A stretch of 64,000 nucleotides of DNA from Paracoccaceae bacterium (lineage in GTDB: Bacteria; Pseudomonadota; Alphaproteobacteria; Rhodobacterales; Rhodobacteraceae). The notes under the pieces are model-generated. The model searched no databases. It worked only from the letters and a program-made list of their open reading frames with translations, and was not told the DNA's origin. Below, piece by piece: positions 1 to 64,000 of the stretch. The stretch covers positions 1-64,000 of the forward strand of contig JAGRDY010000014.1 of NCBI GenBank assembly GCA_020446815.1. Direction: 5' to 3'. The translations under genes were made by a program, and so were the position numbers. Position 1 is the first letter of the stretch, and every line of letters starts with the position of its first letter.

Positions 1-280
1 ACTGCAATGCGACAACGACGGAGAATGACGTGATGGATATTACTAGCGCCGAGGCGAAGAAAGAACGGGAGAAGAGGTTGCCGGAGAAAAAGCGGTCAAA
101 CACAATTGAGTGAGAAACTGAGAGAAATCTCAAAAACCTCTCAGTAAGAGTTTGGAAACCAGTTGCGCCATCGAGGTAGCGCTCAATTTTCTCGCGTTCC
201 TTCTTGCCCATTAGAACAGTGTCCAACAACGCGCCGAATCCGGCGAGGGTCATGACGTCTGTTAGGAAGGAGCTGAACAT
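1..280 (-). CDS. Membrane protein, 3'-truncated by the window edge
   Basis: A reading frame starts at the ATG at 280 and stays open to the left edge, giving 93 codons with no stop. The product begins MFSSFLTDVMTLAGFGALLD, continues with a charged segment (MGKKEREKIERYLDG), and ends in a hydrophobic stretch (about residues 73-93) that looks like a transmembrane helix. An AGG lies about 8 nt upstream of the ATG. It is transcribed away from the island operon that starts at 567. Base composition is less GC-rich than the chromosomal genes further right. I do not recognise a family. A short frame on the opposite strand (3-113) is judged to be its shadow. Confidence 0.55.
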   Translation of the reverse strand, partial: MFSSFLTDVMTLAGFGALLDTVLMGKKEREKIERYLDGATGFQTLTERFLRFLSVSHSIVFDRFFSGNLFSRSFFASALVISITSFSVVVALQ

Positions 281-566
281 GGCGCGCCTACAGGTTGTGC
301 ATTGCCCATAGATACGGGCATCTCTTGCCGGTGGCTAGACATTATGCGGTGTTGAAGTGTGGCAGGATGAATCCTTCGAAGCGCAATTCGCTTTTCTGCG
401 TCAAACGACGCGGCGGTTGCCTTCCGTTTGATGTGTGGTCAGCCCGTCTTGGCGCCGTGGAAGTGATGTAACATATTGCTATGAAAAGAAAATCGTAGCG
501 GACCTATATGCGACCGCCCTACCTTGCAAAGACACACGTAAGTCTTCATCCAGAAAGTAGGGCAAA

Positions 567-1310
567 ATGGCGGACCTTGATGTCAACGTGGCCCCGGACC
601 TGCATCCGGACACGTTTCTCAACCTCGACGGGGTGGATAGCGAAACCGCGCCCCTGATCGCTCCTGCGGTCGAGGCGTTTGAAAGCGCGTATTCGTACAT
701 CGGTGGCATTCACCAGTTCAGGAAGGCCGCGTTTTCGGACCCGACGCTGACGCCCGAGGGCGCGCTGTTGAAAACGGACGACCACGCGCAGGCGAAGCTG
801 AGTGCCGTGACGCGCAAGATCGACGGTGCGGTTGCCCAGCTCACCAAGAGCATCACCAGCCTTGAGGCCGACCTGAGCGCCAGCGTGAAGGAGCAGGCGG
901 GCAGGATGGTCAGCGGCGAGGTGCGGGCGCTGATGCAGAAGTCCAATGACCGGGTGGGCCTGATGGAGAAGGCGTTGGCTGAGGGCGACGACGAGGTGCT
1001 GAGCGCCGTGCTTGGCGCGCCGCCCATGTTGTCGGGCTTGTCGAAAGAACTGCACGCGGCGTTCCTGCTGAAGTTCAACCAACTGCGGAAACCAGAGACG
1101 ACCAAGCGCCTCAAGGCGATGGTGGCGGCGCGGACGCGGCTGGAACAGCAAGGCGGGCTGGTGCTCAATGAGATGATGAAGGCTGTCGGCACCATTCCGG
1201 TCGTCAGTGACAAGGAAGGCTCCAAGGGGCGCATCATCCGCCATATCACCCCGACCGAGGTTCGCGCCAAGCGCGATGCCAGTGCCGCCATCTATGCCAA
1301 GCACGGCTGA
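567..1310 (+). CDS. Unrecognised island/phage-like protein, 247 aa
   Basis: The 247-residue product is mostly alpha-helical in character, with long Ala/Leu/Lys/Glu-rich stretches and no signal peptide or membrane segment. The ATG at 567 follows AGTAGGGCAAA, an acceptable ribosome binding site. It is the first gene of a tight same-strand run (567-2961) that includes a DUF5681-like protein, so a role in a prophage or integrated island is inferred from context only. Residues 120-160 (LMQKSNDRVGLMEKALAEGD) look like coiled-coil or amphipathic helix. No function can be assigned. Confidence 0.65.
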   Translation: MADLDVNVAPDLHPDTFLNLDGVDSETAPLIAPAVEAFESAYSYIGGIHQFRKAAFSDPTLTPEGALLKTDDHAQAKLSAVTRKIDGAVAQLTKSITSLEADLSASVKEQAGRMVSGEVRALMQKSNDRVGLMEKALAEGDDEVLSAVLGAPPMLSGLSKELHAAFLLKFNQLRKPETTKRLKAMVAARTRLEQQGGLVLNEMMKAVGTIPVVSDKEGSKGRIIRHITPTEVRAKRDASAAIYAKHG

Positions 1311-1332
1311 AGCATCGGAGGCACCTTGATAC

Positions 1333-1830
1333 ATGGGTCAGCAAAGCGATCAAGAGACCGAGGTTGAACAGCCGGAATGGCTGAAGAACTACACCCCGGC
1401 ACCCGGACCGACGCGGGGCAACCCGAACTGGCACAAAGGGATGAAGAGTCCGAACCCGAGCGGCAAGCCCGCGGACTTCGGTGTCGCCCGCACCAAGATC
1501 ACCAGGCTGCTCTTGGACAACGCGGGTGGCATTTTGGAGAAGCAGATCGCGAAGGCGTTGGAGGGCGATTCCGCTGCCGCGCAGCTCGTCCTTTCGAGGG
1601 TCATTGCTCCGCTGAAGTCCGACAGCGGGCGGGTGAAATTCGACTTCGACGCTTCGCTGCCCATCAGCGCCCAGGTGGAGAGGGTTCTTGAAGCTGTAGC
1701 CACAGGGAAGGTCAGCCCCGAGGTGGGGCAGCAGATCGTCGGCGCGATCAGCAACCTTGCGTCGGTCAGGGCGACCGAGGAACTGGAACAACGGATCGTG
1801 ATGCTGGAATCGAAGGCGGTGAACGGATGA
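1333..1830 (+). CDS. DUF5681-like protein, 165 aa
   Basis: Residues about 29-45 (RGNPNWHKGMKSPNPSGKP) resemble the Gly/Asn/Pro/Arg-rich start of DUF5681 proteins, which in many proteobacterial prophages and islands precede packaging genes. The rest is helical and acidic. The gene begins 22 bp after the previous one and its stop overlaps the start of the next gene by 4 bp (ATGA at 1827), implying translational coupling. The DUF5681 link is by motif resemblance only, and no terminase is visible beside it. Confidence 0.65.
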   Translation: MGQQSDQETEVEQPEWLKNYTPAPGPTRGNPNWHKGMKSPNPSGKPADFGVARTKITRLLLDNAGGILEKQIAKALEGDSAAAQLVLSRVIAPLKSDSGRVKFDFDASLPISAQVERVLEAVATGKVSPEVGQQIVGAISNLASVRATEELEQRIVMLESKAVNG

Positions 1831-2219
1831 TGAACCTTTGGACCTCGGGCGGCAACAGCGTCGTCACCTTCCCGCCCAGCCGCGACGACTTGTTTGTCGC
1901 CGCGCTGGTGGCCGGTAAGGTCGCGCTGTTCTGGCCCATCACCGACTACGACCGCGCGGTGCGGGCGGCTGAGACCCTGACCCGGACAGAGCACCAAGCG
2001 CGGCCCTACACCGTCAAGGTGATCCCGCTGACGGCACGGGAGGCGCAGACGCTGGGCTTGCTGCCCGAGAACCTGTTCGAGGGCATGACGCCTGAACAGC
2101 ACGCCGAAATGCAACAGCGGACATATGACACCTGCATGGAGGTGTTGCGCACCAGCACCGACCCTGTGACGCGGGAAGATGCGATTGAGCTTCTTAGGTC
2201 GATGGGGGCGCTGAAATGA
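1827..2219 (+). CDS. Unrecognised island protein, 130 aa
   Basis: A 130-residue soluble protein with no recognised domain. It starts at an ATG overlapping the previous stop and ends in another ATGA overlap with the next gene, so it sits inside a coupled operon. The C-terminal part (from about residue 80, MTPEQHAEMQQRTYDTCMEV) looks helical. Coding potential is supported by the tight packing and by the absence of any better frame. Function unknown; an accessory island or phage role is inferred from position. Confidence 0.6.
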   Translation: MMNLWTSGGNSVVTFPPSRDDLFVAALVAGKVALFWPITDYDRAVRAAETLTRTEHQARPYTVKVIPLTAREAQTLGLLPENLFEGMTPEQHAEMQQRTYDTCMEVLRTSTDPVTREDAIELLRSMGALK

Positions 2220-2491
2220 GGGTGCGATACGACTGGGCGGACCAAGGAGAACCGCAGCCGCGACGGGCGCGAGGCTATTACCACAGCGACCCGAACGTGA
2301 CCTTCGCCCATGGGCAGCACTTCCGCCGCGAGTCGAGCATTGCGGTCCCGGACTTCACGGTGTCGCAGGGCGAGCAGCGAATTCTTGGCGACCTAGCGCG
2401 GGAAGCGGCAGAGGCGCGGCTTGCCGACAGGGACCGCCGCCTGCTCGGTGCCATGCGCTTGGGGGTGGCGCTCCGGGCGCTGGAGGGCTGA
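2216..2491 (+). CDS. Unrecognised basic/acidic island protein, 91 aa
   Basis: The 91-residue product has an N-terminal part rich in Arg, His and Tyr (residues 1-45) and a C-terminal helix with many Ala, Arg and Glu residues (LAREAAEARLADRDRRLLGA). Its ATG overlaps the preceding stop by 4 bp, and the following gene starts 3 bp after its stop. No family is recognised. It is kept because the run of overlapping small genes from 1333 to 2961 is characteristic of phage or island operons. Confidence 0.55.
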   Translation: MRVRYDWADQGEPQPRRARGYYHSDPNVTFAHGQHFRRESSIAVPDFTVSQGEQRILGDLAREAAEARLADRDRRLLGAMRLGVALRALEG

Positions 2492-2494
2492 GGC

Positions 2495-2716
2495 ATGGCG
2501 GCGGTCCGGGCAATGCTGACACGGGTTGCCAAGCTCGAGGCGGCGCGTCAGCCGCGCCAGTCACACTTCGTCCGCGCCTACGGGAGCTTCGAGGCGTTCG
2601 AGGCTCAATGCCGGGAGATGGCGGCGGGGGCGCTGGACCGCGACTTTCCCATCGACGCCTTGGCGCGGTGGGAGGCTGATGGCACTTGGGCGAATGCGCA
2701 GGGGCGGTGGCGGTGA
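2495..2716 (+). CDS. Unrecognised small island protein, 73 aa
   Basis: A 73-residue protein, Ala/Arg-rich, starting MAAVRAMLTRVAKLEAARQ, with an aromatic middle (HFVRAYGSFEAFEAQ). It lies 3 bp after the preceding gene, and its TGA stop overlaps the GTG start chosen for the next gene. Small proteins of this type often follow DUF5681 genes in prophages, but I cannot name the family. Real coding status is inferred from packing. Confidence 0.5.
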   Translation: MAAVRAMLTRVAKLEAARQPRQSHFVRAYGSFEAFEAQCREMAAGALDRDFPIDALARWEADGTWANAQGRWR

Positions 2717-2961
2717 CGGACAAGCGCTATGGCATCCAAGTCCTCCCCGGATTTCAGGAGCCGGACCCTTGGCCCTTTGACCAGTGCCGACGCCGCGAAC
2801 CCGTGCTCGACCTTGACCACAACCCGCCCAGAATCGTCCGAGAGGTCGGTTGGCGCTTCTGCATGAGGTGCAGCAGGCCCTACTTTTCAGCAGACGTGGT
2901 GCGCCTCCGCTTGTGCGACTCGTGCAAGGGGAAGGCCGCCACCCAAACCCGTGGAGCTTAA
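2713..2961 (+). CDS. Small zinc-ribbon-like protein, 82 aa
   Basis: The chosen start is GTG at 2713, which overlaps the previous TGA; an in-frame ATG at 2686 would add nine residues but lies inside the upstream gene. The C-terminal half carries two CxxC knuckles (FCMRCSRPYF and LCDSCKGK) about 20 residues apart, the spacing of a single zinc ribbon or treble-clef finger. It is the last gene before the terminator at 3081. The short length suggests a DNA-binding or adaptor peptide of a phage or island, but this is inference. Confidence 0.5.
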   Translation: MTDKRYGIQVLPGFQEPDPWPFDQCRRREPVLDLDHNPPRIVREVGWRFCMRCSRPYFSADVVRLRLCDSCKGKAATQTRGA

Positions 2962-3080
2962 AGGGGAGCGAAGCGGGGCGCGGGTCTCAATGCCGCCCGC
3001 GACGAGGCATAGCGGTTCAGTTCCTCGTTAATCGCAACAGCCGCAGTCAGGGTGCGGGCCTCCTTTACCGCATGACCTGT

Positions 3081-3118
3081 AGCGCCTCGCGGCATGGGTT
3101 GCGGGGCGCTTTTCGTTT
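3081..3118 (+). terminator. Rho-independent terminator of the island operon
   Basis: AGCGCCTCGC at 3081-3090 pairs with GCGGGGCGCT at 3101-3110 (ten pairs, one a U-G wobble) around a 10-nt loop. TTTCGTTT follows immediately. It lies 120 bp after the last gene of the 567-2961 operon, in the right orientation to end it. Confidence 0.75.
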
Positions 3119-3200
3119 GCGCGATGATTCAGCAGCTTACGCGCCAGCGGACCTCAGGGCAGGTCTTACGCCCAACTTACGCGATATTCATGAACTACCA

Positions 3201-3220
3201 GAGACCCCATGCGGAGTCTC
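3201..3220. repeat. Inverted repeat next to the tRNA-Asn 3' end
   Basis: GAGACCCC at 3201-3208 pairs with GGAGTCTC at 3213-3220 (seven of eight positions) around a 4-nt loop, and a T-run lies at 3232-3236. It sits 29 bp outside the tRNA-Asn CCA end, within the putative island boundary. It may be a weak terminator or part of an attachment/recombination region; neither is proved. Confidence 0.4.
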
Positions 3221-3248
3221 GGTAAGTAGCTGTTTTTATTGGGATTTT

Positions 3249-3323
3249 TGGCTCCGGCGGTAGGGATCGAACCTACGACCAATTGATTAACAGTCAACTG
3301 CTCTACCGCTGAGCTACGCCGGA
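3249..3323 (-). tRNA. tRNA-Asn (GTT)
   Basis: On the minus strand the sequence folds as a full cloverleaf. The acceptor stem TCCGGCG/CGCCGGA is perfect, the D arm contains TAGCTCAGCGG, the anticodon loop is CTGTTAA with anticodon GTT, and the T arm contains GTTCGAT. G is the discriminator base and the CCA is encoded (3249-3251). Its 3' end points to the island-like block at 1-3240, consistent with use of the tRNA 3' end as an integration site. Confidence 0.95.
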
Positions 3324-3390
3324 ACACCGGGGCGATATAGCAAGCGCCGCCGGGGGCGTCCAGTGGCATTCGCGACAAAAACCCTGTCTG

Positions 3391-4302
3391 TCAGGCCAGG
3401 CTGTATCGGGCGGTGAAGGAGGCGGGTCCGGTGGGCCTGACAAGCTCGCGTTCGGTCAGATCGAGCAGGTGGGCAAAGACGTTGCGTGACGCGGCGGCCA
3501 GCAGATGCGGGGGGGTATCGCGATAGATTTGCCGGGCCAGCGCGCGGGCGTCGGACGCCGATCGGGCCAGGGCGGCGAGGATCTCGGCCTCGCGCCCGCG
3601 CCGGTGCCGGGCCAGAAAGGCGATGCGGTCGGCGGGAGACGCGACCGGTGCTCCATGGCCGGGGTAAAGCCGTGCGGCCCTGACGGCATCGAGCCGATCC
3701 AGCGACCGCATATAGGCACCCATGTCGCCGTCGGGCGGCGAGACCAGTGACGAGGACCATCCCATCACATGATCGCCCGAAAACACCACCTTTCCCCAGC
3801 GAAATGCCAGGTGGCTGGAAAAGTGACCCGGTGTGTGAATCGCCTCCAGCTCCCAGTCGTCGCCGCGGATCCGGTCGGCGTCGGCAAGGCGGATATCGGG
3901 TGAGAACCGGTGATCGACCCCTTCGCCGCCGCCGATGGCTTCGCTTGCGGCCAACAGCTTCATCGCCTCCGATCGCCCGGCGACCGCATCGCCGAAAGCC
4001 AGCACCGGAGCACCGGTCAGGGTGGCGAGGCGACGGGCAAGCGGCGCGTGATCGAGATGCGCATGGGTCACCAAAATGTGGCTGATGCTGTCGCCCTTGC
4101 GCAACGCGCCCAGAATGCCTTGCAGATGCGCCGGATCGTCCGGCCCCGGATCAATCACCGCGACCCGGCCGTGGCCCAGAAGATAGGTGTTGGTGCCATG
4201 CAGCGTCATCGGCGACGGGTTCGGGGCCAGCACCATTCTCAGCCCCTTTTCCAGATCCACCGGCACGCCGGGCCGTGCCGGTTTGCCCTTGCCGTCGGTC
4301 AT
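3391..4302 (-). CDS. MBL-fold metallohydrolase (LACTB2-like)
   Basis: The 303-residue protein is a metallo-beta-lactamase-fold hydrolase. The metal-binding motif THAHLDHA lies at about residues 79-86, a further histidine in HTPGHFSSH near 158, and the C-terminal region (ASRNVFAHLLDLTERELV) resembles the extra helical domain of LACTB2-type enzymes, which hydrolyse RNA or thioesters. The frame extends far upstream through another gene, but the ATG at 4302 is preceded by AGGAGAG and starts just before the fold. It is divergent from the histidine kinase at 4345, with only 42 bp between starts. The substrate is not evident. Confidence 0.85.
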   Translation of the reverse strand: MTDGKGKPARPGVPVDLEKGLRMVLAPNPSPMTLHGTNTYLLGHGRVAVIDPGPDDPAHLQGILGALRKGDSISHILVTHAHLDHAPLARRLATLTGAPVLAFGDAVAGRSEAMKLLAASEAIGGGEGVDHRFSPDIRLADADRIRGDDWELEAIHTPGHFSSHLAFRWGKVVFSGDHVMGWSSSLVSPPDGDMGAYMRSLDRLDAVRAARLYPGHGAPVASPADRIAFLARHRRGREAEILAALARSASDARALARQIYRDTPPHLLAAASRNVFAHLLDLTERELVRPTGPASFTARYSLA

Positions 4303-4344
4303 CTTGCGCTTTCTCTCCTGCCGCTGCCCCGCTAGGCTCCGCCC

Positions 4345-5670
4345 ATGGTCCTTGGTCTGCTCAAACGGTTCTTGCCCCGCGGTCTTTATGGCCGCGCCGC
4401 ACTCATATTGATCCTGCCCATCGTGACGATTCAACTCGTCGTGTCCATAACCTTCATTCAGCGCCATTTCGAGGATGTGACCCGGCAGATGTCGCGCAAT
4501 CTGGTGCTGGAGATAACGCTGCTGGCGGACCGGGTTGCAACGGCCGCCGATCTGCACACCGCGCGCGCGGCGCTGGCCGGTCCGGCCAGGGCGCTGGCGA
4601 TCGATGCGGTACTGCCCGCGCCCGGCAAACCGACGCCTGGCGACAGGCGCGCGTTCTACGACCTGTCCGGACGGGTCGTCATCGACACCTTGCATGACAA
4701 CCTTGCCGATCTTGTTGCCGTCGATCTGTCCAATTCGCGGCGGGTGCATCTGGTGCTGGCCACGCGCTTCGGGCCGCTCGACATCACATTCGACCGCCGC
4801 CGCGTTTCGGCCACCAATCCCCATCAGCTCCTGGTCCTGATGGTGGCAACGGGGATCCTGATGACGCTGATTGCGGTGCTCTTCCTGCGCAACCAGCTGC
4901 GCCCGATCCGCCGTCTGGCCCATGCCGCCGAAGCCTTCGGCAAGGGCAGGGTGCTGCCCTACACGCCGACCGGGGCCACCGAAGTGCGCGCGGCCGGCAA
5001 CGCGTTCCTGGACATGCGCGCGCGCATCGAGCGCCAGATCGAACAACGCATGTTGCTTTTGTCGGGGGTCAGCCACGATCTGCGCACCCCGCTGACGCGC
5101 CTCAAACTCGGTCTGTCGATGCTGGGCGATGATCCCGACATCAGGGCGATGGGCCATGACATCGACGAAATGCAGCGGCTGCTCGATGCATTCCTGGCCT
5201 TTGTGCGCGATGAAGCCGTCGCTGAAGAGCCCGAACCGCTCGATCCCGCGGCATTCCTGCGAATGGTGGTCGAGGATTGTCGGCGCGCCGGGCAGAACGT
5301 CCGGCTTGCCGAGACATGCGGCGCGGGGTCTGTGCGGCTGCGCGCGGGGGCCATCCGGCGCGCGCTCGAAAACCTTGTCAACAACGCCTGCCGCTATGGA
5401 AGCCAGGTGGAAATCTCGCTTTCGGTTCTCGACAAGTCCTTGCGCATTTCGGTCGAGGACGATGGGCCGGGCATCGCCAGCGAACGGCGCGAAGAGGCGA
5501 TGCAACCCTTTACCCGCCTCGACCCCGCCCGCAACCAGGACCGGGGATCGGGCGTCGGGCTTGGCCTGGCGATCGCGGCGGACATCGCCCGCCAGCATGG
5601 CGGTTCGCTGCGGCTGGGCCAAAGCGATCGGCTCGGCGGGTTGAAGGCCGAGCTTTTGCTGGCGCGATGA
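4345..5670 (+). CDS. EnvZ-like sensor histidine kinase
   Basis: A 441-residue membrane kinase with two transmembrane segments (about 17-37 and 162-181) enclosing a periplasmic sensor of roughly 120 residues. A HAMP linker follows, then the H-box GVSHDLRTPLTRLKLG with the phosphoacceptor at about H244. The ATPase domain has the N-box NLVNNACRYG, DDGPGI, and a G-box containing GSGVGLGLAI. The layout matches the EnvZ family, which phosphorylates OmpR-like regulators. No response regulator gene lies beside it, so the partner must be encoded elsewhere. The signal sensed is unknown. Confidence 0.85.
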   Translation: MVLGLLKRFLPRGLYGRAALILILPIVTIQLVVSITFIQRHFEDVTRQMSRNLVLEITLLADRVATAADLHTARAALAGPARALAIDAVLPAPGKPTPGDRRAFYDLSGRVVIDTLHDNLADLVAVDLSNSRRVHLVLATRFGPLDITFDRRRVSATNPHQLLVLMVATGILMTLIAVLFLRNQLRPIRRLAHAAEAFGKGRVLPYTPTGATEVRAAGNAFLDMRARIERQIEQRMLLLSGVSHDLRTPLTRLKLGLSMLGDDPDIRAMGHDIDEMQRLLDAFLAFVRDEAVAEEPEPLDPAAFLRMVVEDCRRAGQNVRLAETCGAGSVRLRAGAIRRALENLVNNACRYGSQVEISLSVLDKSLRISVEDDGPGIASERREEAMQPFTRLDPARNQDRGSGVGLGLAIAADIARQHGGSLRLGQSDRLGGLKAELLLAR

Positions 5671-5787
5671 GCGCATATCGGGGGGTGTCGGCGCCCGGCC
5701 GTGCCGCCGGCTCACGGCAGGCCGTTCTGGCCCGTCCGCCACTTTCGGCCCGGGGCTTGCCCCGTCGCAGTCAACGCCAGCAAGATC

Positions 5788-5864
5788 TGGTAGGCCCGGA
5801 GGGACTCGAACCCCCAACCAAGGCGTTATGAGCGCCCTGCTCTGACCGATTGAGCTACAGGCCC
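5788..5864 (-). tRNA. tRNA with CAT anticodon, probably tRNA-Ile2 (lysidine type)
   Basis: The minus-strand sequence folds as a cloverleaf with D arm TAGCTCAATCGG, anticodon arm GGCGCTCATAACGCC (anticodon CAT), T arm GGGGGTTCGAGTCCCTC, discriminator A and encoded CCA. The acceptor stem contains two G-U wobbles (1-72 and 6-67). Initiator features (three G-C pairs at the base of the anticodon stem with a C1-A72 mismatch) are absent, so it is either elongator Met or, more likely, the Ile2 tRNA that needs TilS lysidine modification. Confidence 0.85.
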
Positions 5865-5969
5865 GGCCGGCGGCATCCCTAGCACAATCGGCCGGTCGGT
5901 CAAGCGAAAGGGCAGGGCGGGCGCCTTCCGGCGGGCTGCCGCGCGCTGCTGCCAGTGGGGCAGAATTTT

Positions 5970-5983
5970 TGCACCTTGGTGCA
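5970..5983. promoter_or_regulatory. 14-bp perfect palindrome upstream of purM
   Basis: TGCACCTTGGTGCA is a perfect 6-2-6 inverted repeat, 162 bp before purM, in the gap between the divergent tRNA and purM. It has the size of a dimeric repressor operator. A second short palindrome, TTTGCGCAAA, lies at 6065-6074. No regulator is known to me for either in this lineage. Confidence 0.35.
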
Positions 5984-6145
5984 CGGCTGCGTTGTCGTCG
6001 GCGATCTTATCCTGTATGCCGCGCCGAAACACAAAACGGCCGGCGCGATCGCGCCGCCGGGGCGTTTGCGCAAAGCCGCTGGCGCGGCGATGCGCGGGGC
6101 AGGGCGGCATGGCCGTCGGTACCGGCCGTTCGCATGGGGAAATGA

Positions 6146-7192
6146 ATGACCAAGCAGAAAACCGGGCTGACCTATGCCGATGCGGGTGTCGATATCGACG
6201 CGGGCAATGCCCTTGTCGAGCGGATCAAACCGGCGGCCGGGCGGACGGCGCGGGCTGGCGTCGTTTCGGGGCTCGGCGGCTTCGGGGCGCTGTTCGATCT
6301 GAAGGCCGCGGGGTATGCCGACCCGGTTCTGGTGGCCGCGACTGACGGCGTGGGCACCAAGCTGCGCATCGCCATCGACACCGGCAATGTCGCCACCATC
6401 GGTATCGACCTGGTGGCGATGTGCGTCAACGATCTTGTCTGTCAGGGCGCCGAGCCGCTGCTCTTTCTCGATTACTTCGCGACCGGCAGGCTCGACCTCG
6501 ACCAGGCCGCGGCGGTCATTGAGGGGATCGCCACCGGCTGCGCGCAATCGGGTGCTGCGCTGGTCGGCGGCGAGACGGCGGAAATGCCCGGCATGTATCA
6601 TGGCGGCGATTTCGATCTGGCGGGCTTTGCCGTGGGGGCGATGGAACGCGGCCAGGGCCTGCCCGATGGGGTCGGCGAGGGCGATGTGCTTTTGGGGCTG
6701 GCATCGAACGGGGTGCATTCCAACGGTTATTCGCTGGTGCGCAGGGTGGTGGCGCTTTCCGGCCTGGATTGGCAGGCGGTGGCACCGTTCGGCGCCCGCC
6801 CGCTTGGCGACGAGCTGCTGGTGCCGACCCGGCTTTATGTCAAACAGGCGCTGGCGGCGATTCGCGCCGGGGGGGTGCACGGGCTGGCCCACATCACCGG
6901 CGGCGGGTTGACCGAAAACCTGCCAAGGGTGCTGCCCGAGGGCCTAGGCGCCGAGATCGACCTTGCCACATGGCCGCTGCCGCCGGTGTTTCGCTGGCTG
7001 GCCGAGACCGGCAGGTTGAGCGAAGCCGAATTGCTCAAGACCTTCAATGCCGGCATCGGTATGGTCGCCGTGGTCGCCGCCGATCGTGCCGCGGCGCTGA
7101 CATCCTTGCTTGAATCGCTTGGGGAAACCGTCTTTGCCATCGGCCATGTCCAGGAAGGGCAGGGGGTTCGCTACCGCGGGCGGCTTTTGTGA
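6146..7192 (+). CDS. purM: Phosphoribosylformylglycinamidine cyclo-ligase (AIR synthetase)
   Basis: PurM closes the imidazole ring of FGAM using ATP to give aminoimidazole ribotide in purine synthesis. The 348-residue protein has the family's usual length. Recognisable blocks are [20 protein letters not shown] at the N-terminus, [43 protein letters not shown], and [16 protein letters not shown] near residue 250. Its stop overlaps the GTG start of purN, so the two genes are translated as a coupled pair. The ATG at 6146 starts the conserved region directly. Confidence 0.97.
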
Positions 7193-7776
7193 AACGTGTG
7201 GCCATCCTAATTTCCGGGGGTGGCTCGAACATGGCCGCCCTTTGCCGCAGCATGACCGGCGACCATCCCGCCCGCCCGGTGCTGGTTGCCTCGAACGATC
7301 CCGCCGCGGCCGGGCTGGAAAAGGCGGCGCGGATGGGTATCGCCACCGCCGCAGTCGATCACCGCGCCTTCGGGGGCGACCGCGCCGGGTTCGAGGCGGC
7401 CCTGCTCGGCCCGATTCTGGCGGCGCGGCCCGATATCCTCTGCCTGGCCGGTTTCATGCGGGTGCTGACGCCGGCATTCGTGGCCCGCTTCGCGGGGAGG
7501 ATGCTCAACATCCACCCCTCGCTTTTGCCCAAATACCCCGGCCTTGATACCCATGCCCGTGCGCTGGCGGCGGGCGACGCGGAGGCCGGGTGCACCGTCC
7601 ACGCGGTCACACCCGAACTTGACGCCGGCCCGATCCTCGGACAGGCCCGTCTGCGCATCGCCCCGCAAGAGACGCCGCAATCGCTTGCCGCGCGTGTGCT
7701 CGCCCTTGAACATCGGCTTTATCCGGCCGTCTTGCTGCGGTTCTGCGAGGGTGACCGTCGCCCGGTAATCTTTTGA
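7189..7776 (+). CDS. purN: Phosphoribosylglycinamide formyltransferase
   Basis: PurN transfers a formyl group from 10-formyl-THF to GAR, the third step of purine synthesis. The 195-residue product starts at GTG 7189, overlapping the purM stop. It carries the nucleotide/phosphate-binding [10 protein letters not shown], the catalytic [26 protein letters not shown] with the active-site His, and the [15 protein letters not shown] loop with the catalytic Asp. Length and order fit the GART family. Confidence 0.97.
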
Positions 7777-7939
7777 AAGTAACGTCGATTCCCGCACAAG
7801 TAGCCTTTCAAGTCGGCGATTGTACGCAGCTTTGACCACAGCGGGCGCGCCCATGACACTCGGACCTTCCTTTCGCTCTCCGTCTCGCCTAAGAAACCCT
7901 GACCGCCCAGCGCGCCCGCGCAAAAGACCCGGATCCTTC

Positions 7940-9094
7940 ATGCACGCCATCACCACGACCGACGACCTTGCCCGAATTTGTTCCGCCGCCAGGAACGAGC
8001 CCTATGTGACGCTGGATACCGAATTCATCCGCGAACGCACCTATTACTCCAGGCTCTGCCTGATCCAGATGGCGCTGCCGGGTGACCATGGCGAAGCGGT
8101 CCTGATCGATCCTTTGTGCGACGGTCTGTCGCTGGAACCGCTTTATGAGCTTTTCCGCCATGAAAAGACCGTCAAGGTGTTTCACGCCGCGCGCCAGGAT
8201 CTGGAGATTTTCTTTGTCGATGCCAATGTCTTTCCGGTGCCGCTGTTCGATACGCAGGTCGCCGCCATGGTCTGCGGCTTTGGCGATCAGGTCGGCTATG
8301 AAACGCTGGTACGCAAGATCGCCCGCCAGAGCCTCGACAAGACATCGCGTTTCACCGACTGGTCGCGCCGCCCGCTGAGCGAGGCGCAAAAATCCTATGC
8401 GCTTGCCGATGTCACCCATCTGCGCATCATCTATGAATTCCTGGCGGGAGAATTGAAAAGGACCGGGCGGCAGAAATGGGTCGAAGAGGAACTTGGCGTC
8501 TTGCTCGATCCGGAAACCTATATCAACCGCCCCGAAGAGGCGTGGATGCGCATCAAGACGCGCACCACCTCGGGCCGGTTTCTGGCCATCGTGCGTGAAT
8601 TGGCGCGCTTTCGCGAAACTTACGCCCAGACCCGCGATGTGCCGCGCAACCGCGTCTTCAAGGATGACGCGCTGCTGGAACTGGCCTCGAGCAAACCCCA
8701 GTCGGTCGAAGATCTTGGCCGGTCGCGGCTGTTGTTGCGCGAAGGCCGGCGCGCCGACGTCGCCGAAGGCATACTGGCGGCGATAAGGGCCGGGCTGGAG
8801 TCGAGCCCCGAAGATTTCCCCAGGCCCGACACGCGCCGCGAACAGCTTCAGGTCAACCCGGCGCTTGCCGACCTGCTGCGGGTCCTGCTCAAGGCCAAGT
8901 CAGAAGACGCGGGCGTTGCGCAAAAGCTGATCGCCACATCGGGCGATCTCGACGCGCTGGCGGCGGGCGACCGCAAGGTGCAGGCGCTGAAGGGCTGGCG
9001 GGGCGAGGTCTTCGGCGCCGACGCGCTGCGCCTGTGCAAGGGCGAGATTGCCCTGTCGGCCAGGGGCGGGGCGGTCCGGGTGGTGCCGGTCTGA
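7940..9094 (+). CDS. rnd: Ribonuclease D
   Basis: A 384-residue 3'-5' exoribonuclease that trims tRNA and other stable RNA 3' ends. The DEDDy active-site blocks are visible: LDTEFIRERTYY (D, E), KVFHAARQDLEIFF (D), and SQKSYALADVTHLR-like sequence with Tyr/Asp near residue 150-160. An HRDC domain follows at about 215-290. The frame extends to 7820, but the start at ATG 7940 (MHAITTTDDLARICSAA) matches where RNase D proteins usually begin. No strong Shine-Dalgarno sequence is seen before it. Confidence 0.93.
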   Translation: MHAITTTDDLARICSAARNEPYVTLDTEFIRERTYYSRLCLIQMALPGDHGEAVLIDPLCDGLSLEPLYELFRHEKTVKVFHAARQDLEIFFVDANVFPVPLFDTQVAAMVCGFGDQVGYETLVRKIARQSLDKTSRFTDWSRRPLSEAQKSYALADVTHLRIIYEFLAGELKRTGRQKWVEEELGVLLDPETYINRPEEAWMRIKTRTTSGRFLAIVRELARFRETYAQTRDVPRNRVFKDDALLELASSKPQSVEDLGRSRLLLREGRRADVAEGILAAIRAGLESSPEDFPRPDTRREQLQVNPALADLLRVLLKAKSEDAGVAQKLIATSGDLDALAAGDRKVQALKGWRGEVFGADALRLCKGEIALSARGGAVRVVPV

Positions 9095-9214
9095 TGGGTC
9101 GGAAGAACCCTGTGGCGTTTCGCCAGGACCATTAAGCCGGCGGAGCCCTGCCGCGGTTGCGGCGGTCTCGGGCTTTCGGCGATGCCCGGCGGGTCGGATA
9201 CTTCCCGGCACGCC

Positions 9215-9688
9215 CTAGCGGCGCATGGAACGGCTGTTTTGCGCGCCCAGCACCACGATCTTGCGCACCTCTGCCAGCTTGATATCCGACAGATAGGTGG
9301 CGACCGTCAATTCGCGCGATTGCGGCGTCGATACCCGCGTTTGCCCGATCGGCTTGGCAATCACGAAACGATAGGTCAGAACGCCGTCGACCGGCACGCC
9401 GTCATTGTCGGCGATCAGTTCGGTATCCCACCAGCCCTGCGTCGGCGGCAGGCCCGAGGCGCGAATGATCGCGCCGCCCGGCTGGCGGGCGATTTCAAGC
9501 TCGGTCACATCGGCCACCAGCAACCGGCCATCGGCAATGACATTGGGGTCGGCCGCGGCGGCGGCCACCTGGCTTTCCTGCGACCGGCCGAACCAGTTGA
9601 ACGGGTTGAGGATGCGGCTTTCACGGATACGCCCGCAGCTTGTCAGGCTAAGCGCCGCCAGCATCAGCGCAAGTATCGTCAGTCTCAT
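9215..9688 (-). CDS. Small lipoprotein of unknown function
   Basis: The 157-residue protein starts with a lipoprotein signal: MRLTILALMLAALSLTSCGR, with LTSC as lipobox, so it should be lipid-modified at C18 and anchored in a membrane. The mature part has a beta-rich region (ASGLPPTQGWWDTELIADND, then VLTYRFVIAKPI) and ends in a basic tail. It is convergent with rnd. I believe similar lipoproteins are common in Rhodobacteraceae, but I cannot name the family. No enzyme motif is seen. Confidence 0.85.
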   Translation of the reverse strand: MRLTILALMLAALSLTSCGRIRESRILNPFNWFGRSQESQVAAAAADPNVIADGRLLVADVTELEIARQPGGAIIRASGLPPTQGWWDTELIADNDGVPVDGVLTYRFVIAKPIGQTRVSTPQSRELTVATYLSDIKLAEVRKIVVLGAQNSRSMRR

Positions 9689-9816
9689 GCGGTGGCACTC
9701 CCTCGATGGCTCCTGCCTTGGGTAGCTGATTCAGCGTCGCGTGAAAAGAGCCCACACCGACTGGACCTTGGCGGATTTAGCGACTACCTCAAGCGGGCAG
9801 GAAACCGGAGCACGCC

Positions 9817-10242
9817 ATGCCAACCCCCGCCTTCGAGGAAATCGCCGAGACGTTCGAGTTTCTCGACGATTGGGAAGACCGTTATCGGCACGTCATCGAA
9901 CTGGGCAAGGCGATGCCGGCGCTCGATGACGCGTTCAAGGTTCCGGCGACCAAGGTCGATGGCTGCGCAAGCCAGGTCTGGCTCTTGCCAAGGATCGAGG
10001 GGCAGGGGGCGGCGGCGCGGTTCGATTTTGCCGGCGACAGCGATGCGATGATCGTGCGCGGCCTCATCGCCATTTTGCACGCGCTCTTTGCCGGGTTGTG
10101 CGTTGCCGATGTGCTCAAGGTGGACGCCGGCGCCGAACTTGCCCGGCTGGGGCTGAATGATCATTTGTCCGCGCAGCGCTCCAACGGTCTCAGGGCGATG
10201 GTCGAACGCATCGGCACCCTGGCGGCGGAAACTGCCCGATAG
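9817..10242 (+). CDS. sufE: SufE-type cysteine desulfuration protein
   Basis: SufE accepts persulfide sulfur from the desulfurase SufS for Fe-S cluster assembly. The 141-residue length is typical. The persulfide-accepting cysteine lies in KVDGCASQVWLLP (about C51), and the C-terminal block LGLNDHLSAQRSNGLRAMV is a family hallmark. The ATG at 9817 follows ACCGGAGCACGCC. It stands alone rather than in a suf operon and is convergent with mntH. Confidence 0.92.
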   Translation: MPTPAFEEIAETFEFLDDWEDRYRHVIELGKAMPALDDAFKVPATKVDGCASQVWLLPRIEGQGAAARFDFAGDSDAMIVRGLIAILHALFAGLCVADVLKVDAGAELARLGLNDHLSAQRSNGLRAMVERIGTLAAETAR

Positions 10243-10283
10243 GTTTTTCGGGGGGAGGGGGGCCGCCTGTTTGCCCCGCCCTG

Positions 10284-11657
10284 TCAACCCCCCGTCGCCA
10301 CGTCGATGATCAGCTTCACGTTCAGCGCGATGACGGTCAGGGCGATAACCGAACAGGCCGCGATATGCCAGCGCGGGGCCGGCAATCCGCCCATCATCCG
10401 CCGGTTCGCCGTGAACATCACCAGCGGCACGATGGCGAAGGGCAGTTGCAGGCTCAACACCACCTGGCTCAGCAACAGCAGCTGCGCGGTGCCGCTTTCG
10501 CCGTAAGTCACGCTGACAATCACCGCCGGGACGATGGCGATCCCGCGGGTCATCAGGCGGCGCGCCCAGGCGGCCATGCGAAAGCGGATGAACCCTTCCA
10601 TGACGATCTGCCCCGACAGGGTGGCAGTGACCGTGGAATTCAGCCCCGAGGCCAGCAGGGCGACCGCAAACAGCGTCGAGGCCGCCGCCGCGCCCAGTGT
10701 CGGTGACAAGAGCGCGTAGGCATCCTGAATTTCCGCCACCGTGGTCTGTCCCGTCGTGTGAAACGTCGCGGCGGCCAGAATCAGGATGGCGCTGTTGATG
10801 AACAGCGCGAAGGTCAGGGCGATGGTCGAATCGATGGTCCCCATCCGGATCGCTTCGCGCCGCGCCGCGGTATCGGTCTTGAAGGCGCGCGTCTGGACGA
10901 TCGCCGAATGCAGATAAAGGTTGTGCGGCATCACCGTCGCGCCGAGAATGCCCAGAGCCAAGAAAAGCATGTCAGGGTCGGACAGGACGCTGCGTTGCGG
11001 AACATAGCCGCGCAGCACATCGCCCCAGGCGGGATCCGCATAGGCCATCTCGAAGCCGAAACAGACCGCGATCACCAGCGTCAGCGCGATCACAAAAGCC
11101 TCCAGCCGGCGAAACCCCTTGCCTTGCAGCCACAGGATCACGAACACATCCGCCGCGGTCAGCACCACTCCGACCGGCATCGGCAGGCCGAACAGCAGGT
11201 TGAGCGCGATCGCCGTGCCGATCACCTCGGCCAGATCGGTGGCGACGATCGCCGCCTCGGCGAGAACCCACAAGGCGACGCCGACGGGGCGCGAATACCG
11301 TTCCCGGCAAAGCTGCGCCAGATCGCGCCCGCTGGCCATGCCCATGCGCACCGCCAGCGCCTGCAGCAAAACAGCCATGATGTTCGACAACAGCACGACC
11401 GACAGCAGCGTATAGCCGAACCGCGACCCGCCCGCCAGCGACGTGGCCCAGTTGCCCGGGTCCATATATCCGACGGCCACCAAGTATCCCGGCCCCGAAA
11501 AGCTCATCAAACGCTGCCAGAATCCACCGCGCCGGACCGACACCGACGCGTTCACTTCCGGCAACGACAGGGGCCGCGCGTCCTTGTCCGGTGCGCGCGT
11601 AGTCAAAGACAAGTCAGGTTCGGACAGGGGCGACATGGAGTGCGATTCATTCGCCAT
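10284..11657 (-). CDS. mntH: Nramp-family Mn2+/divalent metal transporter
   Basis: A 457-residue inner-membrane protein with about eleven hydrophobic segments. Segment 1 contains [20 protein letters not shown], the DPGN metal-site motif, and segment 6 contains [17 protein letters not shown], the MPH motif. Both are diagnostic of Nramp proton-coupled Mn2+/Fe2+ importers. The N-terminal 40 residues are hydrophilic. The ATG at 11657 lacks a clear Shine-Dalgarno sequence, and an in-frame ATG at 11636 is an alternative. A Fur/Mur-like box lies just upstream. Confidence 0.95.
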
Positions 11658-11666
11658 TGAAAATTT

Positions 11667-11685
11667 GCGAATGATTACTATTCCT
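11667..11685. promoter_or_regulatory. Fur/Mur-like operator upstream of mntH
   Basis: GCGAATGATTACTATTCCT contains the imperfect inverted repeat GAAT-N7-ATTC and matches about 11 of 19 positions of the classical Fur consensus. It starts 10 bp upstream of mntH in an AT-rich patch. Manganese-responsive Mur (a Fur homologue) controls mntH in many alphaproteobacteria, so this is a plausible site. Confidence 0.45.
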
Positions 11686-11721
11686 ATTTATTGCCCTTCG
11701 CAACCGGTCTTTGCGCCTTGA

Positions 11722-11943
11722 TCAGGCAAAACCCTCGCCGCCGCAAAGCGTGCAACGGCGCGATTTGGTGCCGAAACAGCCGACGCAGCGTTCAAAGAGG
11801 GTATTGCCGAATTTGTCGCGCCCCTTGGCGACCTGTCCCGACCCATTGCAGAACTGGCAAGGCGCGCGCCCCGTGCCGTGGCAGCGGTGACAGCGCCGCT
11901 TGACATAGGGAACCTGCTTTTTGCCGGGGGGGTCGTATTGCAT
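11722..11943 (-). CDS. Small DnaJ-type zinc-finger protein, 73 aa
   Basis: The 73-residue protein is almost entirely a cysteine-rich domain with four knuckles: CHRCHGTG, CQFCNGSG, CVGCFGTK and CTLCGGEG. This is the CxxCxGxG pattern of the DnaJ central domain, enough to bind two zinc ions. There is no J domain or client-binding domain. The third knuckle departs from the consensus, ending GTK instead of GxG. Such mini-proteins could act as zinc-dependent chaperones or redox proteins. Convergent-spaced beside mntH with no operon partner. Confidence 0.75.
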   Translation of the reverse strand: MQYDPPGKKQVPYVKRRCHRCHGTGRAPCQFCNGSGQVAKGRDKFGNTLFERCVGCFGTKSRRCTLCGGEGFA

Positions 11944-12098
11944 GCGTATCCTCGGGAAGGTCTTCGGGTGTTATGTTGCGACATTGGCTGGCTTCATCAA
12001 AACATAACCGAAATTGCCTGTCATCCCTTTCACGCCCGCCCGGCGCGCAAAACAGATATCTGTGGTTGCAATGCCGGCCTGCCCTGGCCCTGGCGTGG

Positions 12099-12692
12099 TC
12101 AAAGGGCGGCCAATGTCGACTTCAGACCACCATAGCCGGTAAAGCGCCGCTCGTATTTCAGCCCCAGCCGCCGCGCGCAATCCTCGGCCTTGGCATCCAG
12201 CGCCGGATCTTCTGTCTGGGCCTGATAGACCAGCTTCTCGTAATTGCCGAACATCATCGGGATCAGTTCGGGATGGCGATCGAAACCCATCGGTTTCCAG
12301 ACGAAACCATCGAATTGCCGCACCAGAAAATCGGTCAGGTAGAAAGCGGTGCATTCGTCGCGCGCCGCGAAGGCCTCGTTGCCTTCATAGAAGGAATAGC
12401 AATGCGGCCCCGCCACCATTTCGACCCCAAGCTCGGCGCATTTCGCCTTGAGCGTGCCACCCGTGCCGCAATCGGCATAAACCACGAAAATGCCGCCGTA
12501 GGCATCGCGATTTTCGATGACCGCCGCCTCGACCGCGCCGGTGATCCTGTCAGGCCAGAGATGAAGGTTCGCCGGCAGGCATTGCAGATCCATGTGATCC
12601 CAGCCATTGGCCTTCTTCAGCGCCATTATCTCGCGCGCCAGCGCGCCGCAGGCGATCAGCAGGATGCGGTTCTGCTTTTCCGACGACATCAT
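12099..12692 (-). CDS. DUF1638 protein
   Basis: A 197-residue soluble protein matching DUF1638, which is regularly found next to corrinoid proteins and methylamine/betaine methyltransferases. Blocks include LLIACGALAREIMALKK near the N-terminus, LPANLHLWPDRI and VVYADCGTGG, with conserved Cys and His residues. Two ATGs stand in tandem at the start (MMSSEK). Its start lies directly after the stop of a 55-residue membrane peptide, so both are probably translated together. Function is unproven; a role in corrinoid or methyl-transfer metabolism is inferred from neighbours. Confidence 0.82.
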   Translation of the reverse strand: MMSSEKQNRILLIACGALAREIMALKKANGWDHMDLQCLPANLHLWPDRITGAVEAAVIENRDAYGGIFVVYADCGTGGTLKAKCAELGVEMVAGPHCYSFYEGNEAFAARDECTAFYLTDFLVRQFDGFVWKPMGFDRHPELIPMMFGNYEKLVYQAQTEDPALDAKAEDCARRLGLKYERRFTGYGGLKSTLAAL

Positions 12693-12860
12693 CTAGCGCC
12701 CTTTCCTCCAGCGGACCGCGAGGTAAAGTGCCAACAGCACCGGCCCCAGCGCCGTCGCCCAAAGCTGCCCGCCATTGGCCGACCAGACCAGAGCCATCCA
12801 GATGCTCATCCCGGCGGCGGCGGTCACGATGACGATGAGCAAGAGAATGCGCAAATTCAC
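12693..12860 (-). CDS. 55-residue membrane peptide upstream of DUF1638
   Basis: GTG at 12860 is preceded by an excellent ribosome binding site (GGAGGACATCG). The 55-residue product starts MNLRILLLIVIVTAAAGMSI, has a second hydrophobic segment (ATALGPVLLALYLAV), and ends in the basic tail RWRKGR. This is a two-helix hairpin with positive-inside character. Its TAG stop directly abuts the DUF1638 start. No family is recognised, but the ribosome site, topology and packing argue that it is real. Confidence 0.65.
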   Translation of the reverse strand: MNLRILLLIVIVTAAAGMSIWMALVWSANGGQLWATALGPVLLALYLAVRWRKGR

Positions 12861-12963
12861 CCGATGTCCTCCTGCCCGACAATCTGGGGGTGCCGGGCCC
12901 GAATTCCAACGCCAAATACGCCCAAATGATGCCTGAACCCGTCAAAATCGCGCCGGCCTCATG

Positions 12964-12998
12964 AAAAACGGCCCCCGAGCCTGCGCTCCTGGGGCCGT
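12964..12998 (-). terminator. Rho-independent terminator after the corrinoid protein gene
   Basis: Read on the minus strand, ACGGCCCC and GGGGCCGT form an 8-bp stem around a 14-nt loop that can pair further, followed by TTTTTC. It lies 22 bp past the stop of the corrinoid gene and so separates it from the 55-aa/DUF1638 pair. Confidence 0.8.
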
Positions 12999-13020
12999 CA
13001 TAGGGTGTCGTCCGGGTGGT

Positions 13021-13722
13021 TCAGCCGGCCGCCAGCTTGTTATGCTTGCGTGCCATGAAATCCTTGGCGGTCTGCACCGCCACGGCGGCGTCGCGGCAAT
13101 AGGCATCCGCGCCGATGGCCTTGCCGAATTCTTCGTTCAGCGGCGCCCCGCCGACCAGCACGATAAAGTCGTCGCGCATCCCCTTTTCCTTCATCGTATC
13201 TATGACGACCTTCATGTACGGCATGGTGGTGGTCAACAACGCCGACATGCCCAGGATGTCGGCATCCTCGGCAACCAGCGCATCGAGATATTTGTCGACC
13301 GGGTTGTTGATCCCCAGATCGACCACCTCGAAGCCAGCGCCCTCCATCATCATGCCGACCAGGTTCTTGCCGATGTCGTGGATGTCGCCCTTCACCGTGC
13401 CGATCACCATCTTGCCAACCTTCGGGGCGCCGGTTTCGGCCAGAAGCGGCTTGAGAATCGCCATGCCCGCCTTCATCGCATTGGCCGCCAGCAGCACTTC
13501 GGGAACGAAAAGGATGCCGTCACGGAAATCGGCGCCGACGATGGTCATGCCCGCAACCAGCGCCTTGGTCAGCACATCATAGGGCTGCCAGCCGCGTTCC
13601 AGAAGAATTTCGACGCCTTCGACAATCTCTTCCTTGAGACCGTCGTAAAGGTCGTCGTGCATCTGAAGCGTCAGTTCCTCGTCATCGAGTTCGGAAAGGA
13701 TGATGTCGTTTTCGTCGGCCAT
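13021..13722 (-). CDS. Corrinoid (methyl-carrier) protein, MtbC/MtaC-like
   Basis: The 233-residue protein has the two-domain plan of corrinoid methyl carriers. An N-terminal helical cap (about 15-110) includes a segment rich in Leu/Glu and the block DVLTKALVAGMTIVGADF. The Rossmann-like B12 domain carries the lower-ligand motif DIHDIGKN (DxHxxG) near residue 128, then GFEVVDLGINNP and ILGMSALLTTTMPYMK. Such proteins carry methyl groups between a substrate-specific methyltransferase and THF or homocysteine. Neighbouring DUF1638 and betaine-homocysteine methyltransferase genes suggest methylated-amine metabolism. The dedicated methyltransferase (mttB-type) is not in the window. Confidence 0.9.
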   Translation of the reverse strand: MADENDIILSELDDEELTLQMHDDLYDGLKEEIVEGVEILLERGWQPYDVLTKALVAGMTIVGADFRDGILFVPEVLLAANAMKAGMAILKPLLAETGAPKVGKMVIGTVKGDIHDIGKNLVGMMMEGAGFEVVDLGINNPVDKYLDALVAEDADILGMSALLTTTMPYMKVVIDTMKEKGMRDDFIVLVGGAPLNEEFGKAIGADAYCRDAAVAVQTAKDFMARKHNKLAAG

Positions 13723-13859
13723 TTCGGTCTCCTGGCTGTGCTTGGCATGTTAATGCGGCCTCGGGCGCCATTTCACTTGGCGATTTACGACATGGAGTGC
13801 GTCTGCGGCGACGAAAACCGTCAAGACCAAACTCGCAATGCGTGCTGGCGCTGGTAAAT

Positions 13860-13874
13860 GTTCCCATTATGTTC
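13860..13874. promoter_or_regulatory. LexA box (GTTC-N7-GTTC)
   Basis: GTTCCCATTATGTTC matches exactly the direct-repeat SOS box GTTC-N7-GTTC known for alphaproteobacterial LexA, including Rhodobacter. CATTAT inside the box can serve as a -10 element. The box ends 12 bp before the radical SAM ATG at 13887. Confidence 0.7.
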
Positions 13875-13886
13875 TATTCTTCATTC

Positions 13887-14969
13887 ATGAACCTGCCCCC
13901 GCCCGACCCCTTCTTGCGCTTGAAGGCGCGCGGTTCGGCCACCAATGTCAGTGGCCGTTTCGAACCCTATGCGCGCACGGCGGAAAACGACGGCTGGGAT
14001 CTGCCCGAAGAAGAGCGGCTCTTGCGCACCGAGGTGAGCGAGCAAACCCCGCGCAGCGTGATCAACGCCGTCACGTCGCCCGATCTGCCTTTCGACCGTT
14101 CGCTCAACCCCTATCGGGGCTGCGAACATGGCTGTGCCTATTGCTATGCGCGCCCCAGCCATGCGTTTCTCGGGCTTTCGCCGGGGCTCGATTTCGAAAC
14201 CCGGCTCATCGCCCGCCCGTCCGCGCCCGAAAGGCTGGCCCGCGAACTCGGGCGCAAATCCTATCGGCCCGCGCCACTGGCCATCGGCACCGATACCGAC
14301 CCCTACCAGCCGATCGAGGCGCGATACCGGATCATGCGGCGGCTGCTCGAGGTGCTCGGGGCCTGGAATCATCCGCTGACCATCACCACCAAGGGCACGC
14401 TCATCGAACGCGATATGGATCTCCTCGGCGACATGGCCCGCCGTCATCTTGTCGAGGTCGGCATCACCGTGACCACGCTCGACGCCGATCTGGCGCGGCA
14501 ACTCGAACCGAGGGTGCCGGCGCCCGCGCGCCGTCTGGCCACCATCGAGAGCCTGGCGAACGCAGGCATCCCCGTCCGGGTCATGGTCGCGCCGGTCATC
14601 CCCGTCCTGACCGAACCGGAACTCGAACGCATCATGGCCTCGGCCGCTTCGGCGGGGGCCACTTCGGCAAGCTGGATCTTGCTGCGCCTGCCCCTTGAAG
14701 TGGCGCCGCTTTTTCGCGACTGGCTGGCCCGCCACCGCCCGGATGCCGCCGCGCATGTGATGAACCGGCTGCGCGACATGCGCGGCGGCAAGGATTACGA
14801 CGCCAGCTTTGGCCGGCGGATGCGCGGGCAGGGGCCCTTTGCCGATCTCATCGCCCGCCGCTTTGCCGTGGCCGCGCGCAGGCTCGGCCTCGAATCGCGC
14901 CGCGCCGCGCTCGACGTCGGCCGCTTCGCCGCCCCGCCCAGCCCCGGCGATCAACTGTCGCTGTTCTGA
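13887..14969 (+). CDS. PA0069-family radical SAM protein (SPL-like)
   Basis: The 360-residue protein contains the radical SAM cluster motif in NPYRGCEHGCAYCYARPSH (CxxxCxxC, about residues 75-86). GTDTDPYQPIE and ITTKGTLIERD follow, as in the PA0069 family related to spore photoproduct lyase. A C-terminal HhH-like tail ends in DQLSLF. The frame extends to 13797, but the family starts near ATG 13887. An in-frame ATG at 13869 lies inside the LexA box. No Shine-Dalgarno sequence is present, so the message may be nearly leaderless. The LexA box argues for a role in DNA damage responses; the reaction is not established. Confidence 0.9.
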   Translation: MNLPPPDPFLRLKARGSATNVSGRFEPYARTAENDGWDLPEEERLLRTEVSEQTPRSVINAVTSPDLPFDRSLNPYRGCEHGCAYCYARPSHAFLGLSPGLDFETRLIARPSAPERLARELGRKSYRPAPLAIGTDTDPYQPIEARYRIMRRLLEVLGAWNHPLTITTKGTLIERDMDLLGDMARRHLVEVGITVTTLDADLARQLEPRVPAPARRLATIESLANAGIPVRVMVAPVIPVLTEPELERIMASAASAGATSASWILLRLPLEVAPLFRDWLARHRPDAAAHVMNRLRDMRGGKDYDASFGRRMRGQGPFADLIARRFAVAARRLGLESRRAALDVGRFAAPPSPGDQLSLF

Positions 14970-15148
14970 GCCCGCGTGCGGCGGCCCATCCGTTGCGCGC
15001 CCCTGCCGGTGCCCGGTGCCGCGTTTCGGCAAGTATTCGAGAGGCGCCATGGCGGCTCGGGAAAGCCCCGAATCGTCCAGACCGCCGCGCCATTGGCGCT
15101 TTCGGGATTTGGGCGAAGCGTGGCGGATCGAAAATGCGCCGAAACGCC

Positions 15149-16162
15149 TCAGCCGCGCCGCCGCCCGCGCCGTTCGCGCGCCGGCCCGGCATCCTCGCCG
15201 GTGCCGTCCGAGCCGGACGAAAACGCCCCCAGCGCGGCGGTGATCTGATCGAGCGTCGGGCGCGGGCCGGGCGGACGGCTTTCCAGCGCCTTGCGCATCG
15301 CCACCAGATGCTCGGGCATGGTGCCGCAGCAGCCGCCGATGATCTTCGCCCCGGCATCGCGCGCCAGCACCGCATATTCGGCCATCAGCGCCGGGGTGCC
15401 GTCATAATGGATATGGCCATCGCGATACTTCGGAATGCCGGCATTGCCCTTGGCGATGATCGGCCGCTCCGGGCCGGCCGCGACAAAGCCCAGGAGCGTG
15501 CGCATCAGATCGCTGGCACCCACTCCGCAATTGGCCCCGAAGGCCAAAGGCGGATGCGCCAGCTTGTCGACCATCGCGACCATCGCCGCCGAGGTCAGCC
15601 CCATCATGGTGCGCCCCGCCGTGTCGAAACTCATCGTGCCACACCAGGGCATCGCGGCGCGCGCGCAGGCTTCGGCGGCCGCGTGAAACTCTTCCGCAGC
15701 CGAAATCGTCTCGACCCAAAGCACATCGGCACCGCCCGCCTTGAGCCCTTCGGCCTGCTCGTGAAACATCTCCACCGCGTCGGCATGGGCCAGCGTTCCC
15801 ATCGGGGCCATGATCTCGCCCGTCGGCCCCATCGAGCCGGCCACGAGCACCTTGCGCCCGGCGGCATCGGCGAGGTCGCGGGCAATCTCGGCGCCGATGC
15901 GGTTCAGTTCGTGCACACGGGTCTGGGCATTGTGCAGCTTCAATCGGCTGGCATTGCCGCCGAAGGTGTTGGTCAGGAAGATATCGCTGCCCGCGTCGAT
16001 CGCGCCCTGGTAAAGCTTGCGGACGTTGTCGGGCCGCTCGACGTTCCACAATTCCGGCGCCTCTCCTGCGGTCAGCCCCATGTTGAAAAGATTGGTGCCC
16101 GTGGCGCCGTCGGCCAGAAGCCAGTCGCGACCCGCCAACAGACGATTGAGTGCATCGCTCAT
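15149..16162 (-). CDS. bmt: Betaine--homocysteine S-methyltransferase
   Basis: The 337-residue protein is a Zn-dependent homocysteine methyltransferase. It starts with LLADGATGTNLFNMGL, has the NTFGGNASRLKLH block, FGANCGVGASD with the first zinc cysteine, and the terminal GGCCGTMPEH double cysteine. These supply the three zinc ligands. It would move a methyl group from glycine betaine to homocysteine, giving methionine and dimethylglycine. The ATG at 16162 (with AAAGG upstream) is preferred over an in-frame TTG at 16177. The last 25 residues are basic and low complexity. Its setting beside corrinoid and DUF1638 genes fits betaine demethylation. Confidence 0.88.
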   Translation of the reverse strand: MSDALNRLLAGRDWLLADGATGTNLFNMGLTAGEAPELWNVERPDNVRKLYQGAIDAGSDIFLTNTFGGNASRLKLHNAQTRVHELNRIGAEIARDLADAAGRKVLVAGSMGPTGEIMAPMGTLAHADAVEMFHEQAEGLKAGGADVLWVETISAAEEFHAAAEACARAAMPWCGTMSFDTAGRTMMGLTSAAMVAMVDKLAHPPLAFGANCGVGASDLMRTLLGFVAAGPERPIIAKGNAGIPKYRDGHIHYDGTPALMAEYAVLARDAGAKIIGGCCGTMPEHLVAMRKALESRPPGPRPTLDQITAALGAFSSGSDGTGEDAGPARERRGRRRG

Positions 16163-16265
16163 GATTATGCCTTTCAAAGAAGATCCCGCGGCGCCGGGGC
16201 CTGCCCGCGCCGCGGATGCGCCACGCCAACCGGTCCGGGCGCGACCGGCGCGCCCCCGGTCCGGG

Positions 16266-16580
16266 TCAGGTTTCCTTCATGATCTGGCGTTTTGCCTCGA
16301 CCATCAATTCGGCCATCCTGGTGCGGATCGTCCTGTCATCGGCCAGCGCCCCGAGATCGCCGGCCACCTTGCGATAGACATCCTCATCGCCCGCCTCCTC
16401 GAAATCCGACGCGACGACTTCGCCCGCATAGGCCGCCGCCGCATCGCCGGTCTTGCCGATCAGCCCGGCCGCCCAGAGCCCCAAGAGCTTGTTGCGGCGC
16501 GCCTTCGCCCTGAACTGCATTTCCTCGTCATGGGCAAACTTGTTTTCAAATGCGTTTTCGCGGTCGTCGAATGTGGTCAT
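16266..16580 (-). CDS. DUF1476 / F1FO-ATPase inhibitor zeta-type subunit
   Basis: The 104-residue protein matches DUF1476, whose Paracoccus member was shown to be the zeta subunit that blocks ATP hydrolysis by F1. The conserved start MTTFDDRENAFENKFAHDEE contains the inhibitory N-terminal segment, and a four-helix domain follows (KARRNKLLGLWAAGLIGKTG). The ATG at 16580 follows GGAGACCAAA. It is divergent from purC, an arrangement I recall as common in Rhodobacteraceae. The frame upstream of 16580 is not coding. Confidence 0.88.
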   Translation of the reverse strand: MTTFDDRENAFENKFAHDEEMQFRAKARRNKLLGLWAAGLIGKTGDAAAAYAGEVVASDFEEAGDEDVYRKVAGDLGALADDRTIRTRMAELMVEAKRQIMKET

Positions 16581-16791
16581 TTTGGTCTCCAAAGGGCTCG
16601 TTACCCGAGATATGGACAATCCTGGGGCGCGGCGCAAGCTTGCTGGTGGCTCCGGCGTCGCCAGCGCCGGTCCCGGTCCGGGCCCGCGCCGGGGTCGCGG
16701 GCCTTCTTGCCCCGCACCCCGCCTTCCCTTATAGCACGCCACAGAAGCGCATGAGAACCTCTCCCACGCGCCTAAAAGCCGGAGCGTCTCC

Positions 16792-17553
16792 ATGGCACGT
16801 CGCAAGAAAATCTATGAGGGCAAGGCAAAGATCCTTTACGAAGGCCCGGAGCCAGGCACCTATGTGCAGTATTTCAAGGATGACGCCACCGCCTTCAACG
16901 CCCAGAAGAAGGCCACCATCGAAGGCAAGGGGGTACTGAACAACCGCCTGTCGGAATTCTTCATGACCGGGCTGACCAATATCGGCATCCCCAACCACTT
17001 CATCCGCCGCCTCAACATGCGCGAACAACTGATCCGCCAGGTGGAGATCATTCCCCTGGAGGTGATCGTGCGCAATTTCGCCGCCGGCACCATGGCCAAG
17101 CGGCTCGGCATGGAGGAAGGCACCCCCCTGCCGCGCCCGATCGTCGAGTTCAGCTACAAGAACGACGCGCTCGGCGATCCGCTGGTGCCCGAGGAATATA
17201 TCCTCGCCTTTGGCTGGGCCAGCCAGCAGGACATGGATGACATCGTGTCGATCGCGCTTCGGGTGAACGATTTTCTTGCCGGTGTCATGCACGGCGTCGG
17301 CATCAAGCTGATTGATTTCAAGATCGAGATAGGCCGCATCTGGGATGGCGATTTCATGCGCCTGATCGTGGCCGATGAAATCAGCCCCGACAGTTGCCGC
17401 CTGTGGGACATGAAAACCAACCGCAAGCTTGACAAGGATGTCTTTCGCCGTGATCTCGGCGATCTGGCCGAAGCCTATACCGAGGTGGCCCGCCGCCTCG
17501 GCGTCATGCAAAGCGCGCCGGTCAATATCGGCAAGCCGAAACTCATCAACTGA
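16792..17553 (+). CDS. purC: SAICAR synthetase
   Basis: PurC condenses CAIR with aspartate in purine synthesis. The 253-residue protein starts [20 protein letters not shown] (trimmed family signature), followed by [12 protein letters not shown], the long-known motif [20 protein letters not shown], and [16 protein letters not shown] near residue 200. The ATG lies just after GGAGCGTCTCC. purS follows 15 bp later, so it heads a purC-purS-purQ cluster. Confidence 0.97.
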
Positions 17554-17568
17554 AAGGGGGCGCGCGTC

Positions 17569-17808
17569 ATGAAAGCACGCGTTCATGTCATGCTCAAGGA
17601 CGGCGTTCTCGACCCGCAGGGCGAGGCGGTGCGCCACGCGCTCGCCACCCTGGGCTTTTCGGGCGTCGATGCGGTGCGCCAGGGCAAGGTGATCGAACTC
17701 GATCTGGCCACCAGTGACCGCGCCGCCGCCGAAGCCGAGGCAAGGGCCATGTGCGAAAAGCTGCTCGCCAATACGGTGATCGAGAAATACAGCGTCGAGA
17801 TCACCTGA
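17569..17808 (+). CDS. purS: FGAM synthase subunit PurS
   Basis: PurS is the small subunit that bridges PurQ and PurL in the three-part FGAM synthase. The 79-residue product MKARVHVMLKDGVLDPQGEA has the family's start. GFSGVDAVRQGKVIELDL and a C-terminal strand (NTVIEKYSVEI) complete it. It lies 15 bp after purC with AAAGGGGG upstream. A GC-rich hairpin (17823-17842) follows before purQ. Confidence 0.95.
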   Translation: MKARVHVMLKDGVLDPQGEAVRHALATLGFSGVDAVRQGKVIELDLATSDRAAAEAEARAMCEKLLANTVIEKYSVEIT

Positions 17809-17822
17809 CCGCCGCGCCATCT

Positions 17823-17842
17823 GCGGCCCCGACGCGGGCCGC
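17823..17842. other. GC hairpin between purS and purQ
   Basis: GCGGCCC at 17823-17829 pairs with GGGCCGC at 17836-17842 around a 6-nt loop. No T-run follows, so it is more likely an mRNA stability or attenuation structure than a terminator. Confidence 0.4.
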
Positions 17843-17949
17843 CTCGTCGCGGTGAAATCGGGCGGGGCTGGCCCGGCGCCGCGATCTGCCGCTGGAGCTT
17901 TGGCCCGATCCGCGCTAAATAGCGCCCGCCACCCGTTCAGGAGCCTGCA

Positions 17950-18618
17950 ATGAAAGCCGCCGTCATCACCTTTCCCGGTTCCAACTGCGACCGCGATCTG
18001 GCGATCGCCTTCGCGCGGGCAGGGGCCGAGGTGGCGCGGGTCTGGCACAAGGATACCGATCTGCCGCGCGGCACCGATATTGTCGCCATTCCCGGCGGAT
18101 TTTCCTTTGGCGATTATCTGCGCTGCGGGGCCATCGCCGCCCAATCGCCGATCGCCACCGCGATCAAGGCCTTTGCCGGGCGCGGCGGCCATGTGCTGGG
18201 TATCTGCAACGGGTTTCAGGTTCTGACCGAATCCGGGCTGTTGCCCGGCGCATTGATGCGCAATGCCGGGCTCAAATTCGTCTGCAAGCATGTCGATCTG
18301 AGGGTCGAAACCGCTGACAGCGCCTATACCCGCGGCTGGGCAAAGGGCGACATGCTGCGCATCCCCGTTGCCCATCACGACGGCAACTACACCATCGACG
18401 CCGAGGGCCTGGCGCGGCTGCGCGGCGAGGATCGCATCGCCTTTCGCTACGCCGACAATCCCAATGGCGCGATGGACGATATCGCCGGCATCCTGTCGCC
18501 GAACCGCCGTGTGCTGGGGATGATGCCGCATCCCGAAAGGATGGTCGAGGCGCCCCAGGGCGGTACGGACGGTTCGGTGCTTTTCCGCTCGCTCATGACG
18601 GCGATGGCTCTGGCCTAG
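17950..18618 (+). CDS. purQ: FGAM synthase glutaminase subunit PurQ
   Basis: PurQ hydrolyses glutamine to supply ammonia to PurL. The 222-residue protein has the class-I glutaminase triad. The nucleophile cysteine lies in [18 protein letters not shown] (about C86), and the His/Glu pair lies in [10 protein letters not shown] near the C-terminus. The N-terminal block [16 protein letters not shown] is a family signature. It follows purS by 141 bp containing a hairpin. purL is not in the window. Confidence 0.97.
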
Positions 18619-18663
18619 GCCATGACGCTTGAGGCGGGCCGCAGCAGCGCCTAGACTGCCGGG

Positions 18664-20460
18664 ATGGTTGCTGATCCGAACAAGACCTCCGCGCCGCCGC
18701 AGCCGGGCACCGTGATGCTGCCCGGCGTGTCGGACATCGCCATCCGCAGTCCCTGGTGGCTGCGCGTCGTCGTCATCGCCTTCATCGCCCTGGCGGTGTC
18801 GGTGATCTGGTTCACCAATATCTATCTAGGCGACCGGTTTTCCGAAACCACCCGAAATCGCGCCGATGTGCGCCTGGCGCTCTATACCGGCCATGTGCTG
18901 AGCGAATTGCAGCGCACCTCGATCGTGCCCTTGCTGCTGGCGCGCGATCCGGCGCTTTTGTCCTCGCTGGAATCACGCGATTTCTCGGTCACGTCGCAGC
19001 GCCTCATTTCGGCGCGCGACGAAATCGGTGCGGCCTCGATCCAGTTGCTCGACGAAACCGGCCGTACCGTCGCCGCAACCGATCGCCGGGAAATCGGCAC
19101 CGCCCACGGATCCGAGCCTCAGTTCGTCAATGCCCAGCGATCCAAGGACACGGTTTTCACGCTCTCCGAAACGCCTACCCACCATGAATTCGTCTATTCG
19201 CGGGCGCTGTTTGCCGATGGCAAGCTGGCGGGCGTGATCATGGTCGGCGCGGAACTGTCGAAATTCGAAAAGGTCTGGTCCAACATCACCGATGTCGTGG
19301 CCATCACCGACAGCGAAAACAAGGTCATCCTGTCCACCGAACCGCGCTGGCGCGGCCTGACGCTCAGCGATGCGCTGGCGGTCCGTTCGGTGCCCACGGC
19401 GCTGGAACGGGCGTTCCGCGTCACCTCAGGCTGGGCCAACGATCCGCCCGATGCTTATCTGAAAGGCGAAGCGGTGATGCGCAACGAGGCGCGCATTCCC
19501 TTCCACGGCTGGCGGCTGACCAGTTTTACCGGCTATGATTCGGTGCGCGAAAGGGTCAATGCCGTTCTGGCGCTGGAAATCATGGCATTCGCGGTGTTGC
19601 TGGCGCTGATCTTCTATTTTCTGTCCCGGCGCGCGCGGCTGCAAACCGCCGAGTTCCGGCGCGAGTCAGCGGAACTGCGCCAGTTGAACGTCCGCCTGCA
19701 GCGGGAAATCGCCGAGCGCAAGAAGGTGCAAAAGGATCTCGCCGTGGCCGAACAGACCCTGGCGCAATCCTCCAAACTGGCCGCGCTCGGCGAAATGTCC
19801 GCCGCCGTCAGCCACGAACTCAATCAGCCGCTGGCCGCGATGAAGACCTATCTGGCGGGTGCACGGCTCTTGCTGCAACGGCTGCGCCCGCAAGAGGCGT
19901 TATCGTCCTTCCAGCGCATCGACGACCTTATCGAACGCATGGGGGCGATCACCAGGCAACTCAAGAGCTATGCCCGCAAGGGCGGCGACGCCTTTGAACC
20001 GATCGACGTAAGGTCTTGTGTTTCCTCGGCATTGTCGATGATGGAGCCGACGCTGAAGGAAAGCGCCGTGCGCATTACCCGGACCATGCCGCGCAGTCCG
20101 GTGATGGTTCAGGCGGACCGGATCCGCCTTGAACAGGTGATCATCAACTTGCTCAGAAATGCGCTGGACGCCACCCGGGGCATGGCACGCCAGGAAATCG
20201 AAATTCTGCTGTCGATGGGCGACATGGCGATTCTGGCGGTGCGCGACAACGGCCATGGCATCGAAGATTTGGACAACCTCTTTGAACCATTCTACACGAC
20301 CAAGAAACCGGGCGAGGGCGTGGGCCTGGGGCTTGCCATTTCCTCGGGCATCGTCAACGACTTTGGCGGAAGACTGACGGCGCGCAATGCGCCGGACGGG
20401 GGGGCTGTATTCGAAGTGCAGCTCCCAATATTGACACAGAAGTCCCACGCGGCGGAATGA
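18664..20460 (+). CDS. DctB-like sensor histidine kinase
   Basis: A 598-residue membrane kinase. A transmembrane helix at about 35-57 is followed by a large periplasmic double-Cache-type sensor region (about 60-290), a second helix (about 298-320), a coiled coil, and the H-box LGEMSAAVSHELNQPLAAMK with the phosphoacceptor near H388. The ATPase core has NLLRNALDA, VRDNGHGI and GVGLGLAISSGI. This is the DctB/NtrY-type plan used for C4-dicarboxylate sensing. The partner regulator starts 9 bp downstream. No dct transporter lies in the window, so the ligand is not certain. Confidence 0.85.
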   Translation: MVADPNKTSAPPQPGTVMLPGVSDIAIRSPWWLRVVVIAFIALAVSVIWFTNIYLGDRFSETTRNRADVRLALYTGHVLSELQRTSIVPLLLARDPALLSSLESRDFSVTSQRLISARDEIGAASIQLLDETGRTVAATDRREIGTAHGSEPQFVNAQRSKDTVFTLSETPTHHEFVYSRALFADGKLAGVIMVGAELSKFEKVWSNITDVVAITDSENKVILSTEPRWRGLTLSDALAVRSVPTALERAFRVTSGWANDPPDAYLKGEAVMRNEARIPFHGWRLTSFTGYDSVRERVNAVLALEIMAFAVLLALIFYFLSRRARLQTAEFRRESAELRQLNVRLQREIAERKKVQKDLAVAEQTLAQSSKLAALGEMSAAVSHELNQPLAAMKTYLAGARLLLQRLRPQEALSSFQRIDDLIERMGAITRQLKSYARKGGDAFEPIDVRSCVSSALSMMEPTLKESAVRITRTMPRSPVMVQADRIRLEQVIINLLRNALDATRGMARQEIEILLSMGDMAILAVRDNGHGIEDLDNLFEPFYTTKKPGEGVGLGLAISSGIVNDFGGRLTARNAPDGGAVFEVQLPILTQKSHAAE

Positions 20461-20468
20461 GGTAGACC

Positions 20469-21803
20469 ATGACACGCGCAATGAAAGTGGCGATCGTCGA
20501 TGACGAACAGGACATGCGCCAGTCGATCAGCCAGTGGCTGGCCCTTTCGGGGTTCGACACCGAAACCTATGCCAGTGCCGAAGAGGCGCTCAAATCCATT
20601 GGCAGCGACTATCCCGGCGTCGTGGTGTCGGATATCAAGATGCCGGGGATGGATGGCATGGCCTTCCTCAAACGGCTGATGAGCGTCGATGGCGGCCTGC
20701 CGGTCATCATGATCACCGGCCATGGCGATGTGCCGATGGCGGTCGAGGCGATGCGCGTCGGGGCATACGACTTTCTCGAAAAGCCCTTCAACCCCGACCG
20801 CATGACCGAACTGACCAAACGCGCCAGCCAGTCGCGGCGGCTGACGCTCGACAACCGCGCGCTGCGCAAGGAACTTTCCGACGGCACGGTGATCATGCAA
20901 AAGCTGATCGGTTCCTCGCCGGCGATGGAGCGGCTGCGCGAGGATATCCTCGATCTCGGCCAGGCTGACGGCCATGTGCTGATTGACGGAGAAACCGGCA
21001 CCGGAAAGACCCTCGTGGCACATGCGCTTCACGCCGTAGGCCCCCGTGCGGGAAGGAAATTCTGCGTGCAAAGCTGTGCCGCCTATTCCGCAGAAATGCT
21101 TGCCACCCGGCTATTCGGCCCGATGGAAGAGGGCGGCCATATCCCGCTGGTGGAAGAGGCGCGTGGCGGCACATTGGTGCTTGAGGATATCGAGGCACTC
21201 AGCCATCCGCTGCAATCGCGGCTGTTGACCTTCATCAACGACCAGGGCACCCCCGCCGAAACGCGCATCGTCGCCATCTGCAATGATCACGAACAGGGCC
21301 GCACCGTCGAGGATTCGTTGCGCCCCGATCTCTTTTACCGTCTGGCCGCGCTGAAGATCATCCTGCCGCCCCTGCGCCAGCGCGGTGAAGACATCCTGGC
21401 GCTCTTTGCCCGCCTCGCCGATCAGTTCGCCGAGGAATACGGCTGCGACGCGCCGCAGGTCACGGCGCAAGAGGCCGCCCAGTTGTTGCAGGCCCCATGG
21501 CCGGGCAATGTACGCCAGCTGATCAATGTCGCCGAGCGTGCCGTGTTGCAGAACCGGCGCGGCTCGGGCTCGATCGCCTCGCTTCTCATGGCCGAGAACG
21601 AGGAGACGAGCCCGGCGGCGGTCACCACCGAAGGCAAGCCATTGAAGGAATATGTCGAAAGCTTCGAGAAAATGCTCATCGACAACACCATGCGCCGCCA
21701 CAAGGGCGCGATCACCGCGGTCATGGAAGAACTGTGCCTGCCGCGCCGCACGCTGAACGAAAAGATGGCGAAATACGGATTGCAGCGGTCGGATTACCTG
21801 TAA
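20469..21803 (+). CDS. DctD-like response regulator lacking the sigma-54 contact loop
   Basis: The 444-residue protein has a receiver domain (VAIVDDEQDM, phosphoacceptor D55 in VVSDIKMPG), an AAA+ domain with Walker A GETGTGKT near 178, and a C-terminal Fis-type helix-turn-helix (RRHKGAITAVMEELCLPRRT). The GAFTGA loop that contacts sigma-54 is missing: the sequence after RLFG reads PMEEGGHIPLVEEARGGTL. The Walker B region reads LVLEDIEAL rather than the usual LFLDEI order. An arginine-finger-like RPDLFYRL remains. It therefore probably does not activate sigma-54 promoters in the usual manner. It is cotranscribed with the DctB-like kinase. Confidence 0.85.
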   Translation: MTRAMKVAIVDDEQDMRQSISQWLALSGFDTETYASAEEALKSIGSDYPGVVVSDIKMPGMDGMAFLKRLMSVDGGLPVIMITGHGDVPMAVEAMRVGAYDFLEKPFNPDRMTELTKRASQSRRLTLDNRALRKELSDGTVIMQKLIGSSPAMERLREDILDLGQADGHVLIDGETGTGKTLVAHALHAVGPRAGRKFCVQSCAAYSAEMLATRLFGPMEEGGHIPLVEEARGGTLVLEDIEALSHPLQSRLLTFINDQGTPAETRIVAICNDHEQGRTVEDSLRPDLFYRLAALKIILPPLRQRGEDILALFARLADQFAEEYGCDAPQVTAQEAAQLLQAPWPGNVRQLINVAERAVLQNRRGSGSIASLLMAENEETSPAAVTTEGKPLKEYVESFEKMLIDNTMRRHKGAITAVMEELCLPRRTLNEKMAKYGLQRSDYL

Positions 21804-21816
21804 GCCGCCAGACAGG

Positions 21817-21836
21817 GGCGCGGCCCTTGCCGCGCC
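21817..21836. terminator. Perfect GC hairpin after the dctD-like gene
   Basis: GGCGCGGC and GCCGCGCC form an 8-bp perfect stem with a CCTT loop, 13 bp after the stop codon at 21803 and before the convergent cytochrome c gene. There is no T-run, so termination strength is uncertain; it may work for both converging transcripts. Confidence 0.5.
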
Positions 21837-21853
21837 GCCTGCCGGCTGCATTC

Positions 21854-22624
21854 CTATTTGGTTGGCAGGGTTGTCGTATAGCGCAGCACATCCGCGGCGA
21901 CATCGGGCGAAAAGGCCCGCAGATTGACCATCTCTTCGCCGGGATGGGCGTTCAGTATCTTGTTGAGCACCTCGTCTGGCACCTTGGCGGCCTCGGTGCC
22001 GATATAGGCGTGTTCGCCGTCGTCGCCCCAGTCGAGCCTGCGCCCGTCAAAACCGTGGCAGGCCGCGCAGACGGTCTGGAAAACCGCCCGCCCGCGATCG
22101 GCATCGCCGCCCGTGACCTGGCGTGTCTCGGGGTCGATATAGGCCGACATGTCGATCTGCCCGCGCGACACGAAGGCGGCCAGCCGGGCCATTTCCGCGT
22201 CGTTGATCATCTCGGGCGTATAGGCATGCGATCCGCGCATCAATGCGGCGATCTTGTCCTCGGGCCAGCCGATGGCCCCTTCGATGCCCTTGATGCCCGT
22301 GGCATGGCTGCCGTTCCGGTAGATACCCGCAGCCCCGCGATAGTCCCAGCCATGGCATTCCTCGCAGCGCCAGGTGTTCTTGCCCGATTGCTGGCCGGTG
22401 GCGGGGTACAGCGGATGGGTGCCGTCCGGTTCGTCGCGGTCCAGCGCCGCCCACCATTTGTCGTAAATCCGCCCGCCCGCCGCGAGCAGCCAGGCTTCCG
22501 ACGGCTGCGCCGGCGCGCCATGAACGAATTGCTCGGCCAGTGAGTCATCATCATAATCGTCGTCATCCGCGCTGGCCTGCACCGCGCCGAACACCATGAA
22601 GGCCGCAAGCAGGGCAGTGCCCAT
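21854..22624 (-). CDS. Periplasmic dihaem c-type cytochrome
   Basis: From the ATG at 22624 the product has 256 residues with a Sec signal (MGTALLAAFMVFGAVQASAD), a very acidic mature N-terminus (DDDYDDDS), and two haem-binding motifs, CEECH (about 87-91) and CAACH (about 186-190). The first domain also has WDYRG and HPLYPATGQQSG. It should be an exported electron carrier. An upstream in-frame ATG at 22723 would add a 33-residue basic extension before the hydrophobic core. I prefer 22624, although neither start has a strong ribosome site. Convergent with dctD; no oxidase gene is adjacent. Confidence 0.85.
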   Translation of the reverse strand: MGTALLAAFMVFGAVQASADDDDYDDDSLAEQFVHGAPAQPSEAWLLAAGGRIYDKWWAALDRDEPDGTHPLYPATGQQSGKNTWRCEECHGWDYRGAAGIYRNGSHATGIKGIEGAIGWPEDKIAALMRGSHAYTPEMINDAEMARLAAFVSRGQIDMSAYIDPETRQVTGGDADRGRAVFQTVCAACHGFDGRRLDWGDDGEHAYIGTEAAKVPDEVLNKILNAHPGEEMVNLRAFSPDVAADVLRYTTTLPTK

Positions 22625-23329
22625 AGCGTTTCGACTCAGCCCTGAACCGCTTGTTCGCCGCCTATCCCTCCGTTTGAGCGCGCAAAGCGCTGCCCGCTGT
22701 TTCAACATTAGGCCGAAACGCATTATTGTCAGCAAGTTGCAATCTATTGTCAGTGAAGTCTTGTGCATGTCACCCCTCCGGCAGCCGAAGCCGCGCGCAA
22801 ATGCACGTTTCCGTGATCAGATTAGGGGATGGCACTGCCCTTGTCTGCAACAAACAGGGCCGGATCGTGGGGTCGCGCATCATCCAGGAGCCCTGTCTGG
22901 CGCGCCCTGGGGCCCCCTTTGGCCGGCAAATGCCCGTTTGCGAAGAAAATGCCATTGTGTTAGGGCAGCACTACCCGCTAAGTTGGGAAAACGTCGGTGA
23001 CGGTCCGGATGGGCTTCGCGACGCAACAGTTTTACTGCCGCATACGCCCAGGTGATTCCCTTCAGGCGCATTTCGACAGCAAGTCTGGCCGCAAGGCCGC
23101 AAATTTATCCCCGGTGTCCTGACAGGGCCGGGGTCAGAAATGGGCACCGCTCAGGTGTCCGGGACAGAACCGCGATGAAACGCGTGAGGACAGAGCAGCG
23201 ACATTCAAGGCGGCCGGATTCGGCGGCCCTCGCTGCGCTCTCTGCGTTTCGCATCGCCCCATCATATGAACACGTCCGCCGCGCCGGCCCGCCCGGGCCT
23301 GCGGCGGTGTCGTCGTTCGGAAAGCTCTT
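22625..23329. other. 705-bp gap containing the putative rne leader and a promoter region for cytochrome c
   Basis: No well-supported gene lies here. The left part is AT-richer and holds a 9-bp direct repeat at 22724-22753. A frame at 22801-23055 (84 codons on the plus strand) lacks a ribosome site and a family match. The right 230 bp before rne are GC-rich and can fold, for example GGCCC-GCCC-GGGCC at 23286-23299 close to the start codon. A long folded leader would fit the autoregulation known for rne in other proteobacteria, but this is inference. Confidence 0.5.
22724..22753. promoter_or_regulatory. Direct repeat of TATTGTCAG, 21-bp period
   Basis: TATTGTCAG occurs at 22724-22732 and again at 22745-22753. 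The 21-bp period places the two copies on the same face of the helix, as expected for a pair of regulator half-sites. It lies about 100 bp upstream of the cytochrome c start and 576 bp before rne. Confidence 0.4.
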
Positions 23330-26071
23330 ATGGCCAAGAAAATGCTCATCGATGCCACCCACTCCGAGGAAACTCGGGTCGTGGTGGTCGACGGAAACCG
23401 GGTCGATGAATTCGACTTCGAAACTGTAAACAAGCGCCAGCTCGCCGGAAACATCTATCTCGCCAAGGTCACGCGGGTCGAACCGTCGCTGCAAGCGGCC
23501 TTTGTCGATTACGGCGGCAACCGCCACGGCTTTCTGGCGTTTTCGGAAATCCATCCGGATTACTACCAGATCCCCGTCGCCGACCGTCAGGCGCTTCTGG
23601 CCGAAGAACGCGCCTATGCCGAAGAACAGGAAGCCGAGGATGCGGGCCGCTCGCGGCGCGCCTCGGGAACCAGGTCGGCGGCACGGTCCGCCTCCGCCGG
23701 GGACGACGATGCCAGGACCGCCAGCGATGACATCGCGGGGATGGGCGTTGCGGGTGGCGACGACACGGATGCACCCCGAACCTCGACGGCCGATGCCAAC
23801 GGCATCGCGCCCAACAGCGATGGCGGCAATGGCGATGGCGGCAATGCCGATGGCGGCAATGGCGATGACGGCGATCACCCCTATGTCGCCGCCGATCACG
23901 CCAGCGACACCGACGAGACCATCGAATCGGTCGCCGAAGAGGATGTCAGCGAGGAAATCCGCCAGCCGCGCAAGCCGCGCCCGCGCAAATACAAGATTCA
24001 GGAGGTCATCAAGGTCCGCCAGATCATGCTGGTGCAGGTGGTCAAGGAAGAACGCGGCAACAAGGGCGCTGCGCTGACGACCTATCTGTCTCTGGCCGGG
24101 CGCTACTGTGTGCTGATGCCCAATACCGCCCGTGGCGGCGGGATCAGCCGCAAGATCACCAATGCCGCCGACCGCAAGAAGCTCAAGGGCATTGCCAATG
24201 ACATTCTGGTGCCCGAAGGCGCCGGCCTGATCATCCGCACCGCGGGAAGCCAACGCACCAAGACCGAAATCAGGCGCGATTACGAGTATCTCATGCGGCT
24301 TTGGGAACAGATCCGCGAACTGACGATGAAATCCATCGCCCCCGCACCGATCTATGCCGAAGGCGACCTGATCAAACGCTCGATCCGCGACCTTTACAAC
24401 AAGGATATCGACGAGGTGCTGGTCGAAGGCCCGGAAGGTTACCGCGCGGCCAAGGACTTCATGAAGATGATCATGCCGTCCCACGCCAAGAACGTGAAGC
24501 ACTATCATGACGGCCTGCCGCTCTACGCGCGCTTTCAGGTCGAAAGCTATCTTGCCGCGATGTTCAACCCGACGGTGCAGCTCAAATCCGGCGGCTATAT
24601 CGTCATCGGCGTGACCGAGGCGCTGGTGGCCATCGACGTGAACTCGGGCAGGGCCACGAAGGAAGGCTCGATAGAGGATACCGCGCTCAAGACCAATCTA
24701 GAGGCCGCCGAGGAAGTGGCCCGCCAGCTGCGCCTGCGCGACCTTGCCGGGCTGATCGTCATCGACTTCATCGACATGGAGGAACGGCGCAACAACCTCG
24801 CCGTGGAAAAGCGGCTCAAGGACAAGCTGAAAACCGACCGCGCGCGCATCCAGGTGGGCCGCATCTCGGGCTTCGGTCTGCTGGAGATGAGCCGCCAGCG
24901 CCTGCGCCCCGGAATGCTGGAAGCATCGACAGCCCCCTGTGTCCACTGTCACGGCACCGGCATCATCCGTTCCGATGACAGCCTGTCGCTTTCGGTGCTG
25001 CGCCAGCTCGAAGAGGAAGGTACGCGCAACCGCTCCAAGGAGGTGCTCTTGCGCGCGCCTGTGGCGATCGTCAATTTCCTGATGAATCAGAAACGCGAAC
25101 ATGTCGCCCAGATCGAGGCACGTTATGGCCTGTCGGTGCGCGTCGAGGCCGATCCCTCGATGATCAGCCCCGATTTCGTCATCGAGAAATTCAAGACGGC
25201 CACCCGCGCCGTTCCCGAAGCAGCGTCACCGGTGATATCGGCAAGCGCCCTGCACATGGCCGATTTCGACGAAGACGACGATACTACCGCCGAAAGCGCC
25301 GGCGCGGATGCCGCCGAGCCTTCGTCGGCGGGCCGTGACGGCGACGCGGATGGCGAGCCGGTGAAAAAGAAAAAACGGCGCCGGCGGCGGCGGCGCAAAC
25401 CCGGCAGTGGTGCTGCGGGCGACAGTCACGACGCCGAGGCGCAGGCCCAGGCCGGCAGCACCGAAAGCGCGGCCGGGCAGGGGGATTCCGCGGCGGCGCC
25501 CGGTGATGTCGCCGATGATGACCAGGGCGCGCCCGATCCCGAAGCCAAAGCCAGACCCAAACGCACGCGCAGCCGCACGAGCGCCAGAAAGACCGTCGCC
25601 CCGGCGGACGAGGCCGCCGAAGCGCCACCGCCCGCGCCCGAGGCGCCCGAAAGCAAGACCGAAGATGCCGCCGCGTCCCCCAAACCGAGGCGCCGCCGGG
25701 CAGCACCGAAAGCCAAGGCCGCGGCAAAGCCCGCCCCTGAAGCCGAATCAACCCCCGAGCCGGCGGAAGCCGCCGCGCAAAAGACCCCCGCCAAAAAGGC
25801 CCCCGCGAAACCGCGCGCAACGCGCGCACGCGCGAAACCGGCCGCCAAGACCAGCGCCGCACCCGAAGCGGCCGCCGCGGTCGCGGTTCTTGAACCCGCC
25901 GCATCGGCCCCGGCCGCCGAGGCGCTCAGACCCATGCCGTCACCCGATCCGGCCGGCGGTTCGGCGCCGGAATCCGGCGTACACCCCGATCCGCAGCAGG
26001 GCGCGCCCGAAACCGCGCCGGAGACCGAAAAGAAGCCCAAGCGCCGCGGCTGGTGGTCGATCGGGCGCTGA
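23330..26071 (+). CDS. rne: Ribonuclease E/G family protein
   Basis: The 913-residue protein is an RNase E. The start MAKKMLIDATHSEETRVVVV and the S1 region (VEPSLQAAFVDYGGNRHGFL) are typical. An acidic, low-complexity insertion of about 120 residues (about 100-215) splits the S1 domain. The catalytic Mg2+ ligands lie in VAIDVNSG and VIDFIDME, and the Zn-link is CVHCHGTG. The last 300 residues are a disordered Arg/Ala/Pro/Glu-rich tail with the basic patch KKKKRRRRRRRK and a terminal WWSIG, the likely degradosome-binding and RNA-binding region. Large tails and S1 insertions are usual in alphaproteobacteria. Confidence 0.96.
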   Translation: MAKKMLIDATHSEETRVVVVDGNRVDEFDFETVNKRQLAGNIYLAKVTRVEPSLQAAFVDYGGNRHGFLAFSEIHPDYYQIPVADRQALLAEERAYAEEQEAEDAGRSRRASGTRSAARSASAGDDDARTASDDIAGMGVAGGDDTDAPRTSTADANGIAPNSDGGNGDGGNADGGNGDDGDHPYVAADHASDTDETIESVAEEDVSEEIRQPRKPRPRKYKIQEVIKVRQIMLVQVVKEERGNKGAALTTYLSLAGRYCVLMPNTARGGGISRKITNAADRKKLKGIANDILVPEGAGLIIRTAGSQRTKTEIRRDYEYLMRLWEQIRELTMKSIAPAPIYAEGDLIKRSIRDLYNKDIDEVLVEGPEGYRAAKDFMKMIMPSHAKNVKHYHDGLPLYARFQVESYLAAMFNPTVQLKSGGYIVIGVTEALVAIDVNSGRATKEGSIEDTALKTNLEAAEEVARQLRLRDLAGLIVIDFIDMEERRNNLAVEKRLKDKLKTDRARIQVGRISGFGLLEMSRQRLRPGMLEASTAPCVHCHGTGIIRSDDSLSLSVLRQLEEEGTRNRSKEVLLRAPVAIVNFLMNQKREHVAQIEARYGLSVRVEADPSMISPDFVIEKFKTATRAVPEAASPVISASALHMADFDEDDDTTAESAGADAAEPSSAGRDGDADGEPVKKKKRRRRRRRKPGSGAAGDSHDAEAQAQAGSTESAAGQGDSAAAPGDVADDDQGAPDPEAKARPKRTRSRTSARKTVAPADEAAEAPPPAPEAPESKTEDAAASPKPRRRRAAPKAKAAAKPAPEAESTPEPAEAAAQKTPAKKAPAKPRATRARAKPAAKTSAAPEAAAAVAVLEPAASAPAAEALRPMPSPDPAGGSAPESGVHPDPQQGAPETAPETEKKPKRRGWWSIGR
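23819..23875 (+). repeat. 15-bp tandem repeat inside rne (DGGNG repeats)
   Basis: GATGGCGGCAATGGC is repeated three times with one substitution, followed by a degenerate fourth unit. It encodes consecutive DGGNG pentapeptides inside the acidic S1 insertion. The array is a multiple of three, so copy-number change would keep the frame. Confidence 0.75.
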
Positions 26072-26103
26072 GGCGAAGCGTGGCGGGCGGCCGCCCCGAG
26101 ATA

Positions 26104-26128
26104 CCGTCAGCCCAGGGCGGGCTGACGG
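26104..26128. terminator. Bidirectional hairpin between rne and the convergent gene
   Basis: CCGTCAGCCC at 26104-26113 and GGGCTGACGG at 26119-26128 form a perfect 10-bp stem with a 5-nt loop, in the 82-bp gap between the convergent stops at 26071 and 26154. No clean T-run follows on either strand, so efficiency is unclear. Confidence 0.55.
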
Positions 26129-26153
26129 CGAACCAGGGCGATTTTCACCGCCG

Positions 26154-27503
26154 TCAGTTGCCGCAGGTTTCCAGGTTGGCCAGCGCCGCATCGCCCTCGG
26201 CCTGGGTCATGTAGCGGCTCCAGCCGAGGCGATAGGTCAGCCCGTTGTCCGCCTTGTTGATGAACTGCGCCGCCACGCCCCCGTCCGGCGCCAGAATGAG
26301 AATGCGCCCCGAGTTCTCTTCCTCGACGAAGATCCCGCCCTCCGGAAGCAGGGTGAAAAGCCCCTCGAACACCGTTTTGACATCGGCCGCCTCGAAGGCC
26401 TCCGCCCAGGGAAAGCTCACCTCGTCGGTGGCGAAATCATAAACCGCAATGCGGTTGGTGCCATGAATGCGCGCGCCATTGCCCCGGTCGTAGGCCTGGT
26501 TGTCGAAAACCGCGATCCGGTGATCGTCGATCATGTCGACATCGTGCTGCGCCAGCCATGGCCCTTGCCGCATCCAGACGATTTCGTCGCTTGACGGGCG
26601 ATATAGCATGACCGTCGCGGTGTGGCGGAAGCTCAGGAACAGATCGCCCTTGCGCCAATAGGGCCCATCTTCCAGAACCGGCTGGATGTCGTTCAGATGC
26701 AGCGGGTCGGGCTGGTAGCGTCCGGCCGTGAATAGCGTGTGTTCCATCCCGTGATCGAGATAGATCCGCGGCACCGATTTCTGCCACAGGATATTGCCCG
26801 CGCCATCGACATGCACCAGGGTATCTTCGACGAAGCTTTCGGGCACCTCGTCGATGGTGTGCGGCTGCACCTGGCCGGGCACCCAGAAACCGCCCGCACC
26901 ATCGCTTTCCGTGGAGTGATGCGCCAGAAAACTGTCCTGGACCCAGAGCCGCCTGGCGCAGCCATCCAGCCCCATCAGGTACGACTGGTGATCCTTGATC
27001 ACCAACTGGCCCTCTGGCGTCAGATAGGGGTGAATCGCCCTGTATGACCGCTGATTGGCGAAACTGCCCTGACTGAACCGCTCCTTGCCCGGCGTCCCGG
27101 CCATCAGCGCCTGCGCATCGATCTGCCAGTCATGCCTGATGGTGCCGTCGGCCAGCGATACCAGTTCGACCACATGATGCCCCTTGGCGCGGTCGTGGCG
27201 CGACAAGAGCACATAACCCGACGGGCGCGCATGGCGATCGTCGAAAAACGTCCAGCCGCCCGGAGCGTCGCGGAACCGTTCGGGCAGAAACCCTGCCATC
27301 CTGCGGTCTTCCTCGGTCAGGGTCTTGATGGTTCGCGGAATTTCGGCGATCGCCACGGCGGTCTGGCCAAGCCTGCCAAATCCGTCGCGCTTGCGTTCAC
27401 CTTCCAGCACCACCGCGCCAAAGCCGATCATGGCCAGCAACCCCGCCAGCACGATCAACAGCACCACCCACAATTCCACCCGGGCAAAAATCAGTTTGTT
27501 CAT
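26154..27503 (-). CDS. Arylsulfotransferase (ASST)-family-like membrane-anchored protein
   Basis: The 449-residue protein starts with an N-terminal membrane anchor (LWVVLLIVLAGLLAMIGFGA) followed by a beta-propeller-like periplasmic domain. Blocks such as DHGMEHTLFTAG, FRHTATVMLYRPSSDEIVW, AQHDVDMIDDHRIAVFDN and NSGRILILAPDGG resemble arylsulfotransferase family proteins, where conserved histidines carry or bind the sulfate. Enzyme activity is not demonstrated by sequence. The C-terminal segment contains a single Cys near the end. It is convergent with rne and divergent from ccdA. Confidence 0.7.
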   Translation of the reverse strand: MNKLIFARVELWVVLLIVLAGLLAMIGFGAVVLEGERKRDGFGRLGQTAVAIAEIPRTIKTLTEEDRRMAGFLPERFRDAPGGWTFFDDRHARPSGYVLLSRHDRAKGHHVVELVSLADGTIRHDWQIDAQALMAGTPGKERFSQGSFANQRSYRAIHPYLTPEGQLVIKDHQSYLMGLDGCARRLWVQDSFLAHHSTESDGAGGFWVPGQVQPHTIDEVPESFVEDTLVHVDGAGNILWQKSVPRIYLDHGMEHTLFTAGRYQPDPLHLNDIQPVLEDGPYWRKGDLFLSFRHTATVMLYRPSSDEIVWMRQGPWLAQHDVDMIDDHRIAVFDNQAYDRGNGARIHGTNRIAVYDFATDEVSFPWAEAFEAADVKTVFEGLFTLLPEGGIFVEEENSGRILILAPDGGVAAQFINKADNGLTYRLGWSRYMTQAEGDAALANLETCGN

Positions 27504-27530
27504 TCCTCATCGCCCTGCGAACTGGTTTCG

Positions 27531-27566
27531 GTCAATCCGGTCAAGCCGGTCAATCCGGTCAAGCCT
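27531..27566. repeat. Four 9-bp tandem units (GTCAAKCCG)
   Basis: Four consecutive units GTCAATCCG, GTCAAGCCG, GTCAATCCG, GTCAAGCCT alternate T and G at the sixth base, so the true period is 18 bp. They lie 27 bp upstream of the ASST-like start. Confidence 0.7.
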
Positions 27567-27762
27567 AGCACGAACGAAAAATCCCGCGCCAGCCCTGCCG
27601 CCCGCGAACCCGGGGCGCTCCCGCCGATGTCAACGGGTGCGCAACAATGCCCGCCGCAGCGCCGCATCATCTTGCGATCCTGCCATCCGCCCACGCGGTT
27701 GTGTGGCTTTGTGGCGCTTTGCCCCCGTGACGCCGGGGCGGGCTTGGGGTAAGGCTGGCGCC

Positions 27763-28515
27763 ATGTTCGATACATCCATCATCGACGCGGGGTTCGCGCT
27801 GGCCGCACTCGTCGCCCTGATCGCGGGCCTGCTGTCGTTTCTCAGCCCCTGCGTGCTGCCCATCGTGCCGCCCTATATCGCCTATATCGGTGGCATCAGC
27901 ATGGCCGAAATGAACCACACCGGCGGCGGGCACCGGCGTGCCCTGCTGCCTGCGGGGTTTTTCGTTCTCGGGCTGTCCACGGTGTTTCTCTTCATGGGCT
28001 TCGCCGCCTCGGCTTTCGGACGGTTCTTCTTGCAGAACCAGCAATGGTTCACGACCCTCTCGGGGGTCATCGTGATGGTGTTCGGGGCGCATTTTCTTGG
28101 TGTCCTGCGGCTCTCCTTTCTCGATCGCGAAGCGCGCATCGACGCGGGCGACCGGGGCGGCTCGTCGCTTGGCGCCTATATCCTCGGGCTTGCCTTCGCC
28201 TTTGGCTGGACGCCCTGCATCGGCCCGCAACTGGGCATGATCCTGTCACTGGCCGCCCAGGACAGCAGCCTTGCGCGCGGCACCACATTGCTGGCCATCT
28301 ATGCGCTGGGGCTGGGCATCCCCTTTCTTCTGGTGGCGGCGTTCTTTCCGCGCCTTGCCGGCGCCATGGGCTTCATGAAACGCCACATGGGCCGCATCGA
28401 ACGGATCATGGGCCTGCTGCTCTGGACGATCGGCCTGCTGATGTTGACCGGCGGCTTCAGCCAGTTTTCCTACTGGCTTCTGGAAACCTTTCCGGGCCTG
28501 GCGCAATTGGGCTGA
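27763..28515 (+). CDS. ccdA: CcdA-type thiol-disulfide transporter
   Basis: The 250-residue inner-membrane protein has six hydrophobic segments. The redox cysteines lie in LSFLSPCVLPIVPPY (helix 1) and GWTPCIGPQLG (helix 4), the two CcdA/DsbD-beta motifs. CcdA passes electrons from cytoplasmic thioredoxin to periplasmic thioredoxins for cytochrome c maturation. A longer frame starts at 27325, but conserved sequence begins at ATG 27763. It stands alone on the plus strand; the dihaem cytochrome at 21854 is a possible beneficiary. Confidence 0.93.
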   Translation: MFDTSIIDAGFALAALVALIAGLLSFLSPCVLPIVPPYIAYIGGISMAEMNHTGGGHRRALLPAGFFVLGLSTVFLFMGFAASAFGRFFLQNQQWFTTLSGVIVMVFGAHFLGVLRLSFLDREARIDAGDRGGSSLGAYILGLAFAFGWTPCIGPQLGMILSLAAQDSSLARGTTLLAIYALGLGIPFLLVAAFFPRLAGAMGFMKRHMGRIERIMGLLLWTIGLLMLTGGFSQFSYWLLETFPGLAQLG

Positions 28516-28613
28516 CAGCCTGCGCAATTTCGTAAAACGCAAAAAATTCTTCGCAAACGGATAACACGATTCGGCCTTGCCGGATATAGTTGCGCCAATC
28601 GCGGAGGATCGCC

Positions 28614-29531
28614 ATGCCACTTGCCATGAACAAGGACGTATTCATCACCTGTGCCGTCACCGGATCGGGCAGCACCCAGGATCGTAGCCCGCATGTGCCG
28701 CGCTCGCCCAAGCAGATAGCCGAAAGCGCGATTGCCGCCGCCCGGGCCGGTGCCGCCGTCGTCCATTGCCATGTGCGCGACCCGGAAACCGGCAAGCCCT
28801 CGCGCGATGTGAAATATTACCGCGAAGTGACCGAACGCATTCGCGACAGCGCCACCGATGTCGTGCTCAACCTCACCGCCGGAATGGGCGGCGACATCAC
28901 CTTCGGGCCGGTCGAAAGCCCGCTGCCGGTCAACCCCAAGGGCACCGACATGGCGGGCGCCAGCGAACGCATGGCCCACGTCGCCGACTGCCTGCCCGAA
29001 ATCTGCACCCTCGATTGCGGCACGATGAACTTCAACGAGGCCGATTATGTGATGACCAACACGCCGGGCATGTTGCGGGCGATGGGGCAGATGATGACCG
29101 ATCTGGGCGTCTGCCCCGAGATCGAGGCCTTCGACACCGGCCATCTGTGGTTCGCGAAGGAACTGGTCAAGGAAGGCGTGCTGAAATCGCCCGCCCTCGT
29201 GCAGCTTTGCATGGGCGTGCCCTGGGGGGCGCCCAACGACCTCAACACATTCATGGCAATGGTCAACAATGTGCCGCCGGACTGGCACTGGTCGGCCTTC
29301 TCGCTGGGGCGCGACCAGATGGCCTATGTCGCCGCCTCGGTCCTTGCGGGCGGCAATGTCCGCGTCGGGCTCGAAGACAACCTCTGGATTGCCAAGGGCC
29401 AGCTTGCGACCAACGCGCAGCTTGTCGAACGCGCGGTGTCGATCGTCGAGAACATGGGCGCGAAGGTCATCGGCCCGCAGGAGGTGCGCCAACGCCTCGG
29501 CCTGACCAAGCGGGCGCCCAAGGCGCGCTGA
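28614..29531 (+). CDS. cdhC: BKACE enzyme, probable 3-dehydrocarnitine cleavage
   Basis: The 305-residue protein belongs to the BKACE (DUF849) family, Zn-dependent enzymes that condense a beta-keto acid with acetyl-CoA to give acetoacetate and a new CoA ester. The metal motif is VVHCHVRDPETG. Other family blocks are NLTAGMGGDITFGP, TLDCGTMNF and EIEAFDTGHLWFAKEL. The adjacent carnitine dehydrogenase-thioesterase fusion makes 3-dehydrocarnitine the likely substrate and betainyl-CoA the product. The ATG at 28614 follows GCGGAGGATCGCC. It is the first gene of the carnitine operon. CGCAAA occurs twice, 14 bp apart, in the promoter region. Confidence 0.88.
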   Translation: MPLAMNKDVFITCAVTGSGSTQDRSPHVPRSPKQIAESAIAAARAGAAVVHCHVRDPETGKPSRDVKYYREVTERIRDSATDVVLNLTAGMGGDITFGPVESPLPVNPKGTDMAGASERMAHVADCLPEICTLDCGTMNFNEADYVMTNTPGMLRAMGQMMTDLGVCPEIEAFDTGHLWFAKELVKEGVLKSPALVQLCMGVPWGAPNDLNTFMAMVNNVPPDWHWSAFSLGRDQMAYVAASVLAGGNVRVGLEDNLWIAKGQLATNAQLVERAVSIVENMGAKVIGPQEVRQRLGLTKRAPKAR

Positions 29532-29625
29532 TCCGGGGCATGTCAGGCAACTCTACCCGCCATCCATTTCGCCGACACTCTGCCGACGCGGGGCAGACCG
29601 GCCCGAACCAGGGAAAGAACTCTTC

Positions 29626-31089
29626 ATGACGCGCAAGGCGGCAATCATCGGCGGGGGCGTGATCGGCGGCGGCTGGGCGGCGCGCTTCTTGCTGAACGGC
29701 TGGAATGTCTCGGTTTTCGATCCCGACCCGGAGGCGGAACGCAAGATCGGCGAGGTGCTGGCCAACGCCCGTGCCGCATTGCCCGCGCTGTCGGACGTGC
29801 CGATGCCCGCCGAGGGCAGCCTGCGCTTTGCCAAGAACATTGACGGCGCCGTGAAAGGCGCTGATTACATTCAGGAATCCGTCTCCGAGCGGCTTGATTT
29901 GAAACATCGCGTCTTTGCCCAGATCCAGGCCGCGTCAAAGGGCGTTCCGATCGGCTCATCGACCTCGGGCTTCAAGCCTTCCGAACTCCAGCAAGCTGCG
30001 GCCGACCCTGCGACGATCTTCGTGGCCCACCCCTTCAATCCGGTCTATCTGCTGCCTCTCGCCGAAGTGGTCCCGAGTGCCGAATCAAACCCCGAACTCA
30101 TCGAACGCGCCAAGGACATCCTGCGCGAAATCGGCATGTTCCCGCTTCATGTCCGCAAGGAAATCGACGCTCATATCGCCGACCGTTTTCTCGAAGCCGT
30201 CTGGCGCGAGGCGCTCTGGCTGGTCAAGGATGGTGTCGCCACCACCGAGGAGATCGACGAGGCCATCCGCATGGGTTTCGGGCTGCGCTGGGGCCAGATG
30301 GGGCTTTTTGAAACCTACCGTGTGGCCGGTGGCGAAGCCGGCATGAAACATTTCATGGCCCAGTTCGGCCCCTGTCTTCAGTGGCCCTGGACGAAACTCA
30401 TGGATGTGCCTGAGTTCACGGAAGAACTGGTCGACCTGATCGCCGGGCAATCGGACGCGCAATCGGGAAACTACACCATCCGGGAACTGGAGCGCATTCG
30501 CGATTCCAACCTCATCGGTTTCATGCGCGCCCTGAAAGACCGCAACTGGGGCGCGGGCCGCGTGCTGCGCGAACACGACGACCGCCGCCGCGCCGCGTTC
30601 CACCAAACCGTCAAGACCGGCCAGGGTGCCCCGCTCGTGATCGCCCACATGCAGGTTCTGCCAGGCTGGATCGACTATAACGGGCATATGACCGAAAGCC
30701 GGTATTTGTTCGCAGCATCAGAGACTTCGGACGCGTTCCTGCGGTTGATCGGCGCTGATATGGACTATGTGGCGGGCGGTCACAGCTACTATACCGTCGA
30801 AACCCATATCATGCATCTCGGCGAAGCCAGGCTGGGCGACCGCCTGACCGGCAGCATCCAGATACTCGGCAGCGACGACAAGCGCATTCACGCCTTCATC
30901 CGCATCCAGCGGGGCACCGAAACGCTGGCCAGCCTCGAGCAGATGTTCCTTCATGTCGACATGAACGCCGGTCGCGCCTGCCCCGCGGCTGCCGATGTGC
31001 TCGCCCGTCTCGCGCCGATCGCCGAGGCCCACCAGTCGCTGCCCCGGCCAGATGCCGCCGGCCGCCATGTCGGACAGGGGAAAAACTGA
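29626..31089 (+). CDS. cdhA: Carnitine 3-dehydrogenase fused to betainyl-CoA thioesterase
   Basis: The 487-residue protein joins two enzymes. Residues 1 to about 320 form a 3-hydroxyacyl-CoA-dehydrogenase-like NAD+ enzyme (IIGGGVIGGGWAARF and VAHPFNPVYLLPLAEVVPS), the L-carnitine dehydrogenase fold. Residues about 335-480 form a hotdog thioesterase with DYNGHMTESRYL and ETHIMHLGEARLGD. The first part would oxidise L-carnitine to 3-dehydrocarnitine, and the second would hydrolyse betainyl-CoA made by the BKACE upstream. In some bacteria these are separate genes. Its stop overlaps the next start by one base (TGATG). Confidence 0.9.
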   Translation: MTRKAAIIGGGVIGGGWAARFLLNGWNVSVFDPDPEAERKIGEVLANARAALPALSDVPMPAEGSLRFAKNIDGAVKGADYIQESVSERLDLKHRVFAQIQAASKGVPIGSSTSGFKPSELQQAAADPATIFVAHPFNPVYLLPLAEVVPSAESNPELIERAKDILREIGMFPLHVRKEIDAHIADRFLEAVWREALWLVKDGVATTEEIDEAIRMGFGLRWGQMGLFETYRVAGGEAGMKHFMAQFGPCLQWPWTKLMDVPEFTEELVDLIAGQSDAQSGNYTIRELERIRDSNLIGFMRALKDRNWGAGRVLREHDDRRRAAFHQTVKTGQGAPLVIAHMQVLPGWIDYNGHMTESRYLFAASETSDAFLRLIGADMDYVAGGHSYYTVETHIMHLGEARLGDRLTGSIQILGSDDKRIHAFIRIQRGTETLASLEQMFLHVDMNAGRACPAAADVLARLAPIAEAHQSLPRPDAAGRHVGQGKN

Positions 31090-32252
31090 TGGACTTCGGG
31101 CTGAGCGACGAACAGAAGATGATCGTCGAGACGACGCGCGCCTTCGTCGAAAACGAGCTTTACCCGCATGAGGCCGAGGTCGAACGCAGCGGCCATCTGC
31201 GCATGGAACTGGTCCGGGAAATCCAGGCCAAGGCGATCGCGGCGGGGCTTTATGCGGCCAACATGCCCGAAGAGGTCGGCGGGGCGGGGCTCGATACCCT
31301 GACCTGGCTGCTTTATGAAAAGGAACTGGGGCGGGCCAATTACGCGCTGCACTGGAGCTGTGTCGCCCGGCCTTCGAATATTCTGCTGGCCGGCACGGAA
31401 GAACAGAAGGAACGCTACCTTTATCCTTGTGTTCGCGGCGAAAAGTGGGATTGCCTGGCGATGACCGAACCCTCCGCGGGCTCGGATCTGCGCGGCATGA
31501 AAGCCACGGCCAGGGCCGACGGCGACGATTTCATCCTCAGCGGCACCAAGCATTTCATCAGCCACGCCGATATCGCCGATTTCGCCATCGTCTTCATGGC
31601 CACCGGCGAACAGGACACCCCGCGCGGGCCGAAGAAACTGATCACCGCCTTTTTCGTCGACAAGGGCACGCCCGGCTTTGCGGTCCGCGACGGCTACCGC
31701 AACGTCAGCCACCGCGGCTATTCCAACGCCGTGCTGGAATTCGACGACTGCCGGCTGCCGAAAACCGCCATTCTCGGTGCGTTGCACAAGGGCTTCGATG
31801 TCGCCAATACCTGGCTGGGCGCCACGCGGTTGCAGGTGGCCTCGACCTGCCTCGGCCGGGCCGAACGCGCCTTGGGTCATGCCATCCACTACGCGGCAGA
31901 GCGCGAACAGTTTGGCCAGAAGATCGGCAAGTTTCAGGGAATATCCTTTAAACTGGCGGATATGGCGATGGAACTCAAAGCGGCGGAGCTTTTGACGCGC
32001 GAAGCCGCGTGGCGTTTCGATCAGGGCACGGTGAGCGAATCCGACATGTCGATGGCCAAGCTCAAGGCCACCGAGGTGCTTGCCTTCATCGCCGATGCGG
32101 CAATCCAGATCCATGGCGGCATGGGGCTGATGGACGATCTGCCTCTCGAACGTATCTGGCGCGACGCCCGCGTCGAGCGGATTTGGGAAGGCACCAGCGA
32201 AATCCAGCGCCATATCATCAGCCGCGAACTCTTGCGGCCCCTGGGGGCCTGA
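31089..32252 (+). CDS. Acyl-CoA dehydrogenase, probably gamma-butyrobetainyl-CoA
   Basis: A 387-residue FAD enzyme of standard acyl-CoA dehydrogenase length. Blocks are CLAMTEPSAGSDLRGMKATA (FAD/substrate region), KHFISHADIADFAI, and the C-terminal QIHGGMGLMDDLPLERIWRD followed by VERIWEGTSEIQR. Its place between the carnitine dehydrogenase fusion and the acyl-CoA synthetase/CaiD pair suggests oxidation of gamma-butyrobetainyl-CoA to crotonobetainyl-CoA. Substrate is inferred from context. The catalytic glutamate cannot be fixed with certainty by eye. A terminator-like hairpin follows at 32264. Confidence 0.88.
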   Translation: MDFGLSDEQKMIVETTRAFVENELYPHEAEVERSGHLRMELVREIQAKAIAAGLYAANMPEEVGGAGLDTLTWLLYEKELGRANYALHWSCVARPSNILLAGTEEQKERYLYPCVRGEKWDCLAMTEPSAGSDLRGMKATARADGDDFILSGTKHFISHADIADFAIVFMATGEQDTPRGPKKLITAFFVDKGTPGFAVRDGYRNVSHRGYSNAVLEFDDCRLPKTAILGALHKGFDVANTWLGATRLQVASTCLGRAERALGHAIHYAAEREQFGQKIGKFQGISFKLADMAMELKAAELLTREAAWRFDQGTVSESDMSMAKLKATEVLAFIADAAIQIHGGMGLMDDLPLERIWRDARVERIWEGTSEIQRHIISRELLRPLGA

Positions 32253-32263
32253 AAAACGCGATG

Positions 32264-32283
32264 CCTCCGGCGGAGGTATTTTT
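32264..32283 (+). terminator. Short hairpin with T-run after the acyl-CoA dehydrogenase
   Basis: CCTCC-GGC-GGAGG is followed by TATTTTT, 12 bp after the stop. It forms the outer edge of the inverted-repeat element described at 32272-32434. Confidence 0.6.
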
Positions 32284-32434
32284 GAACAGAAGAAGTAACA
32301 CACGGTTAACCATGACACGGCAAAGTGGACAGGCGGTACAGGCGGAGGCGCCGATGACCGCAACAGGAGACGGCGCTCTGCTTCCGCCACAGGGGGCAGG
32401 GCGCTCGCTGTTTCTTCTGTTTGCAAATACCTCG
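32272..32434. repeat. Intergenic element bounded by 22-bp inverted repeats
   Basis: GAGGTATTTTTGAACAGAAG at 32273-32292 and its inverted copy near 32413-32434 (reverse complement GAGGTATTTGCAAACAGAAG) agree at about 19 of 22 positions. Each faces outward with a GC hairpin; CCGGGGC-GGC-GCCCCGG lies at 32439-32455. The roughly 120 bp between them show no credible gene. I recall GAGGTATTTTTGAACAGAAG-like sequence as frequent after genes in Rhodobacteraceae, so this may be a family-wide repeat. Confidence 0.6.
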
Positions 32435-32473
32435 GGGTCCGGGGCGGCGCCCCGGGCGGGCGGGATCTGACGG

Positions 32474-34486
32474 ATGCCCGCGATGAACCGCGATCTTTCC
32501 CGCTTGCTGCGCCCTTCCTCGATCGCCGTCATGGGCTCTGTCTGGGCCGAAAACGTGATCGCCCAGTGCCGGAAGATGGCGTTTGGCGGGCCGGTCTGGC
32601 CGGTTCACCCGACCAAGGCCACCATCGCCGGGCTGAAGGCCTATCCGTCGCTGGCGGCGCTGCCCGCCGCGCCGGATGCGAGCTTTGTCGGGGTCAACCG
32701 CCATGCCACCATCGGTGTCGTCGCCGAGCTTGCCGGTATGGGAGCGGGTGGGGCGATCTGCTTTGCCTCGGGCTGGACCGAGGCGGGCGAGGCGGGGTTG
32801 CAGGCCAGTCTGGTCGAGGCGGCGGGCGACATGCCGATTCTTGGTCCCAATTGCTACGGGGTGATCAACTATCTCGACGGGGTGCTCTTGTGGCCCGACC
32901 AGCACGGCGGGCAGCGGGTGGACAGGGGTGTGGCGCTGCTCAGCCAGTCCTCGAACATCGTCATCAACCTGACGATGCAGGCGCGCGCCTTGCCGATCGC
33001 CTATGTGGCCTGTCTTGGCAATGCCGCCCAGATCGGGCTGGCACAGCTTGCCGCAGCACTTCTGGAAGATGAGCGGGTAAGCGCCATCGGCATCTATGTC
33101 GAGGGTTTCGACGATGCCGCGGGCTTTGCCGCGCTGGCCGAGGCGGCGCGCCGGGCGGGCAAGGGTGTGGTGTGCATCAAGTCCGGCAAGACCAGCGCAT
33201 CGCGCGATGCCGCCGCCTCGCATACCGCATCGCTGGCCGGTGCCGCGGCCGCCTCGTCGGCCTTCCTGCGCCAGGCCGGTGTGGCGGAGGTAACTACCCT
33301 TTCCGAACTCATTGAAACATTGAAGATATTTCACGTTCACGGTCCGCAGATCGGGCGGCGGCTCTGTTCGCTCTCATGCTCGGGGGGCGAGGCCGGGCTG
33401 GTGGCCGATCTGGCCGCGCCTTTCGGGCTGACATTCCCGCCGCCGACGGCGGCGCAACGCCAACGTCTCGGCGACATTCTCGGCCCCATCGTGACCATCG
33501 CCAATCCGCTTGATTATCACACCTTCATCTGGGGCGACGGCCCGCGCACCACCGATGTCTTTACCACGATGCTGGCGGGCTATGATGCGGGTCTGTTCGT
33601 CATCGACCCGCCAAGACCCGACCGTTGCGATCCTTCGTCGTTTCAGCCGGCGCTCGACGCGATCGCCGCGGCGGGCAGGTCGACGGGCAAGCCGGCCTTT
33701 CCGGTGGCGTCGCTGGCGGAGAACTTCGACGAGGATCTGGCCCGCACCATGATGGCCGGGGGTACGGTCGCGCTGATGGGGCTCGAAACCGCGCTGGGGT
33801 CGCTCAGGGCCGCGATGACGCCCGCCGGCCGGCCCGGCTGGCGGCCCCATGCCCCCGCCACCGTCGCGGATGCGCGGCTCATGGACGAATCCGACGCCAA
33901 GGCCCTGCTCGCGCAAGCCGGGGTGGCGATCCCGCACGGCATTGCCGCCCCGACGCTAGCCGAGGCAGGCGCCCTGGCGGGCCGGTTGCGGGCACCGCTG
34001 GTGCTCAAGGGGTTGGGATTCGCCCACAAGAGCGAGGCGGGAGCGGTGCGGCTCGGGCTCGACAACCTTGCCGGCCAGGCCGAAATCGACGGCGCCACGG
34101 GCTATCTGGTCGAGGAGATGGTCACCGGTGCGGTTGCCGAGCTTATCGTCGGTCTGCGCCGCGATCCGGTCTATGGCATCAGCCTGACACTGGGGATGGG
34201 CGGGGTGACGGCAGAGCTTATGGCCGATACGGTCACCCTGATCCTGCCGGCCACGGCAGAGGAAATCCGCGCGGCGCTGATGCGCCTTGCGCTCTGGCCA
34301 CTGCTGGACGGGTATCGGGGGCGGTGCCGGGCCGATGTCGATGCGGTGGTCGCGGTCGCCGGTACCTTGGCCGGGCTGATCGCCGACACCCCGGCGATCG
34401 AGGAAATCGAAATCAACCCGCTGATGGTCTGCCGGCAAGGTGCGGTGGCCGTCGACGCATTGATCAGAAAGGCAGCGACGAGATGA
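32474..34486 (+). CDS. NDP-forming acyl-CoA synthetase, probably for carnitine/butyrobetaine
   Basis: The 670-residue protein fuses the alpha (CoA-binding, Rossmann) and beta (ATP-grasp) parts of ADP-forming acyl-CoA synthetases. Residues 1 to about 450 start LSRLLRPSSIAVMGSVW and include ILGPNCYGVINY and KSGKTSASRDAAASHTASLAG, with the phosphohistidine in the SHTASLAG loop. Residues about 460-670 are ATP-grasp (LVLKGLGFAHKSEAGAVRLG, then EINPLMVC). It would activate crotonobetaine, gamma-butyrobetaine or carnitine to CoA esters. The start could also be the ATG at 32483. It is coupled to the next gene by an ATGA overlap. Confidence 0.85.
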   Translation: MPAMNRDLSRLLRPSSIAVMGSVWAENVIAQCRKMAFGGPVWPVHPTKATIAGLKAYPSLAALPAAPDASFVGVNRHATIGVVAELAGMGAGGAICFASGWTEAGEAGLQASLVEAAGDMPILGPNCYGVINYLDGVLLWPDQHGGQRVDRGVALLSQSSNIVINLTMQARALPIAYVACLGNAAQIGLAQLAAALLEDERVSAIGIYVEGFDDAAGFAALAEAARRAGKGVVCIKSGKTSASRDAAASHTASLAGAAAASSAFLRQAGVAEVTTLSELIETLKIFHVHGPQIGRRLCSLSCSGGEAGLVADLAAPFGLTFPPPTAAQRQRLGDILGPIVTIANPLDYHTFIWGDGPRTTDVFTTMLAGYDAGLFVIDPPRPDRCDPSSFQPALDAIAAAGRSTGKPAFPVASLAENFDEDLARTMMAGGTVALMGLETALGSLRAAMTPAGRPGWRPHAPATVADARLMDESDAKALLAQAGVAIPHGIAAPTLAEAGALAGRLRAPLVLKGLGFAHKSEAGAVRLGLDNLAGQAEIDGATGYLVEEMVTGAVAELIVGLRRDPVYGISLTLGMGGVTAELMADTVTLILPATAEEIRAALMRLALWPLLDGYRGRCRADVDAVVAVAGTLAGLIADTPAIEEIEINPLMVCRQGAVAVDALIRKAATR

Positions 34487-35280
34487 TGAAGATGTTGACA
34501 GAAGGGCCGATCCGCACCCGGCGCGAGGGCGCCATCCTGGAGGTGACGCTCGACCGGCCCAAGGCCAATGCGATCGACCTGGCCACCAGCCGGATCATGG
34601 GGCTGACGTTTCGCGATTTTCGCGACGATGACAGCCTGCGGGTCTGCATCCTGCGCGCCGAGGGCGACAAGTTCTTCTGTCCCGGCTGGGATCTGAAGGC
34701 AGCGGCCGGGGGCGATGCGGTCGACGGCGACTACGGGGTGGGGGGCTTCGGCGGCTTGCAGGAACTGCCCAATCTCAACAAGCCGGTGATCGCCGCCATC
34801 AACGGCATCTGCTGCGGCGGCGGGCTGGAACTGGCGCTGTCCTGCGATCTGTTGCTGGCCTCCGACAATGCCAGTTTCGCGCTGCCCGAAATCCGTTCGG
34901 GCACGGTCGCCGATGCCGCCTCGATCAAGCTGCCCAAGCGCATCCCCTATCATGTGGCGATGGATCTGCTGCTTACCGGGCGCTGGTTCGATGCCGAAGA
35001 GGCGCATCGCTGGGGCTTGTTGAAGGAAGTCACCGCCCCGGCCGATCTCTTGGCCAAGGCCTGGGAACTCGCGCGTTTGCTGGAAAGCGGCCCGCCTCTG
35101 GTCTACGCGGCGATCAAGGAAGTGGTGCGCGAAGCCGAGGACATGCGTTTTCAGGATGCCCTGAACCGCATCACCAAACGGCAGATGGTGACGGTCGACC
35201 GGCTCTATTCCTCCGAGGACCAGCTCGAAGGCGCTCGGGCCTTTGCCGAAAAGCGCGCCCCCGTCTGGAAAGGCAGGTAG
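34483..35280 (+). CDS. caiD: CaiD-like enoyl-CoA hydratase (crotonobetainyl-CoA hydratase)
   Basis: The 265-residue crotonase-fold protein shows the oxyanion-hole segment FFCPGWDLKAAA and the block GICCGGGLELALSCDLLLAS with the first catalytic Glu region. SFALPEIRSGTVADAASIKL follows, strongly resembling CaiD. It would hydrate crotonobetainyl-CoA to carnitinyl-CoA. It begins at ATG 34483, overlapping the synthetase stop. An in-frame extension far upstream is a shadow of the synthetase gene. It is the last gene of the operon; a GGGGGC/GCCCCC hairpin follows it before the convergent choline-sulfatase gene. Confidence 0.85.
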   Translation: MMKMLTEGPIRTRREGAILEVTLDRPKANAIDLATSRIMGLTFRDFRDDDSLRVCILRAEGDKFFCPGWDLKAAAGGDAVDGDYGVGGFGGLQELPNLNKPVIAAINGICCGGGLELALSCDLLLASDNASFALPEIRSGTVADAASIKLPKRIPYHVAMDLLLTGRWFDAEEAHRWGLLKEVTAPADLLAKAWELARLLESGPPLVYAAIKEVVREAEDMRFQDALNRITKRQMVTVDRLYSSEDQLEGARAFAEKRAPVWKGR

Positions 35281-35350
35281 GGGGCCTTGCGCCCCCGCAG
35301 GGGGTGTCGCACGCACGCACCGCCACCGCCACCGCCGGCGGCCGGCCCGG

Positions 35351-36859
35351 CTATTCGCCACGCGGAAAGCGCTTTTCCTCTTCCAGAACATTGAGATCCA
35401 TGTGGTTTCTCATGTATCTTTCCGAAGCCAGCCGCAGCGGCTGATAGTCCCACGGAAAGTAGCTGCCGTTCCTGAGCGCCTCATAGACCACCCAGCGGCG
35501 CGCCTGGCTTTGCCGGACTTCGGCATCGAAGCGCGCCAGATCCCACCGCGCCGCGGCTTTTGCGCGCAAGCTGGCAAGGGTGTCGGCATGGGCCGGATCG
35601 CCGGCAAGGTCGCGGGTTTCGCCGGGGTCGTCCTGCATGTCGAACAACAGGTCGGGATCGGCGGCGCAGCGGATGAATTTCCACCGCCCGTCACGCAGGC
35701 AGACCAGCGGCGCGATGGATCCTTCGGCGGCATATTCGATGGCCACCGGTGCGGTCCGCGCAGCGCCACCGGCCAGCGGCAGCAGGCTTTCGCCGTCGGT
35801 CCAGGGCAACACTTCGGCCAGTGACACGCCCGCCAGATCGGCCAGCGTCGGCGTCACATCGAGCGTCGAGACCGGTGCCGCGACCCGCTGCGCCGCCAGC
35901 CCCGGCGCCGCAATCATCAGCGGCACCCTTGCGGAGCCTTCGAAAAAGCTCATCTTGAACCACAGGCCGCGTTCGCCCAGCATGTCGCCATGATCCGAGG
36001 TGAAGACGATGATCGCCTCCTGCCGTGTCGCTTCCAGCGTGGCGAGAATGTCGCCGATCTTGTCGTCGATATAGGAGATATTGGCGAAATAGCCGCGCCG
36101 GGCGCGGGCGATCTGCTCGTCGCCTATGTCGAAAGCGCGAAAGTCGCACGCCTCCATCAGCCGTTTGGAATGGGCGTCCTGATCGCCGAAGGCAATGGCG
36201 CGGGGCGCGGCCAGATGCGGGCAATCCTCGTAGAGATCCCAGTATTTGCGGCGCGCGACATAGGGGTCGTGCGGATGGGTGAAGCTGACCGTCAGGCACC
36301 AGGGGCGGGTATCGGCCCCGCGCGACAGGTCGTAAATCTTCTGCGTCGCGTTATGGGCGACATCGTCGTCATATTCCATCTGGTTGGAAATTTCCGCCAC
36401 GCCCGCCCCGGTGACCGAACCCAGATTGTGATACCACCAGTCGATGCGTTCGCCGGGCTTGCGGTAATCGGGCGTCCAGCCGAAATCGGCGGGGTAGATA
36501 TCGGTGGTCAGCCGTTCCTCGAATCCGTGCATCTGGTCGGGGCCGACGAAATGCATCTTGCCCGACAGGCAGGTCTGATACCCGGCGCGGCGCAAATGGT
36601 GGGCATAGGTCGGAATGTCCGATGCGAATTCGGCGGCATTGTCATAGACCCCGGTGCGCGAGGGCAACTGCCCCGACATGAACGAGGCGCGCCCCGGCGC
36701 GCAAAGCGGCGAGCCGGTATAGGCATTGGCAAAGCGCACCGAGCGCGCCGCCAGCCTGCGCAGATTGGGGGTGTGCAGCCAATCGGCCGGGCCGTCGGGA
36801 AACAGGGTTCCGTTCAACTGATCGACCATCAGGATGAGGATGTTGGGAGGCTGGGCCAT
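35351..36859 (-). CDS. betC: Choline-sulfatase
   Basis: The 502-residue sulfatase hydrolyses choline-O-sulfate to choline and sulfate. The formylglycine motif is SPLCAPGRASFMSG (C54 in the CxPxR core), NILILMVDQLNGTL supplies metal ligands near the N-terminus, FTSDHGDMLGERGLW gives the second metal site, and SGKMHFVGPDQMHGF is characteristic of BetC. Size matches the family. The frame continues upstream to 37102, but family sequence begins at ATG 36859. It is convergent with the carnitine operon, extending the betaine/choline theme. No betI or betABC partners are present here. Confidence 0.93.
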   Translation of the reverse strand: MAQPPNILILMVDQLNGTLFPDGPADWLHTPNLRRLAARSVRFANAYTGSPLCAPGRASFMSGQLPSRTGVYDNAAEFASDIPTYAHHLRRAGYQTCLSGKMHFVGPDQMHGFEERLTTDIYPADFGWTPDYRKPGERIDWWYHNLGSVTGAGVAEISNQMEYDDDVAHNATQKIYDLSRGADTRPWCLTVSFTHPHDPYVARRKYWDLYEDCPHLAAPRAIAFGDQDAHSKRLMEACDFRAFDIGDEQIARARRGYFANISYIDDKIGDILATLEATRQEAIIVFTSDHGDMLGERGLWFKMSFFEGSARVPLMIAAPGLAAQRVAAPVSTLDVTPTLADLAGVSLAEVLPWTDGESLLPLAGGAARTAPVAIEYAAEGSIAPLVCLRDGRWKFIRCAADPDLLFDMQDDPGETRDLAGDPAHADTLASLRAKAAARWDLARFDAEVRQSQARRWVVYEALRNGSYFPWDYQPLRLASERYMRNHMDLNVLEEEKRFPRGE

Positions 36860-37141
36860 GTGTCGGGTCTTTCTTGCAAATTGAGCGGGCGTCGGTGATG
36901 TCGCGGGTTTTTTCGCAGCGCTCGTATCTTGATCGCGGCTGCGAACAAGCCCTTGGCCCGTGACAAGCAATCTCAATAATCGCGGCGCCGAACAAGCCCA
37001 ATCGGTACCGTTGCCAGCACATTTGCGACATGTTTGCGGCTGACGCTCACGAAGGCCGGCAATGGCTGCGTTTTGCCCTTCAGATGGCGGCCCACATCGC
37101 AAGCAAGACGCGGGCGCGGCGCCGCAAAGCCCCGAAACGCC

Positions 37142-37618
37142 TCAGCTACCCATATATCCCACGAATGAAACCACCTTCCAAAGCCCGTCGCGTTTGCGCA
37201 ACGTGAAGACCGATTGCCAGCGATAGGGCTCCTCGCCGCCGCCCTTAAGCGGCAGGCGCCCATTGAAAACCTTGTGCAGGATCGCCGTGTCATCCGCATA
37301 AAAATCGATGCGCCTGATTTTCGCCCCCGCGAACAACGCCCGCCGCAGTCTTTGCATATCGGCCTTCTGGCGGGTTTCGGCAGACATCCGCAGCCAGCTG
37401 TCGCGATAGGCGGCGAGATTGGCAAAACCCACGCGCCAGTCGGCCGGATCGCGCGAATATCCCGCGTCGATCGCGATAAAGTTCTCGGCGTCGAAATCCC
37501 TGGCGACGGCGTCCCAGTCGGCTGCGATAAAGGCGTCGATATCGACACGCATATGGGCTTCCCAGAGTGCGTGACGGTCTGCGTCCGCGCGGGCGAAGGG
37601 GTTGTCAAAGGGGCGCAT
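37142..37618 (-). CDS. NTF2-like (SnoaL-type) protein
   Basis: The 158-residue protein has the compact alpha+beta cone pattern of NTF2-like proteins: helices near the N-terminus (DAFIAADWDAVARDFDAENF), then strands (KIRRIDFYADDTAILHKVFN and WQSVFTLRKRDGLWKVVSFV). Such proteins bind small molecules or act as isomerases, hydratases or accessory subunits. Its start overlaps the end of the glycosyltransferase gene by 14 bp, so it is the third gene of the minus operon GntR-GT-NTF2. It could bind the amine or glycoside intermediate; that is inference. Confidence 0.75.
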   Translation of the reverse strand: MRPFDNPFARADADRHALWEAHMRVDIDAFIAADWDAVARDFDAENFIAIDAGYSRDPADWRVGFANLAAYRDSWLRMSAETRQKADMQRLRRALFAGAKIRRIDFYADDTAILHKVFNGRLPLKGGGEEPYRWQSVFTLRKRDGLWKVVSFVGYMGS

Positions 37619-38930
37619 TGCCGGTGCCTTTCGGGCGGGTTAGCCGCAGCGCCCGCCGCTGCAGCCCCAAGATCGCGTCGGCGGCTTTCTCGGGGCCGGG
37701 CTGACGGCGCATCCTGGCTGAAATCCCGCAAAGGCGCGCGCGCATTTCGCTATCGGCCAGCAGCGATGCGATATCCTCGCGCAGGCTTTCGGGCGTCCAG
37801 CCGGTACGGTTCACCCATTTGCCCACCCGCGACTGGGCCGCGCGCTGCGCATTGTCGTGCCCATCCCAGCAATAGGGCATTATCAGTGACGGCACCCCGT
37901 GAAACAGCGCTTCGCAAAAGCTGTTGTTGCCGCCATGGTGAATGAACAGATCCGATCGGGCGACCACCGAAGGCTGCGGAAACCAGTCGCCCAGATGCAC
38001 GTTGTCGGGCACCCGGTGATAGCTGTCGATATAGCCGCCCGCATTGACGATGAAGCGGGCCGGAATGGCTTCGAAGGCGGCGATCAGGCGTTGAATGAGT
38101 GCGGTGTCCAATGCGCCGAGCGACCCGAAGCTGGTATAGATGACCGGGCCGGTTTCGGCGGGAAAATGCGGCAGATCGAACGGGCTTTCCCTGCGCACGC
38201 AGCCTTCGAGATAGACGAACCGATCCGCAGGCAACGGGTTGGCCCGGTCATAGCGCACCCCGGCCGGTGCCAGCAACAGGTTCAGATGGGCCGAATTTTC
38301 CAGAAAGATCTCGCCCGGGAGTGCCGGCAGGCCGCATTTCCTGCGAAACGCGTTATAGCGGCGGTGCGTCCTGCGGGTGGCCGCGACATAGGCCTTTCTG
38401 AAGGCGGCACAGGCGGCCGTATCCGCGGGGTCGAGCCCGGAAAGATAGGGCGGCACCGCGGGGTCGGGAATTTCGGTTTCGGCGCAGGACACGACCCGCA
38501 CCCATGGCGGCCCGGCATTGGCGATGGCGGGGAACATGATCACGTTGTCAAGAAGCACGACATCCGGGCGGATCTGGGCCAGAATGTCGCGCAGGCTGTC
38601 TTCGACGGCGATCGCGCTGTCGACGATCGCATCCCATGTGGGCACCACATAGGATTTGATCTGTTCCGACGGGCTGAGATTGAAATTGGGCAGATGGGTG
38701 TTCAGGAATTCTTCCCAATGGCGTTCGCTGCTCGGCGCGCTTGGCGCCGTTGCCGCCGTCAGGTGGTATTCCATGAACCCGTATTCGGCGAAAATCCCGG
38801 TAAAGCCGGGATGGCAGATAAACACCGGGCGGGCGCCTTGCCGGCGCAGTTCCTGGGCGATCCCGACACAATTCAGCGCGGCGCCAAAGCTCGCTTCGGG
38901 AAACAGCGCGATGGTCGGCGACACGTTCAC
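37605..38930 (-). CDS. Family-1 (UGT/MGT-like) glycosyltransferase, copy 1
   Basis: The 441-residue GT-B protein begins TIALFPEASFGAALNCVGIA and has the C-terminal donor-binding motif FIHHGGNNSFCEALFHGVPS, as in UDP-sugar-dependent small-molecule glycosyltransferases such as macrolide GTs. It starts at a GTG that overlaps the regulator's stop by 4 bp. It is clearly paralogous to the plus-strand gene at 43966 (shared PEASFG/PEAAFG start, DVV/IxxDNVIxFPAI core, and HHGGNNSF). No signal or membrane segment is seen. The acceptor is unknown; its operon partners suggest an amine. Confidence 0.85.
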   Translation of the reverse strand: MNVSPTIALFPEASFGAALNCVGIAQELRRQGARPVFICHPGFTGIFAEYGFMEYHLTAATAPSAPSSERHWEEFLNTHLPNFNLSPSEQIKSYVVPTWDAIVDSAIAVEDSLRDILAQIRPDVVLLDNVIMFPAIANAGPPWVRVVSCAETEIPDPAVPPYLSGLDPADTAACAAFRKAYVAATRRTHRRYNAFRRKCGLPALPGEIFLENSAHLNLLLAPAGVRYDRANPLPADRFVYLEGCVRRESPFDLPHFPAETGPVIYTSFGSLGALDTALIQRLIAAFEAIPARFIVNAGGYIDSYHRVPDNVHLGDWFPQPSVVARSDLFIHHGGNNSFCEALFHGVPSLIMPYCWDGHDNAQRAAQSRVGKWVNRTGWTPESLREDIASLLADSEMRARLCGISARMRRQPGPEKAADAILGLQRRALRLTRPKGTGNAPL

Positions 38931-39859
38931 GCGCCTGCCCCCCTCACCAATGGCGAAATGCCGCGATTGGCGGCCGCCGGGCGGCGGATGCTTGACCGGC
39001 GCAGATGCACCGTCATCTGATCCGCGGCCAGATCGAACTGTTTGCGCTCCAGCGCATCGAGAATTTCCAGATGCTCTTCCATCGCCTGCTGCATGCGGAA
39101 CGCCGGAATCGTCTGCCCCTCGCGCGAGGCATGGCGCAACCGGTGATGGGCCATCAGCGCGCTGCGCACGAACCGGTTGCCCGAACCTTCCGCGACAAGT
39201 TCGTGAAAACCGATGTCGAGCCGCCGGAACCCCGCGCCCGAGGCGCGCGTTTCCTCGAGTTCAAGAAATTCATTCATCTGGTTGCGCAGCAGCCCGGCGC
39301 GCTTGCTGTCCAGCGTGAACCCGAGCGATCGCAGCGCCAGCGGTTCCAGCTGAAGGCGCATCTCGAAGCTCTCTTCGGCGGACCTGGGCGAATCGATCAT
39401 CGGGTGGAAGGCCCAGGCGCGGCCGGGCAATTGCGTGACGATTCCGTCCTTCGACAGTACTTTTAGCGAAAATAATACAGTACTTCTGGAAACCTCATAG
39501 CGCCGCGCCAGCGCGCTGACCGATTGGATTTCACCGATCCGGCGTTCGGCGCGATCTGCCAGAATGCGCGTGACGAGCGAGTCTTCCGCGCTTTCCAGCG
39601 CGCCCAGCGCCGCGGTGATCGCGTCGGGCGTATCGAGCGCAAGAAAATATCCCTGCTCTTGCCGCCATTCCAGAATATCCTGAGATTCCAAAAGTCTGAA
39701 TGCGGAACGAATCGGGGTGCGCGACACGCCGCAGGCTTCCGAAAAAGATTGCTCGGGCAAATGGTCGCCGCGCGCCATGCCGCGCTCCAGGGCGATGCCG
39801 GTGATCTGCCGGGCCAGGTCAAGATGGTTCTGATGCGAACTTCGCTTTGTGATTGCCAC
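38927..39859 (-). CDS. GntR/FCD-type regulator with two winged-helix segments
   Basis: From the GTG at 39859 (AGGAG upstream) the product has 310 residues. A GntR-type winged helix occupies about 15-72 (FSEACGVSRTPIRSAFRLLE). A second HTH-like segment lies at about 108-155 (VSALARRYEVSRSTVLFSLK). A helical FCD-type ligand domain follows (ESFEMRLQLEPLALRSLGF, then DIGFHELVAEGSGNRFV and HHRLRH). Extra HTH segments are uncommon in GntR proteins. It heads the minus operon and faces the ABC transporter operon across a control region holding matching inverted repeats, so it likely regulates both. Confidence 0.85.
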   Translation of the reverse strand: MAITKRSSHQNHLDLARQITGIALERGMARGDHLPEQSFSEACGVSRTPIRSAFRLLESQDILEWRQEQGYFLALDTPDAITAALGALESAEDSLVTRILADRAERRIGEIQSVSALARRYEVSRSTVLFSLKVLSKDGIVTQLPGRAWAFHPMIDSPRSAEESFEMRLQLEPLALRSLGFTLDSKRAGLLRNQMNEFLELEETRASGAGFRRLDIGFHELVAEGSGNRFVRSALMAHHRLRHASREGQTIPAFRMQQAMEEHLEILDALERKQFDLAADQMTVHLRRSSIRRPAAANRGISPLVRGAGA

Positions 39860-39876
39860 TTGTCTGGCGCTCCTCT

Positions 39877-39890
39877 GGTATTTTCGTACC
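39877..39890. promoter_or_regulatory. Inverted repeat GGTA-N6-TACC before the regulator gene
   Basis: GGTATTTTCGTACC lies 18 bp upstream of the regulator's start codon. Its core GTATTTT is shared with the half-sites at 39921-39958, so it may be a fourth, autoregulatory site. Confidence 0.45.
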
Positions 39891-39920
39891 GCCGCAAACC
39901 GCCTTGCCGGAAAAGAACAA

Positions 39921-39958
39921 AAAATACAAATTGACGTATTTTTCAATTTAAAAATACT
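39921..39958. promoter_or_regulatory. Three alternating 8-bp half-sites with embedded promoter
   Basis: AAAAATAC (39921-39928), GTATTTTT (39937-39944) and AAAAATAC (39951-39958) are exact copies in alternating orientation, making two overlapping perfect inverted repeats with centres about 15 bp apart. TTGACG (39932-39937) with AATACT (39954-39959), 16-bp spacing, can serve as a sigma-70 promoter for the transporter operon. Binding here would cover the promoter. Confidence 0.6.
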
Positions 39959-40037
39959 GAAAAGGCAACCGGCGCGCAATAGTGCCCGGACCCAACCCCG
40001 GCGCAGCGGTCGGGGCGCCAAACCAGGGAGGAAACCG

Positions 40038-41087
40038 ATGGCGGATAGACTGATGACCACCAGAGCATTGGCGACCGTCGCGATCATGGCGATCGGCGGC
40101 GCGGTGCAGGCAAAGAATCTCGTGGTGTCGAACTGGGACGGCTACATGGCCCCCGACGCCATCGAAAGCTACACCGCCGCCACCGGCAACGGCGCCGAAC
40201 TTGTGCTGCACGCCACTAACGAAGAGATCATGGGAAAGCTGATCGCCTCCAAGGGCAAGGGCTATGACGTGGTGTTCGTGTCCTCGCCCTTTGCCGAGGT
40301 GCTCAACAACCTGGGTCTGGCCGAAACGCTCGATCATGCCAAGCTGCCCAACATCGCCAACCTCTATCCCGAGGCCGGCGCGCTCAAGCACGATCCGGGC
40401 AACAGCTTTTCGGTGCCCTATGCCTGGGGCACCACCGGGCTGTGCTACCGGTCCGACAAGATCGCAGAGACACCCGACAGCTGGATGGATCTTCTGGCCC
40501 CGGCCGCGGACGTGACCGGCAAGACCACCATGCTGGCCACCGACCGCTGGCTGCTTGGCGCGGGGTTTCTGGCCAAGGGCTATTCGGTCAACGAGACCGA
40601 CGAAGCCAAGGTGGCCGAGGTGCGCGACCTGCTGATCGACGCCAAGAAGACCCTGCTGGCCTATGACGACACGACGTTCTACGCCAAGTTGGTCTCCGGC
40701 GAGGCGGTGCTGGTGCACGCCTGGGACGGCTGGTGCAACTACGGGATCGCCGAAAACGGCGACATCAGATATGTCATCCCCAAAGAGGGATCGGATCTGT
40801 GGGTGGACACGATGGTGATCATGAAATCGTCGGAAAACAAGGATGCGGCCTACGCATTCGTGAACTTCATCCTCGATCCCAAGAACCACGGCTGGGCGGC
40901 CGAGAACATTCTTTACAAGGTGCCCAACAAACCCGCGATGGAGGGGCTTTCGGCCGACTTCCTGGACAGCTTCCCGAACATGAAGATCAGCCCGCAGGAA
41001 CTGATCGGCTACGAACAGCTGCGCGACGTGGGCGAAGCCCAGCGCCTCTATTCGCGCACAGTGTCCGAGATCAAGGCCGCGCAATAA
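40038..41087 (+). CDS. Polyamine-type ABC transporter substrate-binding protein
   Basis: The 349-residue protein has a Sec signal peptide (TRALATVAIMAIGGAVQA), then the PotD/PotF-like start LVVSNWDGYMAPDAIESY. Further family blocks are GKGYDVVFVSSPFAEVLNN, FSVPYAWGTTGLCYR and VLVHAWDGWCNYG. It binds a cationic amine in the periplasm for import by the permeases that follow. GGGAGGAAACCG precedes the ATG. A longer frame to 39849 overlaps the control region and is not used. It is the first gene of the plus operon. The exact ligand cannot be read from sequence. Confidence 0.9.
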   Translation: MADRLMTTRALATVAIMAIGGAVQAKNLVVSNWDGYMAPDAIESYTAATGNGAELVLHATNEEIMGKLIASKGKGYDVVFVSSPFAEVLNNLGLAETLDHAKLPNIANLYPEAGALKHDPGNSFSVPYAWGTTGLCYRSDKIAETPDSWMDLLAPAADVTGKTTMLATDRWLLGAGFLAKGYSVNETDEAKVAEVRDLLIDAKKTLLAYDDTTFYAKLVSGEAVLVHAWDGWCNYGIAENGDIRYVIPKEGSDLWVDTMVIMKSSENKDAAYAFVNFILDPKNHGWAAENILYKVPNKPAMEGLSADFLDSFPNMKISPQELIGYEQLRDVGEAQRLYSRTVSEIKAAQ

Positions 41088-41154
41088 GGCCCGGTCCCTG
41101 CTGGTCCGGCGGGCGCGAGGCCTGCCGGGCCGGCAATCCCTCTCACTGACCGCG

Positions 41155-41173
41155 GCCCGCCTTTTCGGCGGGC
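41155..41173 (+). other. Intercistronic hairpin after the binding-protein gene
   Basis: GCCCGCC-TTTTC-GGCGGGC forms a 7-bp stem 67 bp after the stop codon and 23 bp before the permease start. Such structures often keep binding-protein mRNA more abundant than permease mRNA. Confidence 0.5.
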
Positions 41174-41196
41174 GCCACGCAAAGCACCGATTTTCC

Positions 41197-42051
41197 ATGC
41201 AAGATCGCAAACCCGTCTATCTCATGGCTCCGGCGTTGGGCTGGCTGACCGTCTTCATGGTCATCCCATGCCTGCTGATCCTGGCGCTGGCCTTCTTCCG
41301 GCGCGGCATCTACGGCGGCATCGAATACAGCTTTACCCTCGAAAACCTGGCGCTGGTGTTCGACCCGCTCTATGCCGGGATATTCCTCAAATCCGCCTGG
41401 ATCGCCGGGCTGTCGGCGGCCATCGCCGTGATCGTCGGCTATGCCGCAGCCTATGCCATCGCCGCGGCACCCGCGCGGCGCCAGCCGATGCTGCTTTTCT
41501 TCGCGGTACTACCGTTCTGGTCGAACTATCTGGTGCGCACCTATGCCTGGATCGTCCTGCTCAACCGCGAGGGGCTGATCACCGGTGTTGCCCGCCTTTT
41601 GGGCTATGACGCAGAGATGCCGCGCCTGCTTTACAGCGAAGGCGCCGTGGTGATCGGGCTGGTCTACAATTATCTGCCGTTCGTGATCCTTGCCTGCTAC
41701 GCGCCGCTGTCGCGGCTCAATCCCGAAATCGCCGAAGCCTCGCGCGATCTGGGCGCCAGCGGCTGGAAAACCTTCCGCCGGGTCATCCTGCCGATGACGG
41801 TGCCGGGCATCGCCACCGGTTTCGTGTTTGTCTTCGTGCTCTCCATCGGCAATTTCGTGACCCCCGCGCTGCTGGGCGGCGGTCAGTTCCAGATGATCGG
41901 CAATCTGGTCTATGCCCAGTTCCTGACCGCCAACGACTGGCCGTTCGGCGCGGCGCTGTCGATGATCCTGATCGGCATCATGATGGGGCTTCTGACGCTT
42001 CAGACCTTTGCCACGGAACGCGCCTCGGGCGCCCGCCGGGAGGAAAGCTGA
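41197..42051 (+). CDS. ABC transporter permease (PotB/PotH-like)
   Basis: The 284-residue inner-membrane protein has six hydrophobic segments: WLTVFMVIPCLLILALAFF first, then IAGLSAAIAVIVGYAAAYA, and others. The EAA loop EASRDLGASGWKTFRRVILP is the contact for the ATPase. It pairs with the next permease to form the channel for the polyamine-type importer. It lies after an intercistronic hairpin, 110 bp past the binding-protein gene. Confidence 0.92.
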   Translation: MQDRKPVYLMAPALGWLTVFMVIPCLLILALAFFRRGIYGGIEYSFTLENLALVFDPLYAGIFLKSAWIAGLSAAIAVIVGYAAAYAIAAAPARRQPMLLFFAVLPFWSNYLVRTYAWIVLLNREGLITGVARLLGYDAEMPRLLYSEGAVVIGLVYNYLPFVILACYAPLSRLNPEIAEASRDLGASGWKTFRRVILPMTVPGIATGFVFVFVLSIGNFVTPALLGGGQFQMIGNLVYAQFLTANDWPFGAALSMILIGIMMGLLTLQTFATERASGARREES

Positions 42052-42052
42052 A

Positions 42053-42844
42053 ATGGCGACACCTGCCGCGCCGCGCCTGATGCTGATGATCCTGTCGGCG
42101 GTCTTCGCCTTCCTCTACATTCCGATCTCGGTGCTGGTGGCGCTGTCGTTCAACGAAAGCGGCCTGCCCACCGCCTGGACCGGGTTTTCCACCAGATGGT
42201 ATGGCGAATTGATGCATAATTCAGACATCACCTCGGCGGCGCTGAACACGCTGATCGTGGCGGTCGTGTCGACGCTGCTCGCCACGTTGCTGGGAACGCT
42301 TCTGGCCATCGGGGTCGAGATCCGCCGCCGCAAGGGGCGCTTTCTGGAAACCATCATCTTTGCGCCGATGATCATTCCCGACATCGTGCTTGCCATCGCG
42401 CTGCTCAGCTTCTTTTCGCTGCTCGACGTGACGATGGGCCTGCATACGGTGATCCTGAGCCATGTGGTGTTCAATCTCGCCTTTGTCTGTTCGGTCGTGC
42501 GCGCGCGTCTCAAGACCTTCGACTGGTCCATCGTCGAGGCTTCGACCGATCTGGGCGCATCGACCGCGACGACGCTGCGGCGGGTGGTGGTGCCGGTCAT
42601 GCTGCCGGCCATCGTGGCGGGGGCGCTTCTGGCCTTCACCCTGTCCGTCGACGAATTCATCATCGCATTCTTCACCGCCGGCGCCGGGCGCGATTCGATC
42701 ACCCTGCCGATGCAGATATTTGCCATGATCCGTTTTGGCGTGACCCCCGAAATCAACGCCCTCGCAACGCTTGTGATGGCCGTTTCGATCCTCGCGCTGA
42801 CCCTGTCGCAGCGGCTGAACCGCGGAGGTCTTCCGGGACAATGA
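42053..42844 (+). CDS. ABC transporter permease (PotC/PotI-like)
   Basis: The 263-residue protein starts at ATG 42053, after AGGAAAGCTGAA, one base past the preceding stop. It has six hydrophobic segments, and the EAA loop is EASTDLGASTATTLRRVVVP. FNESGLPTAWTGFSTRWY near the N-terminus is typical of PotC-type permeases. Its stop overlaps the ATPase start (ATGA), so subunit synthesis is coupled. Confidence 0.92.
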   Translation: MATPAAPRLMLMILSAVFAFLYIPISVLVALSFNESGLPTAWTGFSTRWYGELMHNSDITSAALNTLIVAVVSTLLATLLGTLLAIGVEIRRRKGRFLETIIFAPMIIPDIVLAIALLSFFSLLDVTMGLHTVILSHVVFNLAFVCSVVRARLKTFDWSIVEASTDLGASTATTLRRVVVPVMLPAIVAGALLAFTLSVDEFIIAFFTAGAGRDSITLPMQIFAMIRFGVTPEINALATLVMAVSILALTLSQRLNRGGLPGQ

Positions 42845-43905
42845 GCCAGACCTTCCTGTCACTGCAAAACATCGAAAAGCGTTTCGGCTCGGTACGCGCC
42901 GTCGATGGGCTGAGCCTCGATATCCGGCAAAACGAATTCTTTGCCCTTCTGGGCGCGTCGGGCAGCGGAAAGACCACGCTGTTGCGGCTGCTTGCCGGTT
43001 TCGAAACCCCGACCGGGGGCAGCATCCTGCTGGGCGGCAAAGACATATCTCGGGTTCCGCCGAACCTGCGCCAGATCAACCTGATGTTCCAGTCCTATGC
43101 CTTGTTCCCGCATATGACCGTGTTTCAGAACATCGCCTATGGGCTTGAAATGGAAAGGGCCGGCAGGGCCGAGATCCGCCGGCGCGTCGGAGAAATGCTG
43201 GAGATCATCCAGCTGCCCCACCTGGCCAAGCGCAAGCCCGATCAGCTTTCCGGCGGCCAGCGCCAGCGCGTGGCGCTCGGCCGGGCGCTGGTCAAGCGGC
43301 CCCATCTGCTCTTGCTCGACGAGCCACTGGGCGCGCTCGACAAGAAGCTGCGCGGCGACATGCAGCTCGAACTCAAGCGCATTCAGCACGAATTCGGCAT
43401 CACCTTCATTGTCGTCACCCATGATCAGGAAGAAGCGCTCGTCATGGCCGACCGGGTGGCCATCCTGAAAGACGGCAAGTTGCTGCAATGCGCCAGCCCG
43501 CATGATATCTATGAACATCCCAACAGCCGGTATGCCGCGGATTTCATCGGCGTGATGAATTTCCTGCCCGGCATCCTGCAACGCGACGGCGTGCGCGCCC
43601 TCGACGGCAGCCTGATCCAGGCGGGCCGCCCCGCGGGTGCCCGCGACGGTGATAAGGTGGTGGTCGCGGTGCGGCCCGAACGCCTGCACATCGGTGCGCG
43701 GAAGGACGGCAACGGCCTGAAGGGGCGGGTGGTGGCGATGGCCTATCAGGGGCTCGACCTGCAACTGCACCTGAAATCGGATCTGTCGCCCGATCCCGTC
43801 CTGGTGCGCCTGACCGCCCATGACGCCGAGAGCAATCCGCTGAGCGAGGGCGACGAGGTGAGCCTCGGCTGGGCGGCCAGGGACACCCGCATCTTCATGG
43901 CCTGA
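42841..43905 (+). CDS. ABC transporter ATP-binding protein (PotA-like)
   Basis: The 354-residue ATPase carries Walker A GASGSGKT, the Q-loop (NLMFQSYALFPHMTVFQNIA), the signature LSGGQRQRVALGRALVK, Walker B LLLLDEPLGALD, and H-loop VVTHDQEEALVM. A C-terminal TOBE domain follows from about 240. It energises the two permeases. The hairpin CCGCC-GGCA-GGCGG at 43931-43944 lies between it and the second glycosyltransferase gene. Confidence 0.94.
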   Translation: MSQTFLSLQNIEKRFGSVRAVDGLSLDIRQNEFFALLGASGSGKTTLLRLLAGFETPTGGSILLGGKDISRVPPNLRQINLMFQSYALFPHMTVFQNIAYGLEMERAGRAEIRRRVGEMLEIIQLPHLAKRKPDQLSGGQRQRVALGRALVKRPHLLLLDEPLGALDKKLRGDMQLELKRIQHEFGITFIVVTHDQEEALVMADRVAILKDGKLLQCASPHDIYEHPNSRYAADFIGVMNFLPGILQRDGVRALDGSLIQAGRPAGARDGDKVVVAVRPERLHIGARKDGNGLKGRVVAMAYQGLDLQLHLKSDLSPDPVLVRLTAHDAESNPLSEGDEVSLGWAARDTRIFMA

Positions 43906-43965
43906 CCGGCTGCGATACAAACGAGAGCTTCCGCCGGCAGGCGGCACAATACAGGGAGTAAGACA

Positions 43966-45252
43966 ATGGCTCGGAAAACTTTCGCATTCTTCCCCGAAGC
44001 CGCCTTCGGCCCGGCGCTGAACTCGGTCGGGATCGCCCAGGCGGTCGAACGCATGGGCCACAAGGCGGTGTTCCTGTCGGACCCCGGTTTTGTCGATGTC
44101 TACAAGGGCTACGGGTTCGAAGCTCATCCGGTGAACCTCTCCGCGCCGATGCCGCCCGAACAGATGGCCAAGTTCTGGGAAGACTTCATCAACGGCCACA
44201 TCCCCAACTTCCGCAAGGCCCCGATCGACCAGATCGACAATTATGTGAAGGAATGCTGGGAGGCGATCGTCGACAGCGCCAAATGGGCGCAAAAGGATCT
44301 GCCGGCCATTCTGGCCGCGATCCGGCCCGACGTGATTTCGGTCGACAACGTGATCCTGTTCCCGGCGATCAAACAATACGGCGTTCCCTGGGTGCGGATC
44401 ATTTCCTGTTCGGAAAACGAGATCGAGGACGAAGCCATTCCGCCGCATCTGTCGGGCATGTCGGAAAACGACACCGCGGGACATGCCGCGTTTCGCGCCA
44501 GGTTCAACGCGGTGATCAAGCCCATCCATGACGATTTCAACGCGTTTCTGACCGAAAACAACGAAGATCCCTATCCGCTGGGGCAGTTCTTCGAAGCGTC
44601 GCCCTTCCTGAACCTGCTGCTTTACCCCGAACAGGTGAAATACCGGCGCGCCAGACCGCTGGATCCCGCGCGCTACCAGTATCTGGAAGGCTGCGTGCGT
44701 CAGGACGACGCCTACACGGTGCCGGCCTTCGCAAAGAACAACGACGGCCCGCTGCTTTACATTTCGTTCGGCTCGCTGGGCGCGGGCGACACCGAACTGC
44801 TCAAACGCCTGATCGGGCTGATCGGCAAGTCGCGCTACCGCGCGCTGGTCAATGTGGGCGACTACAAGGATGCCTACACCGACATCCCCGGCAACGTGAT
44901 CATCGACAGCTGGTTTCCACAACCGTCGGTCATCCCGCAGGTCGATGCGGTGATCCACCACGGGGGCAACAACTCGTTCACCGAATGCCTCTTTTTCGGC
45001 AAGCCCGCGATCATCATGTCCTATGTCTGGGACGGCCACGACAACGCCATGCGCGTTCAGGAAACCGGCCACGGATTCCGGTCCGAGCGCTACGACTGGA
45101 CCGATGAAGAGCTGATCGGGAAGATCGAGGCCTGTCTGAATGACGAGACCATCGCGGCAAGGCTCAAGGAAACCTCGGCCCACATGCAATCGCAGAACGG
45201 GCAGGAAAAAGCGGCAAAGCTGCTGGTCCGGGTCGCGGAGCAGGGGGCATGA
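43966..45252 (+). CDS. Family-1 (UGT/MGT-like) glycosyltransferase, copy 2
   Basis: The 428-residue GT-B protein begins TFAFFPEAAFGPALNSVGIA and has the donor-binding motif VIHHGGNNSFTECLFFGKPA near residue 325. It is a paralogue of the minus-strand copy at 37605, and both lack secretion signals. Blocks YLEGCVRQDD and SWFPQPSVIPQVD are shared in modified form. A good ribosome site (GGGAGTAAGAC) precedes the ATG. It sits directly after the importer genes and overlaps the first cupin start by 4 bp. Glycosylation of an imported amine, or deglycosylation in reverse, is possible; the acceptor is unknown. Confidence 0.85.
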   Translation: MARKTFAFFPEAAFGPALNSVGIAQAVERMGHKAVFLSDPGFVDVYKGYGFEAHPVNLSAPMPPEQMAKFWEDFINGHIPNFRKAPIDQIDNYVKECWEAIVDSAKWAQKDLPAILAAIRPDVISVDNVILFPAIKQYGVPWVRIISCSENEIEDEAIPPHLSGMSENDTAGHAAFRARFNAVIKPIHDDFNAFLTENNEDPYPLGQFFEASPFLNLLLYPEQVKYRRARPLDPARYQYLEGCVRQDDAYTVPAFAKNNDGPLLYISFGSLGAGDTELLKRLIGLIGKSRYRALVNVGDYKDAYTDIPGNVIIDSWFPQPSVIPQVDAVIHHGGNNSFTECLFFGKPAIIMSYVWDGHDNAMRVQETGHGFRSERYDWTDEELIGKIEACLNDETIAARLKETSAHMQSQNGQEKAAKLLVRVAEQGA

Positions 45253-45611
45253 CCAACCTTGCGTCATCCGCGCCTCACATTCACAAGGCCAGCACCTATG
45301 ACGATCTGGTGGACTGGGGCCTGCAGCCCGACATGATCAGCGGGCAGTCCCATTCCATGGGGCGGCTTCTGCACAAGGGGCCGGGCAACAGCCCCGAAAC
45401 CGGCATCTGGGTCTGCACCCCCGGCACATGGCGCATCTCGGTCCCGCGCGACGAATTCTGCCATTTCGTCGCAGGCCGCGTCATCTATCGCCGCGACGGC
45501 TCGGACGAGGTGATCGAGGCGGCGGCAGGCACCTGTGTGTTGTTCCCCGCCGGCTGGCAGGGCACGGCAGAGATCACCGAAACCCTGCGCAACATCTACA
45601 TGCTTGTCTGA
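45249..45611 (+). CDS. Small cupin protein, copy 1
   Basis: The 120-residue protein is a single-domain cupin of the cupin_3/DUF861 type related to (S)-ureidoglycine aminohydrolase domains. The core runs GIWVCTPGTWRISVPRDEFC then HFVAGRVIYRRDG, and ends at VLFPAGWQGTAEI. It closely matches the second cupin 14 bp downstream, which shares LLHKGP/VLHKGP, CTPG-W and RDEFCHF. It starts at an ATGA overlap with the glycosyltransferase stop. Function unknown; possible metal-binding enzyme or sensor of the pathway intermediate. Confidence 0.82.
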   Translation: MTNLASSAPHIHKASTYDDLVDWGLQPDMISGQSHSMGRLLHKGPGNSPETGIWVCTPGTWRISVPRDEFCHFVAGRVIYRRDGSDEVIEAAAGTCVLFPAGWQGTAEITETLRNIYMLV

Positions 45612-45624
45612 AAAGGAGCGCGCC

Positions 45625-45969
45625 ATGAAAGCCGCCTGTTTCCGCAACCCGCTCGCGATCACCGATACGGTGGACTGGGGTGTGATCCCGACCATGATCG
45701 AGGGCGAAAGCCGCACCTCGGGCAAGGTTCTGCACAAGGGCCCCGATGGCCAAAGCGAATGCGGGCTGTGGATCTGCACCCCCGGAAAGTGGGAATGCCA
45801 CGTCACCCGTGACGAATTCTGCCACTTTCTGGAAGGCCGCTGCACCTATGTGCACCAGAGCGGTGAGGTGATCGAGATCACCCCCGACACCGCCGCCTTT
45901 TTCCCGCAGGACTGGAAAGGCACCTGCACGGTCCATGAAACGGTCAAGAAAGTCTACATGATCCGATGA
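45625..45969 (+). CDS. Small cupin protein, copy 2
   Basis: The 114-residue protein repeats the pattern of its upstream neighbour: DWGVIPTMIEGESRTSGKVL, CTPGKWECHVTRDEFC, HFLEGRCTYVHQSG and FFPQDWKGTCTVHE. The ATG at 45625 follows AAAAGGAGCGCGCC, so a longer frame from 45535 is rejected. The two copies may form a heteromer, or one may have lost activity. It overlaps the kinase gene start by 4 bp. Confidence 0.82.
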   Translation: MKAACFRNPLAITDTVDWGVIPTMIEGESRTSGKVLHKGPDGQSECGLWICTPGKWECHVTRDEFCHFLEGRCTYVHQSGEVIEITPDTAAFFPQDWKGTCTVHETVKKVYMIR

Positions 45970-47033
45970 CCGACACGTCGCCGACAGTCGCGGGCGGCTA
46001 CCGCCTGTCTGATGCCGCCACCCGGTTTCTGGATGAAAACGGGTTGACGGGGGCTGTTCTGAATGCGCTCGTGGCCGATGCTTCGCCGCGCCGGTATTTT
46101 CGCGTCGCGGGCCGGGGTGTGCTGTTGATGGATGATCGGCAGGATCCGGCGGGCTTTGCCGCCTATCTGCGGATTTCCCGTCACCTGACCGGCCTGGGCC
46201 TGTCGGCGCCGCGGGTGCTGGCGGTCATGCCCGGCGAATGCCTGGCCCTGATCGAGGATTTCGGCGACGACACCTATGCCCGCTGTCTGGCGCGCGGCGC
46301 CGATGAAGGCGCGCTCTACAAGCTCGCTGTCGATGCGCTCTTGAAGTTGCATCGCGACCCGGGCGGGGGGCGCATCGCCCGTCCGGCCTATGACATGGAT
46401 GTGCATCTCGACGAACTGTCGATCTTTTCGCGCTGGTTCGCGCCCGCCGTGTCGCCGGGGCTGGATGTCAATGGTTTCGACGTCCGCTTCCGCGCCCTGT
46501 GGCGCGCGGCGCTGGCCCCGGTGGCCGGGCGCCACGATACGCTGGTTCTGCGGGATTTCCACATCGACAACCTGATGCTGCTCGGGGATCGCCAGGCCGA
46601 GGCGCGCTGCGGGCTGCTGGATTTCCAGGATGCCATCCTGGGCCCCTGCGAATACGATCTGGCGTCGCTGTTGCAGGATGCGCGCCGTGATCTGGCCGAA
46701 GGTCTCGAAGCGCGGCTTCTGCGCTATTATTGCGACAACGCGCCGGCCGCGCAGGGGGGCGCCAGGGCAATCCGCGAACGCTATCACCTGCTGGCCGCGC
46801 AACGTCACGCGCGCATCCTCGGCGTCTTTGTGCGGCTGTGCCGGCGCGACGCCAAGCCGCGCTATCTGGCCTATCTTCCGCGTGTGCTGCGCCAGTTCCG
46901 CACCGCACTTGCCGATGCCGGGCTGGGCGATGTCGCGGCCTTCCTCGATCAGGCGCTGCCCGGCTGGGTCGCGACCGCCGGCGCGCTCCATGAAACCCTT
47001 CGCCCCACCACCACTGGAACTTCCGATGACTGA
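45966..47033 (+). CDS. AmgK-like phosphotransferase (aminoglycoside phosphotransferase family)
   Basis: The 355-residue kinase has the APH-type catalytic loop LVLRDFHIDNLMLL (HxDxxN) near residue 198 and the metal motif GLLDFQDAILGPCEYDLASL. These closely resemble AmgK, the anomeric N-acetylmuramate/GlcNAc 1-kinase. In AmgK operons the gene is near murU or tsaE; here it is between cupins and an aldehyde dehydrogenase, so a different hydroxylated substrate is likely. It starts with an ATGA overlap and its end overlaps the next gene by 8 bp. Confidence 0.82.
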   Translation: MTDTSPTVAGGYRLSDAATRFLDENGLTGAVLNALVADASPRRYFRVAGRGVLLMDDRQDPAGFAAYLRISRHLTGLGLSAPRVLAVMPGECLALIEDFGDDTYARCLARGADEGALYKLAVDALLKLHRDPGGGRIARPAYDMDVHLDELSIFSRWFAPAVSPGLDVNGFDVRFRALWRAALAPVAGRHDTLVLRDFHIDNLMLLGDRQAEARCGLLDFQDAILGPCEYDLASLLQDARRDLAEGLEARLLRYYCDNAPAAQGGARAIRERYHLLAAQRHARILGVFVRLCRRDAKPRYLAYLPRVLRQFRTALADAGLGDVAAFLDQALPGWVATAGALHETLRPTTTGTSDD

Positions 47034-48531
47034 GACACCTTCCTGTTCGTTCTATCTGGCGCCGGAATTTCTTCCGGCAAACGGGCCGCGCCACGAGGTC
47101 ATCGACCCGGCGACGCTTGAAACGGTCGGCCATTATCGCGAACCGACCGCCGATCAGGTCGACGAGATGCTCGATCGCGTCAATGAAGCCCAGAAAAGAT
47201 GGGCCGCGACGGATTGCAAGACCCGCGCGGGCCTGCTGCATCGTGTCGCCGACGCGATGGAAAGGGCCGACATGACCGAAATCGCCATCATGATGTCGCG
47301 CGAGGTGGGCAAGCCTTACCCCGAAGCCATCGGCGAAATCGCCAACATCCCGCCGGTGTTTCGCTACTTTGCCGAAATGGCCCGCGATGATGCGGGCCGG
47401 ATCGCCGGGCCGATGCAGCCCGGTTCGTTCCAGTATCAGACCTATGCGCCGCATGGTGTGTCGGTGCATATCGTGCCCTATAACTTTCCGCTCATCCTCG
47501 GGTGCTGGACCATCGCCGCGTCGCTGGCGGCGGGCAACGGCGCCGTGTTGAAGGCGTCGCCCGTCGGGACGATCTGCACGCTGATGTTCATGCGCTTCTT
47601 TGACGCGCTGCCGGCGGGTCTGATCGCCTGTGTGGGCGGCGGCGCCGAATTGGGCGCGCGGCTGGTCGACAGCCCCAGAACCCATGCCATCGCCTTTACC
47701 GGCTCGGCCGAAGTGGGCCGCCGCATCGCCATGCAAAGCGCGGCCCGGATGAAGCCCTGCGTGATCGAAGGCGGCGGCAGCGACCCTCTGGTGGTGTCCC
47801 GACATGCCGATGTCAATGTGGCCGCCGCGGCCGCCGTGACCGCCGCTTTCCTGCAATCGGGCCAGGTCTGCACCTCGACCGAACGGATCTATGTCGAGGA
47901 TGCGGTCCATGACGCATTCGTCGCGGCGCTGATCGCGCGCACCCGCCGGCTGCGCCTCGGCAACGGGCTGGGGATTGCCGAAATCGGCCCCCTGGTGTCC
48001 GAAGCCGCCCGTGACCGGGTTCTGGGCTGGATCGACAAGGCCCGCGCCGCCGGGGCCACCATCGCCCTTGGCGGCGGGGTGCCCGCCGGTCAGCCGCAAG
48101 GCTGGTTCGTGGAGCCCACCGTCGTTACCGATGTGACCCAGGACATGGGGCTGTTCGAACACGAGATTTTCGGCCCGGTCGTCGCTGTCCTGCGCGTCGG
48201 TTCGTTCGACGAAGGCCTTGCACTTGCCAATCAATCCGCCTTCGGGCTCGGCGCGGCGGTCTTTACCCGCGACCTCGGCGAGGCGCACCGCGCGGTCGAT
48301 ACGCTCGAGGCGGGGATGATCTGGGTCAACAACCCGCTGGTCGACAACGATGCCCTGCCATTTGGCGGGGTTAAGAAATCCGGGCTCGGTCGCGCGCTTG
48401 GCCGCGCCGGTCTCGATGCCTTCCGAAAACCCAAGATGGTGATCCTCGACCCCGTCGCGAAAGAGGCCGACTGGTGGTATCCCTACCCGGACGACTGGTT
48501 TCTCGATGCCGGCGGGCGCAAGCACGTCTGA
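47026..48531 (+). CDS. NAD(P)-dependent aldehyde dehydrogenase
   Basis: The 501-residue enzyme has the ALDH core: APHGVSVHIVPYNFPLILG, IAFTGSAEVGRRIA (Rossmann), the catalytic Glu in VIEGGGSDP, the nucleophile in LQSGQVCTSTERIYV, and EIFGPVVAVLRVG. ATG 47026 lies at the end of the kinase gene (8-bp overlap) and starts MTETPSCSFYLAPEFLPANG. It would oxidise the aldehyde released from the amine by the FAD oxidase downstream. The ELGGKSP-type motif reads EGGGSDP, an atypical variant. Confidence 0.9.
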   Translation: MTETPSCSFYLAPEFLPANGPRHEVIDPATLETVGHYREPTADQVDEMLDRVNEAQKRWAATDCKTRAGLLHRVADAMERADMTEIAIMMSREVGKPYPEAIGEIANIPPVFRYFAEMARDDAGRIAGPMQPGSFQYQTYAPHGVSVHIVPYNFPLILGCWTIAASLAAGNGAVLKASPVGTICTLMFMRFFDALPAGLIACVGGGAELGARLVDSPRTHAIAFTGSAEVGRRIAMQSAARMKPCVIEGGGSDPLVVSRHADVNVAAAAAVTAAFLQSGQVCTSTERIYVEDAVHDAFVAALIARTRRLRLGNGLGIAEIGPLVSEAARDRVLGWIDKARAAGATIALGGGVPAGQPQGWFVEPTVVTDVTQDMGLFEHEIFGPVVAVLRVGSFDEGLALANQSAFGLGAAVFTRDLGEAHRAVDTLEAGMIWVNNPLVDNDALPFGGVKKSGLGRALGRAGLDAFRKPKMVILDPVAKEADWWYPYPDDWFLDAGGRKHV

Positions 48532-48555
48532 TCGGTTCGTGCCGGGGATGATCTC

Positions 48556-48699
48556 ATGAAAACAGAACCTTATGGTGAGAGTGCCTGTCGCGCGGCGGTG
48601 CCGGGCATTGATCCGCAAGGCGGGCGTGCAGCACCGGACCGGGCGCCGAAGCCGCGCAAGGCCCGAAAGCCCCGCAAGGCCCGGGGCGCCCGGCGATGA
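48556..48699 (+). CDS. Possible 47-residue basic peptide with PRKAR repeats
   Basis: An ATG at 48556 opens a 48-codon frame ending in a TGA that overlaps the start of the FAD oxidase gene (ATGA at 48696). The product has a near-tandem basic tail PKPRKARKPRKARGARR. GGGGATGATCTC precedes the ATG, a moderate ribosome site. It may be a real coupling peptide or a leader; the repeat-rich DNA could also be a chance frame. Confidence 0.35.
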   Translation: MKTEPYGESACRAAVPGIDPQGGRAAPDRAPKPRKARKPRKARGARR

Positions 48700-50087
48700 C
48701 GCGGCTTTCGCATCGCTTCGCAACGACCAGATTCGCGCCCTTCTGGCCCGAAACCGTCGCCCGACGGCCCGAATTGCCACCCCTGTCGGGCAGCCTTCGC
48801 TGTGATCTGGCGATCATCGGCGCCGGTTTCACGGGGCTCTGGTCGGCGCTGAAGGCCCGCGAACGCCACCCCGGCGCCCGTATCGTCGTGCTGGACGCGC
48901 GCCGGCTGGCCGATGCCGCCAGCGGGCGCAGCGGCGGCTTTGCCGCGCCGTCGATCTCGCACGGGGTGACGAATGCGGCCGGCCGCTGGCCGGACGAGGC
49001 GCAAGATCTGGTCCGCCTGGGGCGCGAAAACCTCGATGAAATGGAGGCCGACATCCGCGCCTACGGTATCGACGCCGAATTCGAGCGTACCGGCAAGCTT
49101 AACGTGGCGCAGACCCGCTGGCAGATCGAGGGCCTGCACGCGATGCAGGCGAGCTATGCGCGTTTCGGGGTCGAAACCGCCATCCTGAAGCGCCCCGAAC
49201 TTGCCGCCCGCCTCGATTCCGCACGCTATCCGGTCGGGCTTTTCGAGGAAAACTATGCCTTTGTGAACCCGGCCAGGCTGGTCCACGGTCTGGCACGGGC
49301 CTGTCTGGCGCAAGGCATCGCCATTCATGAAAACAGCAAGGTGACCGCAATTCGCAACGACGGCCCCGACCTGCGGCTTGTCCTTAACGAAGGCGCGCTT
49401 CATGCGCGCCGGGCGATCCTGGCCACCAATGCCGATCTGCCGCTGCTGGCCCGCCTGCGCCGCGCCATCGTTCCGATCTATGACTATTCCATCATGACCG
49501 AGCCGCTGTCAGAGGCGCAGCTGGCCGCGATCGGCTGGCGCGGCCGCCACGGTGTGGCCGATTGCGGCAACCAGTTCCACTATTCGCGCAAGACCGCCGA
49601 CAACCGCATTCTGTGGGGCGGCTATGATGCGATCTATCACTTCGGCGCAAGACGCGATGCGGAACTTCTGCACCGCAACGAAACCTACGCCAAGCTTGAA
49701 GAAACCTTCACGGCAACCTTTCCAAGCCTGTCGGAGGTGCGGTTCAGCCACGCCTGGGGCGGCGTTATCGACACTTCGGCGCGGCTGACCTTTTTTAGCG
49801 GCACCGCGTTCGGCGGGCGGCTGGCCTATGCGCTCGGCTTCACCGGGCAAGGCGTCACGGCCACCAGATTCGCCGCGCTTTCGATGCTCGATCTGCTGGA
49901 CGGGGTGCAAACCGAACGCACCGGCCTGCGGATGATCCGCAGCCGGCCCGTGCCGTTTCCCCCCGAACCCCTGCGCAGCCTCGCGATCGGCTGGGCGCAG
50001 GCCGATCTGGCGCGCGAGGACCGCACCGGCCATCGCTCGCTGATGCTGCGCCTGATGGACAGGCTGGGTATCGGGTTCGGCTCGTAA
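48696..50087 (+). CDS. FAD-dependent amine oxidase/dehydrogenase (DAO family)
   Basis: The 463-residue flavoprotein has the dinucleotide motif LAIIGAGFTGLWSALKARER near residue 35 and the second block ASGRSGGFAAPSISHG. HAWGGVIDTSARLTFFSG and GFTGQGVTATRFA near the end are typical of PuuB-like gamma-glutamylputrescine oxidases and related amine oxidases. It would oxidise a C-N bond to give an aldehyde for the ALDH upstream. Start ATG overlaps the stop of the small frame at 48556. It is the last gene of the plus operon. Confidence 0.88.
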   Translation: MTRLSHRFATTRFAPFWPETVARRPELPPLSGSLRCDLAIIGAGFTGLWSALKARERHPGARIVVLDARRLADAASGRSGGFAAPSISHGVTNAAGRWPDEAQDLVRLGRENLDEMEADIRAYGIDAEFERTGKLNVAQTRWQIEGLHAMQASYARFGVETAILKRPELAARLDSARYPVGLFEENYAFVNPARLVHGLARACLAQGIAIHENSKVTAIRNDGPDLRLVLNEGALHARRAILATNADLPLLARLRRAIVPIYDYSIMTEPLSEAQLAAIGWRGRHGVADCGNQFHYSRKTADNRILWGGYDAIYHFGARRDAELLHRNETYAKLEETFTATFPSLSEVRFSHAWGGVIDTSARLTFFSGTAFGGRLAYALGFTGQGVTATRFAALSMLDLLDGVQTERTGLRMIRSRPVPFPPEPLRSLAIGWAQADLAREDRTGHRSLMLRLMDRLGIGFGS

Positions 50088-50191
50088 ACGGTTGGGCGCG
50101 TGCCGCGACAACAGCGTTTCGCAACACCCGCCCCGATATGCCCCGCGGCGCGGCCCCCACACGCCTGCGCGGAGGGGCATGGCCGGGCATG

Positions 50192-50809
50192 TCAGCCCGC
50201 CGAAGCGTGCAGTTGCGGGCGGTAGCCTGCCGCCAGCACCGCCACCAGCGGGGCAGGGGTCAGGACCGTGACCCCGCCTGCCTCCGGCCGCGGCCTCGGG
50301 GGCAGATAGCCCGACATGGAAAACGGCAGAAGGCCGGAGCCCAGGACAAGGGCCGGGCGGGTGCCGTGACGAATGAAACACCCGTCCGGCAGACCCGCGA
50401 TATCGGCAAGGTGGGTCGCCTGGCGGCGCGTCTTCGCGGTGACGCGATGGCGGTGCAGCACCGCGTCGATTTCCGGCGCGCGGGCGGCCAGGCCAAGCCC
50501 CGCCGCGCCCCAGGCGTCGCGAAACCGGTGGTAATCGGCGCGGCGGCATTCGGCGCAGGGCCGGTGGCCCGCGGCCAGCGCGACCGCCTCGTCAAGAAAG
50601 AACAGCTGCGTGTAATGCCCCGGCGCCGCCAGCGCCAGCCGCCGCCCCCTGAATGACAGCGCACAGCATATCCACGCCTTGTGCCGCCATAGCGCCCGGC
50701 CCAACCTGCCGTCGCGGTCGTGCAGAATGCCCCGGTTGCCCATGAAAAGCCCGCGCGCCGGGTCGGCGACGATCCGTCCATCGGGGGTGACGCGGTTCTG
50801 TCTGGGCAT
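50192..50809 (-). CDS. Unrecognised protein with CxxC knuckle, 205 aa
   Basis: The 205-residue soluble protein begins MPRQNRVTPDGRIVADPARG. It contains HRPCAECRRADYHRFRDAWG near residue 80, a single CxxC that could be half a treble-clef finger, and a segment rich in Arg and His. The C-terminal part is Pro-rich (YLPPRPRPEAGG). Its ATG overlaps the stop of the dehydrogenase remnant at 50809 (TGATG). I recall similar uncharacterised proteins in alphaproteobacteria but cannot assign a function. Confidence 0.65.
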   Translation of the reverse strand: MPRQNRVTPDGRIVADPARGLFMGNRGILHDRDGRLGRALWRHKAWICCALSFRGRRLALAAPGHYTQLFFLDEAVALAAGHRPCAECRRADYHRFRDAWGAAGLGLAARAPEIDAVLHRHRVTAKTRRQATHLADIAGLPDGCFIRHGTRPALVLGSGLLPFSMSGYLPPRPRPEAGGVTVLTPAPLVAVLAAGYRPQLHASAG

Positions 50810-50928
50810 CAGCGTATCCCAGGCGCGCCGTCAGCCCGGATCACCTCGCCGTTGAGATATCCGCGCCCCGGCGTGCGTTCGCCGGGGGCGATCCCGGCGC
50901 AGCCGGCCAGACCGTCAATCCCGCCCAT
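50809..50928 (-). pseudogene. Internally deleted short-chain dehydrogenase remnant
   Basis: The 39-residue frame starts MGGIDGLAGCAGIAPGERTP and passes directly to GYLNGEVIRADGAPGIR. The first part resembles the mid-domain NAG loop of SDR enzymes (xDGLVNCAGIAPGERT), and the second resembles the common C-terminus (GYLNGExIRxDGAxRM). The intervening catalytic region (Ser-Tyr-Lys) is missing. A ribosome site (AAAGGAGCGGCG) and the stop/start overlap with the next gene remain, so the remnant may still be translated and drive coupling. Confidence 0.6.
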
Positions 50929-51220
50929 CGCCGCTCCTTTCGACATGCCCGCGGCCTTGCCCCGCCATCGTCCCCGCGCCCGCTACCTCATCCGCACCGG
51001 CGCCAGGGGCGCGGGCCGACCGCCGGGCAAACGATACTCCGGCCGGCAGCATATTGGCCAGAGTGTTGCACAAACTCCGCGCCTGGGCCGCGCAATCCCC
51101 CGTCTGCCCCGGAAATTGCGCCGCAAAGGGCGTTTTTTCTCCTATTTCCGCAATATCCGGTACATTTGCACAAGGAAACAAGCGGCTTCAGTCAGGCAGG
51201 CAGAAAGCAAGGAGTTTGCA

Positions 51221-51841
51221 ATGCGTTATCCAGCCGCCGCCATCTGCGTTCTGTTGATGCTCGCGACGATCGTTCTGGCGGGGTGCGGCGCGCGGTTTGC
51301 AACCAGCTACGATCACCCGGTCGCGGCGGATGCCGCGGCAGAGTGGAAACTGGCCGGTGTCGATGTCACGGTGCCGGACGAGCTTGTCGTTTCCGAGGCC
51401 GATACCTACCTGCCGCGCGCCGATATCGTCTGGCGCGAAGACCCGCCGGGCGACCGCAAGGCGCAGGTGGCCACGATCGTCGCCGATGCCGCCCGCGCCG
51501 CGGCGGCGGACATGCACGGCAAAAGGGCGGTCCGGCTGAAGATCGTGCTGGCGCGGTTTCATGCGCTGACCTTCAAGGCCGAGGCGCTGAACATCAAATC
51601 CGGTGTGCATGACGTGATCTTCACCATTTCCGTTCTCGACGCGAACAGCGGCGAAATTCTCGCCGGCCCGACGCTCGTCAACGCGGCGGCACCGGCGCTC
51701 AGCGGCGCCGAGATGGTCGCGGCGCGGGCGCGCGGCGAAAGCCAGAAGCTGCATATCAGCCGGCATCTGCAAAAGGTCATCGCCGGTTGGCTGGGCCTCG
51801 GCCCCGACCCGCGGGAAACCTTCATCCGCATCGGCGCCTGA
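51221..51841 (+). CDS. DUF6778-like lipoprotein
   Basis: The 206-residue protein has a lipoprotein signal with the lipobox LAGC (MRYPAAAICVLLMLATIVLA, then GC at about 22-23). The mature part includes RFATSYDHPVAADAAAEWKL and DVTVPDELVVSEADTYLPRA, as in the small Rhodobacteraceae lipoproteins of DUF6778. AAGGAGTTTGCA precedes ATG 51221; a longer frame begins at 50720 but crosses non-coding sequence. Function unknown. It precedes cysS by 186 bp with no operon link. Confidence 0.82.
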   Translation: MRYPAAAICVLLMLATIVLAGCGARFATSYDHPVAADAAAEWKLAGVDVTVPDELVVSEADTYLPRADIVWREDPPGDRKAQVATIVADAARAAAADMHGKRAVRLKIVLARFHALTFKAEALNIKSGVHDVIFTISVLDANSGEILAGPTLVNAAAPALSGAEMVAARARGESQKLHISRHLQKVIAGWLGLGPDPRETFIRIGA

Positions 51842-52027
51842 ATGCCGCGGCCCGGGGGCTTGGCAGGGTGCCGGTGATGGTCTATGACGGCACCATGAAG
51901 ACGAACGGCAGCATCTGCATCATCTGCATTACCGGCTGATTCAATCCGGCGGGCCGTTCTAGCTGTTTTCATCGAAGCGAGAGACTGCTAAGCCCGCCGC
52001 CGGGATGCGCGCGCGAAGGAACGAGGC

Positions 52028-53461
52028 ATGACCAAGATCACGCTGACCAACAGCAAGACCCGCCAAAAAGAACCGTTCGAACCGATCGACCCGAATAATG
52101 TCCGCATGTATGTTTGCGGCCCCACGGTTTACGACCGCGCGCATCTGGGCAATGCGCGCCCGGTGATCGTCTTCGACGTGCTCTACCGGCTGTTGCGCCA
52201 CCTTTACGGGGGCGAACACGTCACCTATGTGCGCAATTTCACTGACGTTGACGACAAGATCAACGCCGAGGCGCAGCGCCGCAAGGATGCCGGGGATGCG
52301 CGCCCGCTCGAGGAGCTGATCCGCGAGCGCACCGACGAAACCATCGCCTGGTATCACGCCGACATGGCCGCGCTCGGCAATCTGGTGCCCGACCACGAGC
52401 CGCGCGCGACCGAATATATCGGCCAGATGATCGCGATGATTTCCGACCTGATCGGGAAGGGCCACGCCTATGCCAAAAAGGGCCATGTATTGTTTCGCGT
52501 GCGCAGCTACGAGGCTTACGGCGCGCTTTCGGGCCGCTCCGTCGACGACATGATCGCGGGCGCCAGGGTCGAGGTCGCGCCCTTCAAGGAGGATCCGATG
52601 GACTTCGTCCTGTGGAAGCCCTCCGACGCCGACCTGCCGGGCTGGGACAGCCCCTGGGGCCGGGGGCGGCCCGGCTGGCACATCGAATGCTCGGCCATGG
52701 CGCATGAACTTCTGGGCGCGAGCTTCGACATCCATGGCGGCGGCATCGACCTGCAGTTCCCGCATCATGAAAACGAGATCGCCCAATCGGCCTGCGCGCA
52801 CCCGGAGGGCGAATTCGCGCGCGTCTGGATGCATAACGAGATGTTGCAGGTCGAGGGCCGCAAGATGTCCAAGAGCTTGGGCAATTTCTTCACTGTGCGC
52901 GATTTGCTGGATCAGGGCTTTCCGGGCGAGGTGATCCGGTTCGTGATGCTGTCGACGCATTATTCCAAGCCGATGGACTGGACGGAGGCGAAGGCGAAGG
53001 CGGCGCGGAAAACTCTCGCACACTGGCAGGAGCTTACGGACAAGGCGGAGCGCTCGCGCCGTCCTCACCTCGACGTCGTCGATGCACTCTCAGATGATCT
53101 GAATACATCGCTCGCCATCACGCGGTTGCATGCGCATGCGAGAGCTGTGGAAACTGCGAGCGGGAATGAACGGAAAGAACTCGCCGCGCGATTCCTCGGC
53201 ACGCTGGAACTGCTCGGAATAGGGGAAGACTGGCGTGACGGTGTGCGGATCGCGATTGAGGCCGCTTTTGAAACGACCGCTCTCTTGGATCGTTTGACCC
53301 AGCGACTCGAAGACGCGCGAGCTGCAAAGGACTGGGTGAGGGCGGATGCGATAAAGGCATCTCTGGTGGATGCCGGCGTGCAGGTGATGATCGGACAGGA
53401 CGGTGTTAAGCGCGTGCTAACACCCGACTTCGACCCCGCCAAGCTGGAGGCGCTGAAATGA
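52028..53461 (+). CDS. cysS: Cysteinyl-tRNA synthetase
   Basis: A 477-residue class I synthetase. The HIGH motif appears in [16 protein letters not shown] (with the Zn Cys nearby), and KMSKSLGN near residue 283 is the second signature. [20 protein letters not shown] gives the substrate/zinc region. The last 150 codons (from about 53000) use CGA, AGA, ATA, TTG and CTA much more than the first part, which looks like the rest of the window. This suggests a recombined or older-divergent C-terminal domain. The final LKxx residues end just before 53458, overlapping nothing. Confidence 0.96.
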
Positions 53462-53711
53462 GCCTCCGGGATAGACTACACCGGTCACAGGGCGGCGCCC
53501 GGCCCGCGGGTGGGCGTGAAGCGCGCGCCCTTGGGGGCGGGTCGGGCGCTGCCCGGCTCGCAAGCGAACCGGGCGGGGGGATGCGCATCGCCGCCCCCGG
53601 CCCGATCCGCCGCCGCCCGGCCAGCCCCGGAGCACCCCATCGCCTGTCCCGACGCTGTCGGGACGGATGCCCTACGGATACCCGACAGATGCCAGACGCC
53701 GGATTCGCGCC

Positions 53712-55334
53712 ATGAAACGCGAACGCCTTTATCTCTATGACACCACGCTGCGCGACGGTCAGCAAACCCAGGGCGTGCAGTTCTCGACCGCCGAAAAGCA
53801 CCAGATCGCCGCCGCGCTCGACGCGCTCGGGGTCGATTACATCGAAGGCGGCTGGCCCGGCGCCAACCCGACCGACAGCGAATTCTTCGCCGCCCCGCCC
53901 GCGACGCGCGCGCGCTTTACCGCCTTCGGCATGACCAAGCGTTCGGGGCGCAGCGCCGCGAATGACGAGGTGCTGGCCGCCGTGATGAACGCCGGCACCC
54001 CGGCGGTCTGCCTTGTCGGCAAGACCCATCCCTTCCATGTCACCACCGCGCTCGGCATTGGGCTGGCCGAAAACGTCGACCTCATCGGCCAGAGCATCGC
54101 CCATGCGGCGCAGGCGGGGCGCGAGGTGCTGTTCGACGCGGAACATTTCTTCGACGGCTATCGCGCCAACCCGGATTATGCCCTGAAATGCCTGCGCGCC
54201 GCCCATGATGCCGGGGCGCGCTGGATCGTGCTTTGCGACACCAATGGCGGCACGCTGCCCGCCGAGATCGGCCGGGTGACGGGCGCGGTGATCGCCGCCG
54301 GCATACCCGGCGGCCATCTGGGCATCCACACCCATGACGACACCGAAAACGCCGTCGCCGGATCGCTTGCCGCCGTCGATGCCGGGGCGCGCCAGATCCA
54401 GGGCACGCTGAACGGGCTCGGCGAACGCTGCGGCAACGCCAACCTTACCGCGCTGATCCCGACGCTCCTGCTAAAAGAGCCCTACGCCAGCCGCTTTCAG
54501 ACCGGCGTCACCGCACAGGCATTGCAGAACCTGACCCGCACCAGCCGGATGCTCGACGATATCCTCAACCGTGTGCCCCTGCGCGCGGCCGCCTATGTCG
54601 GCGCCTCCGCTTTCGCGCACAAGGCCGGGCTTCACGCCAGCGCCATCGCCAAGGACCCGGCAACCTACGAACATATCGACCCCGCGAAGGTGGGTAACGA
54701 ACGCATCGTTCCGATGTCCAACCAGGCCGGGCAATCGAACCTGCGTGCCCGCCTTGCCGCCGCCGGGATCGTCGCCGACCCGAAAGACCCGGCACTGGCG
54801 CGCATCCTCGATGTGATCAAGAGCCGCGAGGACATGGGCTATGCCTATGACGGGGCGCAGGCGTCTTTCGAGCTGCTGGCGCGGCGGGAACTGGGACTCT
54901 TGCCGCAGTTTTTCGAAGTCAAGCGCTACCGGGTGACGGTCGAGCGGCGCAAGAACAAGTACGACCGGACGGTCAGCTTGTCCGAGGCGGTGGTGGTGGT
55001 CAAGATCGGCGGCCAAAAGATGCTGTCGGTCAGCGAAAGCATGGATGAAACCGGCTCCGACCGAGGCCCGGTCAACGCCCTGGCCAAGGCATTGGCCAAG
55101 GATCTCGGCCCCTATCAGGCGGTGATCGACGACCTGCGGCTGGTGGATTTCAAGGTGCGCATCACCCAGGGCGGCACCGAAGCCGTAACCCGTGTCATCA
55201 TCGACAGCGAGGACGGCCAGGGCCGACGCTGGTCGACCGTCGGCGTGTCGCCCAATATCGTCGACGCGAGTTTCGAAGCGCTTCTCGACGCGATCACCTG
55301 GAAGCTGATCCGCGACGGGGCAAGTCCGGCATGA
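53712..55334 (+). CDS. cimA: Citramalate synthase
   Basis: The 540-residue protein condenses pyruvate with acetyl-CoA to (R)-citramalate for isoleucine synthesis. It starts RLYLYDTTLRDGQQTQGVQF, the CimA/LeuA-type opening with YDTTLRDG. Further blocks are WIVLCDTNGGTLP, GIHTHDDTENAVAGSL with HxD ligands, and ERCGNANLTALIPTL. The C-terminal allosteric LeuA domain (about 400-540) is present. ATG 53712 is chosen over an upstream frame from 53667. It is coupled to the next gene by an ATGA overlap. Confidence 0.94.
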   Translation: MKRERLYLYDTTLRDGQQTQGVQFSTAEKHQIAAALDALGVDYIEGGWPGANPTDSEFFAAPPATRARFTAFGMTKRSGRSAANDEVLAAVMNAGTPAVCLVGKTHPFHVTTALGIGLAENVDLIGQSIAHAAQAGREVLFDAEHFFDGYRANPDYALKCLRAAHDAGARWIVLCDTNGGTLPAEIGRVTGAVIAAGIPGGHLGIHTHDDTENAVAGSLAAVDAGARQIQGTLNGLGERCGNANLTALIPTLLLKEPYASRFQTGVTAQALQNLTRTSRMLDDILNRVPLRAAAYVGASAFAHKAGLHASAIAKDPATYEHIDPAKVGNERIVPMSNQAGQSNLRARLAAAGIVADPKDPALARILDVIKSREDMGYAYDGAQASFELLARRELGLLPQFFEVKRYRVTVERRKNKYDRTVSLSEAVVVVKIGGQKMLSVSESMDETGSDRGPVNALAKALAKDLGPYQAVIDDLRLVDFKVRITQGGTEAVTRVIIDSEDGQGRRWSTVGVSPNIVDASFEALLDAITWKLIRDGASPA

Positions 55335-56107
55335 ATGCCACCGCCTGCGCGCCCCTGGTCGAGGCGGGCGACCCGGACCGGTTCCTGACCGTCATGGCTG
55401 CGCCGATGCCGCTGCGCCCCAGGCTCTGGCCGCTTTATGCCTACAATCTGGAAATCGCCCGCGCCCCCTGGGCGTCGTCCGAACCGATGGTCGCGGAGAT
55501 GCGCCTGCAATGGTGGATCGACACCGTCGAGGCGATGGGGCGGGGTACCTTGCGGCCGGGCCATGAGGTGACCGACGGCCTCGCACCGCTGATCGCCGCC
55601 ACCGAGGGGCTGGCGCCGCTGCTCGTGCGGATGGCCGAGGCCCGCCGCTGGGAGGTGTGGCGCGACCCCTTCGCAGATGCGGCTGCGCTTGGCGCCCATC
55701 TCGACGAAACGGCGGGCACGCTGATGTGGGCGGCCGCGCGGCTGCTCGATGCGCCCCGATCCGCCGAGGAACCGGTGCGCGCATTCGGTGCGGCCGCAGG
55801 GCTGGCCGCATGGTTTCGCGCGGTTCCCGCCCTGACGGCCCTTGGCCGCCAGCCCCTGCCGGACACATCGCCCGCGGCGATCGGGCGCCTTGCCCGCAAC
55901 GCCCTCGACCGGATCGCCGCGGCACGCCGCGACCGGCATCTGGTGCCGGCGTTCGCGCATCCCGCGCTGTGGCCCGGCTGGCAGGCGCGGCGCACGCTCG
56001 CCATGGCCCTGGCCGACCCGTCGCGCGTCGCAAACGGCACGCTCGGCCCCGGCGAACTGTCCCGGCGCGCCAGCCTCGTCTGGACGGTGCTGCGCGGTAC
56101 CTGGTAG
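55331..56107 (+). CDS. Squalene/phytoene synthase-like protein (NDUFAF6-type)
   Basis: The 258-residue protein matches the short alphaproteobacterial squalene/phytoene-synthase-like group, related to complex I assembly factor NDUFAF6. Seen blocks are LWPLYAYNLEIARAPWASSE, MRLQWWIDTVEAM and HLDETAGTLMWAAARL. The Asp-rich diphosphate motifs of true phytoene synthases are weak or missing, so an assembly role or a divergent prenyl function is more likely. ATG overlaps the cimA stop by 4 bp. Confidence 0.75.
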   Translation: MNATACAPLVEAGDPDRFLTVMAAPMPLRPRLWPLYAYNLEIARAPWASSEPMVAEMRLQWWIDTVEAMGRGTLRPGHEVTDGLAPLIAATEGLAPLLVRMAEARRWEVWRDPFADAAALGAHLDETAGTLMWAAARLLDAPRSAEEPVRAFGAAAGLAAWFRAVPALTALGRQPLPDTSPAAIGRLARNALDRIAAARRDRHLVPAFAHPALWPGWQARRTLAMALADPSRVANGTLGPGELSRRASLVWTVLRGTW

Positions 56108-56322
56108 GGTGCCGGACTGCTCATGGGAGAGGAGTGCCACCTTGACCCCAGCCGGTGTCGCGATCTGACGGTATGGCCTGTGACAATCGTGCTACGAGTG
56201 AATGCAAAAGAGCTGCCATCAGGCTCATCTGTCACGAAGATTGCGGCCATTTCAGAGGCCGCAGCGGAATCTAGGCCATTGCAAGCGGGGCGACTTCAGC
56301 GCCCATGTGTGGAGGGATACTC

Positions 56323-57204
56323 ATGCGAAAAATCGCCTGTTTTTGTTCGCTTCTGGCAATTGCCGGACCGGCACTTGCGCTTGATATAACGGTTGTCGAC
56401 GATCATGCGCTCTTTCCCGAAGGGCCGATCATGGTCGACGGAAACCTGTACTTTGTCGAATACGGTGCAGGCAAGGTAACCGAGTTCGATGGCAATTCGC
56501 TTAGTGAATTCTGGATGCAGGAAGGGTCCGGGCCGAGCGCGATCGCGAAGTTTGGCGACGGCTTTCTGGTGACCGGTTACGACAACAATTCGATGATCCT
56601 CGTCGACAAGAACGGGCAGACCGTGAAGAACGTGACTGCCGATTCTTCCGGGACACCGATGATGGGGCCGAACGACATTGCGCTGGACGGCAAGGGTGGG
56701 GCATATTTCAGCCTGTCCGGCGGTTGGGAAAGCGCACCGATTGTAGGGAAGATCGGGCACATGTCCCCGGACGGCAGCGTTACGATCGTAGCCGATGATC
56801 TGCACTACCCAAACGGCCTGGTGCTGTCGGCCGACGCAAGCACGTTGTTTGTCAACGAGACCTATGCCAACCGGATCATCAGGTTCGCGGTCAACCCCGA
56901 CGGCACCCTGGGCCAACGCAGCCTGTTCGTGCGCATGGGCGATATCGGTCAAGCCTATGACGGAGAACCCGACGGTATCAAGTTGGGCCCCGACGGGAAC
57001 CTCTATGTCGGCCTCTACAGCATCGGCCGGATTGTGGTGCTCGACCCCGAAACGGGCGCGCTGATAAAGGAGATCGACGTGCCGTCCGCTGCGGCGCCGA
57101 ACCTGACCTTCAGTGCGGATGGCAAGACCATGTATGTCACGGCTGTTGATCAAAAGGATGCGGCCCCCTGGAAGGGCACGGTTTATGCGGTAAGCGGTTA
57201 CTGA
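56323..57204 (+). CDS. Periplasmic SMP-30/gluconolactonase-like beta-propeller
   Basis: The 293-residue protein has a signal peptide (MRKIACFCSLLAIAGPALA) and a six-bladed propeller pattern: FPEGPIMVDGNLYFVEYGAG, then MGPNDIALDGKGGAYFSLSG, YPNGLVLSADASTLFVNETY, and DGIKLGPDGNLYVGLYSIG. The conserved Glu-Gly, Asn-Asp and Asn-Gly turns are the SMP-30 metal ligand positions. It probably hydrolyses a lactone in the periplasm. GGAGGGATACTC precedes ATG 56323. Codon use is less GC-biased than that of its neighbours. Confidence 0.85.
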   Translation: MRKIACFCSLLAIAGPALALDITVVDDHALFPEGPIMVDGNLYFVEYGAGKVTEFDGNSLSEFWMQEGSGPSAIAKFGDGFLVTGYDNNSMILVDKNGQTVKNVTADSSGTPMMGPNDIALDGKGGAYFSLSGGWESAPIVGKIGHMSPDGSVTIVADDLHYPNGLVLSADASTLFVNETYANRIIRFAVNPDGTLGQRSLFVRMGDIGQAYDGEPDGIKLGPDGNLYVGLYSIGRIVVLDPETGALIKEIDVPSAAAPNLTFSADGKTMYVTAVDQKDAAPWKGTVYAVSGY

Positions 57205-57331
57205 TCATGTGATCTGCCAGATGCCGCGGCTATCGCGCTTCGGCTTTCCATTGAAGCAACAGATGTCGCTTGTTGTCTTCGGCCGAAGGGAGAGACCGCG
57301 ACGAATTGATTCAGGATTTTCCCGAAGCGTG

Positions 57332-58549
57332 TCAGGCCCTAGCCCGCAGCGACAGCCAGATCAGCGATCCGCCGGCAAGCACCAGAAGCGGCAGCATGGC
57401 AAGGTTGACCGCATTCCAGCCGGCGATCACGCTGGTGCCCGAACAGTTCATCAACCCGCCCGAGGCGAATGACGCAACCGTGACACCGCCGAAGACGCAA
57501 AGATCGTTGATGCCCTGGATGCGGCCCCGTTCCTCGGGCGCATGGGCCGAGGCCAGCAGCGTGGTGGCGCCGATGAAGCCGAAGTTCCAGCCCAGGCCCA
57601 GAAGGATCAGCGCCCCGAAAAACTGCTCCAGCGCCACACCCGAGAGCGCCACCGCCCCCGCCGCCAGCAGGATCGCCAGCCCCGCGCCGACGATCCGCAC
57701 CGCCCCGAAGCGGGCGATCAGGTGGCCCGTGAAAAACGACGGGATGAACATCGCCAGGACATGCGCCGAGACGACATCGGCGGCATTGGCCTTTTGATAG
57801 CCGCATCCCACCACCGCCAGCGGCGTCGAGGTCATGACGAGATTCATCAGCGCATAGCTGACCATCGCACAGATGATCGCCACACGGATGGTCGGATCGG
57901 CCAGCAACTGGCCGCGGCTGCGCCCTTGTGGCGTATCCTTTTCCGGCCGGCGGGGGCGCGGGATGTCGAGAAACAGGAAAAGCCCTGCGCCGACGATATT
58001 GAGAACCGCGACGACGAGATAGGTGCCCATGAATGTGACCGCGGTGGCATCGGCCGTCACCTTGACCAGTTGCGGCCCGATGATGGCCGACACCAGCCCA
58101 CCCGCCATGACCCAGGAAATCGCCTTGGGCCGGAAATCCTCCGGCGCGGTATCGGTCGCGGCAAAGCGGTAGAACCCCTGGGCAGACATATAGATACCGG
58201 TGATCAGCGAGCCGGCCAGAAACACCGGGAACGAGCCATGATAAAGGCCGAGCGCCCCGACACCCGCCCCGGCCGCACCGCCGCAGGTGCCGCACCAGAA
58301 CCCGGCACGGCGGCCATAGCGCTGCATCAGGGCCGACATCGGCGTGGCGCTGATCATCGATCCCAGCACGATCAGGGAAATCGGCAATGTGGCCCAGCAG
58401 GGGCTGGGGGCCAGCGACTGCCCGGCCAGCCCGCCGATGATGAAGATCATCGGCATCTGCGAGCCCAGCATCGCCTGCGCGAGAATCAGCACGACGACAT
58501 TGCGCCGCGCGCGGTGCGCATAATCGGGCAGGGGGGTGATGACTTCCAT
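57332..58549 (-). CDS. MFS transporter
   Basis: The 405-residue protein has about twelve hydrophobic segments, for example NVVVLILAQAMLGSQMPMIF, then LPISLIVLGSMISATPMSAL with RYGRRAGF (MFS loop 2-3 motif), and FGALILLGLGWNFGFIGATT. I recall this pattern from bacterial multidrug-type MFS members. The start is put at ATG 58549, after which sequence is membrane-like; the frame continues to 58750 through a TetR-overlapping region. Substrate unknown. It is followed by a TetR regulator gene on the same strand. Confidence 0.82.
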   Translation of the reverse strand: MEVITPLPDYAHRARRNVVVLILAQAMLGSQMPMIFIIGGLAGQSLAPSPCWATLPISLIVLGSMISATPMSALMQRYGRRAGFWCGTCGGAAGAGVGALGLYHGSFPVFLAGSLITGIYMSAQGFYRFAATDTAPEDFRPKAISWVMAGGLVSAIIGPQLVKVTADATAVTFMGTYLVVAVLNIVGAGLFLFLDIPRPRRPEKDTPQGRSRGQLLADPTIRVAIICAMVSYALMNLVMTSTPLAVVGCGYQKANAADVVSAHVLAMFIPSFFTGHLIARFGAVRIVGAGLAILLAAGAVALSGVALEQFFGALILLGLGWNFGFIGATTLLASAHAPEERGRIQGINDLCVFGGVTVASFASGGLMNCSGTSVIAGWNAVNLAMLPLLVLAGGSLIWLSLRARA

Positions 58550-58622
58550 ACGCCTGACTAATCCGCCGATGAAACCTTCCGCAAGGGGGATTTCGCGCGA
58601 CACAGCCGCGTCGGCCAGAACA

Positions 58623-59240
58623 TCAGGCATCCGCGGGCACAAGGCCCAGCCCGCGCAGATAGATGCCGATCCCGGTTTCGAGCAGTTCCTCGGGCGGGAA
58701 AGGCGCGCGCGCACCGGGTGCGCTGCGGGTATAAAGCTCGACCACGCCATGGCTCATCGCCCAGACATGCGCCGAAAACATCGAGGCGGGCGGGCGTTTG
58801 TCGGCGGGGATATGTTTTGACAGGGCGTCAGCGGCGCGGTTGAACACCGCACGCGCCCGCTCGGCGGCGCGGGCCAGATCGGGGTGGGCGTTCAGCGAAA
58901 TGCCGCTTTCGAACATGGCCATGTAATGGCCGGGAAACCTGCGGGCGAAGGCCAGATAGGCGCGCCCCGTCGCCTCGAACGCGCGCAGCGCCGTCGGCTT
59001 GCCGTCGTCATAGGCATGATCCATCAGATCGGCGAAAATCTCGAACCCCTGGCGGGCGCACTCTCCGATCAGATCCTCGCGCCCGGCAAAATGACGGTAT
59101 ACGGCGGCCGGGGTGACACCTGCCGACTTGGCGGCATCCGACAGGGTGAAGCCCTGCGGGCCCTGCGATTCGATCAAGGTCAGCGCCGCCTCGACCAGCG
59201 CCTGACGCAGATTGCCGTGATGATACCCCTGCTTAGCCAT
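58623..59240 (-). CDS. TetR-family regulator
   Basis: The 205-residue protein has an N-terminal Tet[24 protein letters not shown], then [20 protein letters not shown], and a C-terminal ligand domain with [14 protein letters not shown] 59240 is preferred (MAKQGYHHG); it overlaps the end of ppk2 by 8 bp. It lies upstream of the MFS gene on the same strand (73 bp gap), so it may regulate the transporter. Confidence 0.88.
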
Positions 59241-60129
59241 CGAGCAGACCCGGACCTCCGCAGATGGCCGCATCGGGTTTGCCGATCTTTCCGATGTCCT
59301 TGCCGGCGTAGTCGACGGCATGAAGAACCGTCTGAATGGCCGCGATGCGGGCGCGCGCCTTGTCGTCTGCGCGGATCACCGTCCAGGGGGCATGCCCGCT
59401 ATGCGTCAGCTCCAGCGTTTCGACGATGGCACTGGTATATTGATCCCATTTTTTTAGACCTTCAACGTCGATCCAGCTTAGTTTCCATTGCTTTAGCGGG
59501 TCTTTTTCACGTTTCAGAAAACGCCGCAACTGTTCGGCCCGGCCGATATTCAACCACAGCTTCACCAATGTCACGCCTTCATCCACGATCATCTTTTCAA
59601 AGTCGGGCAACTGGCCAAAGAACAGCCGCCGCTGATCGGGAGTGCAAAAGCCGAACACATGCTCGACCACGCCGCGGTTGTACCACGACCGGTCGAACAA
59701 CGCCACTTCGCCGCCAGCGGGCAGCCAGTCGATATAGCGCTGGAAATACCATTGGCTTGCCTCGCGTTCGGTGGGTTTGGGCAAGGCGACGATATAGGCG
59801 GTGCGCGGGTTGAGGTTTTCGCGCATCCTTTCGATGGCGCCGCCCTTGCCGGCGGCGTCGCGGCCTTCGAAAAGAACCGTCAGCCTCTTGCCGGTCTGAC
59901 GCAGATCAAAGAGCATCTTGACCAGTTCCACCTGGAGCGCATCCATCCGCCTTTTGTAATCGTCCTTTTTCATCACCCGCCGGTAAGGATAGGATTCCGA
60001 CAGGATGTGCCTTTTCCTGCTGCCTTCGATCGCCCTGCGGATTTCATCCGGGGCGCCGTTCACGAGATAGTCGGTGATGTCCCCGACAAAGGGAACCGGC
60101 CGGGCGGCGGGGGATCCGGGCTGGGTCAT
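59233..60129 (-). CDS. ppk2: Polyphosphate kinase 2
   Basis: The 298-residue PPK2 makes NTP from polyphosphate and NDP (or the reverse). The Walker A-like [17 protein letters not shown] is near residue 92, the lid residues [17 protein letters not shown] follow, and Walker B-like [20 protein letters not shown] is near 160. The protein has the family's usual size. ATG 60129 starts [20 protein letters not shown]. Its end overlaps the TetR start. Confidence 0.93.
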
Positions 60130-60238
60130 GGCGATGCTTTCCTGCGCTTTCCTGCGCTGCCCGGCCAGTATCGCGATTAATCCGGGAAGGTGCAATCGGC
60201 TGGCATCGCGTTTGCGGTGGCAAGGGGCGGGGCTGTCC

Positions 60239-61117
60239 TCAGAGCCCGTTGACCGGGACCTTCAGAAAGGTCTTGCCCGCGTCGTCGGGCTGCGGCATCT
60301 GGCCTGCACGCATGTTGACCTGCAACGACGGGATGATCAGCCGCGGCATCGCCAGCGTCGCGTCGCGCGCCTGACGCATGGCGACGAATTCATCGGCAGA
60401 TGTTCCGCCGCCGACATGAACATTGCGGGCTTTTTCCTCGGCAACGGTGCTTTCCCAGGCGAATTCATCGCGCCCCGGCGCCTTGTAATCGTGGCAGACG
60501 AATATTCGCGTCTCGTCCGGCAGGGAAAGTATCTTCTGGATCGAATGGTAAAGATCGGCCGCCGAACCGCCCGGAAAATCGCATCGTGCCGTACCGAAAT
60601 CGGGCATGAAGAGCGTATCGCCCACAAAGGCCGCATCGCCGATCACATAGGTCATGCACGCGGGCGTGTGGCCCGGTGTATGCAGTACGTTGCCGTCCAG
60701 CCCGCCGATCGCGAAACTGTCGCCATCGCGGAAAAGCCGGTCGAACTGCGATCCGTCACGCTGAAATTCCGTACCTTCGTTGAAGATCTTGCCGAAAGTG
60801 TCCTGAACATAGGTGATCCGTTCGCCGATACCGATCTTGCCGCCAAGACGTTGTTGCAGATAGGGCGCCGCTGACAGATGATCGGCGTGCACATGGGTTT
60901 CGAGAATCCACTCGACCGTCAGGCATGCAGCCTCGATATGATCGGCTACGCGGTCGGCGGATCTGGTATCCGTGCGGCCCGACGCATAGTCGAAATCCAG
61001 AACCGAATCGACAATCGCGCAGGATGCGCTGCCGGGATCCTTGACGACGAAAGTGGCGGTATTTGTAGATTCGTCGAAAAAACCTTTTATATCCGGTTTT
61101 TGAACGGTGGAGTTCAT
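60239..61117 (-). CDS. Persulfide dioxygenase-like MBL protein (ETHE1/Blh type)
   Basis: The 292-residue MBL-fold protein has [15 protein letters not shown] (HxHxDH, near residue 75), [20 protein letters not shown], and the family-typical [20 protein letters not shown] near 190, as in Blh/ETHE1-like persulfide dioxygenases. These oxidise glutathione persulfide to sulfite. A thiol cysteine (R-C-D) is conserved. An ArsR-like inverted repeat lies upstream at 61203, typical of BigR/SqrR control. No bigR or rhodanese gene is next to it. Confidence 0.85.
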
Positions 61118-61202
61118 CTTCTATCCTCGTGCCTTGAAAGGTGCGGGCAGGTCAGCTTTACGACGGGCATTGTCCTCGTGCATGGGCATTCTGGCAATCG
61201 TA

Positions 61203-61217
61203 TTTCAATAAGTGAAT
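61203..61217. promoter_or_regulatory. ArsR/BigR-like operator candidate
   Basis: TTTCA-ATAAG-TGAAT contains the perfect inverted repeat TTCA-N5-TGAA in an AT-rich patch, 86 bp upstream of the persulfide-dioxygenase-like start. ArsR/SmtB-family sites are of this form, and BigR/SqrR (ArsR family) commonly control this gene. Regulator not in window. Confidence 0.4.
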
Positions 61218-61264
61218 GTAAATTCCCGCCATGACGGCACGCGAAGGGCCGCCCCCCGGTGCCG

Positions 61265-61927
61265 TCAGAACAGCCGCGCGACAATCGCCGGCAGTTGCGC
61301 GAAATCGTCGAATTCGGCGTCGAAGCGGATCTGCGCCTTGGGCACCCGCAGGTAGCCTTCGCTGTAAAGCGCGAACCTTATACCCGCCGCGGCGGCGCAA
61401 TCCGCATCGACCTCACTGTCGCCGACGTACAGGCAGGTCGCTGCCTTCAGCGCCTCGCGCGTCGCATGAAGCGGGGCAGGGTGCGGCTTCTTGACCGGCA
61501 GGGTGTCGCCCGCGGTCACGCAATCGAAATACCCGTCGAGCCTCAGCGCCGCCAGCACCGAGGCCGTCGCGCCACCGGGCTTGTTGGTGCAAATCCCCAA
61601 CCGATGGCCCTTGCCGCGCAGCAAGGCCAGTGTATCGCGCACATTCGGATAGGGCCGCGTCAATTCAGCCGATCTGCCGGTGTAATCGGTCACCATCTGC
61701 CGCGTCAGATCGCTGTGGCGGGTCGGATCGAGCCCTCTGGCCGTCATCACCCGTTCAACCAGCACCGGCGCGCCGTTGCCGACATAGCTTTGAATCTCGG
61801 CCCGCTCCATCGGCGCCAGACCCTCTCGGGCCAGCATCCGGTTCACGGCAGCCATCAGATCGGGCACGCTGTCGATCAAGGTCCCATCGAGATCGAAGAT
61901 GATCGCCGGGGCAGGGGCCACGCTCAC
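61265..61927 (-). CDS. gph: Phosphoglycolate phosphatase (HAD family)
   Basis: The 220-residue HAD hydrolase dephosphorylates 2-phosphoglycolate. Motif I is IIFDLDGTLIDSVPDL, motif II is in CTNKP, motif III is KKPHPAPL, and motif IV is YVGDSEVDADCA. GTG 61927 is chosen because it gives a GTGA overlap with the thioredoxin-like stop and follows GGAAAG; the ATG at 61951 is an alternative that adds eight residues. It belongs to a minus-strand group gph-thioredoxin-rpe. Confidence 0.92.
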   Translation of the reverse strand: MSVAPAPAIIFDLDGTLIDSVPDLMAAVNRMLAREGLAPMERAEIQSYVGNGAPVLVERVMTARGLDPTRHSDLTRQMVTDYTGRSAELTRPYPNVRDTLALLRGKGHRLGICTNKPGGATASVLAALRLDGYFDCVTAGDTLPVKKPHPAPLHATREALKAATCLYVGDSEVDADCAAAAGIRFALYSEGYLRVPKAQIRFDAEFDDFAQLPAIVARLF

Positions 61928-62475
61928 GCGGCTTTCCACTTGATCGAACATCCCATCGAGGCCACCTGCCCGGCCGGTCCCTTGCCGGTATCGGCGACCT
62001 GGCGCATCGCCTCGACAAGCTCGCGCCGCGCACCTGGCACCGCCTGCCGGCCCGATGCATCAAGCCGGCCGCGGTATTGCAGGCCCAGCCGGGCATCAAA
62101 GCCGAAAAAATCCGGTGTGCAGACCGCACCGTAAGCCTTTGCGACAGCTTGAGTTTCGTCATGAAGATAGGGAAAGCAAAACCCGTGGCGGAGGGCTTCG
62201 CGGCGCATGTTGTCGAACCCGTCTTCGGGATATTCGCCGGCGTCATTGGCACAAATGGCCGCGACACCGATGCCGATGGCTTGCAATTCAGAGGCGTCGC
62301 TGACGATGCGGTCGATAACCGATTTGACGTAGGGACAGTGGTTGCAGATGAACATGATCAAGGTGCCCTTGGGGCCGGCGATATCGGCCAGCGACCAGTC
62401 GCGGCCATCGGTGCCGGGCAGGGTGAACGCGGGGGCTTTCCAGCCAAAGTCGCAAATCGGGGGCGATACGGCCAT
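61924..62475 (-). CDS. Thioredoxin-fold (AhpC/TSA-like) protein
   Basis: The 183-residue protein has a thioredoxin fold: GWKAPAFTLPGTDGRDWSLA, then FICNHCPYVKSVIDRI with the CNHC redox motif (near residues 44-47), and TPDFFGFDARLGLQYRGRLD with the cis-Pro TP. This matches the cytosolic thioredoxin-like group with CNHCPY. No signal peptide. It lies between rpe and gph, 9 bp after rpe. Partner unknown; thiol peroxidase or reductase activity is possible. Confidence 0.88.
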   Translation of the reverse strand: MAVSPPICDFGWKAPAFTLPGTDGRDWSLADIAGPKGTLIMFICNHCPYVKSVIDRIVSDASELQAIGIGVAAICANDAGEYPEDGFDNMRREALRHGFCFPYLHDETQAVAKAYGAVCTPDFFGFDARLGLQYRGRLDASGRQAVPGARRELVEAMRQVADTGKGPAGQVASMGCSIKWKAA

Positions 62476-62484
62476 GCCGGGCTC

Positions 62485-63171
62485 CTATGCTGTTTGCGCG
62501 GCGCGGCGCAGGGTTGCGATGTTGCGGCCATAGATGTCCGGGTCGGAAACGGACCCGCCCGAAAAAACGCTGGAACCGGCAACCAGGACATCGGCGCCCG
62601 CCGCGCTGACCAGCGGTGCGGTGGTTGGGGTCACGCCACCGTCGATCTCGATATGGATCGGACGATCGCCGATGAATTCACGCAAGGTTCGTACTTTATC
62701 TATCTGGGAATGAATGAATTTCTGACCTCCGAAGCCGGGATTGACGGTCATCACGCAAACCAGGTCGATCATGTCCGCCAAATGCGCTATGGCCGATGCC
62801 GGGGTCGCCGGGGTGAGCGCCACGCCGGCCTTGGCCCCGGCGCCGCGAATGGCCTGCAAGGTGCGGTGAATATGCGGGCCAGCCTCGAGATGGGCGGTAA
62901 TGACATCGGCGCCCGCCTCGGCATAGGCCTCGATATAGGGATCGACCGGCGCGATCATCAGATGCACATCCATGACCGTCCTGATATGCGGCCGGATCGC
63001 CTTGCACATGGCCGGGCCGAAGGTCAGGTTCGGCACGAAATGCCCGTCCATGACATCCACATGCACCCAGTCGCATCCCTGATCTTCGATGGCACGGATC
63101 TCGGCGCCAAAATTGGCGAAATCGGCGGACAGAATGGAAGGAGCGATCTTGATCGCGCGGTCGAAGGCCAT
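62485..63171 (-). CDS. rpe: Ribulose-phosphate 3-epimerase
   Basis: The 228-residue TIM-barrel enzyme interconverts ribulose-5-P and xylulose-5-P. It shows IAPSILSADFANFGAEIRA, the catalytic VHVDVMDGHFVPNLTFG, VHLMIAPVDPYIEA, VMTVNPGFGGQKFI and IDGGVTPTTA. All are typical in order and spacing. ATG 63171 (MAFDRAIKIAPS) is preferred over the longer frame from 63249. It heads the minus-strand group rpe-thioredoxin-gph; in phototrophs or autotrophs gph is often near rpe. Confidence 0.96.
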   Translation of the reverse strand: MAFDRAIKIAPSILSADFANFGAEIRAIEDQGCDWVHVDVMDGHFVPNLTFGPAMCKAIRPHIRTVMDVHLMIAPVDPYIEAYAEAGADVITAHLEAGPHIHRTLQAIRGAGAKAGVALTPATPASAIAHLADMIDLVCVMTVNPGFGGQKFIHSQIDKVRTLREFIGDRPIHIEIDGGVTPTTAPLVSAAGADVLVAGSSVFSGGSVSDPDIYGRNIATLRRAAQTA

Positions 63172-63380
63172 GCGTCTGTCTCTTGTTGCTGTGGTTCGCG
63201 ACTGCTCTAACGCGAATCCGGGGGGTGCGTCCAGCGCATCGCGGGACATGGCAGTTTATTTGACATAATTCTGCTTATCGGAGTTTGATGCCTGTCAGAA
63301 ACCGCAGCCGGCACCATGGCACCGGCCCGACGCTTTCGGGCATGTGCAGTGCGTCACGCATCGGAAATTCCGGGCATGGC

Positions 63381-64000
<620 letters not shown>

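Follow-up and report, generated by a model that had tools for sequence, protein, structure and literature searches.

Glycosyltransferase and cupin genes joined to a polyamine-type importer in a conserved divergent gene cluster

Background

In textbook amine catabolism, a small amine is made safe for oxidation by conjugation to glutamate. In the Puu pathway of E. coli (PuuABCDE), putrescine is gamma-glutamylated, and the cluster described here resembles Puu in an apparent conjugation-type logic, an FAD oxidase and an aldehyde dehydrogenase (ALDH). However, none of the proteins of the cluster matches PuuA or PuuD (gamma-glutamyl-GABA hydrolase), and it includes glycosyltransferases, cupins and a sugar-type kinase, none of which is part of Puu. 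To our knowledge, sugar tagging occurs in no described amine pathway. Among the matches listed from CC-licensed PMC papers, no title or opening of an abstract describes a cluster of this kind.

Other components also have described relatives. The glycosyltransferases share the GT-B fold, an HGGNN-type donor site and the partner Asp with the spider-mite enzymes UGT203A2 and UGT202A2 and with the bacterial macrolide-type UGTs YjiC and OleD. The mite UGTs are detoxification enzymes of bacterial origin. The importer has its closest counterparts in PotD/PotF systems, and the cupins may share the bicupin fold with the (S)-ureidoglycine aminohydrolase AllE/YlbA. The kinase falls in the sugar-kinase family of AmgK, which is reported to pair with MurU for the conversion of a sugar into a UDP-sugar (PMC5371407).

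Organization of the locus

The window (the whole 64,000-nucleotide stretch of Paracoccaceae DNA analyzed) carries two divergent operons at 37142-50087, with one conserved putative promoter-operator in between. Operon 1 (minus strand) holds the GntR/FCD regulator, GT1a and a small ORF, and operon 2 (plus strand) holds the binding protein (SBP), two permeases, the ATPase, GT1b, cupA, cupB, the kinase, the ALDH and the DAO-type flavoprotein. Several gene joints overlap by 4-8 bp.

37142..37618, minus strand: small ORF, "NTF2-like" only by an earlier reader's label; 14-bp overlap with the end of GT1a
37605..38930, minus strand: GT1a, GT-B glycosyltransferase (UGT-like); Pfam EryCIII-like_C/UDPGT
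38927..39859, minus strand: GntR/FCD regulator; two GntR stretches, HTH matches at 155-189, FCD at 207-331
39923..39943, plus strand: putative promoter-operator element AATACAnnTTGACGTAyTTTT, between the divergent operons
40038..41087, plus strand: PotD/PotF-type SBP; NCBIfam PotD 130 bits, PDB PotD/PotF matches
41197..42051, plus strand: ABC permease 1; ORF, identified through homologues in related loci
42053..42844, plus strand: ABC permease 2; ORF, start set to the 263-aa median of its cluster
42841..43905, plus strand: ABC ATPase; ORF, 4-bp overlap with permease 2
43966..45252, plus strand: GT1b, GT-B glycosyltransferase; family search, motifs and fold match
45249..45611, plus strand: cupA, EutQ-like/DUF861 cupin; Pfam Cupin_3, 4-bp overlap with GT1b
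45625..45969, plus strand: cupB, second DUF861 cupin; Pfam Cupin_3
45966..47033, plus strand: AmgK-like APH-fold kinase; Pfam APH, NCBIfam AmgK 208 bits
47026..48531, plus strand: ALDH; Pfam Aldedh 464 bits
48696..50087, plus strand: DAO-family FAD oxidoreductase; family search, 30% identical to E. coli PuuB

All genes named in an earlier note on this DNA are present as open reading frames at these coordinates, in the divergent arrangement that it described. Ten were searched for family membership; for the small ORF, "NTF2-like" in that note, neither Pfam nor NCBIfam gave a match.

Conservation of the gene set

At E<=1e-40, GT1b is found in 13 of 292 order-level genomes, counting that of the window, and all 13 also carry GT1a. 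The remaining 12 all keep GT1a-GntR divergent from SBP-permeases-ATPase-GT1b-cupA-cupB-ALDH, and the grouping is far from chance. Wider counts come from 400 stretches retrieved with GT1b, of which the best 80 were used; these are from alpha- and gammaproteobacteria and make the counts lean to close relatives. GT1a, GntR, SBP, both permeases, the ATPase, GT1b, ALDH and at least one cupin occur together in 68 of these best 80 of 400, and both cupins are present in 64. The earlier note had grouped the glycosyltransferases, cupins and kinase with the importer and named a lack of co-occurrence elsewhere as a refutation; the comparison did not refute it and supports the glycosyltransferases, the cupins and, where present, the kinase as members of one unit. 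The other 12 loci are mostly short or cut contigs, and L056 and L063 truly differ.

Genes in related loci were called with a codon-score caller (GC-rich loci), so that starts are approximate, and, except for cupins, only homologues with at least 38% identity were counted. Among the best 80 of 400 loci, homologues were counted for permease 1 in 75, permease 2 in 76, the ATPase in 77, ALDH in 75, the kinase (APH) in 32 and the FAD enzyme in 28. ALDH is a core component, and the kinase and FAD oxidase are not. L151 and L152 have a named permease at the position matching permease 1 and a named ATP-binding protein for the ATPase.

A wider draw of the class speaks against strict pairing of the glycosyltransferases. 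Ten of 13 genomes with a relative carry a single one, and four of the ten (L161-L164) keep importer, glycosyltransferase, cupins and ALDH without GT1a. The smallest recurring unit is one glycosyltransferase plus a cupin. This unit is also present on two haloarchaeal plasmids, the whole of the archaeal evidence, where it lies beside ABC-importer and amine-type genes and the combination with ALDH recurs. A Halieaceae locus lacks GT1a and the ABC importer but retains GT1b, the FAD enzyme, a bicupin, the kinase and an ALDH. The neighbors of the distant single-copy glycosyltransferase-cupin loci inspected gave no pathway clue.

The shared promoter-operator

The TTGACGT core is present in 70 of 73 testable intergenic regions (absent from L071, L096 and L105) and in 0 of 73 reversed controls. 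TTGACGTA occurs in 64 of the 73, and the left half of the element, TACAnnTTGACGT, in only 28. Eight of 81 regions were left out of these counts (L056, L061, L063, L064, L068, L069, L091 and L108), L068 manually, since the regulator is encoded there on the opposite strand. The full element matches the 3.47-Mb genome once when up to 3 mismatches are allowed, and it is absent from 100 shuffles of the window. The gap between GntR and GT1a is -8 to +17 bp in all 74 loci that gave both. We read the element as a probable operator overlapping a -35/-10-like promoter of the divergent operons. A single promoter-operator seems to control the whole gene set, which makes the idea directly testable. Co-regulation of the glycosyltransferase, cupin and kinase genes with the importer, whose absence the earlier note named as a refutation, is predicted from the sequence, with one conserved element between the operons.

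Glycosyltransferases without the catalytic His

GT1a and GT1b have the GT-B fold and C-terminal NDP-sugar motif of UGT/GT1 enzymes (Pfam UDPGT, HGGNN, fold match), and neither has the N-terminal catalytic His. In the alignment (182 rows, two unreadable at the N-loop), this position is Ala in 70 and Ser in 9 of 79 GT1a rows and Pro in all 101 readable GT1b-like rows. Glu11 is invariant in 180 of 180 readable rows, and Asp127 (the partner Asp of the His-Asp dyad), Asp356 and His332 in 182 of 182. Every row read has HGGNN, and the donor DQ is replaced by DG in 181 of 182. In a tree of 66 of the 182 rows, thinned at 84% identity, GT1a is one side of a 100/100 branch. The top fold match of GT1b is mite Tetur04g02350 (UGT203A2; TMq 0.89-0.90). 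Unlike the cluster enzymes, the mite homologue retains the catalytic His; the changes at His and DQ and a place in an amine-uptake operon distinguish the cluster enzymes from the mite UGTs, YjiC and OleD alike. NCBIfam macrolide models score below their cut-offs, and a macrolide-resistance role was rejected or given little weight.

The loss of His and the invariant Glu nearby, which appear to be new, are compatible with N-glycosylation. The H19Q variant of UGT72B1 is reported to keep half of N-glucosylation with O-glucosylation kcat at 1/300 (PMC8558338). Similarly, plant UGT76C2/3, with Cys in place of His, are described as preferring N-glycosylation (PMC12246196). However, changing this Cys to Ala, GT1a's own residue at the site, lowered N-glycosylation and raised O-glycosylation (same source), and ginkgo GbNGT1 is described as N-specific, yet has His at the catalytic place. 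Therefore, His loss is not diagnostic of N-glycosylation. Glu11 says little by analogy because, in GbNGT1, changing the nearby Glu to Gly abolished activity on one substrate and changing it to Ala raised it.

Cupins

In 77 of 78 readable loci a cupin gene directly follows GT1b, and the two overlap by 4 bp in 54 of these; cupA and cupB are fused in six loci. The best fold match of the bicupin model is the uncharacterized 3myx (TMq 0.74), followed by MncA and oxalate decarboxylases (the latter near 0.5). Also matched are 1sq4 (0.67), 1sfn (0.62) and 1sef (0.60), which are grouped as YlbA-like in print. Comparison of the cupins with AllE gave an hhalign probability below 1% (shallow profiles against a single sequence), a negative result that speaks against AllE orthology. 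The cluster cupins further differ in being usually two separate genes and in being better matched by 3myx and, by E-value, by MncA and oxalate decarboxylases.

Importer and oxidases

The SBP scores below the NCBIfam cut-offs for both PotD (130 bits against 582) and PotF (118 against 636). It keeps the W, D and Y motifs that we take to bind one amine end in PotD. In contrast, residues around the other end are changed: PotD TDDAREVF aligns with LATDRWLL, and the place of Glu171, presumably a ligand residue in PotD, is Trp within a TDRWL that is invariant in 74 sequences. The earlier note's call of an amine-type importer is supported by a PotD-like SBP. Ordinary PotABCD with spermidine use was set aside because curated cut-offs are not reached and the linkage to glycosyltransferases and cupins would be left unexplained.

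The FAD enzyme is in the same DAO superfamily as PuuB, although only 30% identical (E 9e-35), and a PDB sequence search gave one weak match. Its pairing with ALDH fits the amine-catabolism logic that the note recognized. PuuA-like genes occur in 29 of the best 80 of 400 loci. Among the 65 long loci drawn from this best 80 of 400 (at least 17 kb with SBP, plus L056 and L063), 23 have one, 22 of them with a PuuB-like gene as well. PuuA-like and PuuB-like genes adjoin GT1a in 28 loci, chiefly of Mesorhizobium (36% and 41%, respectively, in a tested example), a coupling that appears to be new. No long locus (0 of 65, from the best 80 of 400) has both a PuuA-like gene and the kinase, a result confounded by taxonomy.

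The kinase and sugar-supply genes

AmgK is the nearest family of the kinase, whose 208 bits fall below the NCBIfam cut-off of 500; its catalytic motifs are retained, with D-F-H, N-L-M and Q-D invariant in 32 sequences. A GlmU-like nucleotidyltransferase accompanies the kinase in all 12 loci that have one (best 80 of 400; 12 of the 27 long loci with the kinase) and overlaps the FAD gene by 4 bp in seven. The FAD enzyme and kinase occur together in 24 of 26 long loci with the FAD enzyme (from the best 80 of 400). On both haloarchaeal plasmids, a ROK kinase and a GlmM-like phosphohexomutase, each below curated cut-offs, replace these genes. Both sets, which appear to be new in this setting, are predicted to lead towards sugar-1-phosphate and NDP-sugar. 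Unlike AmgK-MurU salvage, the cluster kinase is linked to amine genes.

The nearest family, the GlmU-like partner in 12 loci and the archaeal ROK/phosphohexomutase set together suggest that the kinase acts on a sugar and not on the amine. The "glycosylated or phosphorylated" amine of the earlier note instead has the kinase act on the amine; a kinase of that sort (choline- or hydroxylysine-kinase type) was rejected or given little weight because both the family and the partner genes are of sugar type. Sugar recharging would be optional at best because most long loci from the best 80 of 400 lack the kinase (38 of 65) or the nucleotidyltransferase (53 of 65). The window cluster has no nucleotidyltransferase, and the only close homologue in its genome, 47% identical and lying in a frame of 506 codons, is probably GlmU.

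Proposed function and alternatives

We propose a dedicated regulon that takes up and degrades a polyamine-like primary amine, with an activated sugar in the role of the glutamate of Puu, and give this reading a probability of roughly 0.36. The anatomy was read directly from the DNA: importer, His-less GT-B enzymes, cupins and ALDH are a conserved unit around one predicted promoter-operator, and kin of the cluster carry putative NDP-sugar-supply enzymes in the same operon. The substrate and all chemistry are predictions from it. The Pot-type importer would bring the amine into the cell, and GT1a and GT1b would move a sugar from an NDP-sugar onto its amino nitrogen. The FAD enzyme might then oxidize the carbon beside the sugar-bearing nitrogen to give an aldehyde and a glycosylamine, and the cupin pair might hydrolyze the latter to sugar and ammonia; these two steps are the least certain. 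ALDH would oxidize the aldehyde, and the AmgK-like kinase and GlmU-like nucleotidyltransferase (ROK kinase and phosphohexomutase in haloarchaea) would reconvert the free sugar towards NDP-sugar, making it a recyclable handle.

Consistent with such a handle are the conserved unit and shared element, glycosyltransferase-cupin adjacency, His loss with Glu11 and Asp127 kept, the sugar-supply genes, the Halieaceae gene set, the PotD-like SBP, PuuA/PuuB-like genes beside GT1a and the YlbA-group bicupins among the modeled fold matches. Against it stand the many genomes with a single glycosyltransferase, the frequent absence of kinase or nucleotidyltransferase, the missing AllE profile match, the non-diagnostic His loss and an archaeal record of two plasmids.

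Rather unlikely, in our view, is an off-path role, in which an ordinary oxidase/ALDH or gamma-glutamylation degrades the amine and the glycosyltransferase-cupin pair serves only to trap or repair, in glycoside form, a reactive intermediate such as an amino-aldehyde or cyclic imine. The oxidase indeed varies by locus (FAD, FAD2 or none nearby) while glycosyltransferase, cupin and ALDH stay constant, and the 28 loci with PuuA/PuuB-like genes and the detoxifying mite homologues fit this role. However, GT1b is conserved about like the permeases and above ALDH or the FAD enzyme (median identity 81% versus 59% and 61%, a comparison biased by selection with GT1b), and the presence of sugar-supply genes in the operon points to a high demand for sugar. 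More doubtful is import of a sugar-bearing or amino-sugar amine whose sugar is activated by the kinase and nucleotidyltransferase, with the glycosyltransferases working in salvage or reverse and FAD/ALDH degrading the amine part. These two enzymes, the changed SBP pocket and an MFS sugar-type transporter in the Halieaceae locus speak for such a compound, whereas the Puu-like partners and Pot-type importer point to simple amines and the kinase is so often absent.

Loss of His from both paralogues with HGGNN kept could also mean that both are catalytically inactive and bind NDP-sugar as sensors of sugar status, by which they would gate an ordinary amine pathway. We consider this improbable, since Glu11, Asp127, Asp356 and His332 are invariant and turnover accounts better than sensing for a cupin partner and for the sugar-supply genes. 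Hardly credible is a patchwork of unrelated hitch-hiking functions: the APH, FAD and small ORF genes and the neighbors vary, and distant glycosyltransferase-cupin pairs lie in unrelated surroundings, but the core recurs in 68 of the best 80 of 400 loci, the promoter-operator is shared and the glycosyltransferase-cupin-ALDH combination reaches two archaeal plasmids.

The sugar-handle proposal may extend, still more tentatively, to a conjugative amine degradation shared by bacteria and haloarchaea, with NDP-sugar instead of glutamate or coenzyme A as the recyclable carrier. His-less glycosyltransferases would N-glycosylate, flavoenzyme and bicupin would free the aldehyde, the ammonia and the sugar, and the sugar would be recharged by dedicated kinases, two recharging sets having been recruited for the same job. 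If true, a sugar as amine tag would add a new principle to nitrogen catabolism, one that occurs in soil bacteria, in plant-associated and marine species and in some haloarchaea. It would give a function to this group of DUF861 cupins and to a group of His-less UGTs for which profile libraries offer no closer placement than near macrolide glycosyltransferases. The cluster could also be a source of enzymes that N-glycosylate aliphatic amines.

Other observations

A homologue of the small ORF occurs sporadically, in 3 of the best 80 of 400 loci (63-69% identity), and this ORF was rejected as a core part. Between its GntR and FCD parts, the regulator has a further HTH-like stretch. Elsewhere in the genome lies a separate AmgK homologue, whose main stretch scores 224 bits, likewise below 500.

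Gene content and conservation

The cluster (37142-50087) consists of two divergent operons. The window covers bases 1 to 64,000 of a contig 181,636 bases long, and the genome measures 3.47 Mb. Family searches identify two GT-B glycosyltransferases (GTs), a GntR/FCD regulator, a PotD-type binding protein, two EutQ-like/DUF861 cupins, an APH-fold kinase whose nearest family is AmgK, an aldehyde dehydrogenase (ALDH) and a DAO-type flavoprotein. The gene list in the earlier note stands, except that the small ORF it labelled NTF2-like has no family match in these searches. The regulator apparently carries two winged-helix stretches ahead of its FCD domain.

37605-38930 (-), glycosyltransferase GT1a
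38927-39859 (-), regulator
39923-39943 (+), predicted promoter-operator element
40038-41087, binding protein (SBP)
43966-45252 (+), glycosyltransferase GT1b
45249-45611, cupin cupA
45625-45969, cupin cupB
45966-47033, AmgK-like kinase
48696-50087, DAO-type flavoprotein

The GT1b/cupA and cupB/kinase overlaps are each 4 bp, and that between the kinase and ALDH genes is 8 bp.

The earlier note asked whether both glycosyltransferases co-occur with the cupins across genomes, and within the order they do. Among 292 genomes, including the one that the window comes from, 13 have GT1b, and all 13 also carry GT1a. Each of the other 12 keeps the arrangement GT1a-GntR / SBP-permease-permease-ATPase-GT1b-cupA-cupB-ALDH. 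From 400 stretches found with GT1b the best 80 were retained, a choice biased to close relatives, and the hosts of those 80 include Phaeobacter, Shimia, Ruegeria, Mesorhizobium, Ancylobacter, Amorphus, Halomonas, Aidingimonas, Marinomonas and others. GT1a, GntR, SBP, both permeases, ATPase, GT1b, ALDH and at least one cupin are present in 68 of these best 80 of 400, and 64 have both cupins with the whole core; most of the 12 loci without the full core are short or cut contigs. Optional genes in the same 80 are the kinase (32), the flavoprotein (28) and the small ORF (3). Of 78 readable loci, counting that of the window, 77 have a cupin directly after GT1b; in the remaining one (L056) the flavoprotein gene takes this place.

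A predicted shared promoter-operator element

Between the regulator and SBP genes lies AATACAnnTTGACGTATTTTT, with AATACT farther along, which we read as an operator overlapping a -35/-10 pair. The core word TTGACGT occurs in 70 of 73 testable loci and its reversed control in none; TTGACGTA occurs in 64 and the left half with TACA in just 28. The full element has one occurrence in the 3.47-Mb genome, even at three mismatches. Judging from these sequences, both operons, and with them GT1a, are most likely under the control of one site. The earlier note counted a lack of co-regulation between the importer and the GT, cupin and kinase genes among possible refutations; the shared predicted element argues for co-regulation.

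Glycosyltransferases without the catalytic histidine

The nearest relatives of the GTs by sequence and fold are the spider-mite enzymes UGT203A2 and UGT202A2 (Foldseek TMq 0.89-0.90 for a GT model of pLDDT 87 against UGT203A2). The closest solved structures to GT1b (43966-45252) are likewise spider-mite UGTs. The GTs have a predicted UGT fold but lack the catalytic histidine, which the mite protein carries in the sequence FGH. This position is Pro in every readable GT1b-like row (101 of 101, the archaeal rows among them), and in GT1a it is Ala in 70 and Ser in 9 of 79. Glu11, in the loop of the lost histidine, is invariant (180 of 180 readable rows), as is Asp127 (182 of 182). In 181 of 182 rows DG stands in place of the donor DQ. 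In a tree of 66 GT rows, a 100/100 branch separates GT1a. Spider-mite UGTs have been reported to be of bacterial origin, and a bacterial group with the same fold and no such histidine may help to locate their donor.

Published work bears on whether this loss favors N-glycosylation. Without its histidine, UGT72B1 is described as having an O-glucosylation kcat of 1/300 while retaining half of its N-glucosylation (PMC8558338). Plant UGT76C2/3, with Cys in place of His, favor N-glycosylation and show weak O-activity as wild types, and a Cys-to-Ala change lowers N- and raises O-glycosylation (PMC12246196). GbNGT1 is reported as an N-specific enzyme that retains His. Replacing its Glu three residues ahead of that His, a position other than Glu11, by Gly abolished activity, and replacing it by Ala raised activity about 40-fold on one substrate. 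Because the UGT76C2/3 Cys-to-Ala change and the His-bearing GbNGT1 cut the other way, we regard the residue pattern as compatible with, rather than proof of, N-glycosylation of an amine, which the genetic context favors.

Loci with a single glycosyltransferase

In wider draws, GT1b-like genes turned up in 8 of 398 genomes from the phylum. The class yielded 13 among 385 genomes, 10 of them with a single GT. Four of these 10, all of one family (L161-L164), keep the importer, GT, both cupins, ALDH and flavoprotein, with GT1a absent. In six others (L155-L159, L165) the GT retains, of the cluster, the cupin alone, in unrelated surroundings. Single-GT loci retain the cupin without GT1a, so the part that cannot be dispensed with is GT plus cupin, to which the window's group has added GT1a. 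Since the pair also occurs in the unrelated surroundings of those six loci, its role may be more general than the amine cluster. These six are Alphaproteobacteria of other families, in which the single GT adjoins the cupin. On a Pseudomonas plasmid (L153, 10001-10992), a GT relative is split in three pieces and adjoins type VI secretion genes.

The cupins

Six loci have cupA and cupB fused. AllE (YlbA) is annotated as a ureidoglycine aminohydrolase, and a profile comparison of the cupins with AllE was negative. A model of the fused bicupin (pLDDT 89) ranks by predicted fold closest to the uncharacterised DUF861 bicupin 3myx, then to MncA and oxalate decarboxylases. Farther down come 1sfn (rank 5), 1sef (rank 16) and 1sq4 (rank 30), which one study classes as YlbA-like (PMC2684688). 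The model lends slight support to our guess that the cupins might hydrolyse an aminal.

Putative sugar-recharging genes

Among the best 80 of 400 loci, 12 have in the operon a match to the uridylyltransferase half of GlmU (in L041, 250 aa and 292 bits, below the full-length cut-off), and all 12 also carry the kinase. In 7 of the 12 loci this gene and the flavoprotein gene share 4 bp; where ALDH2 is present there (11 loci), a 4-bp overlap with it occurs in 6. AmgK and MurU are described as a known pair that converts free sugar to UDP-sugar, murU having itself been found as a GlmU-like gene adjoining amgK (PMC5371407).

Plasmids of Natrialba magadii and Natronorubrum aibiense carry a single GT (59% and 58% identical), a cupin and ALDH, followed by a ROK kinase nearest to glucokinases and a phosphohexomutase nearest to archaeal GlmM, both under curated cut-offs. 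These two enzymes would offer a different road to the same sugar-1-phosphate. Near the block, both plasmids have genes for an FAD oxidoreductase, an IclR regulator, an aminotransferase and an ABC importer. In Natronorubrum the importer's annotation is spermidine/putrescine type; in Natrialba it names just a solute-binding protein. The Natrialba plasmid also encodes a member of the glutamine-synthetase family (32% to PuuA) and a glutamine amidotransferase of type 1; there, histidine-degradation genes flank the GT-cupin block (L149, 17609-21233). A Halieaceae MAG still holds GT1b, flavoprotein, fused bicupin, kinase (38%) and ALDH together, with GT1a and the ABC importer absent from the 21 kb examined. 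Taken as gene content, the accessory genes point to sugar recharging.

A proposed glycosyl-conjugate pathway

The binding protein is PotD/PotF-like and retains motifs for one amine end. PotD TDDAREVF aligns with LATDRWLL of the window protein, and TDRWL is invariant in 74 sequences. Its ligand is probably an amine, perhaps one other than spermidine. In 28 loci, chiefly Mesorhizobium by their titles, GT1a is followed by PuuA-like (36% to PuuA) and PuuB-like (41%) genes. A 4-bp overlap joins GT1a to the PuuA-like gene in 9 of these loci, and the following joint has one in 13. The PuuA-like gene and the kinase occur together in none of 65 long loci (at least 17 kb with SBP, plus L056 and L063), a pattern confounded by taxonomy.

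From the parts, their linkage, the shared element, the histidine loss and the sugar-type gene neighbours, we infer every reaction and substrate of the following pathway. An imported amine would be N-glycosylated by the GTs, and flavin oxidation would act on the conjugate. Aldehyde, sugar and ammonia would be released, the ammonia by the cupins; the aldehyde would then be oxidised and the freed sugar recharged. The conjugative amine logic resembles that of Puu, but by gene content the cluster is not a Puu member, and a literature search of CC-licensed PMC papers gave no described counterpart among the entries listed. Counting against the pathway, the kinase is missing from 38 of the 65 long loci and a nucleotidyltransferase from the window cluster, and a genome search gave just one probable GlmU. 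The UGT76C2/3 and GbNGT1 findings and the single-GT genome count lower our probability for the pathway as a whole to about 0.36, and make it slightly less likely still that a sugar serves here as a categorically new kind of carrier.

Neighbouring genes

A second Pot-type ABC importer adjoins the cluster in the flanks of five loci (L053, L075, L080, L083, L151). In the window, the adjoining region reads by eye as a carnitine/choline-type catabolic set:

28590-36904, BKACE-like, 3-hydroxyacyl-CoA dehydrogenase/thioesterase, acyl-CoA dehydrogenase, CoA ligase, enoyl-CoA hydratase, sulfatase

Its enoyl-CoA hydratase and sulfatase have no match of at least 38% identity in the best 80 of 400 loci; weaker enoyl-CoA-hydratase matches (28-31%) occur in a few.
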